This document shows positions 1 to 64,000 of a stretch of DNA of 64,000 bases, in pieces. The notes under the pieces were generated by a model. The model was not told where the DNA came from, did not search any database, and was given only the letters and a program-made list of their open reading frames with translations. The stretch lies in the NCBI GenBank assembly GCA_013140705.1, contig JABFSH010000021.1, positions 1 through 64,000 of the forward strand, read 5' to 3'. A program made the position numbers and the translations under genes. Every line of letters starts with the position of its first letter. Within the stretch, counting starts at the first letter, position 1. This DNA comes from Methylococcaceae bacterium (GTDB lineage Bacteria; Pseudomonadota; Gammaproteobacteria; Methylococcales; Methylomonadaceae).

Positions 1-81
1 CCCACCGCAAATAATCGCCCCGGTTGCTAAAAGAACCAGAAATACATTTCTCAGCGACCAGGCAATCACATAATTCAACAT
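1..81 (-). CDS. cusA: RND heavy-metal efflux pump, N-terminal fragment (CusA/CzcA type)
   Basis: The reverse strand from position 81 reads MLNYVIAWSLRNVFLVLLAT and continues off the left edge. This is the usual start of a heavy-metal RND permease: a short cytoplasmic stretch, then the first membrane helix. The ATG overlaps the stop of the adaptor gene by 7 bp, so the two are translationally coupled. The family is a trimeric inner-membrane proton/metal antiporter that works with an adaptor and an outer-membrane channel. Only 27 codons are visible, so the assignment rests on position and the N-terminal pattern. Cu/Ag specificity is inferred from neighbours. Confidence 0.75.
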   Translation of the reverse strand, partial: MLNYVIAWSLRNVFLVLLATGAIICGG

Positions 82-1514
82 GGCTCATGGCCTCCCCGTT
101 GAGATAACGATGTTTCTTCGGGCACTGTCCCACCGATGTTATCCGGGCCACTATTGTTAAAACCGTCCAAAGCCGACTTAAGATTACTTTCGGCATCGAT
201 CAGGAAATTGGCATGGATGACCACTTCATCGCCGTCATCCAATCCTTCCAGCACCTCATAATATCCATCAACCTTCCGCCCCAGCTTTACAGAGCGGGGT
301 TCGAACCGCCCTTCACTTAGCTGCAACAGCACGATTTGTCGGGTGCCACTGTCAATAACCGCCGAATCGGGAATGGCCAACCTCGCATTATTTTCCTCCT
401 GTGTTGCCAGCGTCACACCACCAAAGAGGCCCGGCTTGAGCAAACCTTCGGCATTAGGCAGCTCGATGCGCACTTTAACGGTGCGAGTTTCCGTTGCCAA
501 CGACGGATAGATAAAGCTGACTTTCCCACCGAAGAAGCGCTCCGGGTAAGCGTTGATGTCCACTTGTACCGTTTGTCCCAACCGCACAGTTCCGATATCC
601 TGTTCAAATACCTCAGCCAGCAGCCATACATGACTTAAATCGGCAATGCGGAACAGTAATTCGCCGGGCATAAAGCGCATACCTTCTTGAGCCGGTTTCT
701 CCAACACCACGCCATTGACCGGGGCCGGCAATGGCAACGTATCCAAAGGCTTTCCCAGACTTTGTAGCCGTTGAATTTGCGCCGTCGCAATGTCCCAATA
801 ATGTAAACGCTGCAAGGCATTTTCAGCGAGGTGCGCCGTCGTATCTTGCGCCTGCTTACTACCCTGCAGCATGCTTTGTTGTCCTTGTCGAGCGATGAGA
901 TATTCCTGTTGCGCAGTGACCAACTCCGGACTGTATATCTCCAGCAGAGGCTGGCCGCGCCTGATGGCTTGCCCTGTCGCATTTACATACAAACGCTGGA
1001 TCCAGCCTTCGAACTTGGCTGTCACGGCATGAACGCGTCGTTCGTCGACCTGAATGCTGCCCAGCGCGCGTATTTTGCGAATCAACATGTGCTTGGCCAC
1101 GGTTGCGGTAGTAACACCCAGTTTCTGGATTTTTTCCGGACTGATCTGAATCAGCCCGGCATTGGTCCGATCACCTTCATAAACAGGGAGATAGTCCATG
1201 CCCATTTCATCCTTTTTCGGCACCACCGATGTGTCAGCCGCACCCATCGGATGCCGGTAATACAAAATTTTTCCATGAGGCGACTGGGTTTGCGGAGTCT
1301 GTTCATCAGTGTATACAGGGACATAATCCATACCCATCTCGTCCTTGGCCGGTGTTGGCGACGTTACAGCGGGATTCATCGGATGCCGGTAATACAAGGG
1401 TTTTCTTTCACTACTGACATCTGAATGCAGACTCACGCCTGGGTGCTGTCCAAGCCAGAAGCCAAGTCCTGCGCTCACTATCAAAATCATCAGGCGTTGA
1501 AGGAACTTATTCAT
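75..1514 (-). CDS. cusB: Efflux RND periplasmic adaptor with two heavy-metal-binding domains (CusB-like)
   Basis: 479 aa. An N-terminal hydrophobic segment (about residues 7-20) is followed by two near-identical small metal-binding domains, residues 41-68 and 85-112. Each starts YYRHPM and ends in the DEMGMDY signature of the heavy-metal-binding domain found in CusB/CopA relatives. After these come the usual adaptor parts: barrel-sandwich, coiled-coil hairpin (about 195-265) and beta-barrel/membrane-proximal regions. The protein links the RND pump to the outer-membrane channel and may hand metal to the pump. It overlaps cusC by 8 bp and cusA by 7 bp. Most family members carry one such domain, so the tandem copy is unusual. 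Copper/silver is the likely substrate (inference from the Met/His-rich motif and the neighbouring Cys/His protein). Confidence 0.9.
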   Translation of the reverse strand: MNKFLQRLMILIVSAGLGFWLGQHPGVSLHSDVSSERKPLYYRHPMNPAVTSPTPAKDEMGMDYVPVYTDEQTPQTQSPHGKILYYRHPMGAADTSVVPKKDEMGMDYLPVYEGDRTNAGLIQISPEKIQKLGVTTATVAKHMLIRKIRALGSIQVDERRVHAVTAKFEGWIQRLYVNATGQAIRRGQPLLEIYSPELVTAQQEYLIARQGQQSMLQGSKQAQDTTAHLAENALQRLHYWDIATAQIQRLQSLGKPLDTLPLPAPVNGVVLEKPAQEGMRFMPGELLFRIADLSHVWLLAEVFEQDIGTVRLGQTVQVDINAYPERFFGGKVSFIYPSLATETRTVKVRIELPNAEGLLKPGLFGGVTLATQEENNARLAIPDSAVIDSGTRQIVLLQLSEGRFEPRSVKLGRKVDGYYEVLEGLDDGDEVVIHANFLIDAESNLKSALDGFNNSGPDNIGGTVPEETSLSQRGGHEPC

Positions 1515-2874
1515 GATTCAACTCCTCGCCCACTTCGGCGGATAATGCGGCCAAAATCTGTTGCGTATTGGTCAGAGCCTGCCAATACTGGGTTTGGTAT
1601 TGGAGAAAGTTCAGTTGCGTTCGCAACAGATCGCTAAAATCCGTTTGGCTAACCTGGTAACCGGCCATCAAGGATTTAACGGTTTGCTGCGCCTGTGGGA
1701 TGATTTCATGCTCAAGTAACGATAATTCTTCTTTGGCATGCTGGTATTCGGCAGCTTTGGCCGCTATCTCGGCCTGGATTTTATGATGTTCATCGCGTAG
1801 TGCATAACGCTCCTGCAACAGTTCACGCTGCCGTTGCACGACCGCTTTTGCCTGTTTGCGAGCCGCATAAATCGGCACATTCATACTCAACCTGACGCTG
1901 GCGAAATCGCTTCGCGATTCACCTCCAGGCGTATTTTGACGAACCGCATAACCGGCTCCCAGCGTAAAATCCGGGTAAAAATCCTGTTCCGCCAGATCAA
2001 CCCTGGCCACTGCCGCATCCAGCATTTTTCGATGCTGGGCAAACAAAGGTCTTGTTTTCAGAGCTTTACTCTGCAAGGCCGACTCGACAAGAACCGGTAA
2101 TTTAAACTCTGCTTCCGAGGGCATTCGCACAGACATTTCCGGTGCCTGATCGAGCAGGACATTAAAGCGGGCATCCTGGCCATGACGCATGCTGATCAAA
2201 TTCAGCTTTTCATTCTTGAGTTTCGACAACTCAAGTTGTGCCATCAGCACATCCTGTTGCAAACCCTTGCCCACCTTGTATTTGGCTTGAGCGATATCAA
2301 TTATCTGCTGAAAAATGACTGCGGATTCGTCCAGCAGGTGCAATGCGCGATCGTAATAAAACAAGCGCCACCAGGTTTGTTTGACTTCGCGTATCAGACG
2401 CAACCTAGCCTCTTCAACCGAATCAGCCGCCGCGAGCGCTTCCTGCTCAGCGATTCTTTCCCGTAACGCCAGCTTTCCCGGAAAAGGAAGCGCCTGACTA
2501 ACGCCAAACTCAAGCATGGTCATGTCTTCCTTACGTAGATCAAAACTGCGTGTCGGTACATTCAGCATATCTACATTTACCGTTGGATCCGGCAAAGAGC
2601 CTGCTTGTGAAGGGATCGCGGCCAATGCTTCCGCACGAGATTTTATTTCCGAGAGGCCAGGATTGCCCTGCAAAGCGTCTTCGATTGCCTGATTCAATGT
2701 CAGGATGGATTCATTTCTGTTTGAGAATTGCGTTTCCGCTGAAGCTTCCGCGTATCTGACTGTGATCGAGGTACTTGAAAAGTGAACGATCAGGCTAGGC
2801 GACAAGGTCGCTAACCAGAAAATGAATGCTTGCCACGCCGAAAACTTTCGACGTAGCTGCAGTAGATAAAACAT
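1507..2874 (-). CDS. cusC: TolC-family outer-membrane channel (CusC-like)
   Basis: About 455 aa from the ATG at 2874, chosen because AGAGGA lies 6 nt upstream; an in-frame TTG at 2889 is less likely. The hydrophobic N-terminus (about residues 11-32) is a signal or anchor. The remainder shows the repeated long amphipathic helices of outer-membrane efflux proteins, including the conserved beginning LTLNQAIEDALQGNPGL. It would form the outer-membrane exit duct of the tripartite pump. The stop overlaps the adaptor start by 8 bp. No lipobox Cys is visible, so it is probably not a lipoprotein, unlike E. coli CusC. Confidence 0.88.
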   Translation of the reverse strand: MFYLLQLRRKFSAWQAFIFWLATLSPSLIVHFSSTSITVRYAEASAETQFSNRNESILTLNQAIEDALQGNPGLSEIKSRAEALAAIPSQAGSLPDPTVNVDMLNVPTRSFDLRKEDMTMLEFGVSQALPFPGKLALRERIAEQEALAAADSVEEARLRLIREVKQTWWRLFYYDRALHLLDESAVIFQQIIDIAQAKYKVGKGLQQDVLMAQLELSKLKNEKLNLISMRHGQDARFNVLLDQAPEMSVRMPSEAEFKLPVLVESALQSKALKTRPLFAQHRKMLDAAVARVDLAEQDFYPDFTLGAGYAVRQNTPGGESRSDFASVRLSMNVPIYAARKQAKAVVQRQRELLQERYALRDEHHKIQAEIAAKAAEYQHAKEELSLLEHEIIPQAQQTVKSLMAGYQVSQTDFSDLLRTQLNFLQYQTQYWQALTNTQQILAALSAEVGEELNHE

Positions 2875-2971
2875 AACGTTTCCTCTCAACGTTTAACAAC
2901 AAAGCTTCGCAGAATGCGAAACCACAGAGCGACCCATTTTTTAGTTGGTCGCAGTCAATTTTGAGAGGGGG

Positions 2972-3394
2972 CTAATTCAGTAGCTTGCAGAATCGATAGA
3001 TCAATAGAACCCGTCGACCTGTCGGTGGATTAAAACTAAAAGGCGTTTGCTTGAGTGGATGGTAAAGAAATAAGTTCCACAAAATCCCTACGAGGCAGAG
3101 AATAAAAACCGGCAACTCCAGTTGCAGACGGTTTAAATCGGTAAAGGTATCAGATTGTGAGCTAAGGCATGGCTTGAAGGAACAGACCATCGTCGAATGA
3201 TCATGTCCGTGATGGTCTGATTGACCGGAAACAAGCGTTTCTGGGCAGCCAGGCATTGCATCAGACGAAAGCGTCATGTGTGTTGGCATTATGCAGGTTG
3301 CTGATACGGTCAACGTCAACCAACTCACCAGCAATGCGAATATCAGCATGCGCACAGTCGGGCGATTTCTTTTGAATTGCAACGCTGTCAACAT
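2972..3394 (-). CDS. Small Cys/His-rich membrane protein upstream of the copper efflux genes (CopL-like)
   Basis: 140 aa. The ATG at 3394 has CAGGG four nucleotides upstream. There is an N-terminal membrane/signal segment (about residues 15-32), a middle stretch with Cys, Met and His (CIMPTHM, GCPETL, a run of SDHHGHDH, then CSFKPC), and a second hydrophobic segment near residues 93-112. This arrangement resembles small CopL/DUF2946-type proteins often found at the head of copper-resistance operons, where they are thought to sense or bind periplasmic copper. It precedes cusC by about 100 bp on the same strand and is probably first in the operon. The family assignment is tentative; the metal-binding composition is what the sequence shows. 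Confidence 0.5.
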   Translation of the reverse strand: MLTALQFKRNRPTVRMLIFALLVSWLTLTVSATCIMPTHMTLSSDAMPGCPETLVSGQSDHHGHDHSTMVCSFKPCLSSQSDTFTDLNRLQLELPVFILCLVGILWNLFLYHPLKQTPFSFNPPTGRRVLLIYRFCKLLN

Positions 3395-3505
3395 AATACC
3401 CTGAAAGCTGAACCACTATCCAAACTGTATCACACACAATACGGGATAGCAAAAAGGGAATCATCCCCAGTCTGTTAGCAGTATAGACCCTACATGTAAA
3501 ACAGA

Positions 3506-3526
3506 TGCATCAAATTGTTTGATGCA
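3506..3526. terminator. Perfect 9-bp inverted repeat after batD
   Basis: Arms TGCATCAAA (3506-3514) and TTTGATGCA (3518-3526) with a 3-nt loop lie 1 bp past the batD stop, between the bat operon and the copper operon. The stem is AT-rich and the downstream T-tract (TCTGTTTT on the minus strand) is weak, so this is either a modest terminator for the bat operon or an operator-like dyad for the genes below it. Confidence 0.4.
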
Positions 3527-3527
3527 A

Positions 3528-5252
3528 TTACAGGCGGTACAAAGGCTCCAATCCGTTTTCCTTGGACGGAACGACACTCTGCCTGGCCTTGTTTTCGGTA
3601 AATGCCTGAAACAATTTTTTGCCTTGCCACTCAACCGCATCCTTGCCATAAAGCGCCTGATTTAACTGGATTATTTCGTCCCTGAGTCGAGCATCACAGC
3701 AGTCGGCAACAGCACCCAGATTAGAAACATTAAATGTTTGCCGGCCCCACGCAATCAAGCTATCTTTGGCAGTCAGGGCATTATTATCACTACAGGCTTT
3801 TTTCAATTGCGCAACGACAACTTTCAATTTTATTTGCTGGCCGTCATCACGACTATCAGGCTTTACTGGAGTGCGGGCCGGTCGCTTCGTCAAAAAATAG
3901 ATCAGGGTTGTCAGCCATCCAAAGGCCATACCAATGGAAACCCATAACCAGATATTGATGGACACTTGCGGCGCATTATGTAAAGCAGTCGCGGCTGCAG
4001 CGGCCACTTCATTTTTGCTTTGAGGTGCTGGCGTTATAGTCGAAGTACCTGGAACTGATGCAGCGGTGATGGTGGTTTCTGGAATTTTAGCGATTTCCAT
4101 GCTTTGTGTTTTCGTATTGAACCACGGAATCTCGATGGCTGGTAAGGTGTAATCGCCTGATTTCGATGGAATCAAGGCGATTTTTTCTTCTCTGAAGGCA
4201 ATAATACCCTCCGACTTTTTTTGTTCCTGCAACACCGGTTGATCAGGATAGGCTTTAAGCTGGTCATCGGTTTTTGCTGTATTCAATTCGGGTAATTTCC
4301 CGACTGTCGTTCCCTGAGCCAATAGTGTCAAGGTTCGGGTTAATGGCTCTCCGACTTTCATCTGCTGAATATCTCCCGACCACTCCTGTTTCAGGTGCAG
4401 TTTTTCAGCCGACAACCAGTGTTTCCCGGTAAATTCAGCTGGCACCGGCTTTACATTCAGCGTGATGGCTTTTGACTCGACCCGTTTGGTTTTCGTCATT
4501 TGCGGACTGAAAAAACCATTAAAGCTAGGGCGGCCACTGGCCAACACCTCGGCCGTCAGCGTAAGCGGCTTGATCGTCATGGACCCGCTTTTTTGGGGAA
4601 AAATGGCGTACTTACGTTCAGAAACGGTATAAGAAACACCATTAACTTGGGTATTGAAACTACTGTCTTCGCCCAGCTTTTCTATGACGGCATCTGACAG
4701 CTCGGGCTCATTTATGCGAGCTTGAGCAATATCTATCCTCGTATAGAGTCTCAAGGTATAGAGGATCTGGGACTGCACATAAGGCGTTTGCGGCACTGCC
4801 TCAACATCCAGAAAAATGTCCTCGTCGGCATTCACGTTCTTATTGGCGGCGTCTTGAGTGACCTGGATGTACGTCGACTGACTCGTGTCTTTGCCGAATT
4901 TTATTGATGGGATGGTCAGATTGCCCGCCTGTTTAGCCATTACCATTACGGTCCATTGTATGGTTCTAGTGGTTTTGCCATTAATCCAGGAAGAATTGGA
5001 ATTGCTGCTTTGACTGAGGATATCAAAATCCTGTTCCAGTGGGCTAAAGTCCGGATCATCATCCGGCGAATCGCTGGCAGAAAAAATAATCCGAAAGGAC
5101 TCGTCAATGCTGACCGGATTGCGATCCGTCGTCACAGTAATTTCCGCCGCGAACACTTCCGGAGTGCGACCAAACCAGACACTCATCAACAGCAGGAGGA
5201 TAATTACCCTTGATTTAAATAATCGCATCGTTATTAACGTAAAATATCTCAC
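3528..5252 (-). CDS. batD: BatD-family membrane-anchored protein
   Basis: About 574 aa. A GTG at 5252 is chosen as start because AAGGAG sits 6 nt upstream; an ATG at 5294 (overlapping the previous gene) and one at 5228 are alternatives. A signal peptide near the start ends around TPEVFA. It is followed by repeated beta-rich BatD domains and a membrane helix near residues 435-455 (NIWLWVSIGMAFGWL). The family is the last member of Bat (Bacteroides aerotolerance-like) operons. It is thought to act at the envelope with the VWA proteins and the MoxR ATPase, but its biochemical role is not established. The order moxR-DUF58-DUF4381-batA-batB/C-batD supports the name. Confidence 0.85.
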   Translation of the reverse strand: MRYFTLITMRLFKSRVIILLLLMSVWFGRTPEVFAAEITVTTDRNPVSIDESFRIIFSASDSPDDDPDFSPLEQDFDILSQSSNSNSSWINGKTTRTIQWTVMVMAKQAGNLTIPSIKFGKDTSQSTYIQVTQDAANKNVNADEDIFLDVEAVPQTPYVQSQILYTLRLYTRIDIAQARINEPELSDAVIEKLGEDSSFNTQVNGVSYTVSERKYAIFPQKSGSMTIKPLTLTAEVLASGRPSFNGFFSPQMTKTKRVESKAITLNVKPVPAEFTGKHWLSAEKLHLKQEWSGDIQQMKVGEPLTRTLTLLAQGTTVGKLPELNTAKTDDQLKAYPDQPVLQEQKKSEGIIAFREEKIALIPSKSGDYTLPAIEIPWFNTKTQSMEIAKIPETTITAASVPGTSTITPAPQSKNEVAAAAATALHNAPQVSINIWLWVSIGMAFGWLTTLIYFLTKRPARTPVKPDSRDDGQQIKLKVVVAQLKKACSDNNALTAKDSLIAWGRQTFNVSNLGAVADCCDARLRDEIIQLNQALYGKDAVEWQGKKLFQAFTENKARQSVVPSKENGLEPLYRL

Positions 5253-5274
5253 TTTCAACTCCTTGAGCGTTAAT

Positions 5275-7107
5275 TTACCAGCCACCCGATTCACTGTTGG
5301 AAGGGTGTTGGCGCTGGCCGTATTGATACCTGAATTTACGCTTCAGTAATCCGGCCGGATCATCAGGAATTCTATTAAGCCATTGTTCATTGGCTTGCTT
5401 GGCTTCATCCGTTGGCTTCGCCTGATTCACCGCAGGCTCGGTCTGTTGCTGTGTCGGCTTTTCGTCTTTATTGGCTTTCGGCTCGGCTTGTTGCGCTTGT
5501 CTGGCTTCTTCCTGCTTTTTTTCCTCAGCCTGCTGCTCTTGCTGCTTTTGTTCGGATGATTTTTCAGACTCCGACGATTGTTTTTCGTCTTTTTGCTCGG
5601 ACTTATTCTGCTCTTCTGGGGACTCCGACTTTTCTTGCTGCTCCTTATTCTGTCCGTCTTTGTCCTTATCCGATGATTGCTGCTCGTTCTTTTGTTGATC
5701 CTGCGAATTCTGCTTGTTGTCTTGCTGTTGTTTCTCTTGTTGTTGCTGTTTCTTTAGTTCTTTTTCCACCAGATCTTTATTGTAACGAGCATCCTCATCA
5801 CCGGGACTCTCGGCCAGTGCCTGCTCGTAGGCTTTCAATGCCTCTTGCAGATGTCCGGATTGCGCCAGGGCATTGCCACGATTATAACTGGCGTTGGCTG
5901 CCTGACTATTTTTCAGGGTTTCCAGTGCCTTATCGTAATGGCCTGCCTTGTACTGGGCTGCGGCCTTCCAGTCCGGATGATCAAATAATCCGGCAGCCTG
6001 TTCAAATTGCTGGTTGTTATAAGCCTGTTGCGCCTGCTGATTTCTGGTTTGCCATAAATCCCGCCATTCAAGGGCATGGCTATTTTTGGGCAACGGTACC
6101 AATAGCAACAGCACCCAGCAGAACAATCCCTTTCTGAACTTCAGCGCAGCTAACGGCAAAATCGGCAGCAATAACCAGGGACCTTTATCTGACCACAAGT
6201 CCAGCAATAAATTACGATTTTCCTTGCCTTGTGAGGGCACAGGTTTGTCCAGAATCGATACCAGATGCTGAATATCTGCATCATCTGGCGATAGAGCATG
6301 ATAGATACCGTTTCCAGCCTGTGCCAGTTTAATAAGATCACTCTCATTCAGCTTGGCCACGACTATAGTGCCGTTCCGGTCTTTTAAAAATCCGCCTTCC
6401 GGTTCCGCTATCGGCGCACCATCGACGGTGCCAACGCCCAATATCGATAAAGAATAGCCATCCAGCGCCTTCACTGTGGCCAAGGTACCATCAACATTTG
6501 CTTCATCCGTTATCAATATAATCTGGCCTTTTTGCAGGCCAGCCTGCTTAAACAGTTCCACTGCTTTCTGAAGCACAGCCACGGTATTGCTACCCTGGCT
6601 GGGCATGATACTGGTATTCAAGGCTTCCAGTTGGCTGGCGATAGTTTCGGTATCATCGGTTAACGGCGTAACGGTAAAAGCCTCCCCCGCATAAACCAAT
6701 AAGGCTGTTTGCCCATCTTTACGGTGTTTTAATATATCGGCGATTTTATAACGCGCCCTGATCAACCGACTGGGCTTTATGTCTTCTGCATCCATTGAAC
6801 GCGACAGATCCAGCGCAATCACCAGCGCGGAGTCATTTCTGAATACCGGCGCCGGTAATCGCTCCCAGGTTGGCCCCGCCAACGCAACTATGGTCAAAAA
6901 AGCGGCAAAGGCTCCTATTGTCAACGGCCAGCGGCTTTGATTAAGCGCTTTTTCCTGCAACAAATAGGGCAATAAATCCACATCGCAAACCGATGCCCAG
7001 TTTCCTCGGCTTAACTTTTTCCGCAACATTAAAACGAGCATCACGAGCCAAGGCAACAACGCCATCAGCCAGAAGGGCCTGATAAAATGAAAGGCTGCCC
7101 AATTCAT
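5275..7107 (-). CDS. VWA-TPR fusion protein (BatB and BatC in one chain)
   Basis: About 610 aa from the ATG at 7107, which overlaps the batA stop as ATGA; an upstream in-frame start at 7170 would lie inside batA. Order: two N-terminal membrane helices; a von Willebrand A domain with an intact metal site (ALDLSRSM, then the T and D of the MIDAS fold); a third membrane helix (about 315-340); TPR repeats around residues 365-440 (NASYNRGNALAQSGHLQEAL); and a very low-complexity tail of Gln, Glu, Lys and Ser ending at GW. In many bacteria the VWA (BatB) and TPR (BatC) parts are separate genes, so this is a fusion. It presumably assembles envelope complexes energised by the MoxR ATPase (inference). 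Confidence 0.85.
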   Translation of the reverse strand: MNWAAFHFIRPFWLMALLPWLVMLVLMLRKKLSRGNWASVCDVDLLPYLLQEKALNQSRWPLTIGAFAAFLTIVALAGPTWERLPAPVFRNDSALVIALDLSRSMDAEDIKPSRLIRARYKIADILKHRKDGQTALLVYAGEAFTVTPLTDDTETIASQLEALNTSIMPSQGSNTVAVLQKAVELFKQAGLQKGQIILITDEANVDGTLATVKALDGYSLSILGVGTVDGAPIAEPEGGFLKDRNGTIVVAKLNESDLIKLAQAGNGIYHALSPDDADIQHLVSILDKPVPSQGKENRNLLLDLWSDKGPWLLLPILPLAALKFRKGLFCWVLLLLVPLPKNSHALEWRDLWQTRNQQAQQAYNNQQFEQAAGLFDHPDWKAAAQYKAGHYDKALETLKNSQAANASYNRGNALAQSGHLQEALKAYEQALAESPGDEDARYNKDLVEKELKKQQQQEKQQQDNKQNSQDQQKNEQQSSDKDKDGQNKEQQEKSESPEEQNKSEQKDEKQSSESEKSSEQKQQEQQAEEKKQEEARQAQQAEPKANKDEKPTQQQTEPAVNQAKPTDEAKQANEQWLNRIPDDPAGLLKRKFRYQYGQRQHPSNSESGGW

Positions 7108-8084
7108 GAAAATCTCATTCGGCTTAAACACAGAACACCCGCAATGGCCAACGCAAACGACAATGGCCAAAAATAGAGTTCGCTTCGGGGCCTGAAATAC
7201 TGCCTGTCTTTTTCGATGGGTTCCAGCTTGTCCAGGAGCATGTAAATATTATTCAATTCATCGGTATTTCGAGCTCTAAAATATCGCCCACCGGTTCTTT
7301 GCGCAATTTTGATCATCGTATTTTCATCCAGATCCCGGGATGGATTGACTTTTCGATTACCAAAAAAACTGCGCACCACCATCTCGTCAGCGCCAATTCC
7401 AATCGTGTAAATCTTTAACTGATGCTCTGCCGCCAACTCGGCGGCCTTTAACGGCGTGACCTCGCCAGCTGTATTGGCGCCATCTGTCATCAGGATCAAC
7501 ACGCGACTATTGGCGGGTTGATTTTTAAGTCGTTTAACCGCCAAACCAATCGCATCGCCAATCGCCGTGTTATCACCGGCCAAACCAATCGCTGATTCAT
7601 TCAACAAAGTCATGACGGTTTTCCTGTCAAAGGTTAGCGGTGTCTGCAGATAAGCCTGCGACCCAAACAAAATCAAACCCAACCGGTCACCCACGCGGCG
7701 ATTAATGAAGTCGCCAGCCACCCATTTAGTGGCGGTTAGCCGGTCAACATGCTGGTTATTGATCTTAAAATCCTGTTCTTCCATGCTGCCGGACAAATCC
7801 ACCGCCATCATCAAATCGCGCCCGCTAACCGCCTGTTCAATCGGCTCACCTAACCATTGCGGACGCGTACTCGCCAAAACCAATAACAGCCAGGCAATCA
7901 CTGCCAGTAACAATGGCCATTGTTGGGACTCTGAAAGAGCCTGTGTTTCGCCATCCGCAAAATCATCCATAAACGGAACCTTTAATGCAGACTGCTCAAC
8001 AGGATGATGAACTGGGATCAGCCAGCGGATTAATAGTGGCAGTGGTAATGCTGCCACAAGCCAAGGCCATTCAAAATGAATCAT
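7104..8084 (-). CDS. batA: VWA-domain membrane protein BatA
   Basis: About 326 aa from the ATG at 8084 (MIHFEWPWL), which overlaps the preceding stop as ATGA; an upstream in-frame start at 8111 lies inside the previous gene. Two N-terminal membrane helices flank a short loop; a VWA domain follows with the MIDAS motif AVDLSGSM and later LMTDGANTAG; one C-terminal helix ends the protein. It is a standard BatA. The start/stop overlaps with both neighbours indicate coupled translation and fixed stoichiometry in the Bat complex. Confidence 0.88.
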   Translation of the reverse strand: MIHFEWPWLVAALPLPLLIRWLIPVHHPVEQSALKVPFMDDFADGETQALSESQQWPLLLAVIAWLLLVLASTRPQWLGEPIEQAVSGRDLMMAVDLSGSMEEQDFKINNQHVDRLTATKWVAGDFINRRVGDRLGLILFGSQAYLQTPLTFDRKTVMTLLNESAIGLAGDNTAIGDAIGLAVKRLKNQPANSRVLILMTDGANTAGEVTPLKAAELAAEHQLKIYTIGIGADEMVVRSFFGNRKVNPSRDLDENTMIKIAQRTGGRYFRARNTDELNNIYMLLDKLEPIEKDRQYFRPRSELYFWPLSFALAIAGVLCLSRMRFS

Positions 8085-8554
8085 CGATTTTTGCCTTGTG
8101 CTTTCAGCCACTCTTCACACAGGTTAATTAACTGGGAAACGTCCAGATCATCGGGCAACGATTGACGGTAAGGTGCATCAGCCAGATAACGTCCGACACC
8201 TTCACTAAACGGAGATCCTTTAAATGGCGTATCAAGATAATTCAGCCATAATCGCCCTGTCAGGCTGGCGACATCGGTTCTCGCGTTCATACTGATCGCA
8301 ACCCGTCGAATCAGTATTGAAAGCGCCTGCAATTGAGTGCCCTTATCCGCTGTCGTATCTTGCTTTAATTCCCTGAGTAATTTTTTGGCTGTTTTAATTG
8401 CTGTCTTACGGGTGAGTCGTTTATATAACCAGACAACTAAAAAAATGAGCACGGGGATTGCCAAAGCCAGTAGCCACCAACCCACGGCGGGCGGCCACCA
8501 GCCAATTAATTCAGACGTGTGAATATCTCTCAACGGCAACGAATTCCCTTGCAT
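8081..8554 (-). CDS. DUF4381 single-pass membrane protein of the Bat operon
   Basis: 157 aa, ATG at 8554 directly abutting the upstream stop (TAAATG). It begins with a short segment (LPLRDIHTSELIGWWPPAVG) typical of DUF4381 proteins, has one membrane helix at about residues 24-43 and a soluble helical C-terminus. It is conserved between the DUF58 and batA genes in proteobacterial Bat operons. Function is unknown. The start overlap with batA (ATGA) supports a role in the same complex. Confidence 0.8.
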   Translation of the reverse strand: MQGNSLPLRDIHTSELIGWWPPAVGWWLLALAIPVLIFLVVWLYKRLTRKTAIKTAKKLLRELKQDTTADKGTQLQALSILIRRVAISMNARTDVASLTGRLWLNYLDTPFKGSPFSEGVGRYLADAPYRQSLPDDLDVSQLINLCEEWLKAQGKNR

Positions 8555-9487
8555 TTATTTGCCTACCAGCGAATGCTTTAAAATCTGAAATGGCTCTTCG
8601 GTTGTATTGCACGAGATAAATTGGAGACCCATTTTTTTGGCTATCGATGCAATATCTTGCTGCCGCCCGATAAAATGCTGCTGGTATCTGAGTAGCCGTT
8701 GCTGATCACGGGCATCAATCGTCACATCACGCGTATCGTCAGCGAACCGATAGCGACCTTTGGCAGGCAAACTGCTTTCCAACAGATCGTAGACGAAAAT
8801 CAGCACCACATCGCAGTGCTGAGATAACCGGGCCAAATGAGTTTCTCCTTGCTGATTCATGCCACGAAAATCGCTGATGATGTAAACCAGACTGCCGGGA
8901 CGTGCATGTTGCGTCAATCTTGCCAGTACATGCTCAAAGGTCACTGAAGCACTGATCTGGCCTGTCTGTTTGACTAAAGCATTAAAAAACCTTAGCACGC
9001 CGTGTTTGCCATTTTGAGGCTTTAATTCGATACAACGTGCGTCGGAAAAGACTTGTCCGCCAATCCGGTCGCCATGATTTTCTGCGGTCCAGGCCAACAG
9101 TGCCGCCAATTTGGCAGCCAGTACCGATTTAAAGACGCCACGAGTCGCAAACTGCATGGCGGAGCGATGATCGACCGAAATAAATATCGGCCTTTCACGC
9201 TCTTCCCGAAAAATCTTGGTATGGGTTTTCCCGGTTCGCGCCGTAACACGCCAGTCGATACTGCGAATATCATCGCCGGGCTGATATAGCCGCGCTTCAT
9301 CGAACTCCATGCCTCGTCCCTTGAAGCGCGATAAATAGTTACCGCTTTGCTGAGCTCGATTGGATGGACGCAGCAATTTGATACTGGCTGCAGGCCCCGC
9401 CAAGTCAATCAAGGTTTTTAGCCTGACGGCAACCAGATCGTTTGGGGCAGTTCCGTCAGAATCTAAAGTCTTCTTTAGAGGTATCAA
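8555..9487 (-). CDS. DUF58 domain protein
   Basis: 310 aa. The start is a TTG whose last two bases begin the moxR stop (TTGA overlap); the next in-frame ATG (residue 60) would remove conserved sequence, so TTG is preferred. It carries the DUF58 core, including GRGMEFDEARLYQPGDDIRSI and DWRVTARTG, followed by a VWA-like fold with an altered metal site. DUF58 proteins occur with MoxR ATPases and are presumed partners or substrates. No membrane segment is evident, so it is probably cytoplasmic. Confidence 0.85.
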   Translation of the reverse strand: MIPLKKTLDSDGTAPNDLVAVRLKTLIDLAGPAASIKLLRPSNRAQQSGNYLSRFKGRGMEFDEARLYQPGDDIRSIDWRVTARTGKTHTKIFREERERPIFISVDHRSAMQFATRGVFKSVLAAKLAALLAWTAENHGDRIGGQVFSDARCIELKPQNGKHGVLRFFNALVKQTGQISASVTFEHVLARLTQHARPGSLVYIISDFRGMNQQGETHLARLSQHCDVVLIFVYDLLESSLPAKGRYRFADDTRDVTIDARDQQRLLRYQQHFIGRQQDIASIAKKMGLQFISCNTTEEPFQILKHSLVGK

Positions 9488-10503
9488 GGGACAGCGACTC
9501 GGGAGATCAGTTCTTTTATGAAGTAATCCGATGTAATGCCTTCAGCCTCTGCCTCGTAGGACAAAATTAAGCGATGCCGCAGAACATCAAACGCCATATC
9601 CTGAATATCTTCCGGACTGACAAAATCCCGTTGCGACAACCAGGCTTTGGCCCGCGCGCAACGATCCAGGGCTATGCTGGCTCTCGGGCTCGCGCCATAT
9701 TGCAGCCAGGTCCCCAGGTCTTTTCCATAGGCGGCAGGGTTACGTGTCGCCAAAATAATCTGCAGCAAATACTCTTCAAGGCTGTCGGCCATGTAGAGAT
9801 CAAGAACTTCGTTACGTGCCGTAAACAGAGTTGACTGGCTAATCGATTCAAACTGTTTTTTTGTTTTTACGATTTCAGCTCGCGCTTCTGACCGGGCCAA
9901 ACGTAAAATGCTTTTTTCATGTTCGGCTTCGGGGTAATCCACTTTAACATGCAGCAGAAAACGATCCAGCTGTGCTTCGGGTAAGGGATAAGTGCCTTCC
10001 TGTTCAATAGGATTTTGCGTTGCCATCACCATAAATAATTGGGGTAATGCGTAGGTTGCCTGACCGACCGTAATTTGCCGCTCAGCCATGGCTTCCAGCA
10101 AGGCGGCCTGAACTTTTGCTGGCGAACGATTGATTTCATCCGCCAGTATCAAATTGTGGAATAAAGGGCCTTTTTGAAATTCGAAACTGCCTTGTTGTGG
10201 CCGATATATTTCGGTGCCTGTCAAGTCAGCCGGCAATAAATCAGGCGTAAACTGTACGCGATGAAAATCGCCCTGAATACCTTTACTCAATACATTAATG
10301 GCTCTGGTCTTGGCGAGGCCGGGGGCGCCTTCAACCAAAATATGGCCATCTGCCAACAAACCGATCAGCATTCTCTCCACCAGAACTTCCTGACCAATAA
10401 TTTCCTGGTTAATATAGTTTTTCAAACACATCAAGGCCTGTTGTGCAGCACTCTCCTGACCATGCAGCTCTGACGGTTTGGTATTTTGTTTAATTAAATC
10501 CAT
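9484..10503 (-). CDS. MoxR-family AAA+ ATPase
   Basis: About 339 aa from the ATG at 10503; a TTG at 10524 is the alternative. Walker A is GAPGLAKTR, with Walker B ADEINRSPAKVQ and a sensor region ATQNPIEQEGTYPLPEAQLDR split across the C-terminal part of the AAA core. MoxR ATPases act as chaperones that assemble or activate VWA-containing complexes. Here the enzyme opens the six-gene bat operon and is its probable motor. The region upstream holds the operon promoter and, divergently, that of the GGDEF/EAL gene. Confidence 0.9.
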   Translation of the reverse strand: MDLIKQNTKPSELHGQESAAQQALMCLKNYINQEIIGQEVLVERMLIGLLADGHILVEGAPGLAKTRAINVLSKGIQGDFHRVQFTPDLLPADLTGTEIYRPQQGSFEFQKGPLFHNLILADEINRSPAKVQAALLEAMAERQITVGQATYALPQLFMVMATQNPIEQEGTYPLPEAQLDRFLLHVKVDYPEAEHEKSILRLARSEARAEIVKTKKQFESISQSTLFTARNEVLDLYMADSLEEYLLQIILATRNPAAYGKDLGTWLQYGASPRASIALDRCARAKAWLSQRDFVSPEDIQDMAFDVLRHRLILSYEAEAEGITSDYFIKELISRVAVP

Positions 10504-10875
10504 AGTAAATCGAGTTACCCACAAAGCAGAAATTGTATTAGTTGAAAAACAACTGCATTTTCAACAAGCCCTATAAACAATGATATTGGAAAAAGGTTCC
10601 CCAATGAAGTTGAAATGACGCAAACAACTCAAAGTCCGGTTGTAAAAAGTTTCATTTGTAGCGCCATTCATTCGGCCTCTGACGATATTTGATGCTCAAC
10701 TCAGATATAGTCAAAATTTACAGGGCCGAATCCATAGTTTTGGAAGCATCCTATCAAACTTGAGCCACTTATGTTTAGTACTAATTCAGAGCCTCCAAAA
10801 TTTGGAATTTGATCTCTTGCGCTGAAGCGGGTCATCAGACCTCTAATTGTTCAACTACTGCTATAATTGAGCCCC
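10504..10875. other. Divergent intergenic region between moxR and the GGDEF/EAL gene
   Basis: About 370 bp with no convincing ORF. It should contain promoters for both directions. The only recognisable element is a TATAAT at 10862-10867, reported separately. I see no repeats or hairpins of note. Confidence 0.5.
10862..10867 (+). promoter_or_regulatory. Consensus -10 box 8 nt before an ATG
   Basis: TATAAT is a perfect -10 hexamer ending 8 nt before the ATG at 10876. No good -35 is found at 16-18 nt spacing. If used, transcription would start almost at the start codon, giving a leaderless message. This is only a sequence match. Confidence 0.3.
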
Positions 10876-13800
10876 ATGTTACGCGTAAATTTTTTGTTAG
10901 CCATAGGTTACTTCCTGACCGGCTATTTTGGCACTTTGCTGTCGATCCCGCCTAATCTTGGTAGCCCGATCTGGCCAGCCGCCGGCATAGCACTGGCGGG
11001 ATTATTGACCTATGGCAACCGAGCCATTCTTGGCGTCTGGACAGGGGCTTTTTGCCTTCAGTTGGTTGATTTCCTTGCGCCTTCCCCTCATAACCACTTT
11101 ATCTCGTCACTATTCTTAGCCACATCAATCAGCACAATAGCGGTATTCCAGGCCATTGCGGGTGCATGGCTCATTAAACGCTATGTAGGCGCCTACAAAA
11201 TACTGACTGATGATATCAACATCCTCATATTTTTACTGCTGGCTGGCCCCGTCAGCTGCACGGTTTCCGCATCGCTCAGTCTAATCCTGCTGTATTTAAA
11301 TCATGTCATCAGTGCTGACAATCTTGCCCTGAGCTGGCTGGTCTGGTGGATTGGAGACATCATCGGGGTCCTTGTTTTCACGCCCGTACTACTCTGTTTT
11401 ATTGCTCGCCCCACTCGCAAATGGCAAAAGAGGATTCCTACGGTTGCCTTTCCTTTAATGGCTCTGTTTGTTCTGGTGACAATATTGTTTCAATTTATCA
11501 AAGACCAGGAACTCTCACGCCTGAATACTTTGTTTAATGAACGCGTATACGTGCTGCACAATGCGCTGCAAATAGATCTTGATAGACACCTTGAAATAAA
11601 TAATTCCGTTAAGGCACTGTTTGAAAGTTCTCATGAAGTCAGCGCTGATGAATTTAAGAATTTTACGCAGCTTGTTTTGAGCAATCATCCCAACATTCAG
11701 GCATTGGAGTGGTTACCACGCATTACACAGGAAAATTATGCCAGTTACCCGGTATTTGCAAGCGGTGCCTCTGCCATTCATACGATAGATGGTAGAGTCG
11801 AAGACATCTCGACCATAGCCGGCAACGAATTTTTTCCAGTCTTCTATACAGAGCCCAATGAAATCAACAAAGAAACCATCGGATTGGATGCCAGTAGCGA
11901 ACCTGTCAGGCTCAAAGCCATTCAGTTAGCCAGAGATACGGAGAAAACCATGGCTACGGAACTGATCAAACTTCAGCAGGACAAAAGTCAGCGGCCGGGC
12001 ATCCAGTTCTTTACTCCCGTTTATCAACTGCATCAGCCATTGAATACAGTGGAACAGCGACGTGAATATTTACTTGGCATTGTCTCAAGCTCCTTTGTGG
12101 TTGCCAGTAAAGTCAATCGAGTAAAAAAACAATTCGGCAATCTGCAACTTCAGATACATATCACCGATGCGGGTAATGATCTCTTTAATGACTCAAAACC
12201 CACCCCGCTGTTCCATACCGAATTTACAGGTTTGACGCAATCCCTGCCTCTTATAGTAGCCAACCGCCAGTGGAACGTTACCTATCAATCGACACCCCAT
12301 TTCGATCACGAAGAATTATCCAGAAATATCTGGTGGTTTGTACTGACGGGTTTATTGGTTACCGCCATTACCAGCGCATTTCTGCTTATGTTGACGGGAA
12401 GAACACTAAGTATCCAAGATCTGGTTAAAATTCGCACTTGCGAGTTGAAAAGGGAAAGCAATGAACGTCAACTTATTATCCAGCAACATCGTGGTCACAA
12501 CAAGATACTGCAGGCAATTGCAAGCACTGAGCCATTACGGGACATTCTTCACTTAATTGTCTGTACCTCGGAAAAACAATTTCCAGGCAGTGTATGTTCC
12601 ATTTTATTGCTTCATGAACGCGGCACCTACATTCATAAAGTAATAGCGCCCAATCTCCCCGATTATTTCGTCCAGGCACTCGAGGGTTTGGCCATCGGCG
12701 AAGGCGTCTGTGATTTTGGCACGGCCGCCTTCATCGGACAACGAGTCATCACCGAAAACATTGAGCAACATCCCTACTGGCAAAAATTAGCCTACCCAGC
12801 CAAACAGGCAGGTTTGGCTGCCAGCTGGTCCGAGCCCATATTGTCGTCGTCTCATCAAACATTAGGGGTTTTTACCGTCTATCACCGAACCCCATTTCTG
12901 CCTGCAGATGCCATATTGTCAGAAACCTTCCATTTGGCGCAATTGGCCAGCATTGCCATTGAGAGGAGAGCGTCGGAAAAGCAAATCATTCATTTGGCCT
13001 ACTATGACGCTCTCACCAACCTGCCTAATCGGCGCTTATTTTTTGATCAACTGGAAAAAACCCTGGCTGAGGCTGTACGCTATAAGACCCATGCCGCCTT
13101 GCTCTATCTTGATCTTGATCATTTTAAAACGCTGAATGATTCCTTGGGTCATGATATAGGTGACGAGCTGTTGATCCAGGTAGCCAATCGGCTCAAATTA
13201 TGCGTCCGCGACGAAGATACCGTTGCCCGACTGGGTGGCGATGAGTTTGTTTTATTGTTAAGCAGCCGGGAAACCTCCAAAGAAAGCATGCAGGAACGCG
13301 CATTAACGACGGCGGAACGCGTTCAATCCACACTGGAAGTCCCCTATAAGTTAAAAGGTCATATTCATCATATAACACCGAGTATCGGTATTACCTTGAT
13401 TCCACAACCTGATACAACCCCTGGAGAGCTTTTAAAGCAGGCCGATACCGCGATGTATCATGCAAAAAGCCAGGGGCGCAACAGCATCAGTTTTTATAGC
13501 GGCGACATGCAACGTCGCGCGGACCAGAGGCTGATCATGGAAAAAGATCTTCGCGAAGCATTATCTGACAATCAACTCTCGCTGTATTATCAACCGCAAT
13601 TTGATAACGATCATCGACTTATCGGCGCAGAGGCGCTGATTCGGTGGCGACATCCAGTGAAAGGCATGATTTCACCGACTGAATTTATTCCTGTTGCAGA
13701 AGAAACCAGCCTCATCTTGGCCATCAGCGATTGGGTCTTGCATGAGGCTTGCTTGCAGTTGCAAAAATGGTCCAACCTGCCTCACCTTGCAGTCAATATC

Positions 13801-14298
13801 AGTCCCAAACAATTTCGCCAACCCAAATTCGGCGAACAAATTGCTTCCAGCCTCACCAAACATGGCATTTCATCATCAAGGCTTATGCTTGAAATTACCG
13901 AAGGCAGCATTATTGATGATATTGAAGACAGCATCGTCAAATTACAAGCCATGCAAAACCTCGGCATCAATATTTCCATCGACGATTTCGGCACAGGTTA
14001 TTCCTCGCTCGCTTATCTCAGAATGCTGCCACTCAATCAGCTTAAAATTGATCAAAGTTTCGTCCGCGATATCAATATCGACCACAACGACGCTGTCATT
14101 GTCGAAACAATCATCTCGATGTCCAAGCATCTCGGCTTGTCTGTGATTGCTGAAGGTGTTGAAACAGTTGAACAATTGGAATTCCTGAAGGAAAGACAAT
14201 GTAAGGGCTATCAGGGTTATTTTTTCAGCAAGCCTTTACCTGCGAATGAATTTGCCGCTCAGTTTATTGAAAAGCCTGTCACCTCCAAACTCAAATGA
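10876..14298 (+). CDS. MASE1-CHASE-GAF-GGDEF-EAL cyclic-di-GMP protein
   Basis: About 1140 aa from the ATG at 10876; a TTG three codons earlier is an alternative. The N-terminal eight or so membrane helices form a MASE1 sensor (PIWPAAGIALAG). A periplasmic CHASE-type domain (about 205-390) ends at a membrane helix (about 485-510). A GAF domain (about 540-690) follows, then GGDEF (active-site GGDEF at about 787-791, with RDED five residues before it as a likely inhibitory I-site), then EAL (EAL at 919-921, DDFGTGYSS further on). Both catalytic motifs are intact, so it could make and degrade c-di-GMP; which activity dominates cannot be read from sequence. It appears monocistronic. Confidence 0.9.
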   Translation: MLRVNFLLAIGYFLTGYFGTLLSIPPNLGSPIWPAAGIALAGLLTYGNRAILGVWTGAFCLQLVDFLAPSPHNHFISSLFLATSISTIAVFQAIAGAWLIKRYVGAYKILTDDINILIFLLLAGPVSCTVSASLSLILLYLNHVISADNLALSWLVWWIGDIIGVLVFTPVLLCFIARPTRKWQKRIPTVAFPLMALFVLVTILFQFIKDQELSRLNTLFNERVYVLHNALQIDLDRHLEINNSVKALFESSHEVSADEFKNFTQLVLSNHPNIQALEWLPRITQENYASYPVFASGASAIHTIDGRVEDISTIAGNEFFPVFYTEPNEINKETIGLDASSEPVRLKAIQLARDTEKTMATELIKLQQDKSQRPGIQFFTPVYQLHQPLNTVEQRREYLLGIVSSSFVVASKVNRVKKQFGNLQLQIHITDAGNDLFNDSKPTPLFHTEFTGLTQSLPLIVANRQWNVTYQSTPHFDHEELSRNIWWFVLTGLLVTAITSAFLLMLTGRTLSIQDLVKIRTCELKRESNERQLIIQQHRGHNKILQAIASTEPLRDILHLIVCTSEKQFPGSVCSILLLHERGTYIHKVIAPNLPDYFVQALEGLAIGEGVCDFGTAAFIGQRVITENIEQHPYWQKLAYPAKQAGLAASWSEPILSSSHQTLGVFTVYHRTPFLPADAILSETFHLAQLASIAIERRASEKQIIHLAYYDALTNLPNRRLFFDQLEKTLAEAVRYKTHAALLYLDLDHFKTLNDSLGHDIGDELLIQVANRLKLCVRDEDTVARLGGDEFVLLLSSRETSKESMQERALTTAERVQSTLEVPYKLKGHIHHITPSIGITLIPQPDTTPGELLKQADTAMYHAKSQGRNSISFYSGDMQRRADQRLIMEKDLREALSDNQLSLYYQPQFDNDHRLIGAEALIRWRHPVKGMISPTEFIPVAEETSLILAISDWVLHEACLQLQKWSNLPHLAVNISPKQFRQPKFGEQIASSLTKHGISSSRLMLEITEGSIIDDIEDSIVKLQAMQNLGINISIDDFGTGYSSLAYLRMLPLNQLKIDQSFVRDINIDHNDAVIVETIISMSKHLGLSVIAEGVETVEQLEFLKERQCKGYQGYFFSKPLPANEFAAQFIEKPVTSKLK

Positions 14299-14674
14299 AC
14301 GCAAGCAGTACACATCAATAAATTGAAATTGTTTCAAGCCTCTAAATTTGAAATGGTCCATAAATTAGCTTGTCAATCTCATGCGAAGCAGGTAAATTTC
14401 GCAGCACAACGGTGCGATAATAATCCTGAATCTGATATTTACAGCATGTAACGTAGAGCGAATAAGCTTTGCAAACCCATGAGAGTTGAAATTTCTCTAT
14501 AAATCCATCAAATATCGCAACACCATTCTGTTGCTACCTTTCGGTTTGGAAAATGACCTTTCAGTTTTTCATTCCAGGCATACCCTACAAACACCGCAAT
14601 AAAGTTCATCCATACACAATCAGCCGTACAGTTATCGCCGCTCTTATTTTGTCTACCATTCATAGGTTCAATAA
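14299..14674. other. Intergenic stretch, nothing recognised
   Basis: About 375 bp between two plus-strand genes, AT-rich, with no ORF, clear terminator or RNA gene that I can support. It presumably contains the promoter of the phosphatase gene. Confidence 0.4.
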
Positions 14675-15439
14675 ATGTTAATTTCTCTTGATGTACTTGA
14701 AAAAGTGATTCGCGAAGCCGGATCTATCGCTTTAACTTATTTCAATGATTTAAAAAATCTGCAAGTCAATATGAAAAGTCCCCGTGATTTTGTGACCGAA
14801 GCCGATGTTGCCGTTGAAGCTTTTTTAAAAGAACGTCTAAGCCTTGAATATCCCCAATTTGGTTTTTGGGGCGAAGAAAGTGGCCAAAGCGCGAATCAAG
14901 CCAGTCGTTGGGTGGTTGACCCAATTGATGGCACCCATTCATTTTCTAAGGGCCAATATTTTTGGGGTATCAGCGTCGCCCTGGAAATTGATGACGATAT
15001 TAAGGTCGGTGTGGTTTATGCTCCGGCACTGAACGATTATTATGCCGCCGAAAAGGGCAAAGGCGCCTGTAAAAACGGCGTTCCGATTAGCGTTTCCAAT
15101 GAAACCGATCTGGCCAACGCGATGGTCGGAACGGGATTCGCCTGTATCCGATCATTTTCCAGTGAAAATAACCTGCAGCGATTTTGCAGAATTGCTGGCA
15201 ATACGTCGGGACAACGTCGTTTTGGCTCTGCCGCACTGGATTTATGTTTGGTTGCCGACGGTCAGGTGGACGCATATTGGGAACAGGAACTCAATCTCTA
15301 TGACGTTGCTGCGGGGGCATTGATAGCAAGCGAGGCTGGAGCAACAATAACCGACTTCAAGGGCGATAGCGGTCTTTTTCCAAAGCAGATTTTAGCGACA
15401 AATGGCAAAATTCTGGATCAAATTCTTCCCCTGATGTAA
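14675..15439 (+). CDS. Inositol-monophosphatase-family sugar phosphatase
   Basis: 254 aa. It carries the family's metal-binding motifs: DFVTEADVAVE, GEES (part of FWGEESG) and DPIDGTHSF. The second signature reads YDVAAGALIASEAGA, with Tyr where most members have Trp before the catalytic Asp. These Mg-dependent phosphatases act on inositol phosphate, histidinol phosphate, fructose-bisphosphate or nucleotide substrates. The HisN-like subgroup is a possibility, but the substrate cannot be set from sequence. It precedes xseB by about 200 bp, probably as a separate transcript. Cytoplasmic. Confidence 0.82.
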   Translation: MLISLDVLEKVIREAGSIALTYFNDLKNLQVNMKSPRDFVTEADVAVEAFLKERLSLEYPQFGFWGEESGQSANQASRWVVDPIDGTHSFSKGQYFWGISVALEIDDDIKVGVVYAPALNDYYAAEKGKGACKNGVPISVSNETDLANAMVGTGFACIRSFSSENNLQRFCRIAGNTSGQRRFGSAALDLCLVADGQVDAYWEQELNLYDVAAGALIASEAGATITDFKGDSGLFPKQILATNGKILDQILPLM

Positions 15440-15636
15440 TAAGCCTAACCGATCATCAATAGCACACTTTGCAATTTTGTCCGATGCAGAATCACGGTTT
15501 GCATTGACAAGCGGTTAGTAAGCCTCCATAGCCCAACTATTAATCTGCCTGCGACATTAACGTGCAATGAGTTTACGCGGTTTTTTCATATATAATGAGC
15601 GCACTTTCAGATGCCGATCCCATAGGCCAGCCCTAC

Positions 15637-15870
15637 ATGCCCAAAAAACGAACCACGAGTCTGTTTGAAGACTCGTTAGCTGAACTTGAACAGTTGGTAA
15701 CCCAGCTGGAACAAGGCGATATTTCATTAGAAGAATCGTTAAAATTCTTTGAGCGTGGCGTAAATCTAACTCGAATCTGCCAAAAAGCATTGCAAGAAGC
15801 CGAACAGAAAGTTCAAATCCTAATAGATAAAAACGGCAATCAAGCCCTGGAGCCCTTTACTGATGAGTAA
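15637..15870 (+). CDS. xseB: Exodeoxyribonuclease VII small subunit
   Basis: About 77 aa from the ATG at 15637 (MPKKRTTSLFEDSLAELEQL), which matches the family's usual start and length; an ATG at 15595 would add 14 residues. The helical body with SLEESLKFFERG and QKALQEAEQKV is typical. XseB partners XseA in degrading single-stranded DNA to oligonucleotides. It overlaps ispA by 8 bp, the classic xseB-ispA-dxs order of proteobacteria; xseA is elsewhere. Confidence 0.92.
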   Translation: MPKKRTTSLFEDSLAELEQLVTQLEQGDISLEESLKFFERGVNLTRICQKALQEAEQKVQILIDKNGNQALEPFTDE

Positions 15871-16759
15871 TGCGTTAAAAGAATATCTGAGTATTTGTCA
15901 AACTCGTGTAGAACTGGCTTTAGAAGACAGACTACCCAGCGAACATGTACTACCCAAAAAATTGCACCAAGCCATGCGCTATTGTGTACTGGATGGTGGA
16001 AAGCGCATGCGCCCCATGCTGACTTATTGCGCAGGTCAAACACTGGGGATTGCTCCCGAACTCCTGGACGCTCCCGCTTGCGCCGTTGAATTTATTCACG
16101 TTTATTCCCTCATTCATGATGATCTTCCTGCGATGGACGATGATAATCTAAGACGCGGGAAACCCACCTGCCATATCGCATTTGATGAAGCGACGGCCAT
16201 TTTAACCGGAGACGCTTTACAGACACTTGCTTTTGAAATTCTGGCGCACGACCCCAGCATCAGCGCAAGCCCTGAAAATCGTTTGAAAATGATCACTGTT
16301 CTGGCTAAAGCCAGCGGCTCACAGGGCATGGTGGGCGGACAGGCTATCGATTTGGAATCCGTTGGCACGCAAATAACGTTGCCTGAACTTGAAAATATGC
16401 ACATTCATAAAACTGGCGCATTGATTCGGGCCAGTGTCAATATGGCTGCCTTGGCAACGTCAGATATTGATCCGGTGCTGGCATCCAAACTGGACCACTA
16501 TGCTAAATGCATAGGCTTATCCTTCCAGGTTAAGGACGATATTCTGGATGTTGAAAGCGACACAGCAACGCTAGGCAAAACCCAAGGTAAAGACAGCAAT
16601 AACGACAAGCCAACTTACCCGGCCCTGCTGGGCATGACCGGCGCCAAACAGAAAGCCCTAGAACTCCATGAAAAAGCGCTCGATTGCCTCAAAGTGTTCG
16701 GAAATGAAGCCGATCTTCTACGCGACTTATCGCTTTATATTATCCAACGCGATCACTGA
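15863..16759 (+). CDS. ispA: Farnesyl diphosphate synthase (polyprenyl synthetase)
   Basis: 298 aa, normal for IspA. The first Asp-rich motif is DDLPAMDDDNLRRGKPT (D86-D94) and the second is KDDILDVESD near the C-terminus. It condenses IPP with DMAPP/GPP to give C15 farnesyl diphosphate, the substrate of the squalene synthase encoded at 22.8 kb, as well as of quinone and undecaprenyl pathways. It lies between xseB (8-bp overlap) and dxs. Cytoplasmic. Confidence 0.94.
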   Translation: MSNALKEYLSICQTRVELALEDRLPSEHVLPKKLHQAMRYCVLDGGKRMRPMLTYCAGQTLGIAPELLDAPACAVEFIHVYSLIHDDLPAMDDDNLRRGKPTCHIAFDEATAILTGDALQTLAFEILAHDPSISASPENRLKMITVLAKASGSQGMVGGQAIDLESVGTQITLPELENMHIHKTGALIRASVNMAALATSDIDPVLASKLDHYAKCIGLSFQVKDDILDVESDTATLGKTQGKDSNNDKPTYPALLGMTGAKQKALELHEKALDCLKVFGNEADLLRDLSLYIIQRDH

Positions 16760-16826
16760 TTAATCTGCATTCTTCAGGATACTGGCAAAAACTTTAAACA
16801 CCGATCAGCACCAAGGGCTCGACTTA

Positions 16827-18722
16827 ATGAATCAACACGGCAAATACCCGACTTTAAATAATATCCACACGCCCGAAGACGTTCGTCAGTTAAGCAAAGG
16901 TGAGCTCAAGACACTATCGAAAGAACTGCGCGAGTATTTAACGGAAACGGTGAGTATATCCGGCGGACATTTCTCCGCCGGTTTAGGCACCGTGGAACTG
17001 ACCGTGGCGCTGCATTATGTGTTTGACACGCCGTCCGATCAGTTGGTCTGGGATGTCGGTCATCAGGCCTATCCCCATAAAATCCTGACCGGTCGTAAAG
17101 ACCGCATGACCACGATTCGTACCCGCAATGGCGTTTCGGCTTTTCCCAGTCGCGCCGAAAGTGAGTACGACGCCTTCGGCGTGGGTCATTCCAGCACCTC
17201 GATCAGTGCCGCCCTGGGCATGGCGATTGCGTCCAGCCTGAAAGGCGAAGACAAGCAAATGGTAGCGATCATCGGCGATGGCAGCATTACCGGCGGCATG
17301 GCCTATGAGGCGATGAATCATGCCGGCGCCATTGATGCCAATCTGCTGGTGATCCTAAATGATAACGACATGTCGATTTCGCCGAATGTCGGCGCGATGA
17401 ACAATTATTTGACCAAGATTCTGTCCAGTCGCCTGTATTCGTCGTTGCGTTCGGAAAGTAAGAAGGTCCTGAGCAAGATGCCCAGTGTCTGGGAGCTGGC
17501 GCGCCGCACGGAAGAGCATATGAAAGGCATGATTGTACCGGGCACGTTGTTTGAGGAACTGGGTTTTAATTATATCGGCCCGATCGATGGGCACGATGTC
17601 GATATGCTGGTGGCGACACTGGAAAATCTGAAAGCCATCACCGGCCCCCGCTTCCTGCATATCGTCACGAAGAAAGGCAAGGGGTATCCGCCGGCGGAAA
17701 AAGATCCGCTCGCGTATCATGGCGTACCGGCCTTTGATCCGTCGCAGGATAGTTTGCCCAAATCAGCACCCTCGCCGTATCCCACCTATACCGAAGTGTT
17801 CGGGAACTGGTTGTGTGACATGGCCGAGCAGGATGAACGCCTGCTGGGCATTACCCCGGCGATGCGGGAAGGTTCGGGTCTGGTCAAGTTTTCCGAACGT
17901 TTTCCAAAACGCTATTTCGACGTCGCCATCGCGGAACAGCACGCCGTCACGCTGGCGGCCGGACAAGCCTGTCAAGGCGCCAAACCGGTGGTTGCCATTT
18001 ATTCGACGTTTTTGCAACGCGCCTACGATCAGTTGATTCATGATGTCGCCCTGCAAAACCTGGATGTGTTGTTTGCGCTGGACCGTGCCGGTTTGGTGGG
18101 CCCGGATGGCCCGACCCATGCCGGCAGCTTCGACTACAGCTTTATGCGCTGTATCCCCAATATGCTGGTCATGGCGCCGGCCGATGAAAATGAATGTCGG
18201 CACATGCTGTATACCGGATTCATCCATCAGGGCCCGGCCTCGGTGCGCTATCCACGCGGTAAGGGACCCGGCGTTAAAGTCGAAACCGCCATGATTGCCT
18301 TACCGATCGGCAAGGCCGAGGTGCGTCAACGTGGCAAGCGCATTGCCCTTCTGGCCTGGGGCAGCATGGTAACGCCAGCGCTGGAGGCCGGTAAGGCCTT
18401 GGGGGCTACCGTCGTTAACATGCGCTTCGTCAAACCCATCGATGAAGCACTGATACTGGAGCTGGCACAAAGCCATGAGGCATTGGTCACTGTCGAAGAA
18501 AATGTCATCGCGGGTGGCGCTGGCAGTGCTGTCAACGAGTTTCTGAACGCGCAAGGCGTATTGATGCCCGTCCTGAACCTCGGCCTGCCTGACAGCTTTG
18601 TCGAACAGGGCTCCCGTGAAGAGTTACTCAGCTTTTGCGGCCTCGATGCCAGCGCCATTAAAGCCCGCGTGGAGAAGTTTTGCCAGAAAATCTCCAATGA
18701 ACAAGCTAGCATCTGCGCCTGA
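16827..18722 (+). CDS. dxs: 1-deoxy-D-xylulose-5-phosphate synthase, copy 1
   Basis: 631 aa, full length. It makes DXP from pyruvate and glyceraldehyde 3-phosphate with thiamine diphosphate, the entry step of the MEP isoprenoid pathway. The N-terminal [13 protein letters not shown], the ThDP motif [15 protein letters not shown] and the transketolase-like [13 protein letters not shown] are all present. Positions 16872-18676 are identical base for base to the second dxs at 30219-32023, while the first 15 codons and last dozen are different (C-terminus [12 protein letters not shown]). The shared block looks richer in G+C than its neighbours. It stands in the ancestral xseB-ispA-dxs context, so it is likely the original locus. 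It is followed 15 bp later by apt. Confidence 0.96.
16872..18676 (+). repeat. 1.8-kb direct repeat, left copy (inside dxs copy 1)
   Basis: 1805 bp identical to 30219-32023 (offset 13,347 bp), reading both copies line by line; their six-frame translations also agree. Identity stops at a single mismatch on each side (16871 g versus 30218 a; 18677 g versus 32024 a) and then falls away at once, although the flanking codons still encode related protein at the 5' end. Confidence 0.95.
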
Positions 18723-18737
18723 CACATTTAAAATAAA

Positions 18738-19253
18738 ATGAATAGACTTAAAGAAAAAATTCGTGACATTCCTGACTTTCCCAAGCCAGGTATTATCTTC
18801 AAAGATATTACTCCTTTAATCAAGGACCCCGCCACCTTAAAACTTGCAGTGCATCAACTGCTGCATCCCTTTTTGGGAATGGAAATTACTGCTGTTGCAG
18901 GCATGGAAGCACGCGGTTTTATTTTCGGATCTTTAATTGCCTGGGAATTAGGCTTGCCATTTATACCGTTGCGAAAACCTGGAAAGCTACCCTACAATGT
19001 GCACAGCATCTCTTATGACTTGGAGTATGGATCTGCAACGCTCGAGGCTCATACTGACGCGTTTATTGCTAGTGACAGGGTGTTATTAATTGATGATCTA
19101 TTAGCAACCGGTGGAACAGCGAAAGCAAGTTGTGAATTGATTGAAAAACTTGGAGCCAGCGTTGTCGCTTGCGCTTTTGTTGTAGAGCTGGATTTTCTGG
19201 AAGGGCGAAAAAAACTCAGCGACTATCAAGTACATTCATTATTACATTACTAA
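18738..19253 (+). CDS. apt: Adenine phosphoribosyltransferase
   Basis: 171 aa, the normal length. The PRPP-binding loop reads VLLIDDLLATGGTAKA and the N-terminal part carries IPDFPKPGIIFKDITPL and AGMEARGFIFG, all typical of Apt. It salvages adenine to AMP. It follows dxs by 15 bp. A salvage enzyme near hopanoid genes is notable because HpnG releases adenine from adenosylhopane, though apt may be there by chance. Confidence 0.95.
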   Translation: MNRLKEKIRDIPDFPKPGIIFKDITPLIKDPATLKLAVHQLLHPFLGMEITAVAGMEARGFIFGSLIAWELGLPFIPLRKPGKLPYNVHSISYDLEYGSATLEAHTDAFIASDRVLLIDDLLATGGTAKASCELIEKLGASVVACAFVVELDFLEGRKKLSDYQVHSLLHY

Positions 19254-19274
19254 ACGTTGATGAAGATCCAATTA

Positions 19275-20318
19275 TTATTGCTTCAACGATTTGTTTTTAT
19301 TGGCCTTATTTATTAGGTCCAACTTACGATCCGCCTCTTCAAATGACTTCGACGCTTGGTCGAACGACTGAGATACATTACTTAATGATTTTGATGCTTG
19401 TCCGAGTTCTTTATTTTCTGCCTGTGGTTGCGAAGCAAAATCAGCTTTTTTAGCCCCGGTCAATGACGGTGAATCATCATGCACTTTTTTACCGTCACCT
19501 GCTGATTTTTGCGTCGAAGAAGAAGCCGCATCACTTTCACCGTCATCTAATTCATCGTCAAAACCGGAAGTTGCCTCGCTTTTGCCATCAGTAGCCAAAT
19601 TATTGCGCCACTGCAAAAACGATTCGCGAGTAAATACGTAGGGGTCTAAAGCGGCCTCATCAATAAACTTCAACGACCCATCAGCACTCGCACGCGTGTT
19701 GAGCATGGATAGGAGTTGAACTGGCAATCCGACGTAGGTCGTGGGATTGGCGGCCGTATCAAATACTGACCCGGGAATTCCACGGGCGGTTGATGGCCCC
19801 AAAAAGGGAAGTACTAAATACGAGCCTTGTGGGACACCCCACACGGCCAGGGTTTGCTCAAAATCTTCATCGTTCTGTTCCAAGCCAACATGTTTAGCTA
19901 CGTCAAAAAGACCGGCCAAGCCAAGTGTTGAGTTCATTGCAAAACGCCCTGTATCCTGGGCACTTTGAGAGAATTTGGCTTGCAAAACATCGTTAATGAC
20001 CACATTGATGTTTTTTAGGTTATTAAAAAAGTTGAACACCCCTGTTTGGACAAATTGTGGTGTTATTTTCTTATAGCCATTGGAAATAGGTTCAGCGACG
20101 TAGTTATCAACCTTGTCATTGAAGTTATACATTTTACGGTTAAATCCCTCGTAGGGATCCACTTTCTTGCCTGCAATATTTTCCTGAGGATTATTTTCAA
20201 TGACTTCTGTTGATGCACAACCGCTGCCAAGAATAACAGCGATACCTATCATCACACAACGAAGTGAAATACTGATTTTGCCATTCTGGTACTTGCTGAA
20301 TTCTGTGTTCGCCAACAT
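19275..20318 (-). CDS. mlaA: MlaA/VacJ-family phospholipid-transport lipoprotein with long C-terminal tail
   Basis: 347 aa. The signal peptide ends in a lipobox (VILGSGC, Cys34). The MlaA domain follows: VDPYEGFNRKMYNFND, then LGLAGLFDVA and a VWGVPQGSYLVLPFLGPS stretch. MlaA normally ends at about 250 residues; here a further ~110 residues, rich in Ser, Asp, Glu and Lys with a helical SQSFDQASKSFEEADRKL segment, are added. MlaA sits in the outer membrane and removes mislocalised phospholipid, passing it to MlaC. Its gene is 12 bp after an mlaC-type gene and next to hpnH, so a role in hopanoid or lipid traffic is plausible (inference). It converges with apt. Confidence 0.88.
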   Translation of the reverse strand: MLANTEFSKYQNGKISISLRCVMIGIAVILGSGCASTEVIENNPQENIAGKKVDPYEGFNRKMYNFNDKVDNYVAEPISNGYKKITPQFVQTGVFNFFNNLKNINVVINDVLQAKFSQSAQDTGRFAMNSTLGLAGLFDVAKHVGLEQNDEDFEQTLAVWGVPQGSYLVLPFLGPSTARGIPGSVFDTAANPTTYVGLPVQLLSMLNTRASADGSLKFIDEAALDPYVFTRESFLQWRNNLATDGKSEATSGFDDELDDGESDAASSSTQKSAGDGKKVHDDSPSLTGAKKADFASQPQAENKELGQASKSLSNVSQSFDQASKSFEEADRKLDLINKANKNKSLKQ

Positions 20319-20330
20319 AAAACTTATAAC

Positions 20331-20948
20331 CTATAGTTTTGAATAATTATCAATTTTTTCACTTATTTTAGCTATGAGGGCATCAAAGCCTTCACGCTGT
20401 AAAATAGCCGTGTACTCCGATCTCTTCAATGCCAAATCGCTAACACCATTGGCTATGATGTTAATAATTCGCCAACTACTGCCTTTTTCCTTCAGCATAT
20501 AATCGAACTTTACTGGCTTGTCATCTGGAATCGTTAAGCGTGAATGAACAATAACGCCGCCTCTTGCCGTTTCTTCTTCAGAATCAAATGTAAATGTTTC
20601 GCCTGAATAATCTTTAAAGTTGTGCGCATACGAGGCGACACTAAATCGAGTAAAGACATCCACCAGTTTCTTCTGCTGTTCTTCGGATAATTTTTCCCAT
20701 TCTTTGCCTATAACTATTCGAGCTATCTTACTCAAATCATGGCTGTTGGATACAGGATCATACAGCTTGTCATATCTTCCGGCAAATCCTAATTTCTGAC
20801 CATTTTTCATGACATTGATCAGTTCTGCCTGAAAGCTTTCAACAATCTGTTTTGCGGATGCGCCAACTGTTTCTTGGGCAAAGCCATTGACAGCCCCAAG
20901 CAAGCTGAATATAAAAAAAATTGCTAATTTCATATTTTTTAACATCAT
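20331..20948 (-). CDS. hpnM: MlaC/Ttg2D-family periplasmic lipid carrier, HpnM-like
   Basis: About 205 aa. The ATG at 20948 is chosen because GAGG lies 9 nt upstream; an ATG at 20963 is in frame. A signal peptide (KLAIFFIFSLLGAVNGFA) precedes an MlaC fold with the landmarks YDPVSNSHDLSKIARIVIG and KPVKFDYMLKEKGSSWRIIN. MlaC proteins shuttle phospholipid through the periplasm; the HpnM subgroup belongs to hopanoid clusters. Adjacency to hpnH and mlaA supports the HpnM name, but the general MlaC alternative cannot be excluded from sequence alone. Confidence 0.75.
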   Translation of the reverse strand: MMLKNMKLAIFFIFSLLGAVNGFAQETVGASAKQIVESFQAELINVMKNGQKLGFAGRYDKLYDPVSNSHDLSKIARIVIGKEWEKLSEEQQKKLVDVFTRFSVASYAHNFKDYSGETFTFDSEEETARGGVIVHSRLTIPDDKPVKFDYMLKEKGSSWRIINIIANGVSDLALKRSEYTAILQREGFDALIAKISEKIDNYSKL

Positions 20949-21209
20949 AACTAAAAACCTCATAAATTAGCGCATTCAATAGTTTTCAATTTAATGAAGC
21001 ACTATGACAGCATCAAACAATGCAAGTTCTATCGATCTACAATTAGAGACAATCAAGCCCGCCATTCTATCGACACCAACCCGCATCAGCAAAAATTCAA
21101 TCTTTATCATTTCGATTACCGAAAAAACAAAATCGATTCTGTCACTTTAAAGTCGAACACATAGTGCCAAAACTCTTTTATCTAACGCTCTAAAAAGAAT
21201 CTTGCACCA

Positions 21210-22319
21210 TCAATCGGCCATCTCAATTCGAATAGGAATTCCAGACAACGTCGGCAAAGACTTCTCTGATATGTATTGAGGCTGTGGCTCGGGTATCATT
21301 TCACCCTCTGTCTTGGGTCCTAAGATTGATGTCCAGAGCGCTTTTAATGGGTGCTTTAACATATCTTCCACTGCAGTCGCCTCGTAGCCACAATGCGCCA
21401 TACAACTTGCGCATTTTGAATTGTTCACTGTCCCATATTTTTCCCATGGCGTGTCATCCAGCAATTCCTTGAATGAGGACGCATAACCCTCATCCACGAG
21501 TAAATAACAAGGCTTTTGCCAGCCAAAAACATTTCGGGTTGGATTCCCCCATGGCGTACACTCATAGTTTTGGTTTCCTGCCAAAAAGTCCAGATACAAG
21601 GTAGAATGATTCAATTTCCATTTGCGATTTTTGCCAATTTTAAAAATCCCTCTAAACAGGTCCTTAACGTCCTTTCCCTTTATAAAGACATTTTGCTGTG
21701 GAGCCCGCTCATAACTAAACCCCGGCGCGATGGTAATCCCCTCGACCCCCAGCTCCATGGCATAATCCAAAAATTCTGACACTTCCTGTGCATTTTCACC
21801 TTGGAAAAGCGTGCAATTGACAGTCACCCGAAAACCTTTACTCAAGGCCAGCTTTATGGCATCAACCGCTCTATCAAAAACACCCTCTTGACATACAGAC
21901 GCATCATGTCTTTCACGCATGCCGTCAAGATGAATGGAAAACGTCAAATAAGGTGAAGGCGTGTAATCATTAATTTTCTTTTTCAACAACAGCGCATTGG
22001 TACACAGATAGACGTATTTCTTACGCGCGACGATACCCGCAATAATTTGAGGCATCTCTTTATGAATAAGTGGTTCGCCGCCAGGAATGGAAACCATCGG
22101 CGCGTTACACTCATCAACCGCCTGCATGCACTCTTCATAGCTAAGACGCTTATCAAGGATTTCGTCTGGATAGTCAATTTTGCCACATCCGGCGCAGGCT
22201 AGATTGCATCGAAACAAAGGCTCCAGCATCAATACCAAAGGATATTTTTTTACCCCTTTCAGCTTTTGCTTAATTAAATAACTGCCTACAGTCAATTGTT
22301 GACGTAAAGGAACTCCCAT
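21210..22319 (-). CDS. hpnH: Radical SAM adenosyl-hopane synthase HpnH
   Basis: 369 aa from the ATG at 22319, with GGAGGA 7 nt upstream (an in-frame TTG at 22334 overlaps that ribosome site). The start MGVPLRQQL and the cluster motif CNLACAGC (Cys38, Cys42, Cys45) are typical of HpnH. The enzyme adds the 5'-deoxyadenosyl group from SAM to diploptene, forming adenosylhopane, the first step of the C35 side chain. Further cysteines near residues 304-315 (KCASCMAHCGYE) may hold auxiliary chemistry. It is transcribed away from the squalene synthase gene; about 250 bp separates it from the hpnM-like gene. Confidence 0.93.
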   Translation of the reverse strand: MGVPLRQQLTVGSYLIKQKLKGVKKYPLVLMLEPLFRCNLACAGCGKIDYPDEILDKRLSYEECMQAVDECNAPMVSIPGGEPLIHKEMPQIIAGIVARKKYVYLCTNALLLKKKINDYTPSPYLTFSIHLDGMRERHDASVCQEGVFDRAVDAIKLALSKGFRVTVNCTLFQGENAQEVSEFLDYAMELGVEGITIAPGFSYERAPQQNVFIKGKDVKDLFRGIFKIGKNRKWKLNHSTLYLDFLAGNQNYECTPWGNPTRNVFGWQKPCYLLVDEGYASSFKELLDDTPWEKYGTVNNSKCASCMAHCGYEATAVEDMLKHPLKALWTSILGPKTEGEMIPEPQPQYISEKSLPTLSGIPIRIEMAD

Positions 22320-22805
22320 TAGTAAATCCTCCAAAAATGTTAATGCTATAAAGACCCAGAGAAACGGGCCTCTCTAAAATACGGTACTACGAACCAAGAC
22401 CAATTTGTAGCTATTATACAACAAACATACAACAATAACAGGCTCACTCTACCGCTTTTTGCCCTTTACATAGTAGAATCTTAATGAATTCACTCAGTCT
22501 GTTATATAATACAATCGCTTATAAATTACATACTAGAATACTATTATTTTGTTGTAGACTCCAGTTTTACATAAAATTATCTATTAAATGCATTAGCATA
22601 GATTATTTTCAAAGCGCTTTGCACAATTACAACAGAAGCATTCAACACACTGTTTTTATTCTCAATAAGCTAGATTTTTATACTAACTCACGATGGAATT
22701 GCAACAAAACAACATTGTTTTGCAAATTGACAACAAACAGTCTATCATTGCCACCTGAATTAATTAAACTCAACAATCACTCTCTCATTTTCTACAAACC
22801 TTAAT
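22320..22805. other. AT-rich divergent intergenic region of the hopanoid locus
   Basis: About 485 bp, conspicuously AT-rich. It separates hpnH (minus) from squalene synthase (plus) and must carry both promoters. A weak sigma70-like pair is TTAATG at 22481-22486 and TATAAT at 22505-22510, 18-nt spacing, which would leave a 5' leader of nearly 300 nt for the plus-strand operon. A 106-codon open frame inside has unconvincing composition and is not called. Confidence 0.5.
22481..22510 (+). promoter_or_regulatory. Possible promoter of the sqs-shc operon
   Basis: TTAATG, 18 nt, TATAAT. The -10 is perfect and the -35 is poor. The position upstream of the hopanoid operon fits, but AT-rich DNA yields such matches by chance. 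Confidence 0.25.
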
Positions 22806-23969
22806 ATGAGCGGTAACCCGATTACTCTGGAAAACCCAAAATCACTCAGTCAGTTGACTGATGATGAGTTTCAGGCTTTGTTACTCGAAGGTGTGTCCAG
22901 AACATTTGCGCTAACCATCCCACAGTTGCCACAAAAGCTATACAGTGCGGTTGCTAATGCTTATTTGTTATGCCGTATTGTTGACACTATTGAGGATGAA
23001 GTTTCTTTATCTCCGGCACGAAAAGGTTATTTTTTTTCGGAGTTTATTAATACCGTTAAAACTGGCAAAAACCCTGAGCTTTTTGCAGTGGACCTTGCAC
23101 CTGAACTTTCTGCGCAAACACTGCCTGCTGAGCACACACTTATTCACGTTTCACCCAGAGTCATTGCAATAACTCATGGCTTCGATGCAGACCAAATTGA
23201 AGCACTTTCATCCTGTGTCGAAACCATGGCCAAGGGCATGCCAATATTTCAGGCACAGAACCTGCATAGCGGCTTGGCAAGCCTCTCAGATATGGACCGG
23301 TATTGTTATTATGTTGCCGGTTGCGTAGGCGAAATGTTAGCCAAGCTTTTTTGTCATTATTCGCCTGATATTGCAATACACAACAAAGAGTTACTGTCCT
23401 TATCCGTTTCTTTTGGTCAAGGCCTGCAAATGACCAACATTCTAAAAGACATCTGGGATGATGCTCAACGTGGCGTCTGCTGGCTGCCCCAGGATATTTT
23501 TACTGAAACCGGATTCGATCTAAAAAACTTGACTCCTGAAACCGATGACGCGCGTTTTCGTTTAGGCCTTGAACATTTGATCAGTATCGCTCATGGTCAC
23601 CTACGCAATGCCTTGACCTACACAAAATTAATTCCTGCTAAAGAAACAGGAATTCGCAATTTTTGCCTTTGGGCATTGGGCATGGCGTTATTGACCTTGA
23701 GAAAAATAAAACAGAATCTCGATTTCAATCGTTCAGAACAAGTCAAGATATCCAGAAACAGTGTCAAAGCCACTGTTATTACGACTAAGTTGATAGGCCG
23801 CAGCAATACGCTCTTAACCTTACTTTTTAACCTAATCGGCCGAAAATTAGAAACTCCCGACTGGACTTATTCGATGCATTCGGACACTGCCACTTTTTCG
23901 GAAACTATTTCTAGCATCAACCAAACACCTGCATCCATGCAATTAAAAAATCGTGAATCAGATATTTAA
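22806..23969 (+). CDS. Squalene synthase (squalene/phytoene synthase family)
   Basis: 387 aa. It joins two farnesyl diphosphates into squalene. The two Asp-rich Mg-binding motifs are DTIED (60-64) and DIWDD (215-219). Between them are YCYYVAGCVGEMLAKLF and QGLQMTNILKD, and the N-terminus has SRTFALTIPQLP. The length and these motifs resemble the single-enzyme, eukaryote-like squalene synthases of Methylococcus-type bacteria rather than the HpnC/HpnD/HpnE trio, none of which appears here. It lies 9 bp before shc, so supply and cyclisation of squalene are coupled. No clear C-terminal membrane anchor is seen. Confidence 0.9.
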   Translation: MSGNPITLENPKSLSQLTDDEFQALLLEGVSRTFALTIPQLPQKLYSAVANAYLLCRIVDTIEDEVSLSPARKGYFFSEFINTVKTGKNPELFAVDLAPELSAQTLPAEHTLIHVSPRVIAITHGFDADQIEALSSCVETMAKGMPIFQAQNLHSGLASLSDMDRYCYYVAGCVGEMLAKLFCHYSPDIAIHNKELLSLSVSFGQGLQMTNILKDIWDDAQRGVCWLPQDIFTETGFDLKNLTPETDDARFRLGLEHLISIAHGHLRNALTYTKLIPAKETGIRNFCLWALGMALLTLRKIKQNLDFNRSEQVKISRNSVKATVITTKLIGRSNTLLTLLFNLIGRKLETPDWTYSMHSDTATFSETISSINQTPASMQLKNRESDI

Positions 23970-23978
23970 GGATATTTT

Positions 23979-25934
23979 ATGTTTACAGACGCTAATTCAG
24001 ACAATCATTTTAGTCATTCAGTAAGCTCATCAAGCACGATTCATACGAAGGCTTACGATCTCGATAGAGCCATAAGCAAAGCCCAGGATAAATTATTAAG
24101 CCTGCAGAGCCCGGAAGGATTCTGGGTTTTTGACCTGGAAGCCGACTGCACAATACCATCAGAATACATCATGATGATGCATTACCTTGGCGAAATTGAT
24201 GAGCCGATACAGGCAAAAATCGCCAACTATTTGAGATCACGTCAATCTGAAGATGGTAGCTACCCGTTATTTACCGGTGGTCCTGGTGACATTAGCGGAA
24301 GCGTCAAAGTCTACTACGCATTGAAAATGGCGGGAGATTCTATTGATGCCCCGCACATGACTCGCCTAAGAACATATATCCTCAGCCAGGGCGGCGCAGC
24401 AAAAGCCAATGTATTTGCACGGATTACGCTAGCCATTTTTGAGCAGCTTCCCTGGCGTGGCGTCCCCTACATCCCTGTTGAAATCATGTTGCTTCCTAAG
24501 TGGTTCCCTTTTCACCTGGACAAGGTGTCTTACTGGTCCAGAACTGTGATGGTTCCGTTATTCATCCTATGCACCCTGCAGGCAACGGCCAAAAACCCCA
24601 ATAAAATTGAAATCTTGGAGCTTTTTGTCACGCATCCTGATGAAGAGAAACACTATTTCCCCGAAAGAACGCTATTGAATAAAATCTTTCTAGGACTTGA
24701 TAAGCTAGGCCGTATTACGCAACCTTTAATTCCAAAGAAAATGCGTGCAAAGGCCCTAGAAAGCGCTAAAGACTGGATGGTGGAACGATTGAACGGCGAA
24801 GATGGCCTGGGTTGTATTTTTCCAGCCATGGTGAATGCCTATGCGGCTCTTTTGCTCCTAGACTTTCCAAAGGACCACGACTACGTCGTCACAGCACGCA
24901 AGGCCATCGATAAGCTATTAGTCATTAACGAACATGACGCCTTTTGTCAACCGTGCGTTTCACCCGTTTGGGATACAGGGCTTGCAGCACTCGCCTTGCA
25001 GGAAGCCGATGTATCCGCTAACAGCAAAAGTCTGACCAGGGCTTACGACTGGTTAAAAAGCAAGCAATTATCAGACGAACCCGGTGACTGGCGTATTGCC
25101 AGACCAAACCTGGCTGGCGGAGGCTGGGCATTTCAATATGCCAATCCGCACTATCCGGACGTTGATGACACCGCTGTTGTTGCCTTTGCGATGGCAGACT
25201 CAATGCTCCCGAACCTCGAAGAATCTGTTCAGCGTGCCGCGCTTTGGATAGAAGGCATGCAATCCAAAAACGGCGGCTACGGTGCATTCGATGTCGATAA
25301 TACGTATTACTATCTGAATGAAATTCCCTTTGCGGATCATGGTGCACTATTGGATCCTCCCACGTCAGATGTCAGTGCACGTTGCGCGATGCTTTTGGCA
25401 AGAATAGTAGACACACACGAGCAATATATTCCTGCACTTGAACGTACCATTAACTATTTGCGCTCTGAACAGGAAGCAGATGGCTCATGGTTTGGACGCT
25501 GGGGCACCAACTACATTTACGGCACATGGTCTGTTCTGCTGGGTCTTGAGCAAACCAACCTGCCTAAAACCGATATCATGTATGTCAAAGCTGCAAAATG
25601 GTTAAAAAGTGTACAGCGCGAAGACGGTGGCTGGGGCGAAGACAACTACAGCTATCACGACCTAAGTGCAAGCGGAAAATACCGTTTTAGTACGGCGTTT
25701 CAAACTGCTTGGGCTGTTTTAGGTTTAATAGCAGCTGGCGAAGTACACAGTTCGGCAGTAAAAGCGGGAATTGATTTTCTTTTGCGCACTCAACAAACTG
25801 ACGGTGTCTGGAATGACAAATGCTTTACAGCGCCTGGCTTTCCGAAAGTCTTTTATCTTAAATATCATGGTTACGACAAATTTTTCCCGCTTTGGGCATT
25901 GGCTCGTTACCGCAATGAGCTCAATAAGAAGTGA
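23979..25934 (+). CDS. shc: Squalene-hopene cyclase
   Basis: 651 aa, full length. It cyclises squalene to hopene/hopanol at the inner membrane. The catalytic DxDD motif is DVDD at residues 394-397, and several QW repeats are visible (LRSRQSEDGSYPLF, EQEADGSWFGRWG, SVQREDGGWGE, RTQQTDGVWND). The stop overlaps the GTG of hpnG (GTGA). Nothing suggests inactivation. Confidence 0.96.
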   Translation: MFTDANSDNHFSHSVSSSSTIHTKAYDLDRAISKAQDKLLSLQSPEGFWVFDLEADCTIPSEYIMMMHYLGEIDEPIQAKIANYLRSRQSEDGSYPLFTGGPGDISGSVKVYYALKMAGDSIDAPHMTRLRTYILSQGGAAKANVFARITLAIFEQLPWRGVPYIPVEIMLLPKWFPFHLDKVSYWSRTVMVPLFILCTLQATAKNPNKIEILELFVTHPDEEKHYFPERTLLNKIFLGLDKLGRITQPLIPKKMRAKALESAKDWMVERLNGEDGLGCIFPAMVNAYAALLLLDFPKDHDYVVTARKAIDKLLVINEHDAFCQPCVSPVWDTGLAALALQEADVSANSKSLTRAYDWLKSKQLSDEPGDWRIARPNLAGGGWAFQYANPHYPDVDDTAVVAFAMADSMLPNLEESVQRAALWIEGMQSKNGGYGAFDVDNTYYYLNEIPFADHGALLDPPTSDVSARCAMLLARIVDTHEQYIPALERTINYLRSEQEADGSWFGRWGTNYIYGTWSVLLGLEQTNLPKTDIMYVKAAKWLKSVQREDGGWGEDNYSYHDLSASGKYRFSTAFQTAWAVLGLIAAGEVHSSAVKAGIDFLLRTQQTDGVWNDKCFTAPGFPKVFYLKYHGYDKFFPLWALARYRNELNKK

Positions 25935-26677
25935 CTACCGGCATAGTCGTGGCCTTACCAGAAGAGCTGCGCACGCTTTCAAAGCTCCCTGGTTATTCGC
26001 TGGGGCAAAAAATTGTCAAAGGCTCATACGCTTTTGTTGGGCAAAAAATAGTCGTAGCCTGCTCAGGTGCCGGCCCCCAAAATGCCCATTCCGCCGCAGA
26101 ACTTCTTGTTGCTGAAGGCGGCGTCACCCGCTTGATTAGTTGGGGGTGCGCTGCCGCCCTCAATGAGACTTTAACCCCGGGCGATCTCATTCTGGCAGAT
26201 GAAGTGATCGATGCAAATAACCAAATAATCGTCATTCAATCTGAATGGCGCAACCATGCCGAACACTACCTTTCGCAACATACTAAGGTCCACAAAGGTA
26301 GACTGGTCGAAAGCGAAAAAATCGTGTCATCCAGCGAAAACAAAAAATTGATTCAGGCTAGCACGAATGGAGTCATATTAGACATGGAAAGCGTCGCCGT
26401 AGCACGGGTAGCTCGACACCATAATTTACCATTTTTGGCAATACGCGCCATCGCCGACCCGGTTTCCATGGACTTGCCAAAGGCAATAGAATTCGCTTTA
26501 AATGACGCTGGCGAAGTTATAATGGGCAAATTATTACGGCATCTTGCCTGCCACCCCGCCGAGCTGCCTGAACTTGTTAAGATGGGCATTTATTTTAGTG
26601 CCGCGAAAAAGACTTTGGAACTGGTGGCCCGACACCTGCCTTCAGTACTTAAATTTGACGATACTTCCAACCAATAA
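25931..26677 (+). CDS. hpnG: Hopanoid-associated phosphorylase HpnG
   Basis: 248 aa, GTG start overlapping the shc stop. It belongs to the nucleoside phosphorylase/MTA nucleosidase fold: GIVVALPEELRTL at the start, CSGAGPQNAHSAAE, LISWGCAAAL, and the purine-site segment DMESVAVARVA. In hopanoid synthesis HpnG removes adenine from adenosylhopane (made by HpnH) to give phosphoribosyl- or ribosylhopane. Gene order confirms the role. Confidence 0.9.
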   Translation: MTTGIVVALPEELRTLSKLPGYSLGQKIVKGSYAFVGQKIVVACSGAGPQNAHSAAELLVAEGGVTRLISWGCAAALNETLTPGDLILADEVIDANNQIIVIQSEWRNHAEHYLSQHTKVHKGRLVESEKIVSSSENKKLIQASTNGVILDMESVAVARVARHHNLPFLAIRAIADPVSMDLPKAIEFALNDAGEVIMGKLLRHLACHPAELPELVKMGIYFSAAKKTLELVARHLPSVLKFDDTSNQ

Positions 26678-26699
26678 TCCGTTTGAAACTGCACTCCAT

Positions 26700-28097
26700 A
26701 TGACTTTCAGCATTACCGAACTTTTTGCCCAACATAGCTCTGACAAATTTGATTTGCACGAGCAGCATCTCAATAATCAAATGGTCAGAATGCTTAAAAC
26801 AATCGGTTATGACCGCCATTATCAACGTGCCATAGGCCAATATCTGTATGATCAGGCCGGGACCGAATATCTGGATCTGCTTAGCGGCTTTGGCGTCTTT
26901 GCCATTGGCCGCAATCACCCCACCGTGATCAACGCGTTAAAAGAAACACTTACCCTGGAATTGCCTAACCTGGTGCAATTGGATGTCTCTATATTGAGTG
27001 GCCTGCTGGCTAAAGAAATATTAAAAACAACCCCGGATAATCTCGACAAGATGTTCTTTTGCAATTCGGGAACTGAATCCGTTGAAGCAGCCATCAAATT
27101 TGCCCGTTATACAACAAAACGAGAAAAAATAGTGTTCTGTGAACACGGCTATCATGGCTTGACGATGGGCGCCTTATCCCTGAATGGTGAAGAAATCTTC
27201 CGTGAAGGTTTTGGTCCGTTACTACCGGGTTGCAGTTCAGTCCCGTTCAATGACATCGAAGCCCTCGAAAAAGCATTAAGCAATAAAGACGTTGCTGCCT
27301 TTATCGTCGAACCCGTTCAGGGCAAGGGTGTTAATTTACCTTCTGATAATTATTTGTCTGAAGTCGAACGTCTATGCAAAAAATATGGCACTTTATTCGT
27401 TGCGGACGAAGTTCAGACCGGCTTGGGACGTACCGGTAAATTCTGGGCTATAGAGCACTGGAACGTCAAGCCGGACATGATCTGTATGGCAAAAGCCTTA
27501 TCGGGGGGATTTGCGCCTGTCGGCGCTGTAGCCATGACGCACAAAATTATGGATAGCGTTTTTAATCGCATGGACAGGGCTGTTGTCCATGGCTCAACCT
27601 TCGCCAAAAACAATCTGGCTATGGCCGCAGGACTTGCCACTCTTCACGTAATGGAAGCCGAAAAACTCGTTGAAAACAGCTTAAAGATTGGCACCGACAT
27701 TATCAACAGCTTGAACGCATTGTCTGGAAAATATGAATTCCTGAAAGAAGCGCGTGGCAAGGGCATGATGATCGCCATTGAATTTGAATCACCCAAAAGT
27801 CTGACACTCAAGGCCGCCTGGGCCATGCTGGAAGCCGCCAATAAAGGTCTGTTCTGCCAAATGATCACCATCCCGCTTTTCAAGGAACATCACATCCTGA
27901 GTCAGGTGGCAGGACACGGCATGAATGTGGTAAAGCTGTTACCCCCGCTTAACCTGACACAAAAGGACCGTGATCACATCGTTACTGCATTTGAAAAAAC
28001 AATTGCAGACACTCACCAAATACCGGGATCTATCTGGGATCTAGGTAAAAATCTGGCCAGCCATGCCCTAAAAGGAAAAAAAAGTAATTCATTATGA
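26700..28097 (+). CDS. hpnO: Class III aminotransferase HpnO (aminohopanoid formation)
   Basis: About 465 aa from the ATG at 26700 (MTFSITELFAQHSSD), 22 bp after hpnG; the open frame extends upstream inside hpnG but that part is not native. PLP-enzyme landmarks: FCNSGTESVEAAIKFAR, HGYHGLTMGALSL, VADEVQTGLGRTG and MAKALSGGFAPVGAV with the Schiff-base Lys. HpnO, an acetylornithine-aminotransferase relative, installs the terminal amine of aminobacteriohopanetriol, the characteristic amino-hopanoid of methanotrophs. The stop overlaps the next start by 4 bp (ATGA). Confidence 0.9.
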   Translation: MTFSITELFAQHSSDKFDLHEQHLNNQMVRMLKTIGYDRHYQRAIGQYLYDQAGTEYLDLLSGFGVFAIGRNHPTVINALKETLTLELPNLVQLDVSILSGLLAKEILKTTPDNLDKMFFCNSGTESVEAAIKFARYTTKREKIVFCEHGYHGLTMGALSLNGEEIFREGFGPLLPGCSSVPFNDIEALEKALSNKDVAAFIVEPVQGKGVNLPSDNYLSEVERLCKKYGTLFVADEVQTGLGRTGKFWAIEHWNVKPDMICMAKALSGGFAPVGAVAMTHKIMDSVFNRMDRAVVHGSTFAKNNLAMAAGLATLHVMEAEKLVENSLKIGTDIINSLNALSGKYEFLKEARGKGMMIAIEFESPKSLTLKAAWAMLEAANKGLFCQMITIPLFKEHHILSQVAGHGMNVVKLLPPLNLTQKDRDHIVTAFEKTIADTHQIPGSIWDLGKNLASHALKGKKSNSL

Positions 28098-28483
28098 AAC
28101 ATAAAATCGCATTAATCCTTTTACTGTTAACCCTCGCTCAGTCAACTTCGGTTTCCGCTCATGCCGTGGTAACAAATTATTCACTAAAAATATCGCCCAT
28201 TCATGTCAACCAACCAGATAAGGTCACGTTGACCTTTAACTCCCAAATAGAATTGGGCTTATCTCAAGTGTTTCTGGTACGAAAAGGTGATAAACACGAG
28301 ATGTTGCATGTCAGTAATAGCAAAAAACGAGGTGAAATCATTATTGATATTCCGGCTTTGGACGCTGGAGATTATGCACTTAGCTTTAAAGTATTCGCTG
28401 CCGACGGCCATTTGACAGAAGATGTTATCCATTTTTCAGTCGCTCCCCCAGTCGGAACAGCTACATCCTCCAACTCAAGATAA
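28094..28483 (+). CDS. copC: CopC-domain periplasmic copper-binding protein
   Basis: 129 aa. A signal peptide ends at SVSA, so the mature protein would begin HAVVTNYSL, with the N-terminal His typical of CopC copper sites; a second His appears in AADGHLTEDVIHFSV. CopC binds copper in the periplasm and usually serves CopD. It is coupled to hpnO by an ATGA overlap and followed by copD after 44 bp, so copper uptake or handling is transcribed with the hopanoid genes. Confidence 0.85.
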   Translation: MKHKIALILLLLTLAQSTSVSAHAVVTNYSLKISPIHVNQPDKVTLTFNSQIELGLSQVFLVRKGDKHEMLHVSNSKKRGEIIIDIPALDAGDYALSFKVFAADGHLTEDVIHFSVAPPVGTATSSNSR

Positions 28484-28527
28484 GAAGCCTTCTATCACAT
28501 GTCGAATTACAATAGGTTTTGAATACA

Positions 28528-30171
28528 ATGGCCGGTATAGCTGATTTTCTTGATTCTCTGATTGGCGGATTTGATCTCATTTGTTTTTGTTTGGCCATCG
28601 GCAGTTTATTCTGGGGACTACTGGTTTTACGACCATGGCATGAAGATAACAACTCCAGCACGAGCCATGAATTACATAAAAAAACCGTTCGCTTATTGTA
28701 CCAAGGCGCATTTTTACTGGCAGCCGCACAGTTTTTCAAAATAATCCTAAAGATCTGGTTGATGACAGCCATATTGCATCGCTGGCCATTCCCTGAGTTC
28801 GCCGAAACAACGCAATTCATCGGCGGTATCATCCGAACGATACTGACTTTATTGCTAGCGGGATACTGCTATTTGTATCTGCGCAAGAATCCGACCTCCA
28901 AACAACATTGGTACACCGCCGGCATCGTCGCCTTACCAATGATTATTTCGGGAGCCTGGTTGGTACATGCGGCAGGCCGCTTTGAAAATCAGTTTTTTTT
29001 AATGTCATTTACTGTTTTTCATCAATTAGCCGCGGCGGCCTGGATTGGCGGCGTCTTTCAACTCGTTAACCTCTGGCTTTTAAGTCACAATAAAAAAGTT
29101 CCTGCCGACCTGTGGCCAATATTACTTCGCCGCTTCTCCACATTAGGCATCACGTCGGTCCTGTTAATTCTGGTTTCAGGAATACCCATTGCCTGGCAAT
29201 ACATCGATACATGGAATGGTCTCGTTGGCACAGGCTATGGCAATCTTTTATTGGTTAAAATAACCTTGCTATCCTTAGCACTGGGATTTGCCTGGCTGAA
29301 TAGATCGGCAGTAGCGAGCTATCGAGTTTCTGGTAATACCTACGCATTGACCAACCGAGTGCCTTTCTACATAGAAGCTGAAACCTTTGTATTGATAACG
29401 TTGTTATTTACGGCTGCCAGCCTGGCCTCCCAACCTCCAGCCATTGATATTCCAGGCTTAACGGCAAGCTGGCAGGAAGTATTAAACACATTCAAACCAC
29501 AAATTCCACAGGTTAATTCGCCCACTCATACCGCCTTGATAGCAGGCGAAGCGGGTCGTGTTGCGATTATTGATCAGGTGCCCTCAATAGCAGCAACCGA
29601 ATGGTCCAATTATAATCATAATATTGCCGGGATTTTCCTGACGGTCATGAGTTTCTTTGCGATGTTGTCGTATGTAAGGCATCCGGCTTTTGAAAAATTC
29701 AAATATTGGCCTCTCGGCTTTGTTCTCCTGGGAATCTTTTTGTTTTTCCGCAGTGATGCGGAAACCTGGCCGCTCGGCCCGATTGGTTTCTGGGAAAGCA
29801 CCTTCAATAACGGCGAGGTCCTGCAACACAGAATTGCAACCTTACTCGTCTTTGTTCTAGGCATGATTGAATTGGGTGCCAGAATCACCAAGAATGAAAA
29901 CAACAAGCTACCACTCATCTTTCCCATATTGGCCGCATTTGGCGGATTAATGCTGCTAACCCATTCTCATGTCGGTTTCCAGGCAAAAAGTGCTTTCCTG
30001 ATACAAGTCGGCCACACCACGATGGGGATATTTTCTCTCGTACTATCCTGCGGTCGTTGGCTGGAATTAAAACTGGATAAACCGGGCAAAGATATTGCCG
30101 GTTTTGTTTCTGTGGCTGCCCTGTTTCAAATTGGGCTCATCCTGATGTTCTATCGAGAACCCCTGTACTAA
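28528..30171 (+). CDS. copD: CopD-family copper transport membrane protein
   Basis: About 547 aa from the ATG at 28528. It has many hydrophobic helices and the CopD domain in the N-terminal half ([39 protein letters not shown]). The C-terminal half adds further helices ([41 protein letters not shown]) with conserved His. CopD is thought to move copper across the inner membrane together with CopC. It ends 2 bp before the second dxs. Confidence 0.85.
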
Positions 30172-30173
30172 TT

Positions 30174-32051
30174 ATGAATACTTCACACAAATATCCGCTG
30201 CTCGATACCATCCACACACCCGAAGACGTTCGTCAGTTAAGCAAAGGTGAGCTCAAGACACTATCGAAAGAACTGCGCGAGTATTTAACGGAAACGGTGA
30301 GTATATCCGGCGGACATTTCTCCGCCGGTTTAGGCACCGTGGAACTGACCGTGGCGCTGCATTATGTGTTTGACACGCCGTCCGATCAGTTGGTCTGGGA
30401 TGTCGGTCATCAGGCCTATCCCCATAAAATCCTGACCGGTCGTAAAGACCGCATGACCACGATTCGTACCCGCAATGGCGTTTCGGCTTTTCCCAGTCGC
30501 GCCGAAAGTGAGTACGACGCCTTCGGCGTGGGTCATTCCAGCACCTCGATCAGTGCCGCCCTGGGCATGGCGATTGCGTCCAGCCTGAAAGGCGAAGACA
30601 AGCAAATGGTAGCGATCATCGGCGATGGCAGCATTACCGGCGGCATGGCCTATGAGGCGATGAATCATGCCGGCGCCATTGATGCCAATCTGCTGGTGAT
30701 CCTAAATGATAACGACATGTCGATTTCGCCGAATGTCGGCGCGATGAACAATTATTTGACCAAGATTCTGTCCAGTCGCCTGTATTCGTCGTTGCGTTCG
30801 GAAAGTAAGAAGGTCCTGAGCAAGATGCCCAGTGTCTGGGAGCTGGCGCGCCGCACGGAAGAGCATATGAAAGGCATGATTGTACCGGGCACGTTGTTTG
30901 AGGAACTGGGTTTTAATTATATCGGCCCGATCGATGGGCACGATGTCGATATGCTGGTGGCGACACTGGAAAATCTGAAAGCCATCACCGGCCCCCGCTT
31001 CCTGCATATCGTCACGAAGAAAGGCAAGGGGTATCCGCCGGCGGAAAAAGATCCGCTCGCGTATCATGGCGTACCGGCCTTTGATCCGTCGCAGGATAGT
31101 TTGCCCAAATCAGCACCCTCGCCGTATCCCACCTATACCGAAGTGTTCGGGAACTGGTTGTGTGACATGGCCGAGCAGGATGAACGCCTGCTGGGCATTA
31201 CCCCGGCGATGCGGGAAGGTTCGGGTCTGGTCAAGTTTTCCGAACGTTTTCCAAAACGCTATTTCGACGTCGCCATCGCGGAACAGCACGCCGTCACGCT
31301 GGCGGCCGGACAAGCCTGTCAAGGCGCCAAACCGGTGGTTGCCATTTATTCGACGTTTTTGCAACGCGCCTACGATCAGTTGATTCATGATGTCGCCCTG
31401 CAAAACCTGGATGTGTTGTTTGCGCTGGACCGTGCCGGTTTGGTGGGCCCGGATGGCCCGACCCATGCCGGCAGCTTCGACTACAGCTTTATGCGCTGTA
31501 TCCCCAATATGCTGGTCATGGCGCCGGCCGATGAAAATGAATGTCGGCACATGCTGTATACCGGATTCATCCATCAGGGCCCGGCCTCGGTGCGCTATCC
31601 ACGCGGTAAGGGACCCGGCGTTAAAGTCGAAACCGCCATGATTGCCTTACCGATCGGCAAGGCCGAGGTGCGTCAACGTGGCAAGCGCATTGCCCTTCTG
31701 GCCTGGGGCAGCATGGTAACGCCAGCGCTGGAGGCCGGTAAGGCCTTGGGGGCTACCGTCGTTAACATGCGCTTCGTCAAACCCATCGATGAAGCACTGA
31801 TACTGGAGCTGGCACAAAGCCATGAGGCATTGGTCACTGTCGAAGAAAATGTCATCGCGGGTGGCGCTGGCAGTGCTGTCAACGAGTTTCTGAACGCGCA
31901 AGGCGTATTGATGCCCGTCCTGAACCTCGGCCTGCCTGACAGCTTTGTCGAACAGGGCTCCCGTGAAGAGTTACTCAGCTTTTGCGGCCTCGATGCCAGC
32001 GCCATTAAAGCCCGCGTGGAGAAATTTTGCGCTACGAAAAAAACTCAATAA
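30174..32051 (+). CDS. dxs: 1-deoxy-D-xylulose-5-phosphate synthase, copy 2
   Basis: 625 aa, complete and apparently functional. Residues 16-617 are encoded by DNA identical to copy 1. The start ([18 protein letters not shown]) aligns with copy 1 but differs at half the residues, and the C-terminus (ATKKTQ) is unrelated. It is the last gene of the hopanoid/copper operon, 2 bp after copD, with no Shine-Dalgarno of its own beyond the copD 3' end, so it is probably coupled. It would raise isoprenoid precursor supply for hopanoids. Confidence 0.95.
30219..32023 (+). repeat. 1.8-kb direct repeat, right copy (inside dxs copy 2)
   Basis: Identical to 16872-18676 and in the same orientation. Together the two copies bracket apt, mlaA, hpnM-like, hpnH, sqs, shc, hpnG, hpnO, copC and copD. 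Recombination between them could delete or amplify this 13.3-kb unit, leaving one hybrid dxs. Confidence 0.95.
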
Positions 32052-32443
32052 CCCCGATCAAAAAAAAGAACAAATTCAGCAAAAAATCTCCCGACCCTTC
32101 GATTTGCCGTCCATTTTGCCAGTCCGTTCAAAGACTGGCAAAAGCAACAAAACAAACTAAAGCAATCCTCAAACGAAATACGTGCGCTTTTTGTTGGCTA
32201 ACATCAGACAAGCTTTCATTTCATCAAAAGCTTTATCAAAAAAATGCACCAAAATGAACTCACTTTCGTAATTTGTTAATGATCTGGGTTATCATTGGCA
32301 TAATATATCATTTAATCGACTATCAGTTCTTATAGTGTCATCTTTGCCCATTCTCCATGAATTTCTGTGCTAGAAAGGCTCACCTTCCAGAGACGATCAG
32401 GCCTTGATTGTGCGGAATTCACTTCGACTTATTACAATCGAGC
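32052..32443. other. Intergenic region after the hopanoid operon
   Basis: About 390 bp. It contains one clear hairpin (32114-32143) reported separately, then AT-rich sequence before the LMF-like gene. No convincing ORF. Confidence 0.5.
32114..32143. terminator. Hairpin after dxs copy 2
   Basis: Perfect 11-bp arms, TTTTGCCAGTC (32114-32124) and GACTGGCAAAA (32133-32143), with an 8-nt loop, 62 bp after the stop. No T-run follows on either strand, so it is either a weak terminator or an mRNA 3'-end stabilising structure. Confidence 0.45.
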
Positions 32444-33886
32444 ATGACTATAAATATGTTGAACAGGCTACAGAGTAAGCCGACTCATGTTTTAGTGAGC
32501 TGGGTGTTTTTGCGTGGTCTGGCACTCATTTATCTCGCCGCTTTCGCGTCCATGGCGGGGCAAATTGAAGGTTTGATTGGAGAAAACGGTATCCTGCCGA
32601 TTAAATCTGAATTGGCTGCCGTTACCCAAAATTTTCCTGACAGCAAATTCACAGTTTTCCCAACGGTATTCTGGTTTGATGCCTCGGATCAGACTTTACT
32701 GATGGTTTGCGCTGGCGGCATGATCTGTGCCGCTCTTTTGTTATTCAATCTTGTTGACCGTATCGCGTTGCTGCTTTGTTTTACCCTGTACTTGTCAATA
32801 TCCACTGCGGGTCAGGATTTTACCGCCTTTCAGTGGGATGCACTGTTGCTTGAAGCCGGTTTTCTCGGTCTCTTTCTCAGTTGGGGCTCGACCATTTCGG
32901 TCTTTTTATACCAATGGTTAATCGCGCGTTTTATGTTTATGGGCGGTCTTGTCAAACTGGCCAGTGGCGATACCAGTTGGACACATCTGACAGCTCTAAA
33001 CTATCATTATCAAACACAACCCCTCCCTTCTCCTGTCGCCTATTATGCTTACCATCTGCCACAATGGGTCAACGAACTGTCAGTTGTTGCTGTATTAACG
33101 ATTGAACTGATTTTCCCCTTTTTTATAGTTCTGCCACGCCGTTTTCGACTGTTTGCAGCCTGGAGTTTTATCTTATTGCAGAGCGGGATTATGTTGACCG
33201 GCAATTACAATTTCTTTAATCTGCTAACTATCCTTTTGTGTCTATTTTTATTTGACGACCAGGCTATTGAAAAAATACTGCCCACACCTTTAATTTATTC
33301 AATCCGGCAAAAACAGCCCCTTGCGGGTAATGCAGCCAATAGCATCGCGGCGGGATGGCTAGGCATCGTGTTGGTAACCTGTGCCATTCATGTCTGGTTA
33401 TACAATATAAAACAACCCCTCATTTTACCTTTAAAGGCCCTGGTTCAACTGACAACCTCCTATTCGCTCATCAACAATTACGGTCCCTTTGCCATCATGA
33501 CGACTGAACGTCCTGAAATAATCGTGCAAGGTTCCAACGATGGCAAAAACTGGTTGACCTATCATTTCAAATACAAACCCGTCAACCTGGATCAAAAACT
33601 AATCTGGCTTATTCCTCATCAACCCCGTCTGGATTGGCAGATGTGGTTTGCCGCCATGGAAAAACCAACAACACATGCCTGGTTTGCCAAATTTATGCAG
33701 AAACTTCAGAAGGGCTCCCATCAAGTGTTGTCCCTGATGGATGAAAATCCTTTCCGTGGCAAACCTCCTGCCCATGTCCGCGCTCTGTTATACCGTTATA
33801 CTTATACAAGCCCGAAACAACGAGCCTCAACTGGCAAAATCTGGCGCCGGGAGTATGTGGGCCTCTATTGGCCGCCTAAAGGATAA
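32444..33886 (+). CDS. Lipase-maturation-factor-like multi-pass membrane protein
   Basis: About 480 aa from the ATG at 32444 (an in-frame ATG at 32456 and a TTG at 32408 also exist). About eight membrane helices, then a soluble C-terminal domain with the family-like segments NYGPFAIMTTERPEIIVQGS and NPFRGKPPAHVRALLYRY, and a final REYVGLYWPP. This matches LMF1-type proteins, which in animals assist lipase folding in the ER. Bacterial members have no established function. No lipase gene adjoins it. It stands alone between hairpins at 32.1 and 34.0 kb. Confidence 0.8.
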   Translation: MTINMLNRLQSKPTHVLVSWVFLRGLALIYLAAFASMAGQIEGLIGENGILPIKSELAAVTQNFPDSKFTVFPTVFWFDASDQTLLMVCAGGMICAALLLFNLVDRIALLLCFTLYLSISTAGQDFTAFQWDALLLEAGFLGLFLSWGSTISVFLYQWLIARFMFMGGLVKLASGDTSWTHLTALNYHYQTQPLPSPVAYYAYHLPQWVNELSVVAVLTIELIFPFFIVLPRRFRLFAAWSFILLQSGIMLTGNYNFFNLLTILLCLFLFDDQAIEKILPTPLIYSIRQKQPLAGNAANSIAAGWLGIVLVTCAIHVWLYNIKQPLILPLKALVQLTTSYSLINNYGPFAIMTTERPEIIVQGSNDGKNWLTYHFKYKPVNLDQKLIWLIPHQPRLDWQMWFAAMEKPTTHAWFAKFMQKLQKGSHQVLSLMDENPFRGKPPAHVRALLYRYTYTSPKQRASTGKIWRREYVGLYWPPKG

Positions 33887-34031
33887 GTTCGTGTAATAAC
33901 CCTAAAAAGACCATCCAGTAATAAGGAAGTCCTCTCGTGTTTATCATTACAAGAGGCGCAAATGCCCTGCAGATACTGAGTTTTGTTGAAGCATGAGCGT
34001 AATTACTCTTTTGCTATTTAGTGATCGCCTC

Positions 34032-34089
34032 AAAATCCCGTTGCCTTCGGTAAGACGCCCCTGAGTGTAACCGAAGGCAACGGGATTTT
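34032..34089. terminator. Perfect 20-bp inverted repeat, bidirectional terminator-like
   Basis: Left arm 34032-34051 begins AAAATCCCG; right arm 34070-34089 ends CGGGATTTT; all 20 positions pair around an 18-nt loop. The A-run before and T-run after a GC-rich stem are the layout of a bidirectional intrinsic terminator. It lies about 145 bp after the LMF-like gene and 65 bp before yjbQ. Its length is greater than usual. Confidence 0.65.
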
Positions 34090-34153
34090 AGTGTGCTCGA
34101 CTGCTCTTTTTAGGTTAACAGGTAATTTTTTCTATAACTAAAGATGATTCGCC

Positions 34154-34582
34154 ATGTGGAAACAAAAAGAGATTGTTATAGCTGCCAAAAAACGAGGTTT
34201 TCATCTGATCACCCATGAGATAATTAGCGCCATTCCGGAGCTTGGTTCGGTAAAATGCGGGTTGCTGCACCTTTTTATCAAACACACCTCAGCATCGCTG
34301 ACAATCAATGAAAATGCAGACCCAACCGTACGACAGGATATGGAAAGTCACTTTAACAAATCGGTTCCCGAAAGAGCACCCTATTACCAACATGATTATG
34401 AGGGCGACGACGACATGCCCGCCCATATTAAAAATTGCTTGCTCGGTTCCTCACTAAGCATTCCCGTCACCGAGGGCTCGCTAAACCTGGGGACCTGGCA
34501 AGGCATCTATTTTTGTGAACATCGAAACCATAGCGGCGACCGAACCATTGTCGCCACCATTAATGGTGAATGGTGGCCATAA
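34154..34582 (+). CDS. yjbQ: YjbQ family (UPF0047) protein
   Basis: 142 aa, standard length. Family signatures: [24 protein letters not shown] (split here as [14 protein letters not shown] and NENADPTV), [13 protein letters not shown], and the ending [14 protein letters not shown] with conserved Glu, His and Arg. Members rescue thiamine-phosphate defects in E. coli, but the physiological reaction is unclear. Cytoplasmic. It is separated by 7 bp from the oxidoreductase gene that follows, so they are likely co-transcribed. Confidence 0.9.
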
Positions 34583-34589
34583 CAGACCC

Positions 34590-36143
34590 ATGAAAAAAGA
34601 ACTTCAACAGCCAACAATGCCAGATTCGAAGACTGATCATTATGATATTGCCGTCATTGGCAGCGGCATAGGCGGACTCACTGCAGCTGCCTTGTTAGCA
34701 CATGCCGGCAAGTCGGTAATCGTTGTCGAACAGCATGATCGTCCCGGAGGCTATGCGCACAGTTTCAAACGCAAACGCTATCTTTTTGACTCTGGTGTTC
34801 ACTTGATCAGCGGTTGCGGGCTGGAAGGTTATCAGGGTGGCCAACTTATTCGTAAGGTTCTGCAATGTATCCGCGTTTATGACCAACTTGAATTCATTCA
34901 GGTCAATCCCTTTGCCAACGCGGATTATCCCGGGATACAAATAGGCTTACCTATTTCAATCGATGCGTTTGTCAGCACGCTGGCAAAGCGCTTTCCGGAC
35001 CAGGAGCAGGGCCTGAGGCAATTGATTGATCTTTGTCAGTCCGTTACCGAACAAGCAACGATGGCTGATGAAGTCATGGCGACAAAAGACTCGGCAATGA
35101 TTCAAGCCCGATTGCCTCTTTTACTCAAATACCGGCAAATGACTCTGGCTGAGGTATGGGATGAATTCATCCAGAATAAACAATTACAGAGTATTATCGC
35201 CAGCAACTGGCCCTATCTGGGTTTGCCACCTGGCAAAGTGTCTTTTGTTTACTGGGCAACCATGCTGATCGGCTATTTGGTCGACGGCGCCCATTATTGT
35301 AAGGGCGGATTTCAAAAGCTGGCTGAGAGTCTGGTAAATGGCCTCAGTAAAAACGCGGGTAAAATTCGCTACAAGAGTGCCGTTAAGAAAATTTCAGTTG
35401 AAGACAATCAAGTCAAGTCCATTCAACTGGTTTCCGGAGAATGCATTCATGCCTCAATAATAATATCCAACGCCGATGTGAGACAGACCGTTACTCATCT
35501 GATAGGCGAGGACTATTTTCCGAATAGATATGTGGCGAGGTTAAACAGGATGCAGCACTCGCTATCTATTTTTGTTGTTTATCTGGCAACAGACCTGGAT
35601 TTGGTATCTCTTGGCCTACAACAAGAAGCCTTTTATTATGATCACTTTGATCATGAGGCGCATTACGCAAATTCAGTTAACGGTGACTCTTCCTGGCTTG
35701 GCATCACGATACCGACCCTGATGGATGATTCACTGGCTCCTAAAGGACAGCATCTGATCATGTTAACAACGTTAACCCCCTACCATTTACATTCGGATTG
35801 GTCACAGGCGAAACCGGAATTTACTGAAAAAATGCTGACTTTTGCCGACAAAAAAATCCCCGGATTAAAAGAGCATGTGCTTTTTATTGAGTCGGGCTCT
35901 CCTGCCACTATGGAACGCTATACCAGCAACCACAAAGGCTCGGCTTACGGATGGGAGGTTACCCCCGAACAATCGGGTGCAAACAGACTGGCAAATAAAA
36001 CCCCAATCGACGGTTTATTTTTTGCCGGTCATTGGGCGTCGCCGGGAGGAGGCATTTATGGCGTGGTTTATTCAGGCGTGCAAACTGCTCAACAAATATT
36101 GGGCATCACAAAACAAGATGATTTTTGGCGACAGATGGGCTAA
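34590..36143 (+). CDS. CrtISO/RetSat-type FAD oxidoreductase (phytoene desaturase family)
   Basis: About 517 aa from the ATG at 34590; the frame extends upstream into yjbQ but that part is not native, and an ATG at 34617 is also possible. The N-terminal dinucleotide fold is IAVIGSGIGGLTAAALLAH, followed by GGYAHSFKRKRYLFDSGVH. The C-terminal flavin signature is PIDGLFFAGHWASPGGGIYG. These match the carotenoid isomerase/retinol saturase branch of the phytoene desaturase family. Type I methanotrophs commonly make C30 carotenoids, so a carotenoid or polyene substrate is plausible; no other carotenoid gene is adjacent. Substrate unknown. Confidence 0.8.
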   Translation: MKKELQQPTMPDSKTDHYDIAVIGSGIGGLTAAALLAHAGKSVIVVEQHDRPGGYAHSFKRKRYLFDSGVHLISGCGLEGYQGGQLIRKVLQCIRVYDQLEFIQVNPFANADYPGIQIGLPISIDAFVSTLAKRFPDQEQGLRQLIDLCQSVTEQATMADEVMATKDSAMIQARLPLLLKYRQMTLAEVWDEFIQNKQLQSIIASNWPYLGLPPGKVSFVYWATMLIGYLVDGAHYCKGGFQKLAESLVNGLSKNAGKIRYKSAVKKISVEDNQVKSIQLVSGECIHASIIISNADVRQTVTHLIGEDYFPNRYVARLNRMQHSLSIFVVYLATDLDLVSLGLQQEAFYYDHFDHEAHYANSVNGDSSWLGITIPTLMDDSLAPKGQHLIMLTTLTPYHLHSDWSQAKPEFTEKMLTFADKKIPGLKEHVLFIESGSPATMERYTSNHKGSAYGWEVTPEQSGANRLANKTPIDGLFFAGHWASPGGGIYGVVYSGVQTAQQILGITKQDDFWRQMG

Positions 36144-36348
36144 GGCGATTTATATCGCAGAACTTATCTGCAAACCAGCTTTGCGCTATGCATTCATGCG
36201 CGGCTAAATTGCAAATGGTTTCGAAACCCTGCGGCCACCCCCGCTTGGCTTCATCGGCGCGGGGCTGCACGCACAATATAGTATGTAGTGCTGCAGTAGC
36301 CGAAAGAACATCGACAAATAACCAAAGCACATCCCTGTGCGTTAATTT

Positions 36349-37092
36349 TTATTTGTAGAAGAATCTATTGCCACGGATGTAGCCGTATAACCAAGGCTCA
36401 CCGCAGCCGTATGGTTGTCCGACGTTATAATCGTGAGGGATAAAACGCACGCTATTAATGCCATCAGACTCGCTAACGCCAACATACTGAATGCCGATTG
36501 TTGGCGTGTAGGTGTCAATCACTGTGCCATTGACTTCGACGTCAATATCGCTCAATGTGTATGATTCGGCATCGTTATAAAACTCAATACCAAACTCTGT
36601 GATTTTTTTAAGCGGTGTTACTGAGATTGGGACTGGTTGCGGATTGGGTTGCTCCATTAACGTACCATTCGGACAAGTGATCAGTGGTCTAATAGTCGCC
36701 CCTGACGCCGGATTGACAAACGTGGCCGTAACAGACCGACCATTGATCCAATATTTTTGTCGAACGCCGTCGACCTTAGCCCCTGATGTTTTAACTCTAC
36801 CTTTAGAGTCAATCGTTGTGACGCTAGGACTCCAAAAATCAGGCGTTGCAGAAATCTGGCTTGAATATACCCCCGACAACGAAAGATTCGGACAATTTAT
36901 CGTACCGTTGACGTCCGTTGGCGTTGTACATTCTTCGCCGGGCCATTGCTGCAAAGCAGTTGCAGCTATAGTCTTGAGTTTTTTGGCGTCAAGCATGACA
37001 ATGGAATAACCTGGTGCTGTCGGCGTCGTGATGATTTCAGCCGCAAATGCGGTTGATGATAAAGCTAAGGTAAGTATTGATAAATATTTCAT
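36349..37092 (-). CDS. Unrecognised secreted protein
   Basis: 247 aa. A clear signal peptide (MKYLSILTLALSSTAFA, cleaved before AEIIT) is followed by a Ser/Thr/Pro-rich, probably beta-rich protein with four Cys (EECTTP, NCPNL, ITCPNG, GCGEPW), enough for two disulfides. It ends LYGYIRGNRFFYK. I do not recognise the family. The centre resembles pilin-like or surface proteins only in composition. It converges with the oxidoreductase gene; a possible tiny ORF lies just upstream (37113-37223). Periplasmic or extracellular location is the only firm inference. Confidence 0.75.
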   Translation of the reverse strand: MKYLSILTLALSSTAFAAEIITTPTAPGYSIVMLDAKKLKTIAATALQQWPGEECTTPTDVNGTINCPNLSLSGVYSSQISATPDFWSPSVTTIDSKGRVKTSGAKVDGVRQKYWINGRSVTATFVNPASGATIRPLITCPNGTLMEQPNPQPVPISVTPLKKITEFGIEFYNDAESYTLSDIDVEVNGTVIDTYTPTIGIQYVGVSESDGINSVRFIPHDYNVGQPYGCGEPWLYGYIRGNRFFYK

Positions 37093-37112
37093 TTGGTTCC
37101 TTTTGTTGAGGT

Positions 37113-37223
37113 CTAATAAGTTGTATTTTTATCGGAACTGCCAATCAATGTCCCGTTTCCGCCATCTGTAGTGCCGTCTGTATACTGCCCGCCCGCTGTT
37201 CCCAACAGAGCCGACTTTAGCAT
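37113..37223 (-). CDS. Possible 36-aa Gly/Thr-rich peptide or remnant
   Basis: The minus strand encodes MLKSALLGTAGGQYTDGT followed by a Gly/Asn/Ser-rich stretch ending DKNTTY, 20 bp before the secreted-protein gene. The composition looks protein-like. It lacks a good ribosome site of its own; a GGAG site 7 nt before another ATG at 37248 leads into the alternative frame (MPKSGTDQNAKVGSVG), suggesting one gene broken by a frameshift near position 37200. Weak evidence. Confidence 0.25.
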   Translation of the reverse strand: MLKSALLGTAGGQYTDGTTDGGNGTLIGSSDKNTTY

Positions 37224-37492
37224 TCTGATCTGTACCCGATTTTGGCATTGGTAATTCTCCAAACCTATTGGCTTTGAAAGACTGAGTTAACTGTAAGGTT
37301 TTGTAACATCAAAATTACCTTTGCCAAACGAGGTGTAACATTTTTGTTACATTTTAGGGTGGATTCCTGATCAAGTTACTAAGGTTCAATTCATCAGAAA
37401 TAATTTTTCAGTGATATCTAAAATTGTGATGCTGTTCTCATTATGGTCTTTTGCCGTTTGGGGCTACCAGAAAACCCAGATTTTCCTTCAAT

Positions 37493-37530
37493 CTTGATGT
37501 GTTGGGTTTCGTTCATCACCCTGCTTACAC
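37493..37530. repeat. Degenerate dispersed-repeat-like element, copy a
   Basis: CTTGATGTGTTGGGTTTCG followed by TTCATCACCCTGCTTACAC. It resembles, from memory, a short repeat common between genes in many methanotroph and cyanobacterial genomes (TTGGGTTTCGTTCCTCAACCC). A second diverged copy lies at 38122-38158 on the other side of the lipoprotein gene. Confidence 0.35.
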
Positions 37531-37647
37531 TAGATATCATGCCAATCGAACCATAGAGATGAATCGTCGTGAAAATAAGCATATCCCCGAACTAAGTGCT
37601 GATCTATAATTCATCGATTTATTATCGAACAGCAGGGGTTAAATTTG

Positions 37648-38067
37648 ATGAATAAAGTATTAAGTTTAAGCACGATTTTATTACTGGAAGCCTGTGCATC
37701 ACCTGTAATTAAAGTCGAACCTGTTCCAGCAGCCGAAATCATTTCAAATCTCTGTATTAAAGAAAACAATCAAGTCTTCATGGATGGTTTTTTGCCGGAA
37801 GTTCGAAAGCAGATTGAAGAACACGATATCAAGACGGAAATTCAAAGCCCAGCATCGCAATGTCAATATACGATGACCTACAGCGCCCAATGGTCATGGG
37901 ACTGGTTTTGGACATTCAGCGTTTATCTTTCGATGGCAGAGTTTTCAGTTATAAAAGACAACCATCAAATTGGAATGGCATCGTATACAGCAGGGTTAGG
38001 GCCATCAGCCATTGGTCACACAGACAACAAAATCAGACCGCTATTAATAGAACTGTTCAGAAAATGA
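37648..38067 (+). CDS. Small lipoprotein, Sbal_3080 family-like
   Basis: About 139 aa. The ATG at 37648 has AGGGG 11 nt upstream. The signal peptide ends in a lipobox-like LLLEACAS (Cys at about 16), with Glu before Ala-Cys, which is slightly atypical. The mature part has two further Cys and the segment MTYSAQWSWDWFWTFSVYLSMAEF, then DNKIRPLLIELFR. It resembles the Sbal_3080-type lipoproteins of unknown function. It is monocistronic, flanked on both sides by the repeat-like remnants, and converges with the halogenase-like gene. Confidence 0.7.
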   Translation: MNKVLSLSTILLLEACASPVIKVEPVPAAEIISNLCIKENNQVFMDGFLPEVRKQIEEHDIKTEIQSPASQCQYTMTYSAQWSWDWFWTFSVYLSMAEFSVIKDNHQIGMASYTAGLGPSAIGHTDNKIRPLLIELFRK

Positions 38068-38139
38068 GAACCTAGACCTTAAAGTGCGCTGGGGTTTTAC
38101 GGAAACCTGCATCGCATCAAACTTGATGTGCCGGTTCTC
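38066..38139. terminator. Inverted-repeat region between convergent genes
   Basis: GAGAACC (38066-38072) pairs with GGTTCTC (38133-38139), with an inner stem CATCAA (38115-38120) / TTGATG (38123-38128). It could act as a weak terminator between the convergent lipoprotein and halogenase-like genes. No T-run is evident. Confidence 0.25.
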
Positions 38140-38158
38140 GTTATAAGCCGGACTAACT
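38122..38158. repeat. Degenerate dispersed-repeat-like element, copy b
   Basis: CTTGATGTGCCGGTTCTCG followed by TTATAAGCCGGACTAACT. It shares the CTTGATGTG start and the GGTT..TCGTT middle with the element at 37493-37530. Both are too diverged for a firm family call. Confidence 0.3.
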
Positions 38159-38159
38159 G

Positions 38160-39497
38160 CTAAACATCCACCTGCACCCTATTCTGTCCACGTCTAAACA
38201 GCATAAATCGCCAATGCCGTTTAAAATCAAACAAAATCGAAAAATAATACAAACCTTTAAATAAGTTCAGATAAAATTTTATCTGCTGATTGCCGGCATC
38301 GCCCGCCAATACGGATATAACAGCCGATTTCATTTTTTGCTTGACAGGATGCAGGCGTTTTTCGTCTGAAGACATCAACAATTTATGTAAGGCCGGACTG
38401 TTGAAGCGATAGATAAACCAGCAAAACGCGCTAATTTCCTTCTGCATCGATAGCTGAAGTGTTGAGGCCAGTTGAACTTGCTGGCTTGAATCTTTTAATA
38501 CGGTGTCAACGTAATCTGCTCCTTTAACAGCTCCCTGCATGGCCAGATAGACGCCGCTGGAAAAAACCGGATCGACAAACGCGTAGGCATCACCGATCAA
38601 AAGATAGCCGTCACCTGCCATTCGACTGGCTGAATAGGAGTAATTGCCTGTTGCTTGCGCATCGCCTGCCAGACTGGCATTTTTGAAGCGGTCTGCCACT
38701 TCCGGGAGCAAAAACAAGGTGTGTTGAAGAAATTCATTCAACGGTTTATCCCTGGTTTTCAGGTATTCCGGCCAGCACACGCAACCCGCGCTCATCATGC
38801 CGTCTTTTAACGGAATCAGCCACATCCAGCCGTGTTCGAACCAATAAATGCTGATATTTCCTTCGTCGCTGCCAGTTCGACGTTCGACCTGATGAAAATG
38901 TCCGAAAATGGCCGCCATTTGGTGATCAGGGTTTTTCTTTTTGGTGTTTAATTTCTTCGATAGAAAGGTATCCCGTCCCGAGGCATCAACAACATATTGG
39001 CAATGGAATGCCGTGCTTGCGCCAGTCTCGTCGCTGGCCCACACTTTTTTCACTGCTTGATCAAGATCGACTCTATTGACGGTGATGCCCTCAAAAGCCT
39101 TCACCCCCTTGTCTTTACAATTTCTGAACAGCAACTCGTCAAACTCCGAACGTCTGACTTCGTAGGCAAACGGAAAGCTTTTATCGGCGGCTTTGGCAAA
39201 ATAAAAAATATCTTGCTCGGGCGCCGTCACTGGCGAGTTAAATTCAGCCGCATATTTTTTGATGCCGATGCCGGCGACTTTATCCAGCACACCCAGTCTT
39301 TCCAGAATCGGCATATTCATCGGCAATAAGGACTCTCCGATATGAAATCGAGGGTGATGGGCTTTTTCCAGCAAACACACGGACCAGCCCTTTTCGGATA
39401 ACAGGCTTGAAATTGTCGTTCCGGCGGGTCCGCCGCCGATCACAACCACATCGTAAGTGGCAATGACTTCGTCGAGTGAATCGTCATGTGTTGTCAT
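38160..39497 (-). CDS. Flavin-dependent halogenase-like oxidoreductase
   Basis: 445 aa. N-terminal FAD fold VVVIGGGPAGTTISSLLSEKG, then HIGESLLP, and the halogenase signature WxWxIP as WMWLIP at residues 224-229. The second flavin motif is LLIGDAYAFVDPVFSSGV. These are the marks of the CmlS-like halogenase/oxidoreductase family; the WxWxIP motif is also kept by some relatives that do not halogenate, so halogenation is not proven. It is the last gene of a tightly packed aryl-polyene-like operon, 3 bp after fabG. Xanthomonadin (brominated aryl polyene) clusters contain a comparable enzyme, so a halogenated polyene is a reasonable hypothesis. A geranylgeranyl-reductase-type role is the alternative. 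Confidence 0.75.
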   Translation of the reverse strand: MTTHDDSLDEVIATYDVVVIGGGPAGTTISSLLSEKGWSVCLLEKAHHPRFHIGESLLPMNMPILERLGVLDKVAGIGIKKYAAEFNSPVTAPEQDIFYFAKAADKSFPFAYEVRRSEFDELLFRNCKDKGVKAFEGITVNRVDLDQAVKKVWASDETGASTAFHCQYVVDASGRDTFLSKKLNTKKKNPDHQMAAIFGHFHQVERRTGSDEGNISIYWFEHGWMWLIPLKDGMMSAGCVCWPEYLKTRDKPLNEFLQHTLFLLPEVADRFKNASLAGDAQATGNYSYSASRMAGDGYLLIGDAYAFVDPVFSSGVYLAMQGAVKGADYVDTVLKDSSQQVQLASTLQLSMQKEISAFCWFIYRFNSPALHKLLMSSDEKRLHPVKQKMKSAVISVLAGDAGNQQIKFYLNLFKGLYYFSILFDFKRHWRFMLFRRGQNRVQVDV

Positions 39498-39500
39498 GAT

Positions 39501-40226
39501 TTATGCCATTGCCCCATTAATATTGATAATTTGTCCCGATATATACGCTGCGTCATCGGAACACAGAAAGGCCGCCAGAGCGGCCACCTCGTCGGCGGTT
39601 CCTGCCCGTTGCATCGGAACGATTTTTTTGATGAGTTCCTTATCGAAATTGCCTTGGCTCATACTACCTTCAATAATGCCAGGCGCAATCGCGTTAACGG
39701 TAATTCGCCGCGATGCCAATTCCAGAGCCAGAGCCTTGGTCGCCCCATGCAGCGCCGATTTGGCGGCCGAGTAATTGGCCTGACCGCGATTGCCCATGAC
39801 GCCGGCAAGCGATGACATGTTGATGATTCGCCCCCAGCGACTGCGTATCATCGGCATCAGTAACGGCTGTGTAACATTGTAAAAACCGTTCAATGACACA
39901 TCGATCACCTGAGACCATTGTTCGCGGTTCATGCCCGCCAAAGGCGCATCGCGATGAATACCGGCATTATTGACAATAATCTGTATGGGCTCAGAAGCCG
40001 TTAACTCAGTCAGTAGCCGTTGCGTTTCTTCGCCGTCTGTCACATCAAACGCAATCGCTTCAGCTGATCCACCTCTCTGTTTAATAGTTTCAACAATGAC
40101 CAAGGCCTTGTCGATTTGACGGTTGCCATGGACAATGACATGAATGTTTTGTTGTGCCAGACGATAGCAGATTGCACTACCGATATCGCCACTACCGCCG
40201 GTGATCAGCGCTTTTCTTAAATTCAT
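39501..40226 (-). CDS. FabG-like 3-oxoacyl-ACP reductase (ApeQ-like)
   Basis: 241 aa short-chain dehydrogenase. The NADP-binding motif is ITGGSGDIGSAICYRLA, with NNAGIHRD, catalytic Ser in INMSSLAGVMGNRGQ and YSAAKSAL (Tyr and Lys), and the C-terminal SGQIININGAM. It would reduce 3-ketoacyl-ACP during polyene or fatty-acyl chain growth. It starts with an ATGA overlap to the dehydratase gene. In aryl-polyene loci this reductase (ApeQ) follows ApeP, as here. Confidence 0.88.
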   Translation of the reverse strand: MNLRKALITGGSGDIGSAICYRLAQQNIHVIVHGNRQIDKALVIVETIKQRGGSAEAIAFDVTDGEETQRLLTELTASEPIQIIVNNAGIHRDAPLAGMNREQWSQVIDVSLNGFYNVTQPLLMPMIRSRWGRIINMSSLAGVMGNRGQANYSAAKSALHGATKALALELASRRITVNAIAPGIIEGSMSQGNFDKELIKKIVPMQRAGTADEVAALAAFLCSDDAAYISGQIININGAMA

Positions 40227-40657
40227 AAATTGACAACGGTTGTTCGTGCATCAAATAAGAGTGTATCGTCAGCATCGCGAATTCTGATTGCGTAGACAGC
40301 ACCATTGGAGATTTTCAGCTCGGCTGAGGCGGTAATGACAAGATCATTGGTTACTTCATCCAGCGTGTCGATATAAAAATGAACGCCTCGTACGGCAGCA
40401 AGAAAGCCGGGCGCCGCTTGTCCAGTTAGCAGACCACCATGGATTGCCGTCGATTGCGCACCGTACTCAATCAGATGCAGCGCCGATAACTGACCATTCA
40501 GCCGCAAGGGATTATCGTGCATTAGATGGGTTCGCGTCCGACAAACAATCTGCTGGCTGGTCCAGGAATCGACGCTATCAATTAAAATCATTCGGCCCGC
40601 ATGCGGAATCAAATAAGCAAACTGATGCTGCGCTAAGGACTTATTGCCGCTCGTCAT
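40223..40657 (-). CDS. ApeP-like 3-hydroxyacyl-ACP dehydratase
   Basis: 144 aa hot-dog protein. PHAGRMILIDSV near the start and SALHLIEYGAQSTAIHGGLL in the helix carry the conserved Glu-Tyr and His residues of ApeP-type dehydratases. It would dehydrate 3-hydroxyacyl-ACP to the trans-enoyl form retained in a polyene chain. It overlaps the acyltransferase gene upstream by 17 bp and fabG downstream by 4 bp. Confidence 0.82.
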   Translation of the reverse strand: MTSGNKSLAQHQFAYLIPHAGRMILIDSVDSWTSQQIVCRTRTHLMHDNPLRLNGQLSALHLIEYGAQSTAIHGGLLTGQAAPGFLAAVRGVHFYIDTLDEVTNDLVITASAELKISNGAVYAIRIRDADDTLLFDARTTVVNL

Positions 40658-41552
40658 CTTGCCAGTAATCGTAAAAATTAAACCAGTTATAAGGCCGGTC
40701 TAGGATATGTTTTTCTAGTATATCAGCGTATTTTTGTGTCCACTGCTGAATCTCTTGCTGCCGGTTCTTTCTGCTCAGCGTTATATGTTCGGCCAGAAGT
40801 TCAAAATGAATTTCATAGTGATTACCCCCGGTATAAATGCCGAAGAATGTTATCAAAGGCACTTTAAGCGACGCCGCTATCAATACGGGTGCAGTGGGCA
40901 ATTGCACCTCTGAGCCCAGCAAAGTGCACCGAACGGTTTTTTCCTTGGCGTCGCCGGAAATACGATCGCCCAGCATACCCACGGCATATCCGCTGTCGAC
41001 AGCTTCTTTTACTTTCAGCAGACTGTTGACCGTATCAGACATGGTCATGATGGTTTCCGCAATAGATGGGTTAAGCGCATGCAGCGCCTGCATGACCATG
41101 GGGGTTTGCCCTTCATGCATCAGGATTTTTATTGGTAAGGGACATTTTTTCAAGGCATAACTGCGCAAGACCTCGAAACTGCCGACATGGCTACCCAGCA
41201 AAATACAGCCCATGCCTGACCGAGAAAATTTCAATGGCGTATTTTCAGCTGGAAAGGTTATGTGTAATTTATCAAACTGTCCGGTAATCAGATATACCCT
41301 ATCCAAAATCGTCGATGCAAAACAGTGAATATGCTTCGCGACATCGAACCAACCGGGAGGCCTGGCAAGAACTCGCTTTAAATAAAGGCGAGAAGCCCTG
41401 CGTTGCAGGCTTGCAAAAATCAGATAATACAGCGTGATCGGATACAAAATGCAACGGGCAACTGGACGTCCCAAGTGCAGGGCGATCCATCGGATTGTTT
41501 TTAGCGCCAGAGGGGTGCTGTATTCTTTCTGTGCTTGCCAGTCGCTACTCAT
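40641..41552 (-). CDS. LpxL/LpxM-family lipid acyltransferase
   Basis: About 303 aa. The ATG at 41552 (MSSDWQAQKE) overlaps the preceding stop by 8 bp; an upstream frame extends to 41594. A hydrophobic N-terminal region (about 30-50) anchors it at the inner membrane. The HTRB/lauroyltransferase core has GSHVGSFEVLRSYAL with the catalytic-type His and, four residues on, Glu (HxxxxE pattern), then GDR further on. Such proteins in aryl-polyene clusters are thought to transfer the finished acyl chain to a lipid or glycan carrier. Confidence 0.82.
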   Translation of the reverse strand: MSSDWQAQKEYSTPLALKTIRWIALHLGRPVARCILYPITLYYLIFASLQRRASRLYLKRVLARPPGWFDVAKHIHCFASTILDRVYLITGQFDKLHITFPAENTPLKFSRSGMGCILLGSHVGSFEVLRSYALKKCPLPIKILMHEGQTPMVMQALHALNPSIAETIMTMSDTVNSLLKVKEAVDSGYAVGMLGDRISGDAKEKTVRCTLLGSEVQLPTAPVLIAASLKVPLITFFGIYTGGNHYEIHFELLAEHITLSRKNRQQEIQQWTQKYADILEKHILDRPYNWFNFYDYWQDDERQ

Positions 41553-41853
41553 GCATACGCTCAATCGTGAAGGTTCCAACCACCAGTTTTTCATCGGCGC
41601 TATCGCATTCGAATTTAATATGTGATGACGATGTCTGTATTAATTTAACCGTAAAAACCGTCCCGGGAAGCAAGGGTTTTAAAAATTTGGCCTGCGACAA
41701 TGATCGAATGGCGCACCAGGGACGCCATTCCATCAGCACAGTACGAACATGATCGAGAATCACGACACCCGGAACAATTGGGTTACCGGGAAAATGCCCC
41801 GCAAGGCTGGGATGCGTTGAATCGATACAAAAGCGTTGAATAAACTCAGACAA
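41545..41853 (-). CDS. ApeI-like hot-dog dehydratase
   Basis: 102 aa. It contains HPSLAGHFPGNPIVPGVVIL, the conserved FabA/FabZ-type active-site segment with the catalytic His in GHFPGNP. It overlaps the AMP-ligase by 8 bp. With the ApeP-like protein it gives the locus two distinct dehydratases, as in known aryl-polyene clusters. Confidence 0.82.
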   Translation of the reverse strand: MSEFIQRFCIDSTHPSLAGHFPGNPIVPGVVILDHVRTVLMEWRPWCAIRSLSQAKFLKPLLPGTVFTVKLIQTSSSHIKFECDSADEKLVVGTFTIERMHE

Positions 41854-43243
41854 GGGATAATCCTTGAATCAAGTCCTGCAGTTCAGACTGATTTACTTTT
41901 CCAGTCGGCTGCCGCGGCAATTCAGCAACAAAATGGATAATGCGCGGCAAAAAGACGGGATCCATCGACTTTTTTAATTCTGTCAGTATGGCCTTTCTGC
42001 TTGATTCACTGACCACAATGGCTGACAGCCGCTCGTTTTTATAATGCACAAACAGTCCATCATCAATACCGTCGATATTATTTAGGATTAGATTCAATTC
42101 GGCCAGTGATGCCCTTTTGCCCGCAATCTTAATCAGGTCATTCGAGCGCCCCACTATGCTGAATGATTGATCGTCATGCAGCAAGAACCGGTCATCCAGT
42201 TTTATCGGAATATGCAAATGCCCGCCACCCACAACAAAATGGCGTCCTTGCTGCCACAACCGAACGCCAGCATAAGTCTGCCATTGGGTTGAAAGCGCGT
42301 TACGTCTGGACGCAAAGGACAACGTTTCGGTGCTGCCAAACAATTCATACAAGGGCGCATTCAATGTTGCTTCAACCTGCTGCGCCAGGCTTGCAGATAT
42401 CGGAGCCGTTGACGACAGCACGCTTTTAATCGCAGGCCAGATCGTTTTAACGCTGGTACAGGCTTTCAAGTGCGCCGGTGTAGAGACCAGAATACCTGGT
42501 CGATCCAGCGACTTCAAACACCGACTGATGTCTTCCGGATAAAAGGGACGTCTGTCATGGATCGATAATCCGGAAAATAATGGCCAGAAAAACGACGTTT
42601 CCAAACCGTACATATGCTGTGCGGGTACTGTTGAAACCAGTGTTGCCGCTTGTCCGATTAGATTAAAATGCTGTAATGCCAGTTCAGCCCCTGCCTGAAA
42701 TTCGCGCCAGCTCTTGGCAATGGCCTTGGGTTTTCCAGTGCTCCCTGAGGTAAATGAAATCGAAATCGTCCGATTGCTGTCGATAAGGGGCAAAGCGCCC
42801 ATGTCAGCATTGAGGCTGTCATTCGAGATCAAGAAAACATTCGGATCGCCAAATGACAAGTCCGCCGATGCCAATGACATTCCCTGTGAATCCACCAACG
42901 CATCGGTGATGCAATAACTGTCGGCATAAGCAGTCAACAGATCGCTTATCGTTCGGGGACTCTGATTCGGGGGCAATAAAGATACTTGATTCCGGAAAAC
43001 AACCGCCAAATAGGCGACGATAAAAAAATACCGGTTTTGGCAGAGATTGATGGCATAGGCTTTATCCGGTAACTGTTTACTGATCGATAAGGCATGGGCA
43101 AATAAATCACGCCGGCTAATCATGTCCTGCGCGGTAACACAAAATACGGTATCCAGATTATCCTGTAAACAGTCCGGAAGATATACGAGAGTTGATTTGG
43201 ATGTAGTCAAAGCAGAGCTGGGAAATTCGAAATGTAAAAGCAA
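41846..43243 (-). CDS. AMP-dependent acyl ligase (ApeH-like)
   Basis: 465 aa from a TTG at 43243; no in-frame ATG occurs before residue 42, so TTG is likely. The adenylation signature is SISFTSGSTGKPKAIAKS, later YELFGSTETLSFASRR and VGRSNDLIKIAGKRASL, with a C-terminal PTGKVNQSEL carrying the catalytic Lys. In aryl-polyene clusters the ligase (ApeH) activates the aryl starter acid onto an ACP. It is first in the six-gene overlapping run ending at the halogenase-like gene. Substrate not determinable. Confidence 0.83.
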   Translation of the reverse strand: MLLHFEFPSSALTTSKSTLVYLPDCLQDNLDTVFCVTAQDMISRRDLFAHALSISKQLPDKAYAINLCQNRYFFIVAYLAVVFRNQVSLLPPNQSPRTISDLLTAYADSYCITDALVDSQGMSLASADLSFGDPNVFLISNDSLNADMGALPLIDSNRTISISFTSGSTGKPKAIAKSWREFQAGAELALQHFNLIGQAATLVSTVPAQHMYGLETSFFWPLFSGLSIHDRRPFYPEDISRCLKSLDRPGILVSTPAHLKACTSVKTIWPAIKSVLSSTAPISASLAQQVEATLNAPLYELFGSTETLSFASRRNALSTQWQTYAGVRLWQQGRHFVVGGGHLHIPIKLDDRFLLHDDQSFSIVGRSNDLIKIAGKRASLAELNLILNNIDGIDDGLFVHYKNERLSAIVVSESSRKAILTELKKSMDPVFLPRIIHFVAELPRQPTGKVNQSELQDLIQGLSLV

Positions 43244-43298
43244 ACGTTAAGTTAACGAGCTCCGGCAATACCGGAGATGGTTAAAAATGAGGTCAAAT

Positions 43299-44069
43299 TC
43301 ATTTATAAGCGGGCAAATTTAGCATGTCATCCAGCCTGACAATCTTATAGTCATTGGCGATCACTTGTTTAATGAAGCCGGGTAAAATGGCCAATGTGGT
43401 TTTATTGGTATCATGAAACAAATAGACAGCGCCTGGCTTTAAGGAATTCATTGCTCTTTTCAGTAATTTTTCTTCATCGCTGATCATCGTATCCAGCGAA
43501 CGGGCACTCCAGCCCACAGAAATATAGTTGCCTAGCCTTATAGCCTTATTAAGCCAGGGATTCGTAACGCCAAATGGCGGCCTAAAAAGCCTGGGTTGCA
43601 AGCCGATCAGGTTTTGCACCACTGCGTCCATACATTTTAAATCTTTAAGCATGGGCTTGCTAAAAAAGAAATCAAACAGCAAATGATGACAGTAGCTATG
43701 ATTGCCAATCAAATGTCCTTGCCGGTGAATTTGTTGAAAGACGCCTTCTCGCGCCAGTATGTTTTTACCGATACAAAAAAATGCCGCTTTTATTTGTTGC
43801 TCTTTCAAAATTTGTAATATTTCCAGTGTATAGTCGCTGGGACCGTCATCGAAACTTAGCGCGCAAACTTTGTCGGTGGTGGCTTTAGCACAGATACTTT
43901 CAGTGAAAAAATTGGCCTCTATATTAAATACGCCATAAAAAAAGATAACAGAATACAGTAAATATAAAACCAGGTAGGCATAAGCAGAAATACCGTAATA
44001 TAAGTCTGAACCGAAGGCTATTATCAGCAATACACTAAAAATTTTGTTGGTATTGGAAAAATTTAACAT
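43299..44069 (-). CDS. Polysaccharide deacetylase (NodB-like)
   Basis: About 256 aa from the ATG at 44069; a TTG at 44093 is possible. One or two N-terminal membrane helices (about 7-50) precede the NodB domain: SFDDGPSDYT (catalytic base and metal Asp), GNHSYCHH (metal His pair), RPPFG and LFHDT. It removes N-acetyl or O-acetyl groups from glycans at the envelope. It lies 55 bp upstream of the AMP-ligase in the same direction. A deacetylase is not a standard aryl-polyene gene, so it may modify the glycan part of the product (inference). Confidence 0.85.
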   Translation of the reverse strand: MLNFSNTNKIFSVLLIIAFGSDLYYGISAYAYLVLYLLYSVIFFYGVFNIEANFFTESICAKATTDKVCALSFDDGPSDYTLEILQILKEQQIKAAFFCIGKNILAREGVFQQIHRQGHLIGNHSYCHHLLFDFFFSKPMLKDLKCMDAVVQNLIGLQPRLFRPPFGVTNPWLNKAIRLGNYISVGWSARSLDTMISDEEKLLKRAMNSLKPGAVYLFHDTNKTTLAILPGFIKQVIANDYKIVRLDDMLNLPAYK

Positions 44070-44429
44070 GTATAAGTTAAAGTGAGTTCTCAATCAATTA
44101 AGCTATCGCTTAGTATTCGGTTAAACTGATGTCCAGATTTGTGAATAAATGCTGGTGACTCAAACGGTTCGTTGAGCGGAGTCGAAGCAAATATCCGGCT
44201 TCCACCCAGCCAACGATATCTTTCGGAAACTATTTAACAACCCTATCCTTGTATTGTAGGGACTCCATCGAATTAAAAACAGCGTTTCTAAGCCATTCAT
44301 GCAAAACTCCAACCCTTTCTCCATACCGGATCATTGGCGTTTCAAAACAGGACTGGTTTATCATGATTCCATGTATTTGCCGTTATTCCCGAAAATCATT
44401 AGCTTGACGACTCTTTTCCCGGATGAGAC
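44070..44429. other. Divergent intergenic region, aryl-polyene-like locus
   Basis: About 360 bp separating the deacetylase (minus) from the PlsC-like gene (plus), so it should contain both promoters. It includes GGTTCGTTGAGCGGAGTCG near 44167-44186, which resembles a short repeat commonly dispersed between bacterial genes. No ORF. Confidence 0.45.
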
Positions 44430-45200
44430 TTGATAAAATACGCATATGAATGGCTGTTACTGGCGCTTGGCTTTGTCTATTGGGCCGTTGCCGGCCTCTT
44501 GATCACCGTTATCGGCAGTTTGCTGTACGGCCTGTTACCCAAAGCCTATTCCCTCATCTGCGGACGATTTATCCTGTCACGAGCATTCCGGTTTTTTATC
44601 GGGTCTTTAAAAATGACCGGCCTGCTCATTCTCGAAGATGACGATTTGAGGAAATTGGCAAGCCGATCCGGGGCCATGATTGTTGCGCCCAATCATATTG
44701 CCTTATGGGACGCGGTCTTTATTATTGCTCAAATTCCCGAACTGATCTGTATTATGAAGGGTTCGATATTAAGAAATCCTTTTCTGGGAGGCGGCGCAAG
44801 GCTGGCCGGCTATATTCCCAATGATTCCGCCTCACAGATGTTATTAGCCGCATCGCATCAATTAAAAAATGCCGCCAGACTGCTCTATTTTCCGGAAGGT
44901 ACACGAACCAAGCCCGATGAAGCATGGATTAATCCCTTGACCAACGGCGTTGCAGTGTTGGCAAAATATTCGTCTGCACCTATCATTCCCATCTATATCC
45001 GCAGCAATTCACGAATTTTTGAAAAAGGCCGGCCCTTGTTTCGTAAACCGACGTTTCCACTAAGAATAAGTTTTACAGTTGGAAAACCAATTCAATTCGT
45101 AAAAGGTGAAGACGTGCAAACGTTCAGCAGGCAACTGGAACAACACTATATTGCCGAATTATCTAAACCGCATCCGTTGCGTAGGATGCCAGCTGAATAA
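44430..45200 (+). CDS. PlsC-type 1-acylglycerol-3-phosphate acyltransferase
   Basis: 256 aa. The start must be TTG at 44430: an in-frame TGA is only 4 nt before it, GGATGAG lies just upstream, and no early in-frame ATG exists. An N-terminal membrane helix (about 8-35) is followed by the PlsC block NHIALWDAVF (the H-x4-D catalytic motif) and FPEGTRTKPDEAW. It transfers acyl groups to lysophospholipid-like acceptors at the inner membrane. Similar acyltransferases accompany aryl-polyene clusters. Confidence 0.85.
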   Translation: MIKYAYEWLLLALGFVYWAVAGLLITVIGSLLYGLLPKAYSLICGRFILSRAFRFFIGSLKMTGLLILEDDDLRKLASRSGAMIVAPNHIALWDAVFIIAQIPELICIMKGSILRNPFLGGGARLAGYIPNDSASQMLLAASHQLKNAARLLYFPEGTRTKPDEAWINPLTNGVAVLAKYSSAPIIPIYIRSNSRIFEKGRPLFRKPTFPLRISFTVGKPIQFVKGEDVQTFSRQLEQHYIAELSKPHPLRRMPAE

Positions 45201-45845
45201 ACGTACAAAAAAAAGCACCGCCTTGTTATTGGCTGATGCTGGGAAGATGCTGTATCGGGGGATAATAAATCATGAATGCAGTTACTTTTTGTCGTGACCA
45301 GCCAAAAGAAAGCATCCAGGTACTTTTTCACTTCTTTGAATATCGAAGAGCCTCTAGTCACTTGGCGCGTCGGACTTATCAGAATAAGTCGTGATATTGT
45401 AAAATGGCAGGGATCTCAACCAATTTACCGGTATTATTTTATGAACCGATTCATGCACTACGATCGTTATCAGCACTATTTGTCGCCGTCAGTGACGAAT
45501 GGTGTCCAAAAGGCCAGGAAGCATTTCAATTTTACCAGCCCTCACGGTAATGACAAAGGCTGGACAGAACAACGAATGGGCATTACATAATTGGATGCCA
45601 TTAAGTCAGTCTTTGATTTGATTGATTAATATACCTGTCTTTAGGCAAAACCAAACATGAATACTTCGGGCTAGCGATTGAGGCAAATAAGTCGATGTGT
45701 GCTGAGATATTTGATTGAATTTTAACCATTCCAGAACTGACTTAAAAAACGACAGGAATTGTTTAATTAGCGCGTTTATAATCAGCGGAACTTGCCATTT
45801 TTCCTCAACTCGAAACCTTATGAAATGCATAGGAGCAGCCACACG
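45201..45845. other. Long intergenic stretch, no gene supported
   Basis: About 645 bp. Two open frames of about 105 codons, one per strand, have composition unlike the neighbouring genes and no ribosome sites, and are not called. The end carries AGGAG 10 nt before the next gene's ATG. Confidence 0.45.
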
Positions 45846-47381
45846 ATGACTGTCGAACTCTTTATCAACTTTGCGGTACTGTTTCTTGGAACCGGAGCCG
45901 CATTTTTCATCGCCTATCGGTCCTTCCAAAAACGCCGAATTCAGTTAGGCGATGAGCCAACGCTGCCTCAGTACTTTATCCGCAGGAGCACTTACTGGAT
46001 AGGGATCGCATCATACTGCACGTTTATGGCAGCGCTATACGGGTTACTTATCTGGCGGTGGCTACCTTTGGAACCGCTTGTGACGCTCATCATGAAGAAC
46101 CTCCGCTCCGGGGAATTAGTAAATCTTCTCAATGGCCTGGATGGACACACAATCATGCCTTTGATTACCGCCGGACTGTTTCTATTTTTTATCGCCTGGG
46201 AAAGCAAGTTTAACCCCTTGCTGATTTTGAGGGACAGCATCCATGACGCTTTCGCAATACCGACAAAGGCGGTAGAGGTCTATCATGCGCTAATTACATC
46301 AAGTTTATCCAAAGTCGACGATAACTTAAAAACACAAATTGCCAATCGCCTGCTGGTACAGAGCGTTGACCCCGGTGATTTCGAAAAATCCAGCGCCACG
46401 GTCGAGTATAAATGGGCTCATAATTGTCTTCTTTTTGACCAGATACAGAGTTATGCCAACCAATCGTCCTTTCGTCGTTTTTTCAACGAACCGTCACTGA
46501 AATGGGGGGAAATCTGTATTTCCTACAATGCGATGTCGGAAAAAGTTGCCGTCTGGAAAGAGGCGGAACCGCATTACACCAAGACGGTCAACCTGTTAAA
46601 GGAACTGGACCACCTCACCGGTCTGCTCTGCCGCCTACTCGCCTCCCTGGTCGTGTTCGGTAGCGCAAGCGAGAATGATATATGGGTAGCCGTGAAGCAA
46701 CTCGGCGGAAATGCCCACGAAGCCCGCCTGAAACACACCTATAAATATGTACTGCTTTTCACGGCTGCGACCGCTATCGGAGTCATATTGGGTCGAGAGA
46801 TTTCGGTCTCGCTTCACAATGCTTTTCTATTTCCGGATAAACCGCTGGCGCATTTTAATTACACGACGCTCCGTTGGGTCGCCTATGCCATTCCGATGTA
46901 TGTCCTTCCAATAGCGCTCGTCTTTATTTTACGAACGCTCGCCTTCAGGCATCAACGAGAGCAATCCGATCTGAGCTATGGGTTCTACATGACAATGATG
47001 ATAACGGGGTTTATTATCAGCACCACAGCATCAACGCTTATTCTCGAGTTAACCTTCTACCATAGGGATAATTTCAGTTTTCCGGGAAGCTTCATACAAC
47101 ATATGCGCTGGGGAATTCTGCCGGCACTCATGTGCGGTTTTGTGGCCTTTCGAATGGACATGCCGGTGAGCGAATCTGAAACGTTAGGCAGCCTGATTCT
47201 GGCTGCTACGATGCGATTTCTTGGGTGGGGATCGGTCGCCGTCATTTTCATGCTTTATGCTACAGACGACCTAACCATCCAGGAAACAAATCTGCGTTTC
47301 ACTCTTGTCGGCACGGCTTTCTTCGTGATCGGCCTCCTGGGAGCGTCTGCCCGTTTCAAAACGGCGAGGTCAGAAGATTAG
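45846..47381 (+). CDS. Multi-pass membrane protein of unknown function
   Basis: About 511 aa from the ATG at 45846 (AGGAG 10 nt upstream). About nine predicted membrane helices: three near the N-terminus, a central soluble part of about 170 residues (about 130-300), then six more. The soluble part has the segments KWAHNCLLFDQIQSYANQSS and LKELDHLTGLLCRLLASLVV. I do not recognise the family. It lies between the PlsC-like and GT2 genes but at long spacing from both, so operon membership is doubtful; it may be an unrelated insertion into the lipid locus. Confidence 0.8.
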   Translation: MTVELFINFAVLFLGTGAAFFIAYRSFQKRRIQLGDEPTLPQYFIRRSTYWIGIASYCTFMAALYGLLIWRWLPLEPLVTLIMKNLRSGELVNLLNGLDGHTIMPLITAGLFLFFIAWESKFNPLLILRDSIHDAFAIPTKAVEVYHALITSSLSKVDDNLKTQIANRLLVQSVDPGDFEKSSATVEYKWAHNCLLFDQIQSYANQSSFRRFFNEPSLKWGEICISYNAMSEKVAVWKEAEPHYTKTVNLLKELDHLTGLLCRLLASLVVFGSASENDIWVAVKQLGGNAHEARLKHTYKYVLLFTAATAIGVILGREISVSLHNAFLFPDKPLAHFNYTTLRWVAYAIPMYVLPIALVFILRTLAFRHQREQSDLSYGFYMTMMITGFIISTTASTLILELTFYHRDNFSFPGSFIQHMRWGILPALMCGFVAFRMDMPVSESETLGSLILAATMRFLGWGSVAVIFMLYATDDLTIQETNLRFTLVGTAFFVIGLLGASARFKTARSED

Positions 47382-47762
47382 CTATTTCATTCCTGACCAA
47401 GTATTAAAGGACAAAGCTGGGCATTGACACCCGAAAGTAGCGCACACACGGGGTTAGCAATGAAACATCGGTCTAGTCATTTGCTTAATTCCTTCGTCAT
47501 TTCGGCAGGGATTCACGCCGTGTTTTGCAGGCCAGTCAGGAAACAACCTGTAATAAGCTAACAGTCATTATAAACAATATGCTTGTTAACTCAGGGTTAA
47601 CAGCAATCAAAAAGGGGTTCGTACTACCCCTGCTCACGGGCTAGGCTGGATTGGCCAGAATTCTACTAGCCGATATCAGAAACTGTTGAGACGAATTTTG
47701 AAGTTGTTCGATCAAATCCGGGGTTTTACAAAAATTGCCTATAATTATCATTACCAAAATCA
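47382..47762. other. Intergenic stretch, nothing recognised
   Basis: About 380 bp upstream of the GT2 gene, with no ORF and no obvious repeat. It presumably holds the promoter of the GT2-ACP-ligase run. Confidence 0.4.
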
Positions 47763-48521
47763 ATGACCGACAAACTATCAAAAAACCATCTCATCCTGGT
47801 GCCCAGCTATAATACGGGGCCTATTTTAGCAAAAACCGTTCAGGAAATTCTGCGACACTGGCATCCGGTATGGGTAATCATTGACGGCAGCAATGATGGC
47901 AGTGATGCACTTTTGCATCTTCTTCAGACGCAATTTCCAGATGCCTTACAGGTGATCAGGCTGGAAAAAAATGTTGGCAAGGGCGCGGCCATTTTAGTTG
48001 GCATAACGCTCGCCCAGCAACAAGGCTACACGCATGTGCTAACCATGGATGCCGATCATCAACATCCGGCTGAATCGATTCAGAAATTTATGCAGGCCTC
48101 AATAGAATCGCCTCATGCCATGATTCTGGGTGAGCCGATTTTCGATGCCTCGGCACCCGCACTACGAGTTCAGGGGCGTCGGATATCCAATAGTATTGTC
48201 ACCCTGGAAACTTTAGCCTGGGGTATTCATGATTCGTTGTTTGGCATGCGCGTTTATCCCATTGAACCTTTGCGCCAGGTCATAGAATCAACCCGCTGGG
48301 CTCGGCGCTTTGATTTCGAGCCGGAGGTTGCCGTCAAACTATCATGGCTGGGCATACCCGTCATCAATTTGCCAACGCCTGTGCGTTACCTGACAAAACA
48401 GGAAGGCGGTGTCAGTCATTTCCGCTATGTAAGGGATAACACACTGCTCACCTGGATGCATACACGCTTGATCGCAGGCTTTATTGTGAGACTGCCGACA
48501 TTGATTGCTCGAATGCTGTAG
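47763..48521 (+). CDS. Family 2 glycosyltransferase (ApeJ-like)
   Basis: 252 aa. GT2 landmarks: LVPSYNTGPILAKTVQEI, VIIDGSNDGSDAL, KNVGKGAAILVGI, and the DxD-type TMDADHQHP. There are no membrane helices except a weakly hydrophobic C-terminus. It transfers a sugar from an NDP donor or dolichol-type carrier. Stand-alone GT2 enzymes of this size occur in aryl-polyene and related lipid clusters. It is followed 144 bp later by the ACP gene. Confidence 0.85.
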   Translation: MTDKLSKNHLILVPSYNTGPILAKTVQEILRHWHPVWVIIDGSNDGSDALLHLLQTQFPDALQVIRLEKNVGKGAAILVGITLAQQQGYTHVLTMDADHQHPAESIQKFMQASIESPHAMILGEPIFDASAPALRVQGRRISNSIVTLETLAWGIHDSLFGMRVYPIEPLRQVIESTRWARRFDFEPEVAVKLSWLGIPVINLPTPVRYLTKQEGGVSHFRYVRDNTLLTWMHTRLIAGFIVRLPTLIARML

Positions 48522-48665
48522 TGAAAATGAACGTTTATCTATAAACTCTTGCCCGTGGAGCTGATTTCACCCCATCCCTATAGGTCGACCATTAATCCCT
48601 GGGGATGCATATTGATATCGGACGGTCCTCAAATATCGACCATTATTTACCTACGCTTAAAAGAC

Positions 48666-48902
48666 ATGAAACAAAAAATCCGATCCTTTATTTTTGAAGA
48701 AATAATTTTTATCCCAGACCCTGATAAATTTTCCGATGACGACAATTTAATCGAAGCAGGGCTTGATAGCATGGGCATTATGAGGCTGGTAATGTTTATC
48801 GAAGATCGTTTCGGCGTGACTTTGCCGGATGCGGAGATCGACCCTGATAACCTACATTCCCTGAATGCACTGGAACAATGGATACTTCGACACAAAAAAT
48901 GA
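48666..48902 (+). CDS. Free-standing acyl/peptidyl carrier protein
   Basis: 78 aa from the ATG at 48666. The phosphopantetheine site is GLDSMGIMRL with the Ser in the usual place, followed by the acidic helix FIEDRFGVTLPDAEI. It would carry the substrate loaded by the adenylation enzyme downstream, or the growing polyene. It overlaps the start of the condensation-like gene (ATGA), so the two are translationally coupled. Confidence 0.88.
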   Translation: MKQKIRSFIFEEIIFIPDPDKFSDDDNLIEAGLDSMGIMRLVMFIEDRFGVTLPDAEIDPDNLHSLNALEQWILRHKK

Positions 48903-50233
48903 TGGCAAAGCAAACCAGTGAAATGATTCAGCCCCTGAATGTGGCTGACTATTTTACACTGGCAATGGATGATGAAATTCGTCGAAACCAACTGCCCGGC
49001 GGGTTGTGTGGCTTTGCGCTGCAATTGAACGGGCGGCCTGACATCAACAAACTCGCCAGACGCATTGATGAATTCATCACCCGCTTTCCGACCGCATCAG
49101 CCAGCTTGCAACAACGTGGCAAACAATTTTACTGGTGCAGAAGGCCTAAACCCGAACAAATTTTATTTCAGCATCATTGTCCGGAAACGGATAGCGATAC
49201 GGACTTTCAACGAGCAACTATTGTTCAATTGTTTCATCGGCAGGAATCCAGAGAGACTATTGCCCCCATAGAATTTCATCTCATCCTCGGTCAACAAACG
49301 CACTGTTTCCTGATTCGATGGCTACATCCCTTTTGTGATGCAAAAGGGGTTGAATTAATCTTCCGATATCTGTGCACAGATGATCAGGCGCAGCGCGAGC
49401 TTTTCGACACCCCCACAATGGACGCGCTGGTTAATACGCAACTCGGCAAATTTAGATGGTGGCAAAAAATCCATTTGTTCTACAAAGCAAATCGCTATAT
49501 CAACCAGCTGGATCACTTTCAAAGTATTCAGCATGGCCAGTTTCAACTCGCGTCGGACAAACTCAATTTTCTGCCCCATCAATTCAGCCCGGAAGAAACC
49601 GACCTCATTGCGCAACAGGCCCGGCAACACTGTGGATTAACAGGCACCAGTCAGTATTACATCGGCTGCTTTATGCGCGCCTTGCATCAAATGGAACCCG
49701 ATCAGGCAGGCGACGCCTATTGCGTACCCTATGCCTTTAGTTTACGAAAACAGAATGCACTAAGTCCGATGCTGGGCAATCATATAGGTACTTTATTTGC
49801 CCAGGCCCCCAAAGCGCTACTGGCTGGCAGGGAGCAGCTTTTTAGCCATCTGAAACAGCAAAATGCCCAAGCCATCCGGCAACAACTGGATTATGCTTTC
49901 TTACCGGTCATGTGGGCAGCCAGTTGGCTATCGCTGGAAAAATATGGGCGAGAACTGCGCAAATCCTATCAACATGACAGTGAACGCAGTTCCTTCTGGT
50001 TTTCGGATATCGGTCAGTTCAACTTTGATCAGCACAGCTTCTTTAATACCAGTATCACCGGCTTGTTTCATCTCAGTCAGATGTCCAATCCGCCAGGCTT
50101 GGCCTTACTTTGTTGCCAGTACCGGAAACAATTAATTTTGAGTTTTAATTTTATTGAGCCTGTGTTCAGTAAATCCTGGATCAGCCAATTGCAACAAAAA
50201 ATGGCGCAGGAATTACTGGGGCAAACGGAATAG
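48899..50233 (+). CDS. Condensation-domain-like acyltransferase
   Basis: About 444 aa from the ATG at 48899, overlapping the ACP stop; an in-frame ATG at 48878 is possible. It contains an HxxxD active-site motif, HPFCDAKG, at about residues 143-147, in the position expected for condensation, wax-ester-synthase or CoA-acyltransferase superfamily folds. The later SFWFSDIGQFNFDQ and GNHIGTLFA segments also fit that superfamily. It would form an amide or ester between the ACP-bound acyl group and an acceptor. The first of the two His usual in HHxxxDG is replaced (WLHPFCDAKG). Substrates unknown. Confidence 0.75.
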   Translation: MMAKQTSEMIQPLNVADYFTLAMDDEIRRNQLPGGLCGFALQLNGRPDINKLARRIDEFITRFPTASASLQQRGKQFYWCRRPKPEQILFQHHCPETDSDTDFQRATIVQLFHRQESRETIAPIEFHLILGQQTHCFLIRWLHPFCDAKGVELIFRYLCTDDQAQRELFDTPTMDALVNTQLGKFRWWQKIHLFYKANRYINQLDHFQSIQHGQFQLASDKLNFLPHQFSPEETDLIAQQARQHCGLTGTSQYYIGCFMRALHQMEPDQAGDAYCVPYAFSLRKQNALSPMLGNHIGTLFAQAPKALLAGREQLFSHLKQQNAQAIRQQLDYAFLPVMWAASWLSLEKYGRELRKSYQHDSERSSFWFSDIGQFNFDQHSFFNTSITGLFHLSQMSNPPGLALLCCQYRKQLILSFNFIEPVFSKSWISQLQQKMAQELLGQTE

Positions 50234-50245
50234 TTGTCCCATTCC

Positions 50246-51691
50246 ATGAATTTAATCTCAGGTTTTATCAAGCAGTGCCTTGCATCTCCCGAACGACTGG
50301 CCTTCACAGACGAAGAAAAGCAATTAACTTATGAGCAAGTGGCACAAACTTGCCAGCCATTCACGGATTTTTTGAACATGCACCACTGTGCCGGGCAATG
50401 CATAGCGCTAGCCATTGAGCGTGGCATTGATGCGGCTCAAGCCATTGTAAGTATTCTGACTGCGGGAGCCTGTTATTTACCGCTGGATATTAAAAATCCG
50501 GCCAGCCGTTTGAACTACATCATCGATGATGCCCAACCTCGTTATGTGGCGGGGCATGGCGCGTGTCCGGACTGGCTGGCCAATCAGGAGCTATGGCTGG
50601 ATCTGCACCAACTGCAACCTACCCTATCCTTTTCGGCGGAACCCAATGACACGGAGCCGGAAGCTTTGGCCGCCATTCTTTATACCTCCGGTTCAACGGG
50701 CACGCCCAAAGGCGTAGCACTCAGCCATCGGGCGACGCTGAGTTTCGCTGAATGGGCGCGGTCAACATTTGCAATCGCCCCTGAAGACCGCATCGCCAGT
50801 CTCGCGCCGTTTCACTTCGATCTGTCCGTATTCGACCTGTTCAGCAGCCTGTCTGCCGGCGCCAGTGTGCACTTCATGCCCGCCGCTTTATCCTTGGCCC
50901 CTAGCAAATTAACAGCCTGGTTAAATCAAAATGCCATTACTTGCTGGTACACCGTACCCTCTTTACTGTCTTTTATTGCCCTGAAAGGCGCTCTGACAAC
51001 TACGCCATTAAGCAACCTGAAAACCATCCTGTTCGCTGGCGAAGTGTTTCCTACACCGCAATTGATCAAACTGGTCGAGCAGTTGCCAACAACGGAATTT
51101 TTTAACCTGTACGGGCCAACCGAAACCAATGTCTGCAGCTATTGGCCGGTGGATCGATTCCGCTTGCGCGCCAATCAGGCAATTCCGATCGGCATACCGG
51201 CATGCAATGCCCTGCTCAAGATAGATGAAGCAACCGGAGAGTTGCTGGTACAGAGCCCGAACAATTTTTCAGGCTATTGGCAACAAGGCAAACTGGATCG
51301 TTCGCCACTTCGAAATGGCTGGCACCATACCGGCGATAAAGTATCGCGCAATGAACAGAACGAATATTGTTATCACGGACGCCTGGACAGAATGCTCAAA
51401 TGCTCGGGCTATCGCGTCGAACCCGCCGAAATCGAAGCGACGATCAATCGACTGCCCGAGGTTATGCACTGCGCCGTGCTGGGTATCAGTGACCCCACCA
51501 GTGGTCAACGCCCGGTAGCCGCAGTAGTTTTAAAAACCGGCTGCATATTAGCCGACATCATCAAACCCGTGAAAGAAACATTGCCATCTTACATGCAACC
51601 GGCCAAGTTTATCGTGCTGGAAACATTGCCTGTTATGTCAAATGGCAAAACGGATTATCAAGCATTACAGGCAATATTCCAGTCGTATTAG
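50246..51691 (+). CDS. Free-standing adenylation enzyme (NRPS-type AMP ligase)
   Basis: About 481 aa from the ATG at 50246 (a TTG at 50234 is 12 nt upstream). Adenylation core motifs: AAILYTSGSTGTPKGVALSH, FHFDLSVFDLFSS, NLYGPTETNVCSYW, YHGRLDRMLKCSGYRVEPAE and the C-terminal Lys of MSNGKTDYQAL. The Asp of FDLS, which contacts amino-acid amines in NRPS enzymes, is present, so an amino acid is a likely substrate. With the ACP and condensation-like gene it forms a dissociated single NRPS-like module. It is followed by a 380-bp regulatory gap and then the peptide precursor gene. Confidence 0.82.
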   Translation: MNLISGFIKQCLASPERLAFTDEEKQLTYEQVAQTCQPFTDFLNMHHCAGQCIALAIERGIDAAQAIVSILTAGACYLPLDIKNPASRLNYIIDDAQPRYVAGHGACPDWLANQELWLDLHQLQPTLSFSAEPNDTEPEALAAILYTSGSTGTPKGVALSHRATLSFAEWARSTFAIAPEDRIASLAPFHFDLSVFDLFSSLSAGASVHFMPAALSLAPSKLTAWLNQNAITCWYTVPSLLSFIALKGALTTTPLSNLKTILFAGEVFPTPQLIKLVEQLPTTEFFNLYGPTETNVCSYWPVDRFRLRANQAIPIGIPACNALLKIDEATGELLVQSPNNFSGYWQQGKLDRSPLRNGWHHTGDKVSRNEQNEYCYHGRLDRMLKCSGYRVEPAEIEATINRLPEVMHCAVLGISDPTSGQRPVAAVVLKTGCILADIIKPVKETLPSYMQPAKFIVLETLPVMSNGKTDYQALQAIFQSY

Positions 51692-51880
51692 CCATCAACT
51701 CGACACCGCCCCTGATCCCCGCACACGCACTATGGATCTGGTAAAAAATAACTTCCCGAATTCCTACTTTAAGGGAAGGCCCGATAGTTCCAGCAAAAAG
51801 ATTGTCATCAAAGATAATGGTCATGTTTTCAAGGAAACCTTCGCTGCATTTTTTTCCGTTAGCATACCCCCGTCAAAATA

Positions 51881-51989
51881 TTCACGGTGAAAACTCACCA
51901 ATCATCACCGGTAATTTTTCACCTGACCTCCACATAATTTTTCACAGAGATCATTCGATCAGAAAGTTAACATTTTCACCGAGTGAAAA
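51881..51989. promoter_or_regulatory. Array of TTCAC/GTGAA operator-like half-sites
   Basis: TTCAC-G-GTGAA at 51881-51891; TAATTTTTCAC direct repeats at 51912-51922 and 51935-51945 (23 bp apart, about two helical turns); TTTTCAC-CGA-GTGAAAA at 51973-51989. One half-site motif in four phased places, ending 84 bp before the precursor ATG, suggests a regulator-binding array. Confidence 0.5.
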
Positions 51990-52020
51990 GGACTGTCCAT
52001 TTTCATTCAAGCCTTGTCTA

Positions 52021-52038
52021 GTACGCAATTCGGCGTAC
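52021..52038. promoter_or_regulatory. Inverted repeat GTACGC-N6-GCGTAC
   Basis: Perfect 6-bp arms, 6-nt spacer, 34 bp before the precursor ATG. It may be an operator near the transcription start or a short hairpin in the mRNA leader. Confidence 0.35.
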
Positions 52039-52059
52039 AGATGTTGATTAACAATTTCT

Positions 52060-52064
52060 AGGAG
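52060..52064 (+). promoter_or_regulatory. Strong ribosome binding site of the precursor
   Basis: AGGAG, 8 nt before the ATG at 52073. It decides the start codon over the in-frame TTG at 52067. Confidence 0.75.
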
Positions 52065-52072
52065 AATTGATC

Positions 52073-52306
52073 ATGAATCAAAAACAAAGCGGTTCTGAAA
52101 AATTACAGCTTCAATGTGGCAAAACCGGCGTGCGCTCGATAGAAGATTTCCAACAGGTGGAAGAACTGCTTGAAGCCAGTGGTGGCTTGGGTGTAAGCGT
52201 TGTGCCCCTTTGGTGGAAATATGGCACGCCCGCAATATTCAATGTAGGTAATGTGCTGAACCCGGCAATCAATCCAGCACAAATCTCGCAAACATTGTTT
52301 AGATAA
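52073..52306 (+). CDS. RiPP precursor peptide with double-glycine leader
   Basis: 77 aa. A charged leader contains SIEDFQQVEELLEASGG, an acidic helix ending in Gly37-Gly38, as cleaved by C39 peptidases. The core is about 39 residues: it begins LGVSVVP, has an aromatic cluster LWWKYG at 46-51, then FNVGNVLNP and NPAQISQTLF, and is rich in Asn, Pro, Gly and Val. No Cys is present in the core, so disulfide or lanthionine chemistry is excluded; the only Cys is in the leader (Cys15). The next gene, 13 bp downstream, is a radical SAM enzyme, and a peptidase-ABC exporter follows. I do not recognise the peptide family. Confidence 0.78.
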   Translation: MNQKQSGSEKLQLQCGKTGVRSIEDFQQVEELLEASGGLGVSVVPLWWKYGTPAIFNVGNVLNPAINPAQISQTLFR

Positions 52307-52319
52307 AGAGGAATAGGCG

Positions 52320-53378
52320 ATGAACAAGAAACAACCGTTAAGATCAACCGGAAATACCCGAGTCATTCAGATTCATCCAAGCCGTTTGTGCAATCTGAGT
52401 TGTCTTCACTGTTATTCTTCGTCATCGCCTCGGGAGCGCGGTGCCTTAAGTGCCGCGCTACTTTGCAATGCACTGACTGATATGGCCGCTGAAGGTTACG
52501 ATTATTTATGTATTTCCGGCGGTGAACCGTTACTGTACAAACCGCTCCCAGACTTGCTGACCCATGCAAAAAACCTTGGCCTTAAAACGGCGATTGCCAG
52601 TAATGGCATGTTGCTGGACGAACAACACCTTACTGTACTCAAAAATGTGGTTGATACCATTGCCATTAGTCTGGATGGTATGCCGGAATCGCACAACCGA
52701 ATGCGAAACTCCAGTTTGGCTTTTGCCAGAATGGCCGCCAATTTGGACAACCTACGCAAGTCCGGCATTAATTTTGGGTTTATATTCACGCTAACCCAAT
52801 ACAATCTGAATGAATTGGACTGGGTGGTCCGCTTCGCATTGGAACAGGAAGCCAAGCTATTACAAATTCACCCTCTGGAAGAAAGCGGCTTTGCCACAGG
52901 TAATTTGCCGGAAGAACGACCGGATCGCATCGAATCGGCCTATGCCTATCTCCTGTGCGAAACACTCAAGGAACAACTAAAAGATCAGCTCTATATACAA
53001 TTGGATTTTGCCAGTCGTCAGGCTTTGACAGCGTATCCCGATATAGTCTATGCCGGCGACACTCTGCCGGAGACTGACGCTCCTCTGGCCGATTGTCTGG
53101 ACTCACTGGTCATTGAACCGGATGGCAGCGTGCTACCTTTGCAATACGGATTTTCAAAGCACTATAGTCTGGGAAATCTGCATTCATCTGATTTTAAACA
53201 ATTGGCTGACGATTGGCGTCGAGAACGAATGAGCGACTTTTATGCCTTGTGCCGCAGCGTGCATCAAAAAGTCACGACACCGGGTAATCCGATGATTTTT
53301 AATTGGGATGAGACATTGAGAACTGCCTCTCATCACAAACCAGCTCAACACCAAGCGATTGCGGTCGGATGGCAGTAA
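52320..53378 (+). CDS. Radical SAM peptide-modifying enzyme
   Basis: 352 aa. The ATG at 52320 follows AGAGGA by 7 nt. The [4Fe-4S] motif is CNLSCLHC (Cys24, Cys28, Cys31), and the glycine-rich SAM site is ISGGEPLL. The C-terminal third resembles the twitch/SPASM region (ADCLDSLVIEPDGSVLPLQY, later FYALCRSVH), but the Cys expected after the 'dG.v.p' turn is absent, so a second cluster is partial or missing. Adjacent to the precursor, it probably makes a carbon-carbon, ether or thioether bond in the core, for example at the Trp-Trp-Lys-Tyr region. The reaction is not determinable from sequence. Confidence 0.82.
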   Translation: MNKKQPLRSTGNTRVIQIHPSRLCNLSCLHCYSSSSPRERGALSAALLCNALTDMAAEGYDYLCISGGEPLLYKPLPDLLTHAKNLGLKTAIASNGMLLDEQHLTVLKNVVDTIAISLDGMPESHNRMRNSSLAFARMAANLDNLRKSGINFGFIFTLTQYNLNELDWVVRFALEQEAKLLQIHPLEESGFATGNLPEERPDRIESAYAYLLCETLKEQLKDQLYIQLDFASRQALTAYPDIVYAGDTLPETDAPLADCLDSLVIEPDGSVLPLQYGFSKHYSLGNLHSSDFKQLADDWRRERMSDFYALCRSVHQKVTTPGNPMIFNWDETLRTASHHKPAQHQAIAVGWQ

Positions 53379-53615
53379 GCAGCAACGCAATGACCTGATC
53401 CATAAACATAGAAAAATCATTTGATCCACGAAAACCAAAAGTAGGCGCCTGTAGCACAACACAAAAGCAGAGAATATTCAACGAGACACCAAGTAGTAGA
53501 TCGCCTCTCAAAGTGTGAAGAACCGGGTAATACAACATGCTGATTTTTCGTGTTTTTCGTGGACTAATAGCGGTTTTCAGGATAAATCCAACTCACACCT
53601 ATCACAACAACAATT

Positions 53616-55817
53616 ATGGCCAAATTTGTCTTTCAAAAACAAATGGACGCAATGGATTGCGGTCCTACCTGTTTACATATGGTGGCACGTCATTACGGGC
53701 GGATTTTGCCCATGGATGAATTAAGAGAAAAATGCAGTTTGACTCGTCTGGGAGTCACACTCGGCGGAATTGCCGATGCTGCCGAAAATTTCCATTTGAA
53801 AACCGTTGCCATCCGGGCCTCGATGCACACCTTGCAGGAAGAAGTCCTGCTACCCTGTATTGCACATTGGCAGCAGAAACATTTTGTTGTCGTTCATGGT
53901 ATCAAAAACAACAGCGTCTTTATTGCCGATCCCGCTTATGGCCTGATCAAATATAGTCGAAAGGAATTCATGGCCGGCTGGCTGAACATGGTCAATCCCG
54001 ATGAAACAGCCGAGGGCATTTTATTGTTGGTCGATACAACACCTGAATTCTATGCCGATCCGGACGTGCAACAAAAAAAGCCAAGAGGACTGGGATTTTT
54101 ATGGCCTTATTTTCGGCCTTACCATTCTCTTTTCATGCAGCTTTTTTTAGGCCTTCTGGTAGGCAGCCTGATTTTACTGGCCTTCCCTTTTCTGACACAA
54201 GCCATGGTCGACTATGGCATCAACTATCACAACCTGGATTTCGTCTATGTGTTGCTGGCAGCGCAACTGACACTGTTTTTGTCACAAACTTCCGTTGATT
54301 TGTTACGCAGCTGGATTCTGTTGCATATCGGCGCAAGAATCAATATCGCGATCATTTCCGATTTTTTAATCAAGCTGATAAAACTGCCCGTCTCGTTCTT
54401 TGATACCAAAATGATTGGCGATCTGTTGCAACGCATTCAGGATCATCATCGCGTTGAAGAATTTCTCTCCTCATCGACTCTGACCACCTTGTTTGCACTG
54501 GTCAACTTTATCGTCTTTGGCGCAGCGCTGGCCTGGTATAATCAGACGATCCTGATGATTTTCGTGAGTAGTATCGCGATGTATGTCACCTGGGTTTTGC
54601 TGTTTATGAAAAAACGGGCAACTCTCGATTATCAGCGTTTTGACCAGGCGTCAAAAACGCAAAGCAGCATGGTGCAACTGATACACGGCATGCAGGAAAT
54701 CAAACTCAACAACTCCGAGCGCCGACGCCGCTGGGAATGGGAACGCATCCAGGTCAGATTATTCAAGGTGTCGGTGAAAAGTCTCGCGCTTTACCAATAT
54801 CAAATGACCGGAGCCAACTTTATTAATGAGCTCAAAAATATCCTGATCTCCTTTTATTGCGCAAAATCCGTCATTGATGGCCACATGACCCTGGGCATGA
54901 TGCTGTCAGTCCAATACATCATTGGTCAGCTGAACGCGCCAATTTCAAATTTCGTCAGTTTTCTACAATCCATGCAGGATGCCCGTATCAGCCTCGGGCG
55001 ACTGGCTGAAATTCATGATCAGAAAAACGAGACGATACCCCAGCCAATGACCCATTTGCTGAGCCAGGATAAAACCATAGTCATAGAAAATGACCTGTGC
55101 TTTCAATACGGACGGAAAAAATCGCCTAAGGTATTGGAAAATCTGAATCTGGTAATTCCTGAAGGCAAAGTGACCGCCATTGTCGGCGCTAGCGGCAGCG
55201 GGAAAACCACGTTACTGAAGCTCTTGATGCGCTTTTATCCACCGACACAGGGCAAAATGCGGGTCGGCAATATTCAATTGAATGACATTGACATGGCCCT
55301 GTGGCGGCAAAAATGCGGCGTGGTCATGCAAAATGGCTTTATTTTTCATGACACGGTTCTGAGGAATATCACCGAATCAGAATCGGAGGGTTTAATAGAT
55401 AAAAACAAACTTAACCAGGCCATTGCAATAGCCAATTTAGGTGAATTAATCGATACACTCCCGAATGGTTTGAATACCGAGATTGGCGCCAACGGCATAT
55501 CATTGAGCGGCGGACAAAATCAGCGCATTCTAATTGCACGAGCCGTTTACAAAAATCCGGATTATCTGTTTTTTGATGAAGCGACCAGCGCTCTGGATGC
55601 AAAAAACGAGCGGGTCATTATGGAAAACCTGCAGGCCTTCTATCAGGGCCGCACCGTTGTTGTGATCGCCCATCGCTTAAGTACGGTAAAAAATGCCGAC
55701 CAGATCGTTGTACTCGATAGGGGCAAAGTGGTTGAAACCGGTAATCACGAACAATTGACCACATTAAAAGGTGTCTACTACAACCTGGTAAGCAATCAAC
55801 TGGAGTTGGGACAATAG
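53616..55817 (+). CDS. C39 peptidase-containing ABC transporter (PCAT)
   Basis: 733 aa. N-terminal C39 peptidase: MDAMDCGPTCL with catalytic Cys15, then His89 in HFVVVHGI and Asp105 in IADPA. A six-helix membrane domain (about 155-460) follows, then the ATPase: Walker A GASGSGKTT at 524-532, signature LSGGQ at 630-634, and Walker B YLFFDEATSALD. It cleaves a peptide after Gly-Gly and exports the mature product; its obvious partner is the 77-aa precursor. It lies 237 bp after the radical SAM gene and 2 bp before the adaptor gene. Confidence 0.92.
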   Translation: MAKFVFQKQMDAMDCGPTCLHMVARHYGRILPMDELREKCSLTRLGVTLGGIADAAENFHLKTVAIRASMHTLQEEVLLPCIAHWQQKHFVVVHGIKNNSVFIADPAYGLIKYSRKEFMAGWLNMVNPDETAEGILLLVDTTPEFYADPDVQQKKPRGLGFLWPYFRPYHSLFMQLFLGLLVGSLILLAFPFLTQAMVDYGINYHNLDFVYVLLAAQLTLFLSQTSVDLLRSWILLHIGARINIAIISDFLIKLIKLPVSFFDTKMIGDLLQRIQDHHRVEEFLSSSTLTTLFALVNFIVFGAALAWYNQTILMIFVSSIAMYVTWVLLFMKKRATLDYQRFDQASKTQSSMVQLIHGMQEIKLNNSERRRRWEWERIQVRLFKVSVKSLALYQYQMTGANFINELKNILISFYCAKSVIDGHMTLGMMLSVQYIIGQLNAPISNFVSFLQSMQDARISLGRLAEIHDQKNETIPQPMTHLLSQDKTIVIENDLCFQYGRKKSPKVLENLNLVIPEGKVTAIVGASGSGKTTLLKLLMRFYPPTQGKMRVGNIQLNDIDMALWRQKCGVVMQNGFIFHDTVLRNITESESEGLIDKNKLNQAIAIANLGELIDTLPNGLNTEIGANGISLSGGQNQRILIARAVYKNPDYLFFDEATSALDAKNERVIMENLQAFYQGRTVVVIAHRLSTVKNADQIVVLDRGKVVETGNHEQLTTLKGVYYNLVSNQLELGQ

Positions 55818-55819
55818 CC

Positions 55820-57163
55820 ATGCCGCATCTTAGCCCCTATGCAAATCCAGAAACCTTGGCACAGCCGACTTATGACAAGCTGGAAATCCTGGGCGATTAC
55901 AGTATGTACACCCTGGAATTGCTTGGAAAACCACCCGCCTGGATTTTGCGCTGGGGCGGCACCGTGATTTTGACGCTTATCATGGCCATTATTTTATTGT
56001 CCTGGATTGTGAAATATCCAGACATCGTGTCTGCCAAAGTCACCGTCACCACGCCCATTCCTCCAGCCAGTCTGGTGGCGCGCCAAAGCGGGAAGCTACA
56101 TTGGCTGAAAAGTAACAACCATCAGCAGGTCAAAAAAAATGACTTGCTTGCAGTTATTGAAAGTTCCGCCAACTTCAATGATATAGTGCAACTGAAAGAA
56201 TGGTTAAAGAACTATAGCCCTCATCAAGTAGATGTTGCATACCTGGCAACCCTTCCGCAGAATCTTAAACTGGGCGACATTCAGAATCAATTTGCACAAT
56301 TCCAGAAACAGCTCAATGAAATGCTGTTTTTTTTAACTTCAAACCCGCTTGCAAAGAAAATAGTCCTCAATCGCAAAAAACAGCAGCAACTCGAGGCGAT
56401 GTTGAACAAATTTCAACAACAGGCAACCATCCTTCGGAGTGAAAATACCCTACTGGATAAAAACCTGCAACGCTTTCAACAACTGCAAACCAAACAACTG
56501 ATCTCGGCCAGCAACGTCGATGAAAAACAGATAAGTCTGCTCAACAATCGTCGGCAGCAAGAACAACTCAGCGTGGAGGCGTCAAGAACACAAATCGAAC
56601 TGACCAACTTAAGCACCGAATTGAATGAATTGAACCAGGTTGATGCAAACAAACGCGAATCCTTCAAACTGAATCTGGCTGAAGCCTACCAGGCCCTGTT
56701 GACAAGTTTAAGTCTGTGGGAAAAAAACTATCTGCTGACATCTCCTATTGAGGGCCGTTTGGTGCTGTCCAAATTCTGGGGAGAATTCCAGGTCGTCAAT
56801 GTCGGCGAAGAAGTCGTCACAATCGTACCTTTTGAAAAACAGCCCATACTGGCCAAAATGAAAATGCCTCTAGAAAATTCCGGCAAGGTTAAAACAGGCC
56901 AGAAACTTTTAATTAAGCTGGCAGGTTATCCGTATCAGGAATATGGCCAGATTGTCAGCAAGATAAACTCCATTTCGCTAGTGCCGAGAGAGAATATGTA
57001 CACGGTCGACGCCATTCTGCCTAACCCGCTGGTCACCAGCTATAAGAAAACACTGAGCTTCCACCAGGAAATGCAGGGGCAGGCTGAAATCGTGACTGAA
57101 GATATTCGATTACTGGAAAGAGTCTTTTACCAGTTGCGGAAGGTATTGAAAAAAGCGGAATAG
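55820..57163 (+). CDS. HlyD-family secretion adaptor
   Basis: 447 aa. A single N-terminal membrane helix (about 49-66) leads to a barrel-sandwich domain split by a long coiled coil (about 165-280, rich in Gln, Leu and Asn), then the beta-barrel (PIEGRLVLSKFWGEFQVVNVGEEV). It connects the PCAT exporter to an outer-membrane TolC-type channel, which is not encoded here. The last gene of the peptide operon; a terminator-like hairpin is 150 bp downstream. Confidence 0.9.
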   Translation: MPHLSPYANPETLAQPTYDKLEILGDYSMYTLELLGKPPAWILRWGGTVILTLIMAIILLSWIVKYPDIVSAKVTVTTPIPPASLVARQSGKLHWLKSNNHQQVKKNDLLAVIESSANFNDIVQLKEWLKNYSPHQVDVAYLATLPQNLKLGDIQNQFAQFQKQLNEMLFFLTSNPLAKKIVLNRKKQQQLEAMLNKFQQQATILRSENTLLDKNLQRFQQLQTKQLISASNVDEKQISLLNNRRQQEQLSVEASRTQIELTNLSTELNELNQVDANKRESFKLNLAEAYQALLTSLSLWEKNYLLTSPIEGRLVLSKFWGEFQVVNVGEEVVTIVPFEKQPILAKMKMPLENSGKVKTGQKLLIKLAGYPYQEYGQIVSKINSISLVPRENMYTVDAILPNPLVTSYKKTLSFHQEMQGQAEIVTEDIRLLERVFYQLRKVLKKAE

Positions 57164-57312
57164 GTCGTTATGGGAACTTTATCCAGCTCTAAAATGCGCC
57201 CTTGATTTTCAACACGCACCTTACAGACCGCCCTTGTGTTCGCTACGATGTCGTTACTGATTTCTGTTATCTCGTTACAGGCAACAAGTGTTTGATCAAT
57301 GCCCGGCACATC

Positions 57313-57343
57313 AAGGTAAGCGGTCAAAAAAACCGCTTACCTT
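57313..57343. terminator. Terminator-like hairpin after the peptide export operon
   Basis: 12-bp perfect arms AAGGTAAGCGGT (57313-57324) and ACCGCTTACCTT (57332-57343) around a 7-nt CAAAAAA loop. Only a short T-run ends the stem. It is a likely transcript end for the precursor-to-HlyD operon. Confidence 0.55.
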
Positions 57344-57374
57344 TGTCCGCATCCATGCGAACTATAGGCTAGCC

Positions 57375-57503
57375 TCATTTATGTAGGTTATAAAACAGGA
57401 CATGGAGCCTGACCAATAGGTTATTCGGATTCTGTGTTGTCATCGCTACATGTGCCAATCTTACTGTAGTGGCTATTGCTAGTGCTGTTATTGCTGTCAT
57501 CAT
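57375..57503 (-). CDS. Possible 42-aa peptide
   Basis: The ATG at 57503 has AGGGGGA 8 nt upstream on the minus strand. The peptide starts MMTAITALAIATTVRLAH, a plausible hydrophobic helix, and ends LFYNLHK. The ribosome site makes translation possible, but no homology is recognised. It lies next to a peptide export operon on the opposite strand. Confidence 0.3.
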   Translation of the reverse strand: MMTAITALAIATTVRLAHVAMTTQNPNNLLVRLHVLFYNLHK

Positions 57504-58264
57504 GTTCTGAGTCCCCCTGTTGTAAGAGTTACCTGCGCTAAATGCGCCGACAACCTCGTTAAAAAAATGAGCCAAATTTTTCTAGTATTGAACCCTTGAG
57601 AGAAAACAGATGAATCAAGGGCAAGAGCGGTCTATATGAAGAAGGCTCTTTAGCATTTAAAAGATGTAACTTTTTTGCTATCGATAAACAGGTAAGAGCA
57701 ACAATAATGCCAGTTTTATAAGTCACTGATTTAAATAATTATTTTTTATTTTTAAAGGCGACTGTCATTTCCAATAGTTGAGTAGGGCACTATTTTTTTC
57801 AAACCCTGTAAATACTATACGCCTATCACTTAAAGAAAAGCTATAGATACTAAGGCGCTGTTCGTATTTCGGTTCTGTTACAGGAAGTCAGTAAAATAAA
57901 GACTTGGTGACGCTTGTTAATGGATTTAAGCAGGCATACCGCTGAAAAATGCCTAAAAACCAGGCCTTTTACAGATTGTAACTCTCACGTAGAGTTTATT
58001 CTTTAAGGAAATGAAAAGGTTCATATGCAACTGTCACAGATGTCAGGCGGACTGACAAAAATGACTCTGAGTTATGCATCTGACCGTGTCAGCATGTGAC
58101 GGGATCAAATATTGTCTTGTTTGGTCATATCTCCCAATATATTGTGATTTGAATCCTAACAACCGCACTTTCTTTCGTTAGAGCAGGATAATAGGGGCGC
58201 AGACTAAACACATCCATCCTGAACAACGAGCCTCCTGCAATAATCGGAACTCTTTAATAGACTG

Positions 58265-59092
58265 CTACAAACCATGCGCAAAGTTGTGCATGGTACAAAT
58301 TAAAATCACACCTGCCGTGATCAGGGCGATTTGCTGCAGCGAGTTTTTCATATCGGTTTTTTTATGGAGGGATGGTATCAAATCGGCAACGGCGATGTAA
58401 ATAAAGCTGGACGCTGCCAGGGCCAGGAAATACGGCAGACTTTGGTGTAAATTTTCCAGACAGAAATAAGCCAGCACACCACCGATGACCGTCGTTAAAC
58501 TGGCGAGAATATTATAGAAAAGCGCTTTGCCTTTGCTGTAACCACTTTCCAGCAAAATGGCAAAATCCCCCACTTCCTGGGGAATTTCATGGGCTGCAAC
58601 CGCAAGACTGGTGACGATGCCTAACTGAACATCGGTTAAAAAGGCCGCTGTTATCAAAACGCCATCGACGAAATTATGGATGCCGTCACCGACGATAATC
58701 AAGGCGCCGGTTGATCTTCCGATGCCATGACTATGACCATGGCTGTGGCCATGATCTGGGAGTTCGTCATGGCTGTCGTCGCCGTGGGCCTCACAGGCGC
58801 CAAAATGGCAGTGCCGCCAGATCAGCAGTTTCTCCAGTATAAAAAAACCCAGGATGCCCGCCAAAATCGTGCCTGACAGGACCTGCAACCGATCTGTTTT
58901 TACGGAGGCAAAGGCTTCCGGTATCAAACCCCAAAAAGCAACAGCTAACAAGGCGCCAATGGCAAAACTAATACCATGCGGCAGCATTGCATTTCTTCGA
59001 TGATCCGGCAGCAGCAAAAAAACAGCGGCCGCCAGCACGCTTAAGATGCCGCCAAGTGCCGTAAATAGAATGATTAACAGTAATAAATGCAT
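58265..59092 (-). CDS. ZIP-family metal transporter
   Basis: 275 aa, about eight membrane helices. A cytoplasmic or periplasmic His-rich loop (about residues 93-124, many His and Asp) lies between helices 3 and 4. The metal-path motifs GDGIHNFVDG in helix 4 and AAHEIPQEVGDFAILL in helix 5 match ZIP transporters. It would import zinc or another divalent metal. It follows pgeF by 4 bp in an rluD-pgeF-zip operon. Confidence 0.9.
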   Translation of the reverse strand: MHLLLLIILFTALGGILSVLAAAVFLLLPDHRRNAMLPHGISFAIGALLAVAFWGLIPEAFASVKTDRLQVLSGTILAGILGFFILEKLLIWRHCHFGACEAHGDDSHDELPDHGHSHGHSHGIGRSTGALIIVGDGIHNFVDGVLITAAFLTDVQLGIVTSLAVAAHEIPQEVGDFAILLESGYSKGKALFYNILASLTTVIGGVLAYFCLENLHQSLPYFLALAASSFIYIAVADLIPSLHKKTDMKNSLQQIALITAGVILICTMHNFAHGL

Positions 59093-59096
59093 GAGC

Positions 59097-59831
59097 TTAA
59101 TTCTTCCATATCAGCGTAGCCATACGCCCGGTTACATTGTCTCTGCGATAAGAATAAAATCGCGCAGAATCTGTTACTGTACAAAAGTTGCCGCCATAGA
59201 CCTGATCAATACCCAATTCCATTAATTCATGACGGGCCAGTTGATAAATATCGGCCAGCCATTTTTCGTCACTCACTTGTTTAAAGGCGGTTAAGTTGAT
59301 CTCAGATTTTTTTTTGAAGGCATCTCTCACTTCTTTCCCTACTTCAAAGCTTTCCGGGCCAATCGCCGGACCTAACCAAACCATTAAATCGGCTATCGGC
59401 AAAGCCTTGATAGTATTGGTGATGATGCCGGCGGCTAAGCCTCTCCAGCCCGCATGGATGGCGGCGACGCAAATACCTTCCTTATCGCAGACCAGCAGGG
59501 GTAAGCAATCAGCCGTCATCACGGTACAGACTATCCCCGTCTGCATTGTGTAACTGGCATCCGCCTCTTGTAGCCTAGCGGATTTCGCTGCATCAATAAC
59601 GACATTGCTGTGGATTTGGCTCAGCCATAGGGGTTCGTCAGGCAAATTCAGTCGAGCTTTTAGTAACTGCCGGTTTTGCAACACCCGGTCCCGTTGATCG
59701 CCGACATGCAAGGCGGAATTGAAGCTTGCATAAGGACTGGCGCTGACGCCACCGGTTCGTAAGGTGGTCGCCGCCTTAATATGGTCAGGTGCCGGCCAAT
59801 CAGGGACCAGCCAATGTTCATTCGCGTTCAT
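59097..59831 (-). CDS. pgeF: Peptidoglycan editing factor PgeF (YfiH/LACC1 family)
   Basis: 244 aa. Family residues appear in TADCLPLLVCD (Cys), SQIHSNVV (His) and AAIHAGWRGLAAGI (His), forming the zinc-type active site. PgeF hydrolyses non-canonical L-Ser-containing cell-wall precursors, and homologues have purine nucleoside activity. It overlaps rluD by 14 bp, a conserved proteobacterial arrangement. Confidence 0.92.
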   Translation of the reverse strand: MNANEHWLVPDWPAPDHIKAATTLRTGGVSASPYASFNSALHVGDQRDRVLQNRQLLKARLNLPDEPLWLSQIHSNVVIDAAKSARLQEADASYTMQTGIVCTVMTADCLPLLVCDKEGICVAAIHAGWRGLAAGIITNTIKALPIADLMVWLGPAIGPESFEVGKEVRDAFKKKSEINLTAFKQVSDEKWLADIYQLARHELMELGIDQVYGGNFCTVTDSARFYSYRRDNVTGRMATLIWKN

Positions 59832-60762
59832 TGTCTGCTAACGCTTCGAGCAAATTTGCCATGTCCAGTGGAAGCGACTGTTCCCACTCACAATAATCAC
59901 CTGTCACCGGGTGAATTAAGCCTAGTTTTGCGGCATGTAAGGCTTGGCGCTTGAAACTGCGCAATTCTTTTTCAAGCCGTTCGCTACAATTGGGCGGCAT
60001 CTGAAAACGTCCACCATAGACCGGGTCACCCAACAGCGGATAACGAATATGAGCCATGTGGACTCTTATCTGGTGTGTGCGGCCTGTTTCCAGTTTTAAC
60101 TGGATATAGGTGTGATGGGTAAAACGTTGCACAACCCGATAATGAGTAACAGCCTCTTTGCCCGATTCTTTAACCGTATAGCGTTTGCGATCCGTTGGAT
60201 GTCGTGCCAATGGCTCGTCGACTGTGCCGCCCGCCGTCATCCGGCCTTTGCTGATGGCCAGATACTCCCGCGTTATCTCTCGTTCTTGAAGTTGCTGCGT
60301 CAGACTGTTATGCGCTTGCAGGGTTTTTGCAATCATCAATAAACCACTGGTTTCCTTGTCAATGCGATGCACAATACCAGCTCGGGGCAAAGTCTCCAGA
60401 TTTTTATCGTGGTTCAGCAGCGCATTCAGTAAGGTTCCACTCCAGTTGCCTACGGCCGGATGAACGACGAGACCGGCCGGCTTGTTAACAATCAATAGGC
60501 TGTCATCCTCGTAGATAATGTCTAAAGGAATTTCTTCGGCTTCAGAAACAACCACAACCTCCGGTTCGGCATCCAGTGTGATAATTTCACCGCCATCCAG
60601 CTTGTCTTTTGCTTTCAATATCAGATCATTGACGACTACGCGCCCTGTTTTAATCCAGGTTTGCAACTTACTGCGCGAATAATCGGGAAATAATTCGGCC
60701 AACACTTGATCCAGGCGTTTGCCCGCCATTTCGTACGGCACTTCTTCTGTCAATCTTGTCAT
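59818..60762 (-). CDS. rluD: 23S rRNA pseudouridine synthase RluD
   Basis: 314 aa. An N-terminal S4 RNA-binding domain (about 12-75) and the catalytic segment GIVHRIDKETSGLLMIAKT, with the active Asp in HRIDKETSG, identify RluA/RluD synthases. RluD makes the pseudouridines of helix 69 (1911, 1915, 1917 in E. coli) in 23S rRNA. The divergent bamD and downstream pgeF are the normal neighbours of rluD. Confidence 0.94.
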   Translation of the reverse strand: MTRLTEEVPYEMAGKRLDQVLAELFPDYSRSKLQTWIKTGRVVVNDLILKAKDKLDGGEIITLDAEPEVVVVSEAEEIPLDIIYEDDSLLIVNKPAGLVVHPAVGNWSGTLLNALLNHDKNLETLPRAGIVHRIDKETSGLLMIAKTLQAHNSLTQQLQEREITREYLAISKGRMTAGGTVDEPLARHPTDRKRYTVKESGKEAVTHYRVVQRFTHHTYIQLKLETGRTHQIRVHMAHIRYPLLGDPVYGGRFQMPPNCSERLEKELRSFKRQALHAAKLGLIHPVTGDYCEWEQSLPLDMANLLEALADNERE

Positions 60763-60943
60763 AACAAGTTATTTTATTTTACCTATTGCTATTTACATCG
60801 CCCGAATAGCCTGCGGCGTATAATCAAAAAACCGTAGTCCATTGGCCCTAAGATCAGTTATACTCGGCAGTCAAACAGTAGAGCCGGATGTCGTTCATTT
60901 TACGACACGAAAGTCTCTAATATTACAACGTGTCGTAACAACC

Positions 60944-61783
60944 ATGCGATTAATTTTAATAAATATTCTAGTTATCTGTTGTTTAAGCCTGTCTCTGCAA
61001 GGCTGTGAGACGCTAAAAAGCTTGGCCTCAGGCAGTTCTGATACCGAAGACGAATATGTCGGATGGACTGCAGAAAAATTTCTCGCCGAAGCGAAAAAAA
61101 CGTTGGAATCGGGTAATTTTGAAAAGGCCATCAAGCTGTATGAGGCGCTTGAGGCACGTTATCCATTTGGTGATTTCTCGGCACAGACTCAAATCGATAT
61201 CGCTTATGCTTACTATAAGAACGGCGATCCCGACAATGCAATTGCAGCAGCAGACCGTTTTATCAAAATCAATCCACGTAATCCCAGTGTTGATTATGCC
61301 TATTACTTAAAAGGGCTGATCAATTATAACCGTGGAATCGGGTTTCTTGATCGCTTTCTACCCTCTGACACTTCCCAGCGTGACCCGGGCAACGCCCGTG
61401 ATGCGTATGAAAACTTTACAGAGTTATTGAGGCGCTTCCCAAACAGCAAATATGCTGACGACGCAAAGCAGCGGATGACAGCACTGAGAAATAATCTGGC
61501 CATGCACGAGGTTCATGTCGCCCGTTATTACATGAAACGCAAAGCCTATATTGCTGCCGTCAATCGAGCCTCAACTGTCCTCGAAAAATACGACCGCACC
61601 CCGGCCGTACCTTATGCCTTGCTGGTTTTGCAGGAAGCTTACACAAATCTGGAAATGCCGGAATTTGCCAAAGATATGACCAGAGTTTACGAACAAAACT
61701 ATCCCAATGGACCTCCTGTACCGGAATATCAAAACTCCACGTTTGCCCATCAGGTATGGGATTTTATCGGTCTGGAAAAATAA
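60944..61783 (+). CDS. bamD: Outer-membrane assembly lipoprotein BamD
   Basis: About 279 aa from the ATG at 60944 (MRLILINILVICCLSLSLQG), 102 nt into a longer open frame. The signal peptide ends at the lipobox LSLQGC. About five TPR-like repeats follow, including FEKAIKLYEALEARYPFG and the conserved DPGNARDAYENFTELLRRFP. BamD is an essential member of the BAM complex, with BamA, that inserts beta-barrels. It is divergent from rluD, as usual. Confidence 0.93.
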   Translation: MRLILINILVICCLSLSLQGCETLKSLASGSSDTEDEYVGWTAEKFLAEAKKTLESGNFEKAIKLYEALEARYPFGDFSAQTQIDIAYAYYKNGDPDNAIAAADRFIKINPRNPSVDYAYYLKGLINYNRGIGFLDRFLPSDTSQRDPGNARDAYENFTELLRRFPNSKYADDAKQRMTALRNNLAMHEVHVARYYMKRKAYIAAVNRASTVLEKYDRTPAVPYALLVLQEAYTNLEMPEFAKDMTRVYEQNYPNGPPVPEYQNSTFAHQVWDFIGLEK

Positions 61784-62099
61784 ATCCACAAGGATTTGCC
61801 TGGTTTTTTAGGACCCCAGCTCAATTACTCACGTTCGACGCAATGGTCGGCCGTGGTTATGTTAGAATAGTTTGCTAAATCAGATTCGTAAGTAGTAACG
61901 TTTGCTAAGGGATTAATCAGTAAACTTGAATCCGGTTTTTATCCGCAGATGGGCTTTTTTTAACATTGAAAAATCACTAGTTTTCGAAATAACAAGTGAC
62001 TTGATAAGGATCGCTGTTTTGAGCTGCGCACGCAATGCGCGGATACGTTTCAGCGGCCAAACAAGTCTATAACAACACCTTTACCACGAGAAATTTACC
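61784..62099. other. Upstream region of the transketolase gene
   Basis: About 315 bp. GTTTGCTAA occurs twice (61870-61878 and 61900-61908, 30 bp apart, about three helical turns), which could be regulator sites. No ORF. A Shine-Dalgarno for the transketolase is weak. Confidence 0.4.
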
Positions 62100-64000
62100 A
62101 TGTCCAAATTCCCGATTGATCTTGGCGCCTATCAGCGCATCTCTTTAAATCCTGGCATACCGACTTTGACAGACGCGCAACGAGCCAGTCTTAAAGCCAA
62201 TATCCAACTATGTCGTGATGCCATTGTATTTTTTACTGCCACGGGCGCTGCGCGTGGCGTGGGCGGACACACGGGTGGTCCTTACGATACAGTACCCGAA
62301 GTAGTCATTATGGACGCCCTGTTCCGCGGCTCGGCAGACAAGTTTGTCCCTATCTTCTTTGACGAAGCAGGTCACCGCGTAGCTACTCAGTATTTGATGT
62401 CCACACTGAATGGTGATTTACCGGCAGAGCGTCTGGTGGAATATCGTGCAGCGCATTCACATTTGCCAGGCCATCCTGAACTGGGCTTTACGCCCGGTGT
62501 TAAGTTCAGCTCCGGACGTTTGGGCCACATGTGGCCTTATGTTAACGGCGTAGCCATCGCAAACCCCACTAAGACTTTATTCTGCCTGGGTTCTGACGGT
62601 TCTCAACAGGAAGGTAATGACGCCGAAGCTGCACGTCTGGCCGTCGCGCAAAACCTGAATGTCAAATTGATTATCGACGATAATGACGTAACCATTGCCG
62701 GCCATCCATCAAAATACCTGACCGGATGCAGCACGGCCAAAACCCTTGAAGGCCATGGACTTAAAGTGCTGGAAGGCAACGGCGAAGATATTGATGATCT
62801 GTATCAACGCATCTGCACCGCCATCAATACACCCGGTCCGGTTGCTGTCATCAATCATCGCCCGATGTGCCCTGGTATTGTCGGCCTTGAAGGCTCAACG
62901 CACGGACATGATGTCGTTTCGGTAAAAGTAGCACTTGAATATCTTGAATCGCGTGGCCAACAAGCCGCTGCCGATCATCTCAAAGGTGTTAAAGCGCCTA
63001 AGAATGATGCTGTCTTCCTGGGTTCCAGCGACAAATGGGACGCCAACCGCAACGTCTTTGGCGACGCCGTCGTTGCCATACTCAGCCGCCTGAGCGAAGC
63101 AGAACGTATTGAAAAAGTTCGCGTGGTCGACAGTGACCTTGAAGGCTCTTGTGGCCTCATCAAAATACACAATGCCTATCCGGAAGTCTTCATTTCATCC
63201 GGCATTATGGAGCGCGGAAACTTCTCGGCAGCCGCCGGTTTCGGCATGGAAAAAGGCAAACAGGGTATATTTGGCACCTTCAGTGCCTTCCTGGAAATGT
63301 GTATTTCCGAAATCACAATGGCCCGTTTAAATAATTCTAACGTTCTTAGTCACTTCTCGCATTCCGGAATTGACGATATGGCCGATAACACCTGCCATTT
63401 CGGCTTGAACAACATGTTCGCTGACAATGGCTTGAGCGATGGCTATGATACCAATATTTACTTCCCTGCCGATCCGCTGCAGATGAAAGCCTGTCTGGAA
63501 ACCATTTTCTTCAATCCGGGCTTGCGTTTTGTCTTCTCAACACGTTCAAAAGTACCCACCATTCTGGATAGCAACGGTCAGGAATTCTTTGGCGGCGATT
63601 ATAAGTTCGTTTCCGGCAAAGATGAAGTCGTTCGTGAAGGTACACAAGGCTATATCGTAGCCTTCGGCGAAGCTTTGTATCGAGCACTGGACGCAGTAGA
63701 GCGCTTAAAACAGGAAGGCATTGATGTGGGCTTGATTAACAAACCCACATTGAATGTCATCGACGAAGAAACTTTAGCCAAAATTGGTAAATCACCATTG
63801 GTTCTGGTCGTTGAATCATTTAACCGTAAAACCGGCTTGGGTAGCCGTATGGGTTCCTGGCTGCTGGAACGCGGCTATACACCCAAATATGCGCATATCG
63901 GCACCCACAAAGAAGGCTGTGGCGGACTGTGGGAACAATTCCCACATCAAGGCATTGACCCAGCCGGCATCATCGCTAAAACGAAAAGCCTGTTAAACGG
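62100..64000 (+). CDS. tkt: Transketolase, 3' end beyond the window
   Basis: 633 codons visible, open to the right edge. ThDP-binding motif GSDGSQQEGNDAEAARLAV; early GGHTGGPYDTVPE and ALFRGSADKFVPIFFDEAGH; the pyrimidine domain shows FSHSGIDDMADNT and FGTFSAFLEM. The usual family length is 650-690 aa, so only a few codons are missing. Transketolase moves C2 units in the pentose phosphate and ribulose monophosphate cycles, the latter central to formaldehyde assimilation in type I methanotrophs. It differs in sequence from standard TktA and may be a transketolase-like relative; the exact substrate is not readable. Confidence 0.85.
   Translation, partial: MSKFPIDLGAYQRISLNPGIPTLTDAQRASLKANIQLCRDAIVFFTATGAARGVGGHTGGPYDTVPEVVIMDALFRGSADKFVPIFFDEAGHRVATQYLMSTLNGDLPAERLVEYRAAHSHLPGHPELGFTPGVKFSSGRLGHMWPYVNGVAIANPTKTLFCLGSDGSQQEGNDAEAARLAVAQNLNVKLIIDDNDVTIAGHPSKYLTGCSTAKTLEGHGLKVLEGNGEDIDDLYQRICTAINTPGPVAVINHRPMCPGIVGLEGSTHGHDVVSVKVALEYLESRGQQAAADHLKGVKAPKNDAVFLGSSDKWDANRNVFGDAVVAILSRLSEAERIEKVRVVDSDLEGSCGLIKIHNAYPEVFISSGIMERGNFSAAAGFGMEKGKQGIFGTFSAFLEMCISEITMARLNNSNVLSHFSHSGIDDMADNTCHFGLNNMFADNGLSDGYDTNIYFPADPLQMKACLETIFFNPGLRFVFSTRSKVPTILDSNGQEFFGGDYKFVSGKDEVVREGTQGYIVAFGEALYRALDAVERLKQEGIDVGLINKPTLNVIDEETLAKIGKSPLVLVVESFNRKTGLGSRMGSWLLERGYTPKYAHIGTHKEGCGGLWEQFPHQGIDPAGIIAKTKSLLN

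Follow-up and report, generated by a model that had tools for sequence, protein, structure and literature searches.

A stand-alone carrier, condensation-fold and adenylation trio with predicted proline specificity and its association with aryl-polyene-type genes in Methylococcales

Which substrate do three adjacent genes for a carrier protein, a condensation-like protein (C) and an adenylation enzyme (A) handle, and which neighbouring pathway do they serve? The genes lie in a 64,000-nt stretch of DNA from a Methylococcaceae bacterium (hereafter the window), which is located on contig C12 of G000, a genome of 4.28 Mb; those relatives that could be named belong to the Methylococcales. The original prediction described the genes as a dissociated NRPS-like module that may attach an amino acid to a polyene-like lipid, or to something linked with a neighbouring RiPP.

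The trio and its predicted substrate

48666..48902, + strand: stand-alone peptidyl carrier protein, PltL-like (PF00550, 4.2e-11), with a predicted prolyl/pyrrolyl load
48899..50233, + strand: predicted stand-alone condensation/CAT-fold acyltransferase with the motif HPFCDAKG (motif; Foldseek with a low-confidence model)
50234..51691, + strand: stand-alone adenylation enzyme, predicted to be L-proline-specific (DLFYLALVCK; PF00501, PF13193, pocket alignment)

The trio is dissociated as originally described: carrier, C-like protein and A are three separate polypeptides encoded on one strand, the first two with an ATGA overlap. The C open reading frame is listed from 48878, the start common to relatives is the ATG at 48899 or 48902, and it is the start at 48899 that makes the carrier stop and the C start overlap as ATGA. 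The arrangement is far beyond chance, with C-like homologs in 51 of the 151 genomes of the family; after removal of distant or fragmentary matches, the close class of C is present in 42 of these, and this is the class counted below.

The carrier matches PF00550 in the Pfam search (E 4.2e-11) and has the phosphopantetheine site LDSMG, with LDSxG kept in 54 of 56 members. Its best solved relatives are the peptidyl carrier protein 2my5 (6.2e-09; also 2my6) and PltL (4.8e-08), so that the protein at 48666-48902 is a stand-alone carrier of the PltL type. Carriers of OlsHI-type ornithine lipid and of cispentacin biosynthesis were also considered and rejected (scores below cut-off), and a literature search with OlsH terms gave no matching report.

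A comprises PF00501 (E 5.9e-60) and PF13193 (E 4.1e-16), and the amine-binding Asp of the FDLS motif noted originally is indeed present, at residue 196. Its nearest stand-alone solved relatives, 6o6e_B and 7thn_B, are both named L-proline--[L-prolyl-carrier protein] ligase, the former being the proline ligase that partners PltL. Read at the pocket positions customarily taken from GrsA, the A code is D-L-F-Y-L-A-L-V-C-K; in one alignment with both ligases, compared over the first nine positions, it equals 6o6e_B (D-L-L-Y-L-A-L-V-C) at 8/9 positions and 7thn_B (D-L-F-Y-I-A-W-V-C) at 7/9. The pocket is thus of the proline type, and L-proline is the predicted substrate. The pocket residues DLFY, A, V and K are constant in all 48 A proteins collected from the loci examined, 31 of which have the exact window code. 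A DltA-type D-alanylation function was rejected for A (232 bits vs a curated cut-off of 476). The ATG at 50246 may be the real start of A, rather than the listed 50234.

The C protein (48899-50233) has no Pfam match at E 0.1, PF00668 included, and no NCBIfam match, and it carries neither an adenylation nor a carrier domain of its own. Its HPFCDAKG core conforms to HPxxDxxG, with the HxxxD core, in 56/56 members, and its best Foldseek matches all belong to the condensation/CAT superfamily (E 4.6e-07), from a poor structure model (pLDDT 43.5) from which only the superfamily is taken. The description of C as condensation-like is retained for the motif and, tentatively, for the fold but not at the level of Pfam, and we predict a stand-alone condensation/CAT-fold acyltransferase on the strength of the HxxxD motif and the model. 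This dedicated transferase is the unusual element of the set.

A prolyl-carrier dehydrogenase in relatives and on a second contig

The gene order conserved in related genomes is carrier-C-A-dehydrogenase. Immediately downstream of A, the relatives have a gene (cluster k5) whose product matches the prolyl-ACP dehydrogenase of PDB entry 4irn (3e-65) and the PigA and RedW models (5e-82 and 6e-79, below their cut-offs). Neither such a dehydrogenase nor a remnant of one was found in the 64,000-nt window; the one notable match to the dehydrogenase queries there (51247-51717, E 2.8e-07) came from a single query open reading frame of ~520 aa, into which the end of A probably extends. The window genome encodes its own PigA/RedW-type dehydrogenase on another contig (G000:C24:5128-6276), with matches to the PigA model (7.1e-128, 426.9 bits; cut-off 500) and to 4irn (3.2e-111). 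This gene adjoins unrelated genes and lies ~51 kb from the aryl-polyene genes on contig C24 (see below), which, like the lack of a dehydrogenase in the window, weighs against the pathway proposed below. A prolyl-carrier dehydrogenase is encoded in both settings, after A in relatives and on C24 in the window genome.

Across the 151 family genomes, A is present in 43, the dehydrogenase in 44 and close C in 42, and A coincides with the dehydrogenase in 41/151 and with C in 41/151. The dehydrogenase was counted at E < 1e-130, a threshold that drops G000 and G024 from an earlier 46; it occurs without A in three genomes (G007, G025 and G057). Carrier, C, A and dehydrogenase are found together in 43/55 other loci (sampled as described below). 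From sequence comparison, then, the trio looks like those members of a pyrrole-2-carboxyl set that load proline and carry out the transfer, rather than an unspecified NRPS-like module. The suggestion that an amino acid is attached stands in so far as an amino-acid-activating set is supported; we would amend it in that the amino acid is predicted, from the pocket, to be proline, which in relatives would be oxidized to pyrrole before transfer.

Aryl-polyene surroundings and the RiPP neighbor

The aryl-polyene-type genes of the window lie upstream of the trio:

38160..39497, - strand: FAD-dependent halogenase-like protein of the aryl-polyene-type set (Trp_halogenase 1.7e-26; motif WMWLIP)
39501..40226, - strand: ketoreductase (KR), ApeQ/FlxB-like (NF053542 FlxB 3e-84, FabG 2.3e-104)
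40223..40657, - strand: hot-dog dehydratase (DH), ApeP-like (PF22817 0.024, below cut-off; homologs at 20 further first-survey loci)
40641..41594, - strand: lipid A-type acyltransferase, corresponding to the acyltransferase part of ApeJ (PF03279 1.6e-10)
41846..43243, - strand: ApeH-like aryl acid ligase (PF00501 2.3e-23; TIGR02372 4-coumarate ligase 1.8e-25, below cut-off)
43299..44093, - strand: polysaccharide deacetylase family protein (PF01522 7.9e-26; a homolog recurs close to the set at 5 further first-survey loci)
44430..45200, + strand: ApeD-like acyltransferase (PF01553 2.1e-13; homologs in the aryl-polyene clusters of G088, G022 and G049)
47763..48521, + strand: family 2 glycosyltransferase, corresponding to the glycosyltransferase part of ApeJ (PF00535 8.9e-19)

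A homolog of this glycosyltransferase (67-68% identity) also lies directly upstream of the carrier gene in loci L036 and L040. The best solved relative of the FAD enzyme at 38160..39497 is the FADH2-dependent halogenase 5buk (8.8e-51), with PltA at 1.1e-43; other halogenases come almost as close to it as 5buk does.

The ape-like neighbors of the original prediction are thus present, at 38160-45200 and 47763-48521, but the ketosynthase (KS), chain-length factor (CLF) and exporter are on another contig. The aryl-polyene pathway of G000 is split, with 38160-48521 in the window and the remainder at G000:C24:57614-66135, where two FAD enzymes, CLF, KS, exporter, LolA and ACP are encoded. Between them, window positions 39501-43243 and G000:C24:57614-66135 supply KS and CLF, KR, DH, ApeH-like ligase and exporter.

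Clustering of the proteins places the trio of many relatives beside, or divergent from, genes for KS, DH, KR, KS and a halogenase-like FAD enzyme, whose counterparts in other genomes adjoin genes for CLF, exporter and LolA. A profile survey covered the window and 56 fetched stretches, of which 55, all but L129 (diverged C2 class, excluded), have close C. These 55 are fetched loci only, C-positive genomes with unfetched loci being left uncounted, and they include L113 (from G307, of another family of the class) and L065 (a second locus of G130). At profile thresholds chosen after the scores were seen (KS > 400 bits, CLF > 150, exporter > 300), an aryl-polyene KS, CLF or exporter is found in the fetched stretch of 32/55. 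The exporter (50/151 genomes overall) occurs in 40/43 A-positive vs 10/108 A-negative genomes (Fisher 1.6e-23, uncorrected for kinship). Seven of these 10 exporter-positive, A-negative genomes (G006, G029, G049, G097, G098, G114 and G150) have a distant C homolog. The proposed tie of the trio to polyene-lipid genes is borne out by both counts.

The C profile matches 63 of the 201 genomes of the order. In a class-wide sample it is found in 3/369 genomes (G000, G009 and G307), and in a phylum-wide sample in 7/398, namely G000 and six genomes of family f212, which lies outside the class. All six f212 genomes have the four-gene set of carrier, C, A and dehydrogenase. The organisms with the set also include Methylotuvimicrobium buryatense 5G (L006). 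The G307 proteins (L113) are 88-96% identical to those of Methylococcales, and this genome may be contaminated. The aryl-polyene locus is complete in G807 and G662, where a single locus combines the pyrrole set with ACP, ApeH-like ligase, glycosyl-/acyltransferase, LolA, exporter, KS, CLF, DH and KR. In G662 the dehydrogenase gene is followed by one whose closest match is the flavin-dependent halogenase 5bva (7e-65; PltA 1e-33); both 5bva and 5buk act on carrier-bound pyrroles.

These surroundings bear on whether the cassette might instead make a separate small pyrrole product, possibly halogenated, that is merely co-located or co-regulated with the polyene and not joined to it. Pyrrole cassettes serve many unrelated pathways, and a separate product would fit both the halogenase-type gene after the dehydrogenase of G662 and the 23/55 loci with C whose fetched stretch lacks an aryl-polyene KS, CLF or exporter, in part because contigs end there. 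However, an exporter match is missing from only three of the 43 A-positive genomes (G033, G044 and G135), and distant lineages have complete aryl-polyene clusters with the cassette embedded in them. We consider a separate product rather unlikely.

The RiPP neighbor fares differently. In the window, the RiPP precursor open reading frame starts 376 bases after A, so that the trio might be thought to act on the radical-SAM RiPP. Yet a precursor, radical-SAM or HlyD gene is present in 0/55 other trio loci, 6 other loci have a self-contained RiPP cassette and no trio, and only two of the seven family genomes with the radical-SAM gene (7/151) have A (Fisher p = 1.0). The trio does not co-localize with RiPP genes beyond the window, nor does A co-occur with them beyond chance; action on the RiPP is highly improbable, the partnership is close to refuted, and the RiPP genes beside the trio are a coincidence. 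As for dependence on the two neighbors originally proposed, the trio occurs independently of the RiPP, and also in the above-mentioned 23 fetched stretches without those polyene genes.

Proposed pathway and comparison with known systems

We propose that the trio loads proline and performs the transfer within a pyrrole-2-carboxyl cassette of an aryl-polyene-type pigment pathway, with the pyrrole as an acyl cap; in our judgement the case for this overall reading is evenly balanced. A would adenylate L-proline and load it onto the carrier, and the prolyl-carrier dehydrogenase (the C24 enzyme in G000, the gene after A in relatives) would oxidize the prolyl group to pyrrole-2-carboxyl-S-carrier. 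C would then take the acyl group from its dedicated carrier to a nucleophile, either on the head of the aryl polyene or on its lipid/sugar anchor, giving an acyl cap, and halogenation of the pyrrole by a halogenase-like enzyme may occur as well. Sequence gives good support to loading and oxidation; the acceptor of the transfer and the halogenation are inferred.

The pyrrole could alternatively serve as a starter, with C moving pyrrole-2-carboxyl to the ketosynthase or a second ACP, so that a pyrrolyl polyene would be made, either in place of an aryl polyene or alongside it. The same KS-DH-KR-KS-FAD core adjoins either the pyrrole cassette or, in other genomes, a different, parallel cassette of carrier (ACP2), C2, FAD oxidoreductase and FadD-like ligase, as though one starter had been exchanged for another. 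The distant C2 protein has a PF00668 match at 6e-4, below the curated cut-off. In addition, the ligase k26 is unmatched at E 1e-40 in 18/43 A-positive genomes, and clustering identifies no AMP-type ligase besides A in the 39 kb around the set in G022 (open reading frame 1071-2606 being unclassified). However, the ligase count is misleading, and a missing ApeH-like ligase is no longer taken to prove a pyrrole starter: among the 18 seemingly ligase-free genomes, G088 has in its cluster both a tyrosine-ammonia-lyase-like gene and a diverged fusion of a ligase with ApeI. G807 and G662 keep the ApeH-like ligase together with the cassette, and Lig2, the ligase of the alternative cassette, has its highest scores with fatty-acid ligases, a better fit to a cap. 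A starter role is thus unlikely. The ligases of G807 and G662 and the G088 genes make the usual aryl starter probable, so that the pyrrole more likely caps the head group or anchor. The parallel cassette at the same core is also what would be expected if related transferases attach different acids.

Extending the cap reading, we tentatively suggest, at somewhat less than even confidence, that methanotrophs and a second proteobacterial family make undescribed envelope pigments, in which aryl polyenes are conjugated with a possibly halogenated pyrrole. The free-standing C-fold enzyme would dock with its dedicated pyrrolyl carrier and acylate the pigment, and the parallel carrier/C2/FAD/ligase cassette of other methanotrophs would supply this core with another acid. 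Few bacterial pigments are as widespread as the aryl polyenes, and knowledge of the final forms in which they are attached to the membrane is incomplete. A pyrrole cassette that is conserved in aryl-polyene clusters and includes a transferase of its own predicts specific structures; the yellow membrane pigment of these methanotrophs may carry an unexpected pyrrole group, and the condensation-fold superfamily may have a new role. Keronopsins are an example of pyrrole polyenes. In the literature searched, outside which most subscription journals lie, no report of a pyrrole cassette combined with an aryl polyene was found. Aryl-polyene clusters are described as dominant in Methylococcaceae in a study that, by term count, mentions neither pyrrole nor adenylation (PMC11964084). 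The roles of the Ape genes are given here as in two further papers (PMC8253772; PMC8358021), the former of which proposes for the later steps in E. coli that ApeD and ApeJ attach the polyene acid to lipid.

The window set shares features with three known kinds of system. With an NRPS C-A-PCP module it has in common the same three functions, the HxxxD core and, judging from the low-confidence model, perhaps a C-type fold; it differs in that the functions reside on separate proteins, encoded in the order carrier-C-A, and in lacking a Pfam condensation match. Sets of genes for pyrrole-2-carboxyl carriers are known from pyoluteorin (PltF/PltL/PltE) and prodigiosin (PigI/PigG/PigA) biosynthesis, and as RedM/O/W and Bmp4/1/3. 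Like these, the present set has a stand-alone proline ligase, a stand-alone carrier and a prolyl-carrier dehydrogenase, all sequence-matched; unlike them, it has a dedicated condensation-fold transferase gene between carrier and A, has aryl-polyene surroundings and, in G000, has its dehydrogenase on another contig. The aryl polyene and flexirubin clusters (ApeA-R) resemble the surroundings in their KS, CLF, DH, KR, ApeH-like ligase, ApeD/ApeJ-like acyl-/glycosyltransferases, LolA and RND/MMPL exporter, whereas the genes described here are split over two contigs in G000 and are accompanied by an extra pyrrole cassette and halogenase-like FAD enzymes.

Prolyl-carrier dehydrogenases apart from the conserved set

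The window genome encodes a PigA/RedW-type dehydrogenase on another contig (G000:C24):

L080:5128-6276, PigA/RedW-type dehydrogenase

No obvious counterpart of this gene was identified in the other 150 genomes of the family survey, none of which gave a further match at E 1e-40; this suggests that it was acquired separately. Three genomes (G007, G025, and G057; loci L088, L089, and L090) encode a prolyl-carrier dehydrogenase and contain no match to the adenylation gene of the trio; the enzyme could be read there as an orphan remnant or as one that has been re-used. Three adjoining genes in G024:C21, for a dehydrogenase, an adenylation enzyme, and a carrier-like protein, match the conserved set at 35, 32, and 39%, respectively, and are perhaps another proline-type cassette, with no C protein recognised beside them:

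L099:3482-6044, dehydrogenase, adenylation, and carrier-like genes

Other genes in the window

Downstream of the trio is a self-contained RiPP cassette, and other ORFs of the window include the following:

52067-57163, RiPP precursor, radical-SAM enzyme, C39-peptidase ABC transporter, and HlyD
45792-47381, membrane protein (529 aa) without a Pfam family
16827-18722, ORF of 631 aa
30174-32051, DXP synthase ORF (625 aa)

In most members, a Trp-Trp motif follows the GG site of the RiPP precursor. Six other family genomes (G098, G054, G031, G004, G090, and G110) encode the cassette with a conserved precursor, in each case away from the trio. Judged by its first residues, an ORF of G009 (3053691-3055226), located ~10 kb past the set, encodes a homologue of the membrane protein. 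The 631-aa and DXP synthase ORFs have a nearly identical pattern of opposite-strand ORFs; thus, the window may contain two DXP synthase copies.

A parallel cassette in other methanotrophs

Within the aryl-polyene clusters of other methanotrophs (loci L066-L075 and L129), a halogenase-like gene precedes a parallel cassette:

L070:7813-14966, ACP2 (carrier), C2, FAD oxidoreductase, and FadD-like ligase

C2, a distant homologue of the C protein in the window, shares only 19-24% identity with it.

Follow-up and report, generated by a model that had tools for sequence, protein, structure and literature searches.

A radical SAM RiPP-type operon with its own C39 exporter in methanotrophs and some other Gammaproteobacteria: a candidate peptide family with an apparently cluster-less SPASM-fold maturase

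Introduction

The locus described here raises the question of whether a short peptide gene, a radical SAM (rSAM) gene and a dedicated exporter make up a RiPP system that has escaped description and, if so, which reaction its enzyme would carry out. It lies in the window, that is, the whole stretch of 64,000 nucleotides that was analysed. The host carries three genes of PF02461 (particulate methane/ammonia monooxygenase subunit A) and is presumably a methanotroph of the Methylococcales type. Methanobactins are the best-known peptide products of methane oxidisers, and the operon would add a new exported peptide family from these organisms. Many SPASM-fold peptide-modifying rSAM enzymes rely on auxiliary iron-sulfur clusters; if the proposal made below is true, a SPASM fold kept without its cluster cysteines would show how rSAM enzymes switch reaction type.

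The operon and its precursor gene

The operon consists of four genes, whose functions have been assigned by homology, and its features are as follows.

52060..52065, + strand: AGGAGA, ribosome-binding site of the precursor gene by sequence, seven bases before the ATG at 52073
52073..52306 (ATG to stop), + strand: precursor peptide of 77 aa, with a 38-aa leader ending in Gly37-Gly38 and the 39-aa core LGVSVVPLWWKYGTPAIFNVGNVLNPAINPAQISQTLFR
52073..52186, + strand: precursor leader, with the N-terminal block K-x-x-G-S-E-K-L-x-x-x-C and the processing site E-E-x-L-x-A-x-G-G
52214..52231, + strand: core motif W48-K-Y-G-T-P53, an instance of [W/F]-x-x-G-x-P and the proposed modification region
52320..53378, + strand: putative radical SAM maturase of 352 aa, with CX3CX2C at Cys24/28/31, a degenerate SPASM region and Cys311
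53616..55817, + strand: C39-peptidase/ABC exporter of 733 aa (Pfam; catalytic-domain residues by sequence)
55820..57163, + strand: HlyD-type periplasmic adaptor of 447 aa (Pfam)

The original prediction of a compact operon of precursor, rSAM enzyme, C39-ABC exporter and HlyD protein agrees with these data, as all the reading frames are present where it had placed them and Pfam gives matches above cut-off for Radical_SAM (8.7e-22) in the enzyme, for Peptidase_C39 (3.7e-35), ABC_membrane and ABC_tran in the exporter, and for HlyD_3 in the adaptor. The 77-aa precursor with its Gly-Gly leader, the 13 bases between the precursor stop and the rSAM start, and a core that is free of Cys and carries LWWKYG were likewise found as predicted. 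The core without modification has a monoisotopic mass of 4279.33 Da. The C39 domain of the exporter possesses Q9 and C15 (QMDAMDCGPTC), with downstream His and Asp in the segment HFVV...ADP. None of the PqqD/RRE models of Pfam and NCBIfam matched the enzyme or the operon, although an overly divergent RRE could escape them; a PlpY-like second gene is absent from the operon, and the promoter scan stayed at chance level.

The precursor is judged to be a real gene because homologous precursors with an identical start stand immediately before the rSAM gene in seven further genomes, because a similar ribosome-binding site precedes several of them (of the AGGAGA type in L021, L022, L023 and L025, and GGAG in L036), and because the leader codons of the window and L020 differ by 14 synonymous versus 3 non-synonymous changes. 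In the alignment of six precursors, 16 of the 19 invariant columns are located in the leader (among them K4, G7, S8, E9, C15, G19, R21, F26, V29-E31, L33, A35, G37, and G38), and all eight precursors, even the distant one of L036, carry Cys15 (52115-52117).

Distribution of the operon

A profile search with the precursor has detected seven positive genomes among 237 of the host's family, with one precursor each. With the rSAM protein, nine genomes were recovered at E <= 1e-25 among 301 of the order, the full-length relatives showing 42-75% identity. In six other genomes of the family (L020, L021, L022, L023, L024, and L025) the order of the four genes is identical to that of the window. An eighth system, L036, has been found in genome G618, from another order within the same class. 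Its precursor reads MSEKIRGSDKLKMQC...EIEQVAGG, and the rSAM gene, 49% identical in product to the window enzyme, starts 33 bases later and is followed by HlyD and then C39-ABC genes, that is, in swapped order, these exporter genes being of a different type and only remotely similar to those of the window. In all eight intact loci, including this one, precursor and rSAM gene are 4-33 bases apart. Since L036 keeps precursor and enzyme but has changed its exporter, precursor and enzyme constitute the linked core of the system. Two other loci appear to be damaged: in L026 (G103) the rSAM gene lies near a contig end, no precursor was found upstream and the locus looks decayed or cut off, and L027 (G001; 1-1000) looks like a decayed operon remnant, its rSAM gene and the C39 exporter gene into which this runs being both truncated.

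No other close system was found in samples of the class (369 genomes) and the phylum (398 genomes), and the scans of genome contigs and viruses returned distant rSAM proteins only. Phage records gave two rSAM matches of about 25% identity, and plasmids gave seven, all at or below 36%, with a negative precursor search. The operon is rare and patchy in distribution. Its flanking genes differ between genera, and genomes within one genus have some in common; this variation by genus indicates that the four-gene unit is self-contained.

Regarding the surroundings of the operon in the window, the upstream carrier-protein, condensation-like and adenylation genes (48549-51691) were considered as members of the system and rejected, none of them recurring at the other loci. 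In their own right, these genes, coding for an acyl carrier protein, a 451-aa protein and an adenylation enzyme, look like a small NRPS-like unit; the 451-aa protein has the HxxxDxxG-like motif HPFCDAKG and lacks Pfam or NCBIfam matches at E <= 1. Further upstream, the reading frames at 38160-45200 (a flavin enzyme, a FabG-like reductase, a small dehydratase-like, two acyltransferase-like, an AMP-ligase and a polysaccharide deacetylase-like protein) resemble, as judged by reading, an aryl-polyene-type lipid cluster.

A conserved motif in a variable core

The core is far more variable than the leader: between the window and L020, leader identity is 92%, and in the core 13 of 36 aligned residues coincide. 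A single gapped triple, [W/F]-x-x-G-x-P, is nevertheless common to the six distinct cores on which the motif analysis rests, in the versions WKYGTP, WIRGIP, WIYGQP, WRFGMP, FPQGIP, and FPRGIP, and when the cores were shuffled, no common triple arose in any of 3000 sets. The cores share descent, and what this shows is a motif under constraint, not one of independent origin. Conservation confined to the leader had been set beforehand as the refutation of the original prediction; what was found is that the motif is kept in every core. The individual residues that the prediction had emphasized, through the spacings Trp-x-Lys and Trp-x-x-Tyr, did not hold up as key residues, since in the homologues Lys is replaced by Ile, Arg or a Pro context and Tyr by Arg, Phe, or Gln. 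The residues ending at the motif Gly are IRG in L020, RFG in L025, PQG in L024 and PRG in L036, with XYG in the window and L021-L023 only. All the cores present an Omega-x-x motif, as triceptides and daropeptides do, and none has Cys, the donor in sactipeptides and ranthipeptides.

Position with respect to described families

No family of Pfam or NCBIfam covers the precursor, and no paper describing this precursor or enzyme family was found in a literature search that was thin on subscription journals. The best NCBIfam match of the enzyme is NirJ, with 99.5 bits versus a cut-off of 515, and beyond the general Radical_SAM domain it reaches the cut-off of no curated family. The claim of a precursor without a known family has stood, the enzyme being far under the curated family cut-offs, and so has that of an rSAM-RiPP-type operon with its own C39 exporter, conserved in other genomes. 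A short leader/core precursor gene adjoining an rSAM gene, the hallmark of rSAM RiPPs, is present at the eight intact loci, and maturation of the peptide by the rSAM enzyme, presumably on the core, is very probable. Our verdict is that the operon represents a new rSAM-RiPP family, undescribed in the sense of being absent from Pfam, NCBIfam and the searched literature.

The enzyme and its cysteines

The Pfam SPASM model scores 15.7 bits on the enzyme, below the cut-off of 21.5. In the family of the window enzyme, the SPASM element PDGxxxPC reads PDGxxxP-[LVIM]-[QH]-Y-G-F, and across nine aligned enzymes its cysteine is replaced by Leu, Val, Ile, Met, or Glu. The later CxxCxxxxxC set has been lost except for one Cys. 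In this alignment, a small set that includes L039 (28%, from another class of the phylum) and the Mycolicibacterium plasmid L040 (25%), the only invariant cysteines are C24, C28, C31, and C311. An AlphaFold model (mean pLDDT 77, with low confidence around the CX3CX2C loop) has an rSAM/SPASM fold. The fold searches returned generic SPASM/rSAM folds only, the PDB matches being SkfB, SuiB, PqqE, BlsE, and anSME; EpeE was matched in the PDB as well, by sequence and by fold, its structures ranking below SkfB, PqqE, and SuiB. These matches are uninformative on the type of reaction.

Both distant relatives have a neighbor of their own. In L039 (7579-8840, - strand), the rSAM gene, whose product shows an equal loss of cysteines, lies directly after the gene for a protein of about 105 aa that contains FDVCKYGTCWDFEFKG, has no NCBIfam match and may represent another type of substrate or partner. 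In L040 (3542-5068), a 118-aa protein with GTVGPRGPHGPRPHVGVVFG precedes the related rSAM enzyme, which has Cys at the C311 position.

Possible reactions on the core

SuiB and PqqE are reported to require their auxiliary clusters for modifying the substrate, whereas the proteusin epimerases have no cluster besides that of the rSAM domain and depend for epimerisation on one strictly conserved Cys (PMC8326336). From this contrast, the cysteine pattern of the window enzyme favours a redox-neutral step over an oxidative cross-link: the SPASM cluster cysteines are lost but the invariant C311 is kept, so that a redox-neutral reaction seems most likely, and an enzyme with a single cluster, in which Cys311 donates the hydrogen, would fit better than an oxidative cross-linker. 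By analogy, epimerisation of the core peptide, with C311 as the donor, is the reading that we place first, albeit tentatively. Against it, no kinship in sequence with PoyD or EpeE is established for the enzyme; a second cluster is present in EpeE; the proteusin epimerases carry a C-terminal RRE, of which the Pfam and NCBIfam models gave no trace here; one-cluster rSAM enzymes also catalyse other chemistries; and the aligned enzymes are few.

In this reading, the operon would make a secreted ribosomal peptide. The operon encodes no separate recognition protein, and the rSAM enzyme would bind the leader at its conserved N-terminal block and act on the core at [W/F]-x-x-G-x-P. There the 5'-deoxyadenosyl radical would take an alpha-hydrogen from a residue of the motif or close to it, and a hydrogen returned by C311 from the opposite face would leave a D-residue as in the proteusin epimerases. 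The C39 domain of the exporter would then cut after Gly-Gly, and C39-ABC and HlyD, presumably joined by a TolC whose gene lies outside the operon, would export a cationic, Cys-free peptide of about 39 residues, probably a bacteriocin or a signal.

A less likely alternative, second in our order, is a three-residue cyclophane of triceptide type, in which the ring of the motif W/F would be joined to the beta-carbon of position 3 (in WKY, WIR, WIY, WRF, FPQ, or FPR), giving a product lighter by 2 Da. An aromatic residue stands exactly three positions before the invariant Gly in six of six cores, so that the Omega-x-x spacing is conserved, and each residue at position 3 possesses a beta-carbon. Xye-type triceptide operons of Gammaproteobacteria have a similar layout, with GG precursors and exporters, which the operon resembles. 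However, the SPASM cluster cysteines are gone in nine of nine enzymes, auxiliary clusters being reported as essential in SuiB and PqqE (PMC8326336), and among the best 25 NCBIfam matches the only cyclophane maturase is DynA, with 61 bits versus a cut-off of 450. Of the cyclophane- or darobactin-like crosslinks originally predicted, the former are possible though disfavoured by the absent SPASM cysteines, and the darobactin-type W-x-K has been rejected, its Lys giving way to Ile, Arg, or Pro in the homologues.

Somewhat more doubtful is a different radical reaction on the motif, which might take place at the invariant Gly or Pro, or might cut out the residue preceding Gly as a splicease does. 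The invariance of precisely Gly and Pro speaks for it, and the K-Y-G-T-P of the window resembles the known splicease tags, which read L-Y-G-L-P (GGPIRPLYGLPI; PMC10533398). Nevertheless, the splicing described acts on XYG, while the residue before Gly is here Tyr, Arg, Phe, or Gln, and the operon has no second, PlpY-like gene. A spliceotide of the XYG type, attractive on the window alone, has been rejected since Tyr changes to Arg, Phe, or Gln in homologues. Finally, an ordinary class II-type bacteriocin core exported unmodified, with the rSAM enzyme acting on the leader or a different target, would agree with a leader conserved far above the core, with its invariant Cys15 and with the usual export set of GG leader, C39 exporter and HlyD, but is improbable given the motif conserved inside an otherwise free core and the close pairing of precursor and rSAM gene in eight of eight intact loci despite the change of exporter.

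Returning to epimerisation, if it is true, a mass test for core minus H2 would see nothing, while labelling with D2O would reveal the reaction. The small substrate, the clear motif and the single extra cysteine make the operon directly testable.

Comparison with known systems

More broadly, the operon may perhaps stand for a new RiPP class of methanotrophs and some other Gammaproteobacteria, in which a cluster-less SPASM-fold maturase, a Cys-bearing GG leader and a [W/F]-x-x-G-x-P motif modified by single-cluster chemistry (epimerisation or an undescribed reaction) would be combined. The proteusin epimerases PoyD, OspD, and AvpD have an rSAM cluster only and a single strictly conserved extra Cys, the proposed hydrogen donor (PMC8326336), as the sequence suggests here; unlike them, the system has a short precursor whose leader is of the GG type and not nitrile-hydratase-like, and no C-terminal RRE was found. 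In the epipeptides (EpeX/EpeE, YydF/YydG) the precursor is also small, the leader is removed at export and the rSAM gene is adjacent, but EpeE has two clusters, whereas the family of the window enzyme is without a conserved C-terminal cysteine set, and the core differs. With the triceptides (Xye/Grr/Fxs) and with darobactin and dynobactin, likewise rSAM RiPPs, the aromatic-x-x spacing of the core is shared, although their maturases keep the SPASM clusters whose cysteines the window enzyme has lost. Another likeness is that of W-K-Y-G-T-P in the window to the splice tag R-P-L-Y-G-L-P-I of the spliceotides (PlpA/PlpX/PlpY), from which the system departs in its unconserved Tyr, in the absence of a PlpY-like partner and in its GG leader. 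Finally, the Gly-Gly leader, the C39-ABC exporter, the HlyD protein and the variable core are those of class II microcins and GG-leader bacteriocins, from which the operon is set apart by a dedicated rSAM gene right after the precursor and by the extra conserved N-terminal block of the leader.
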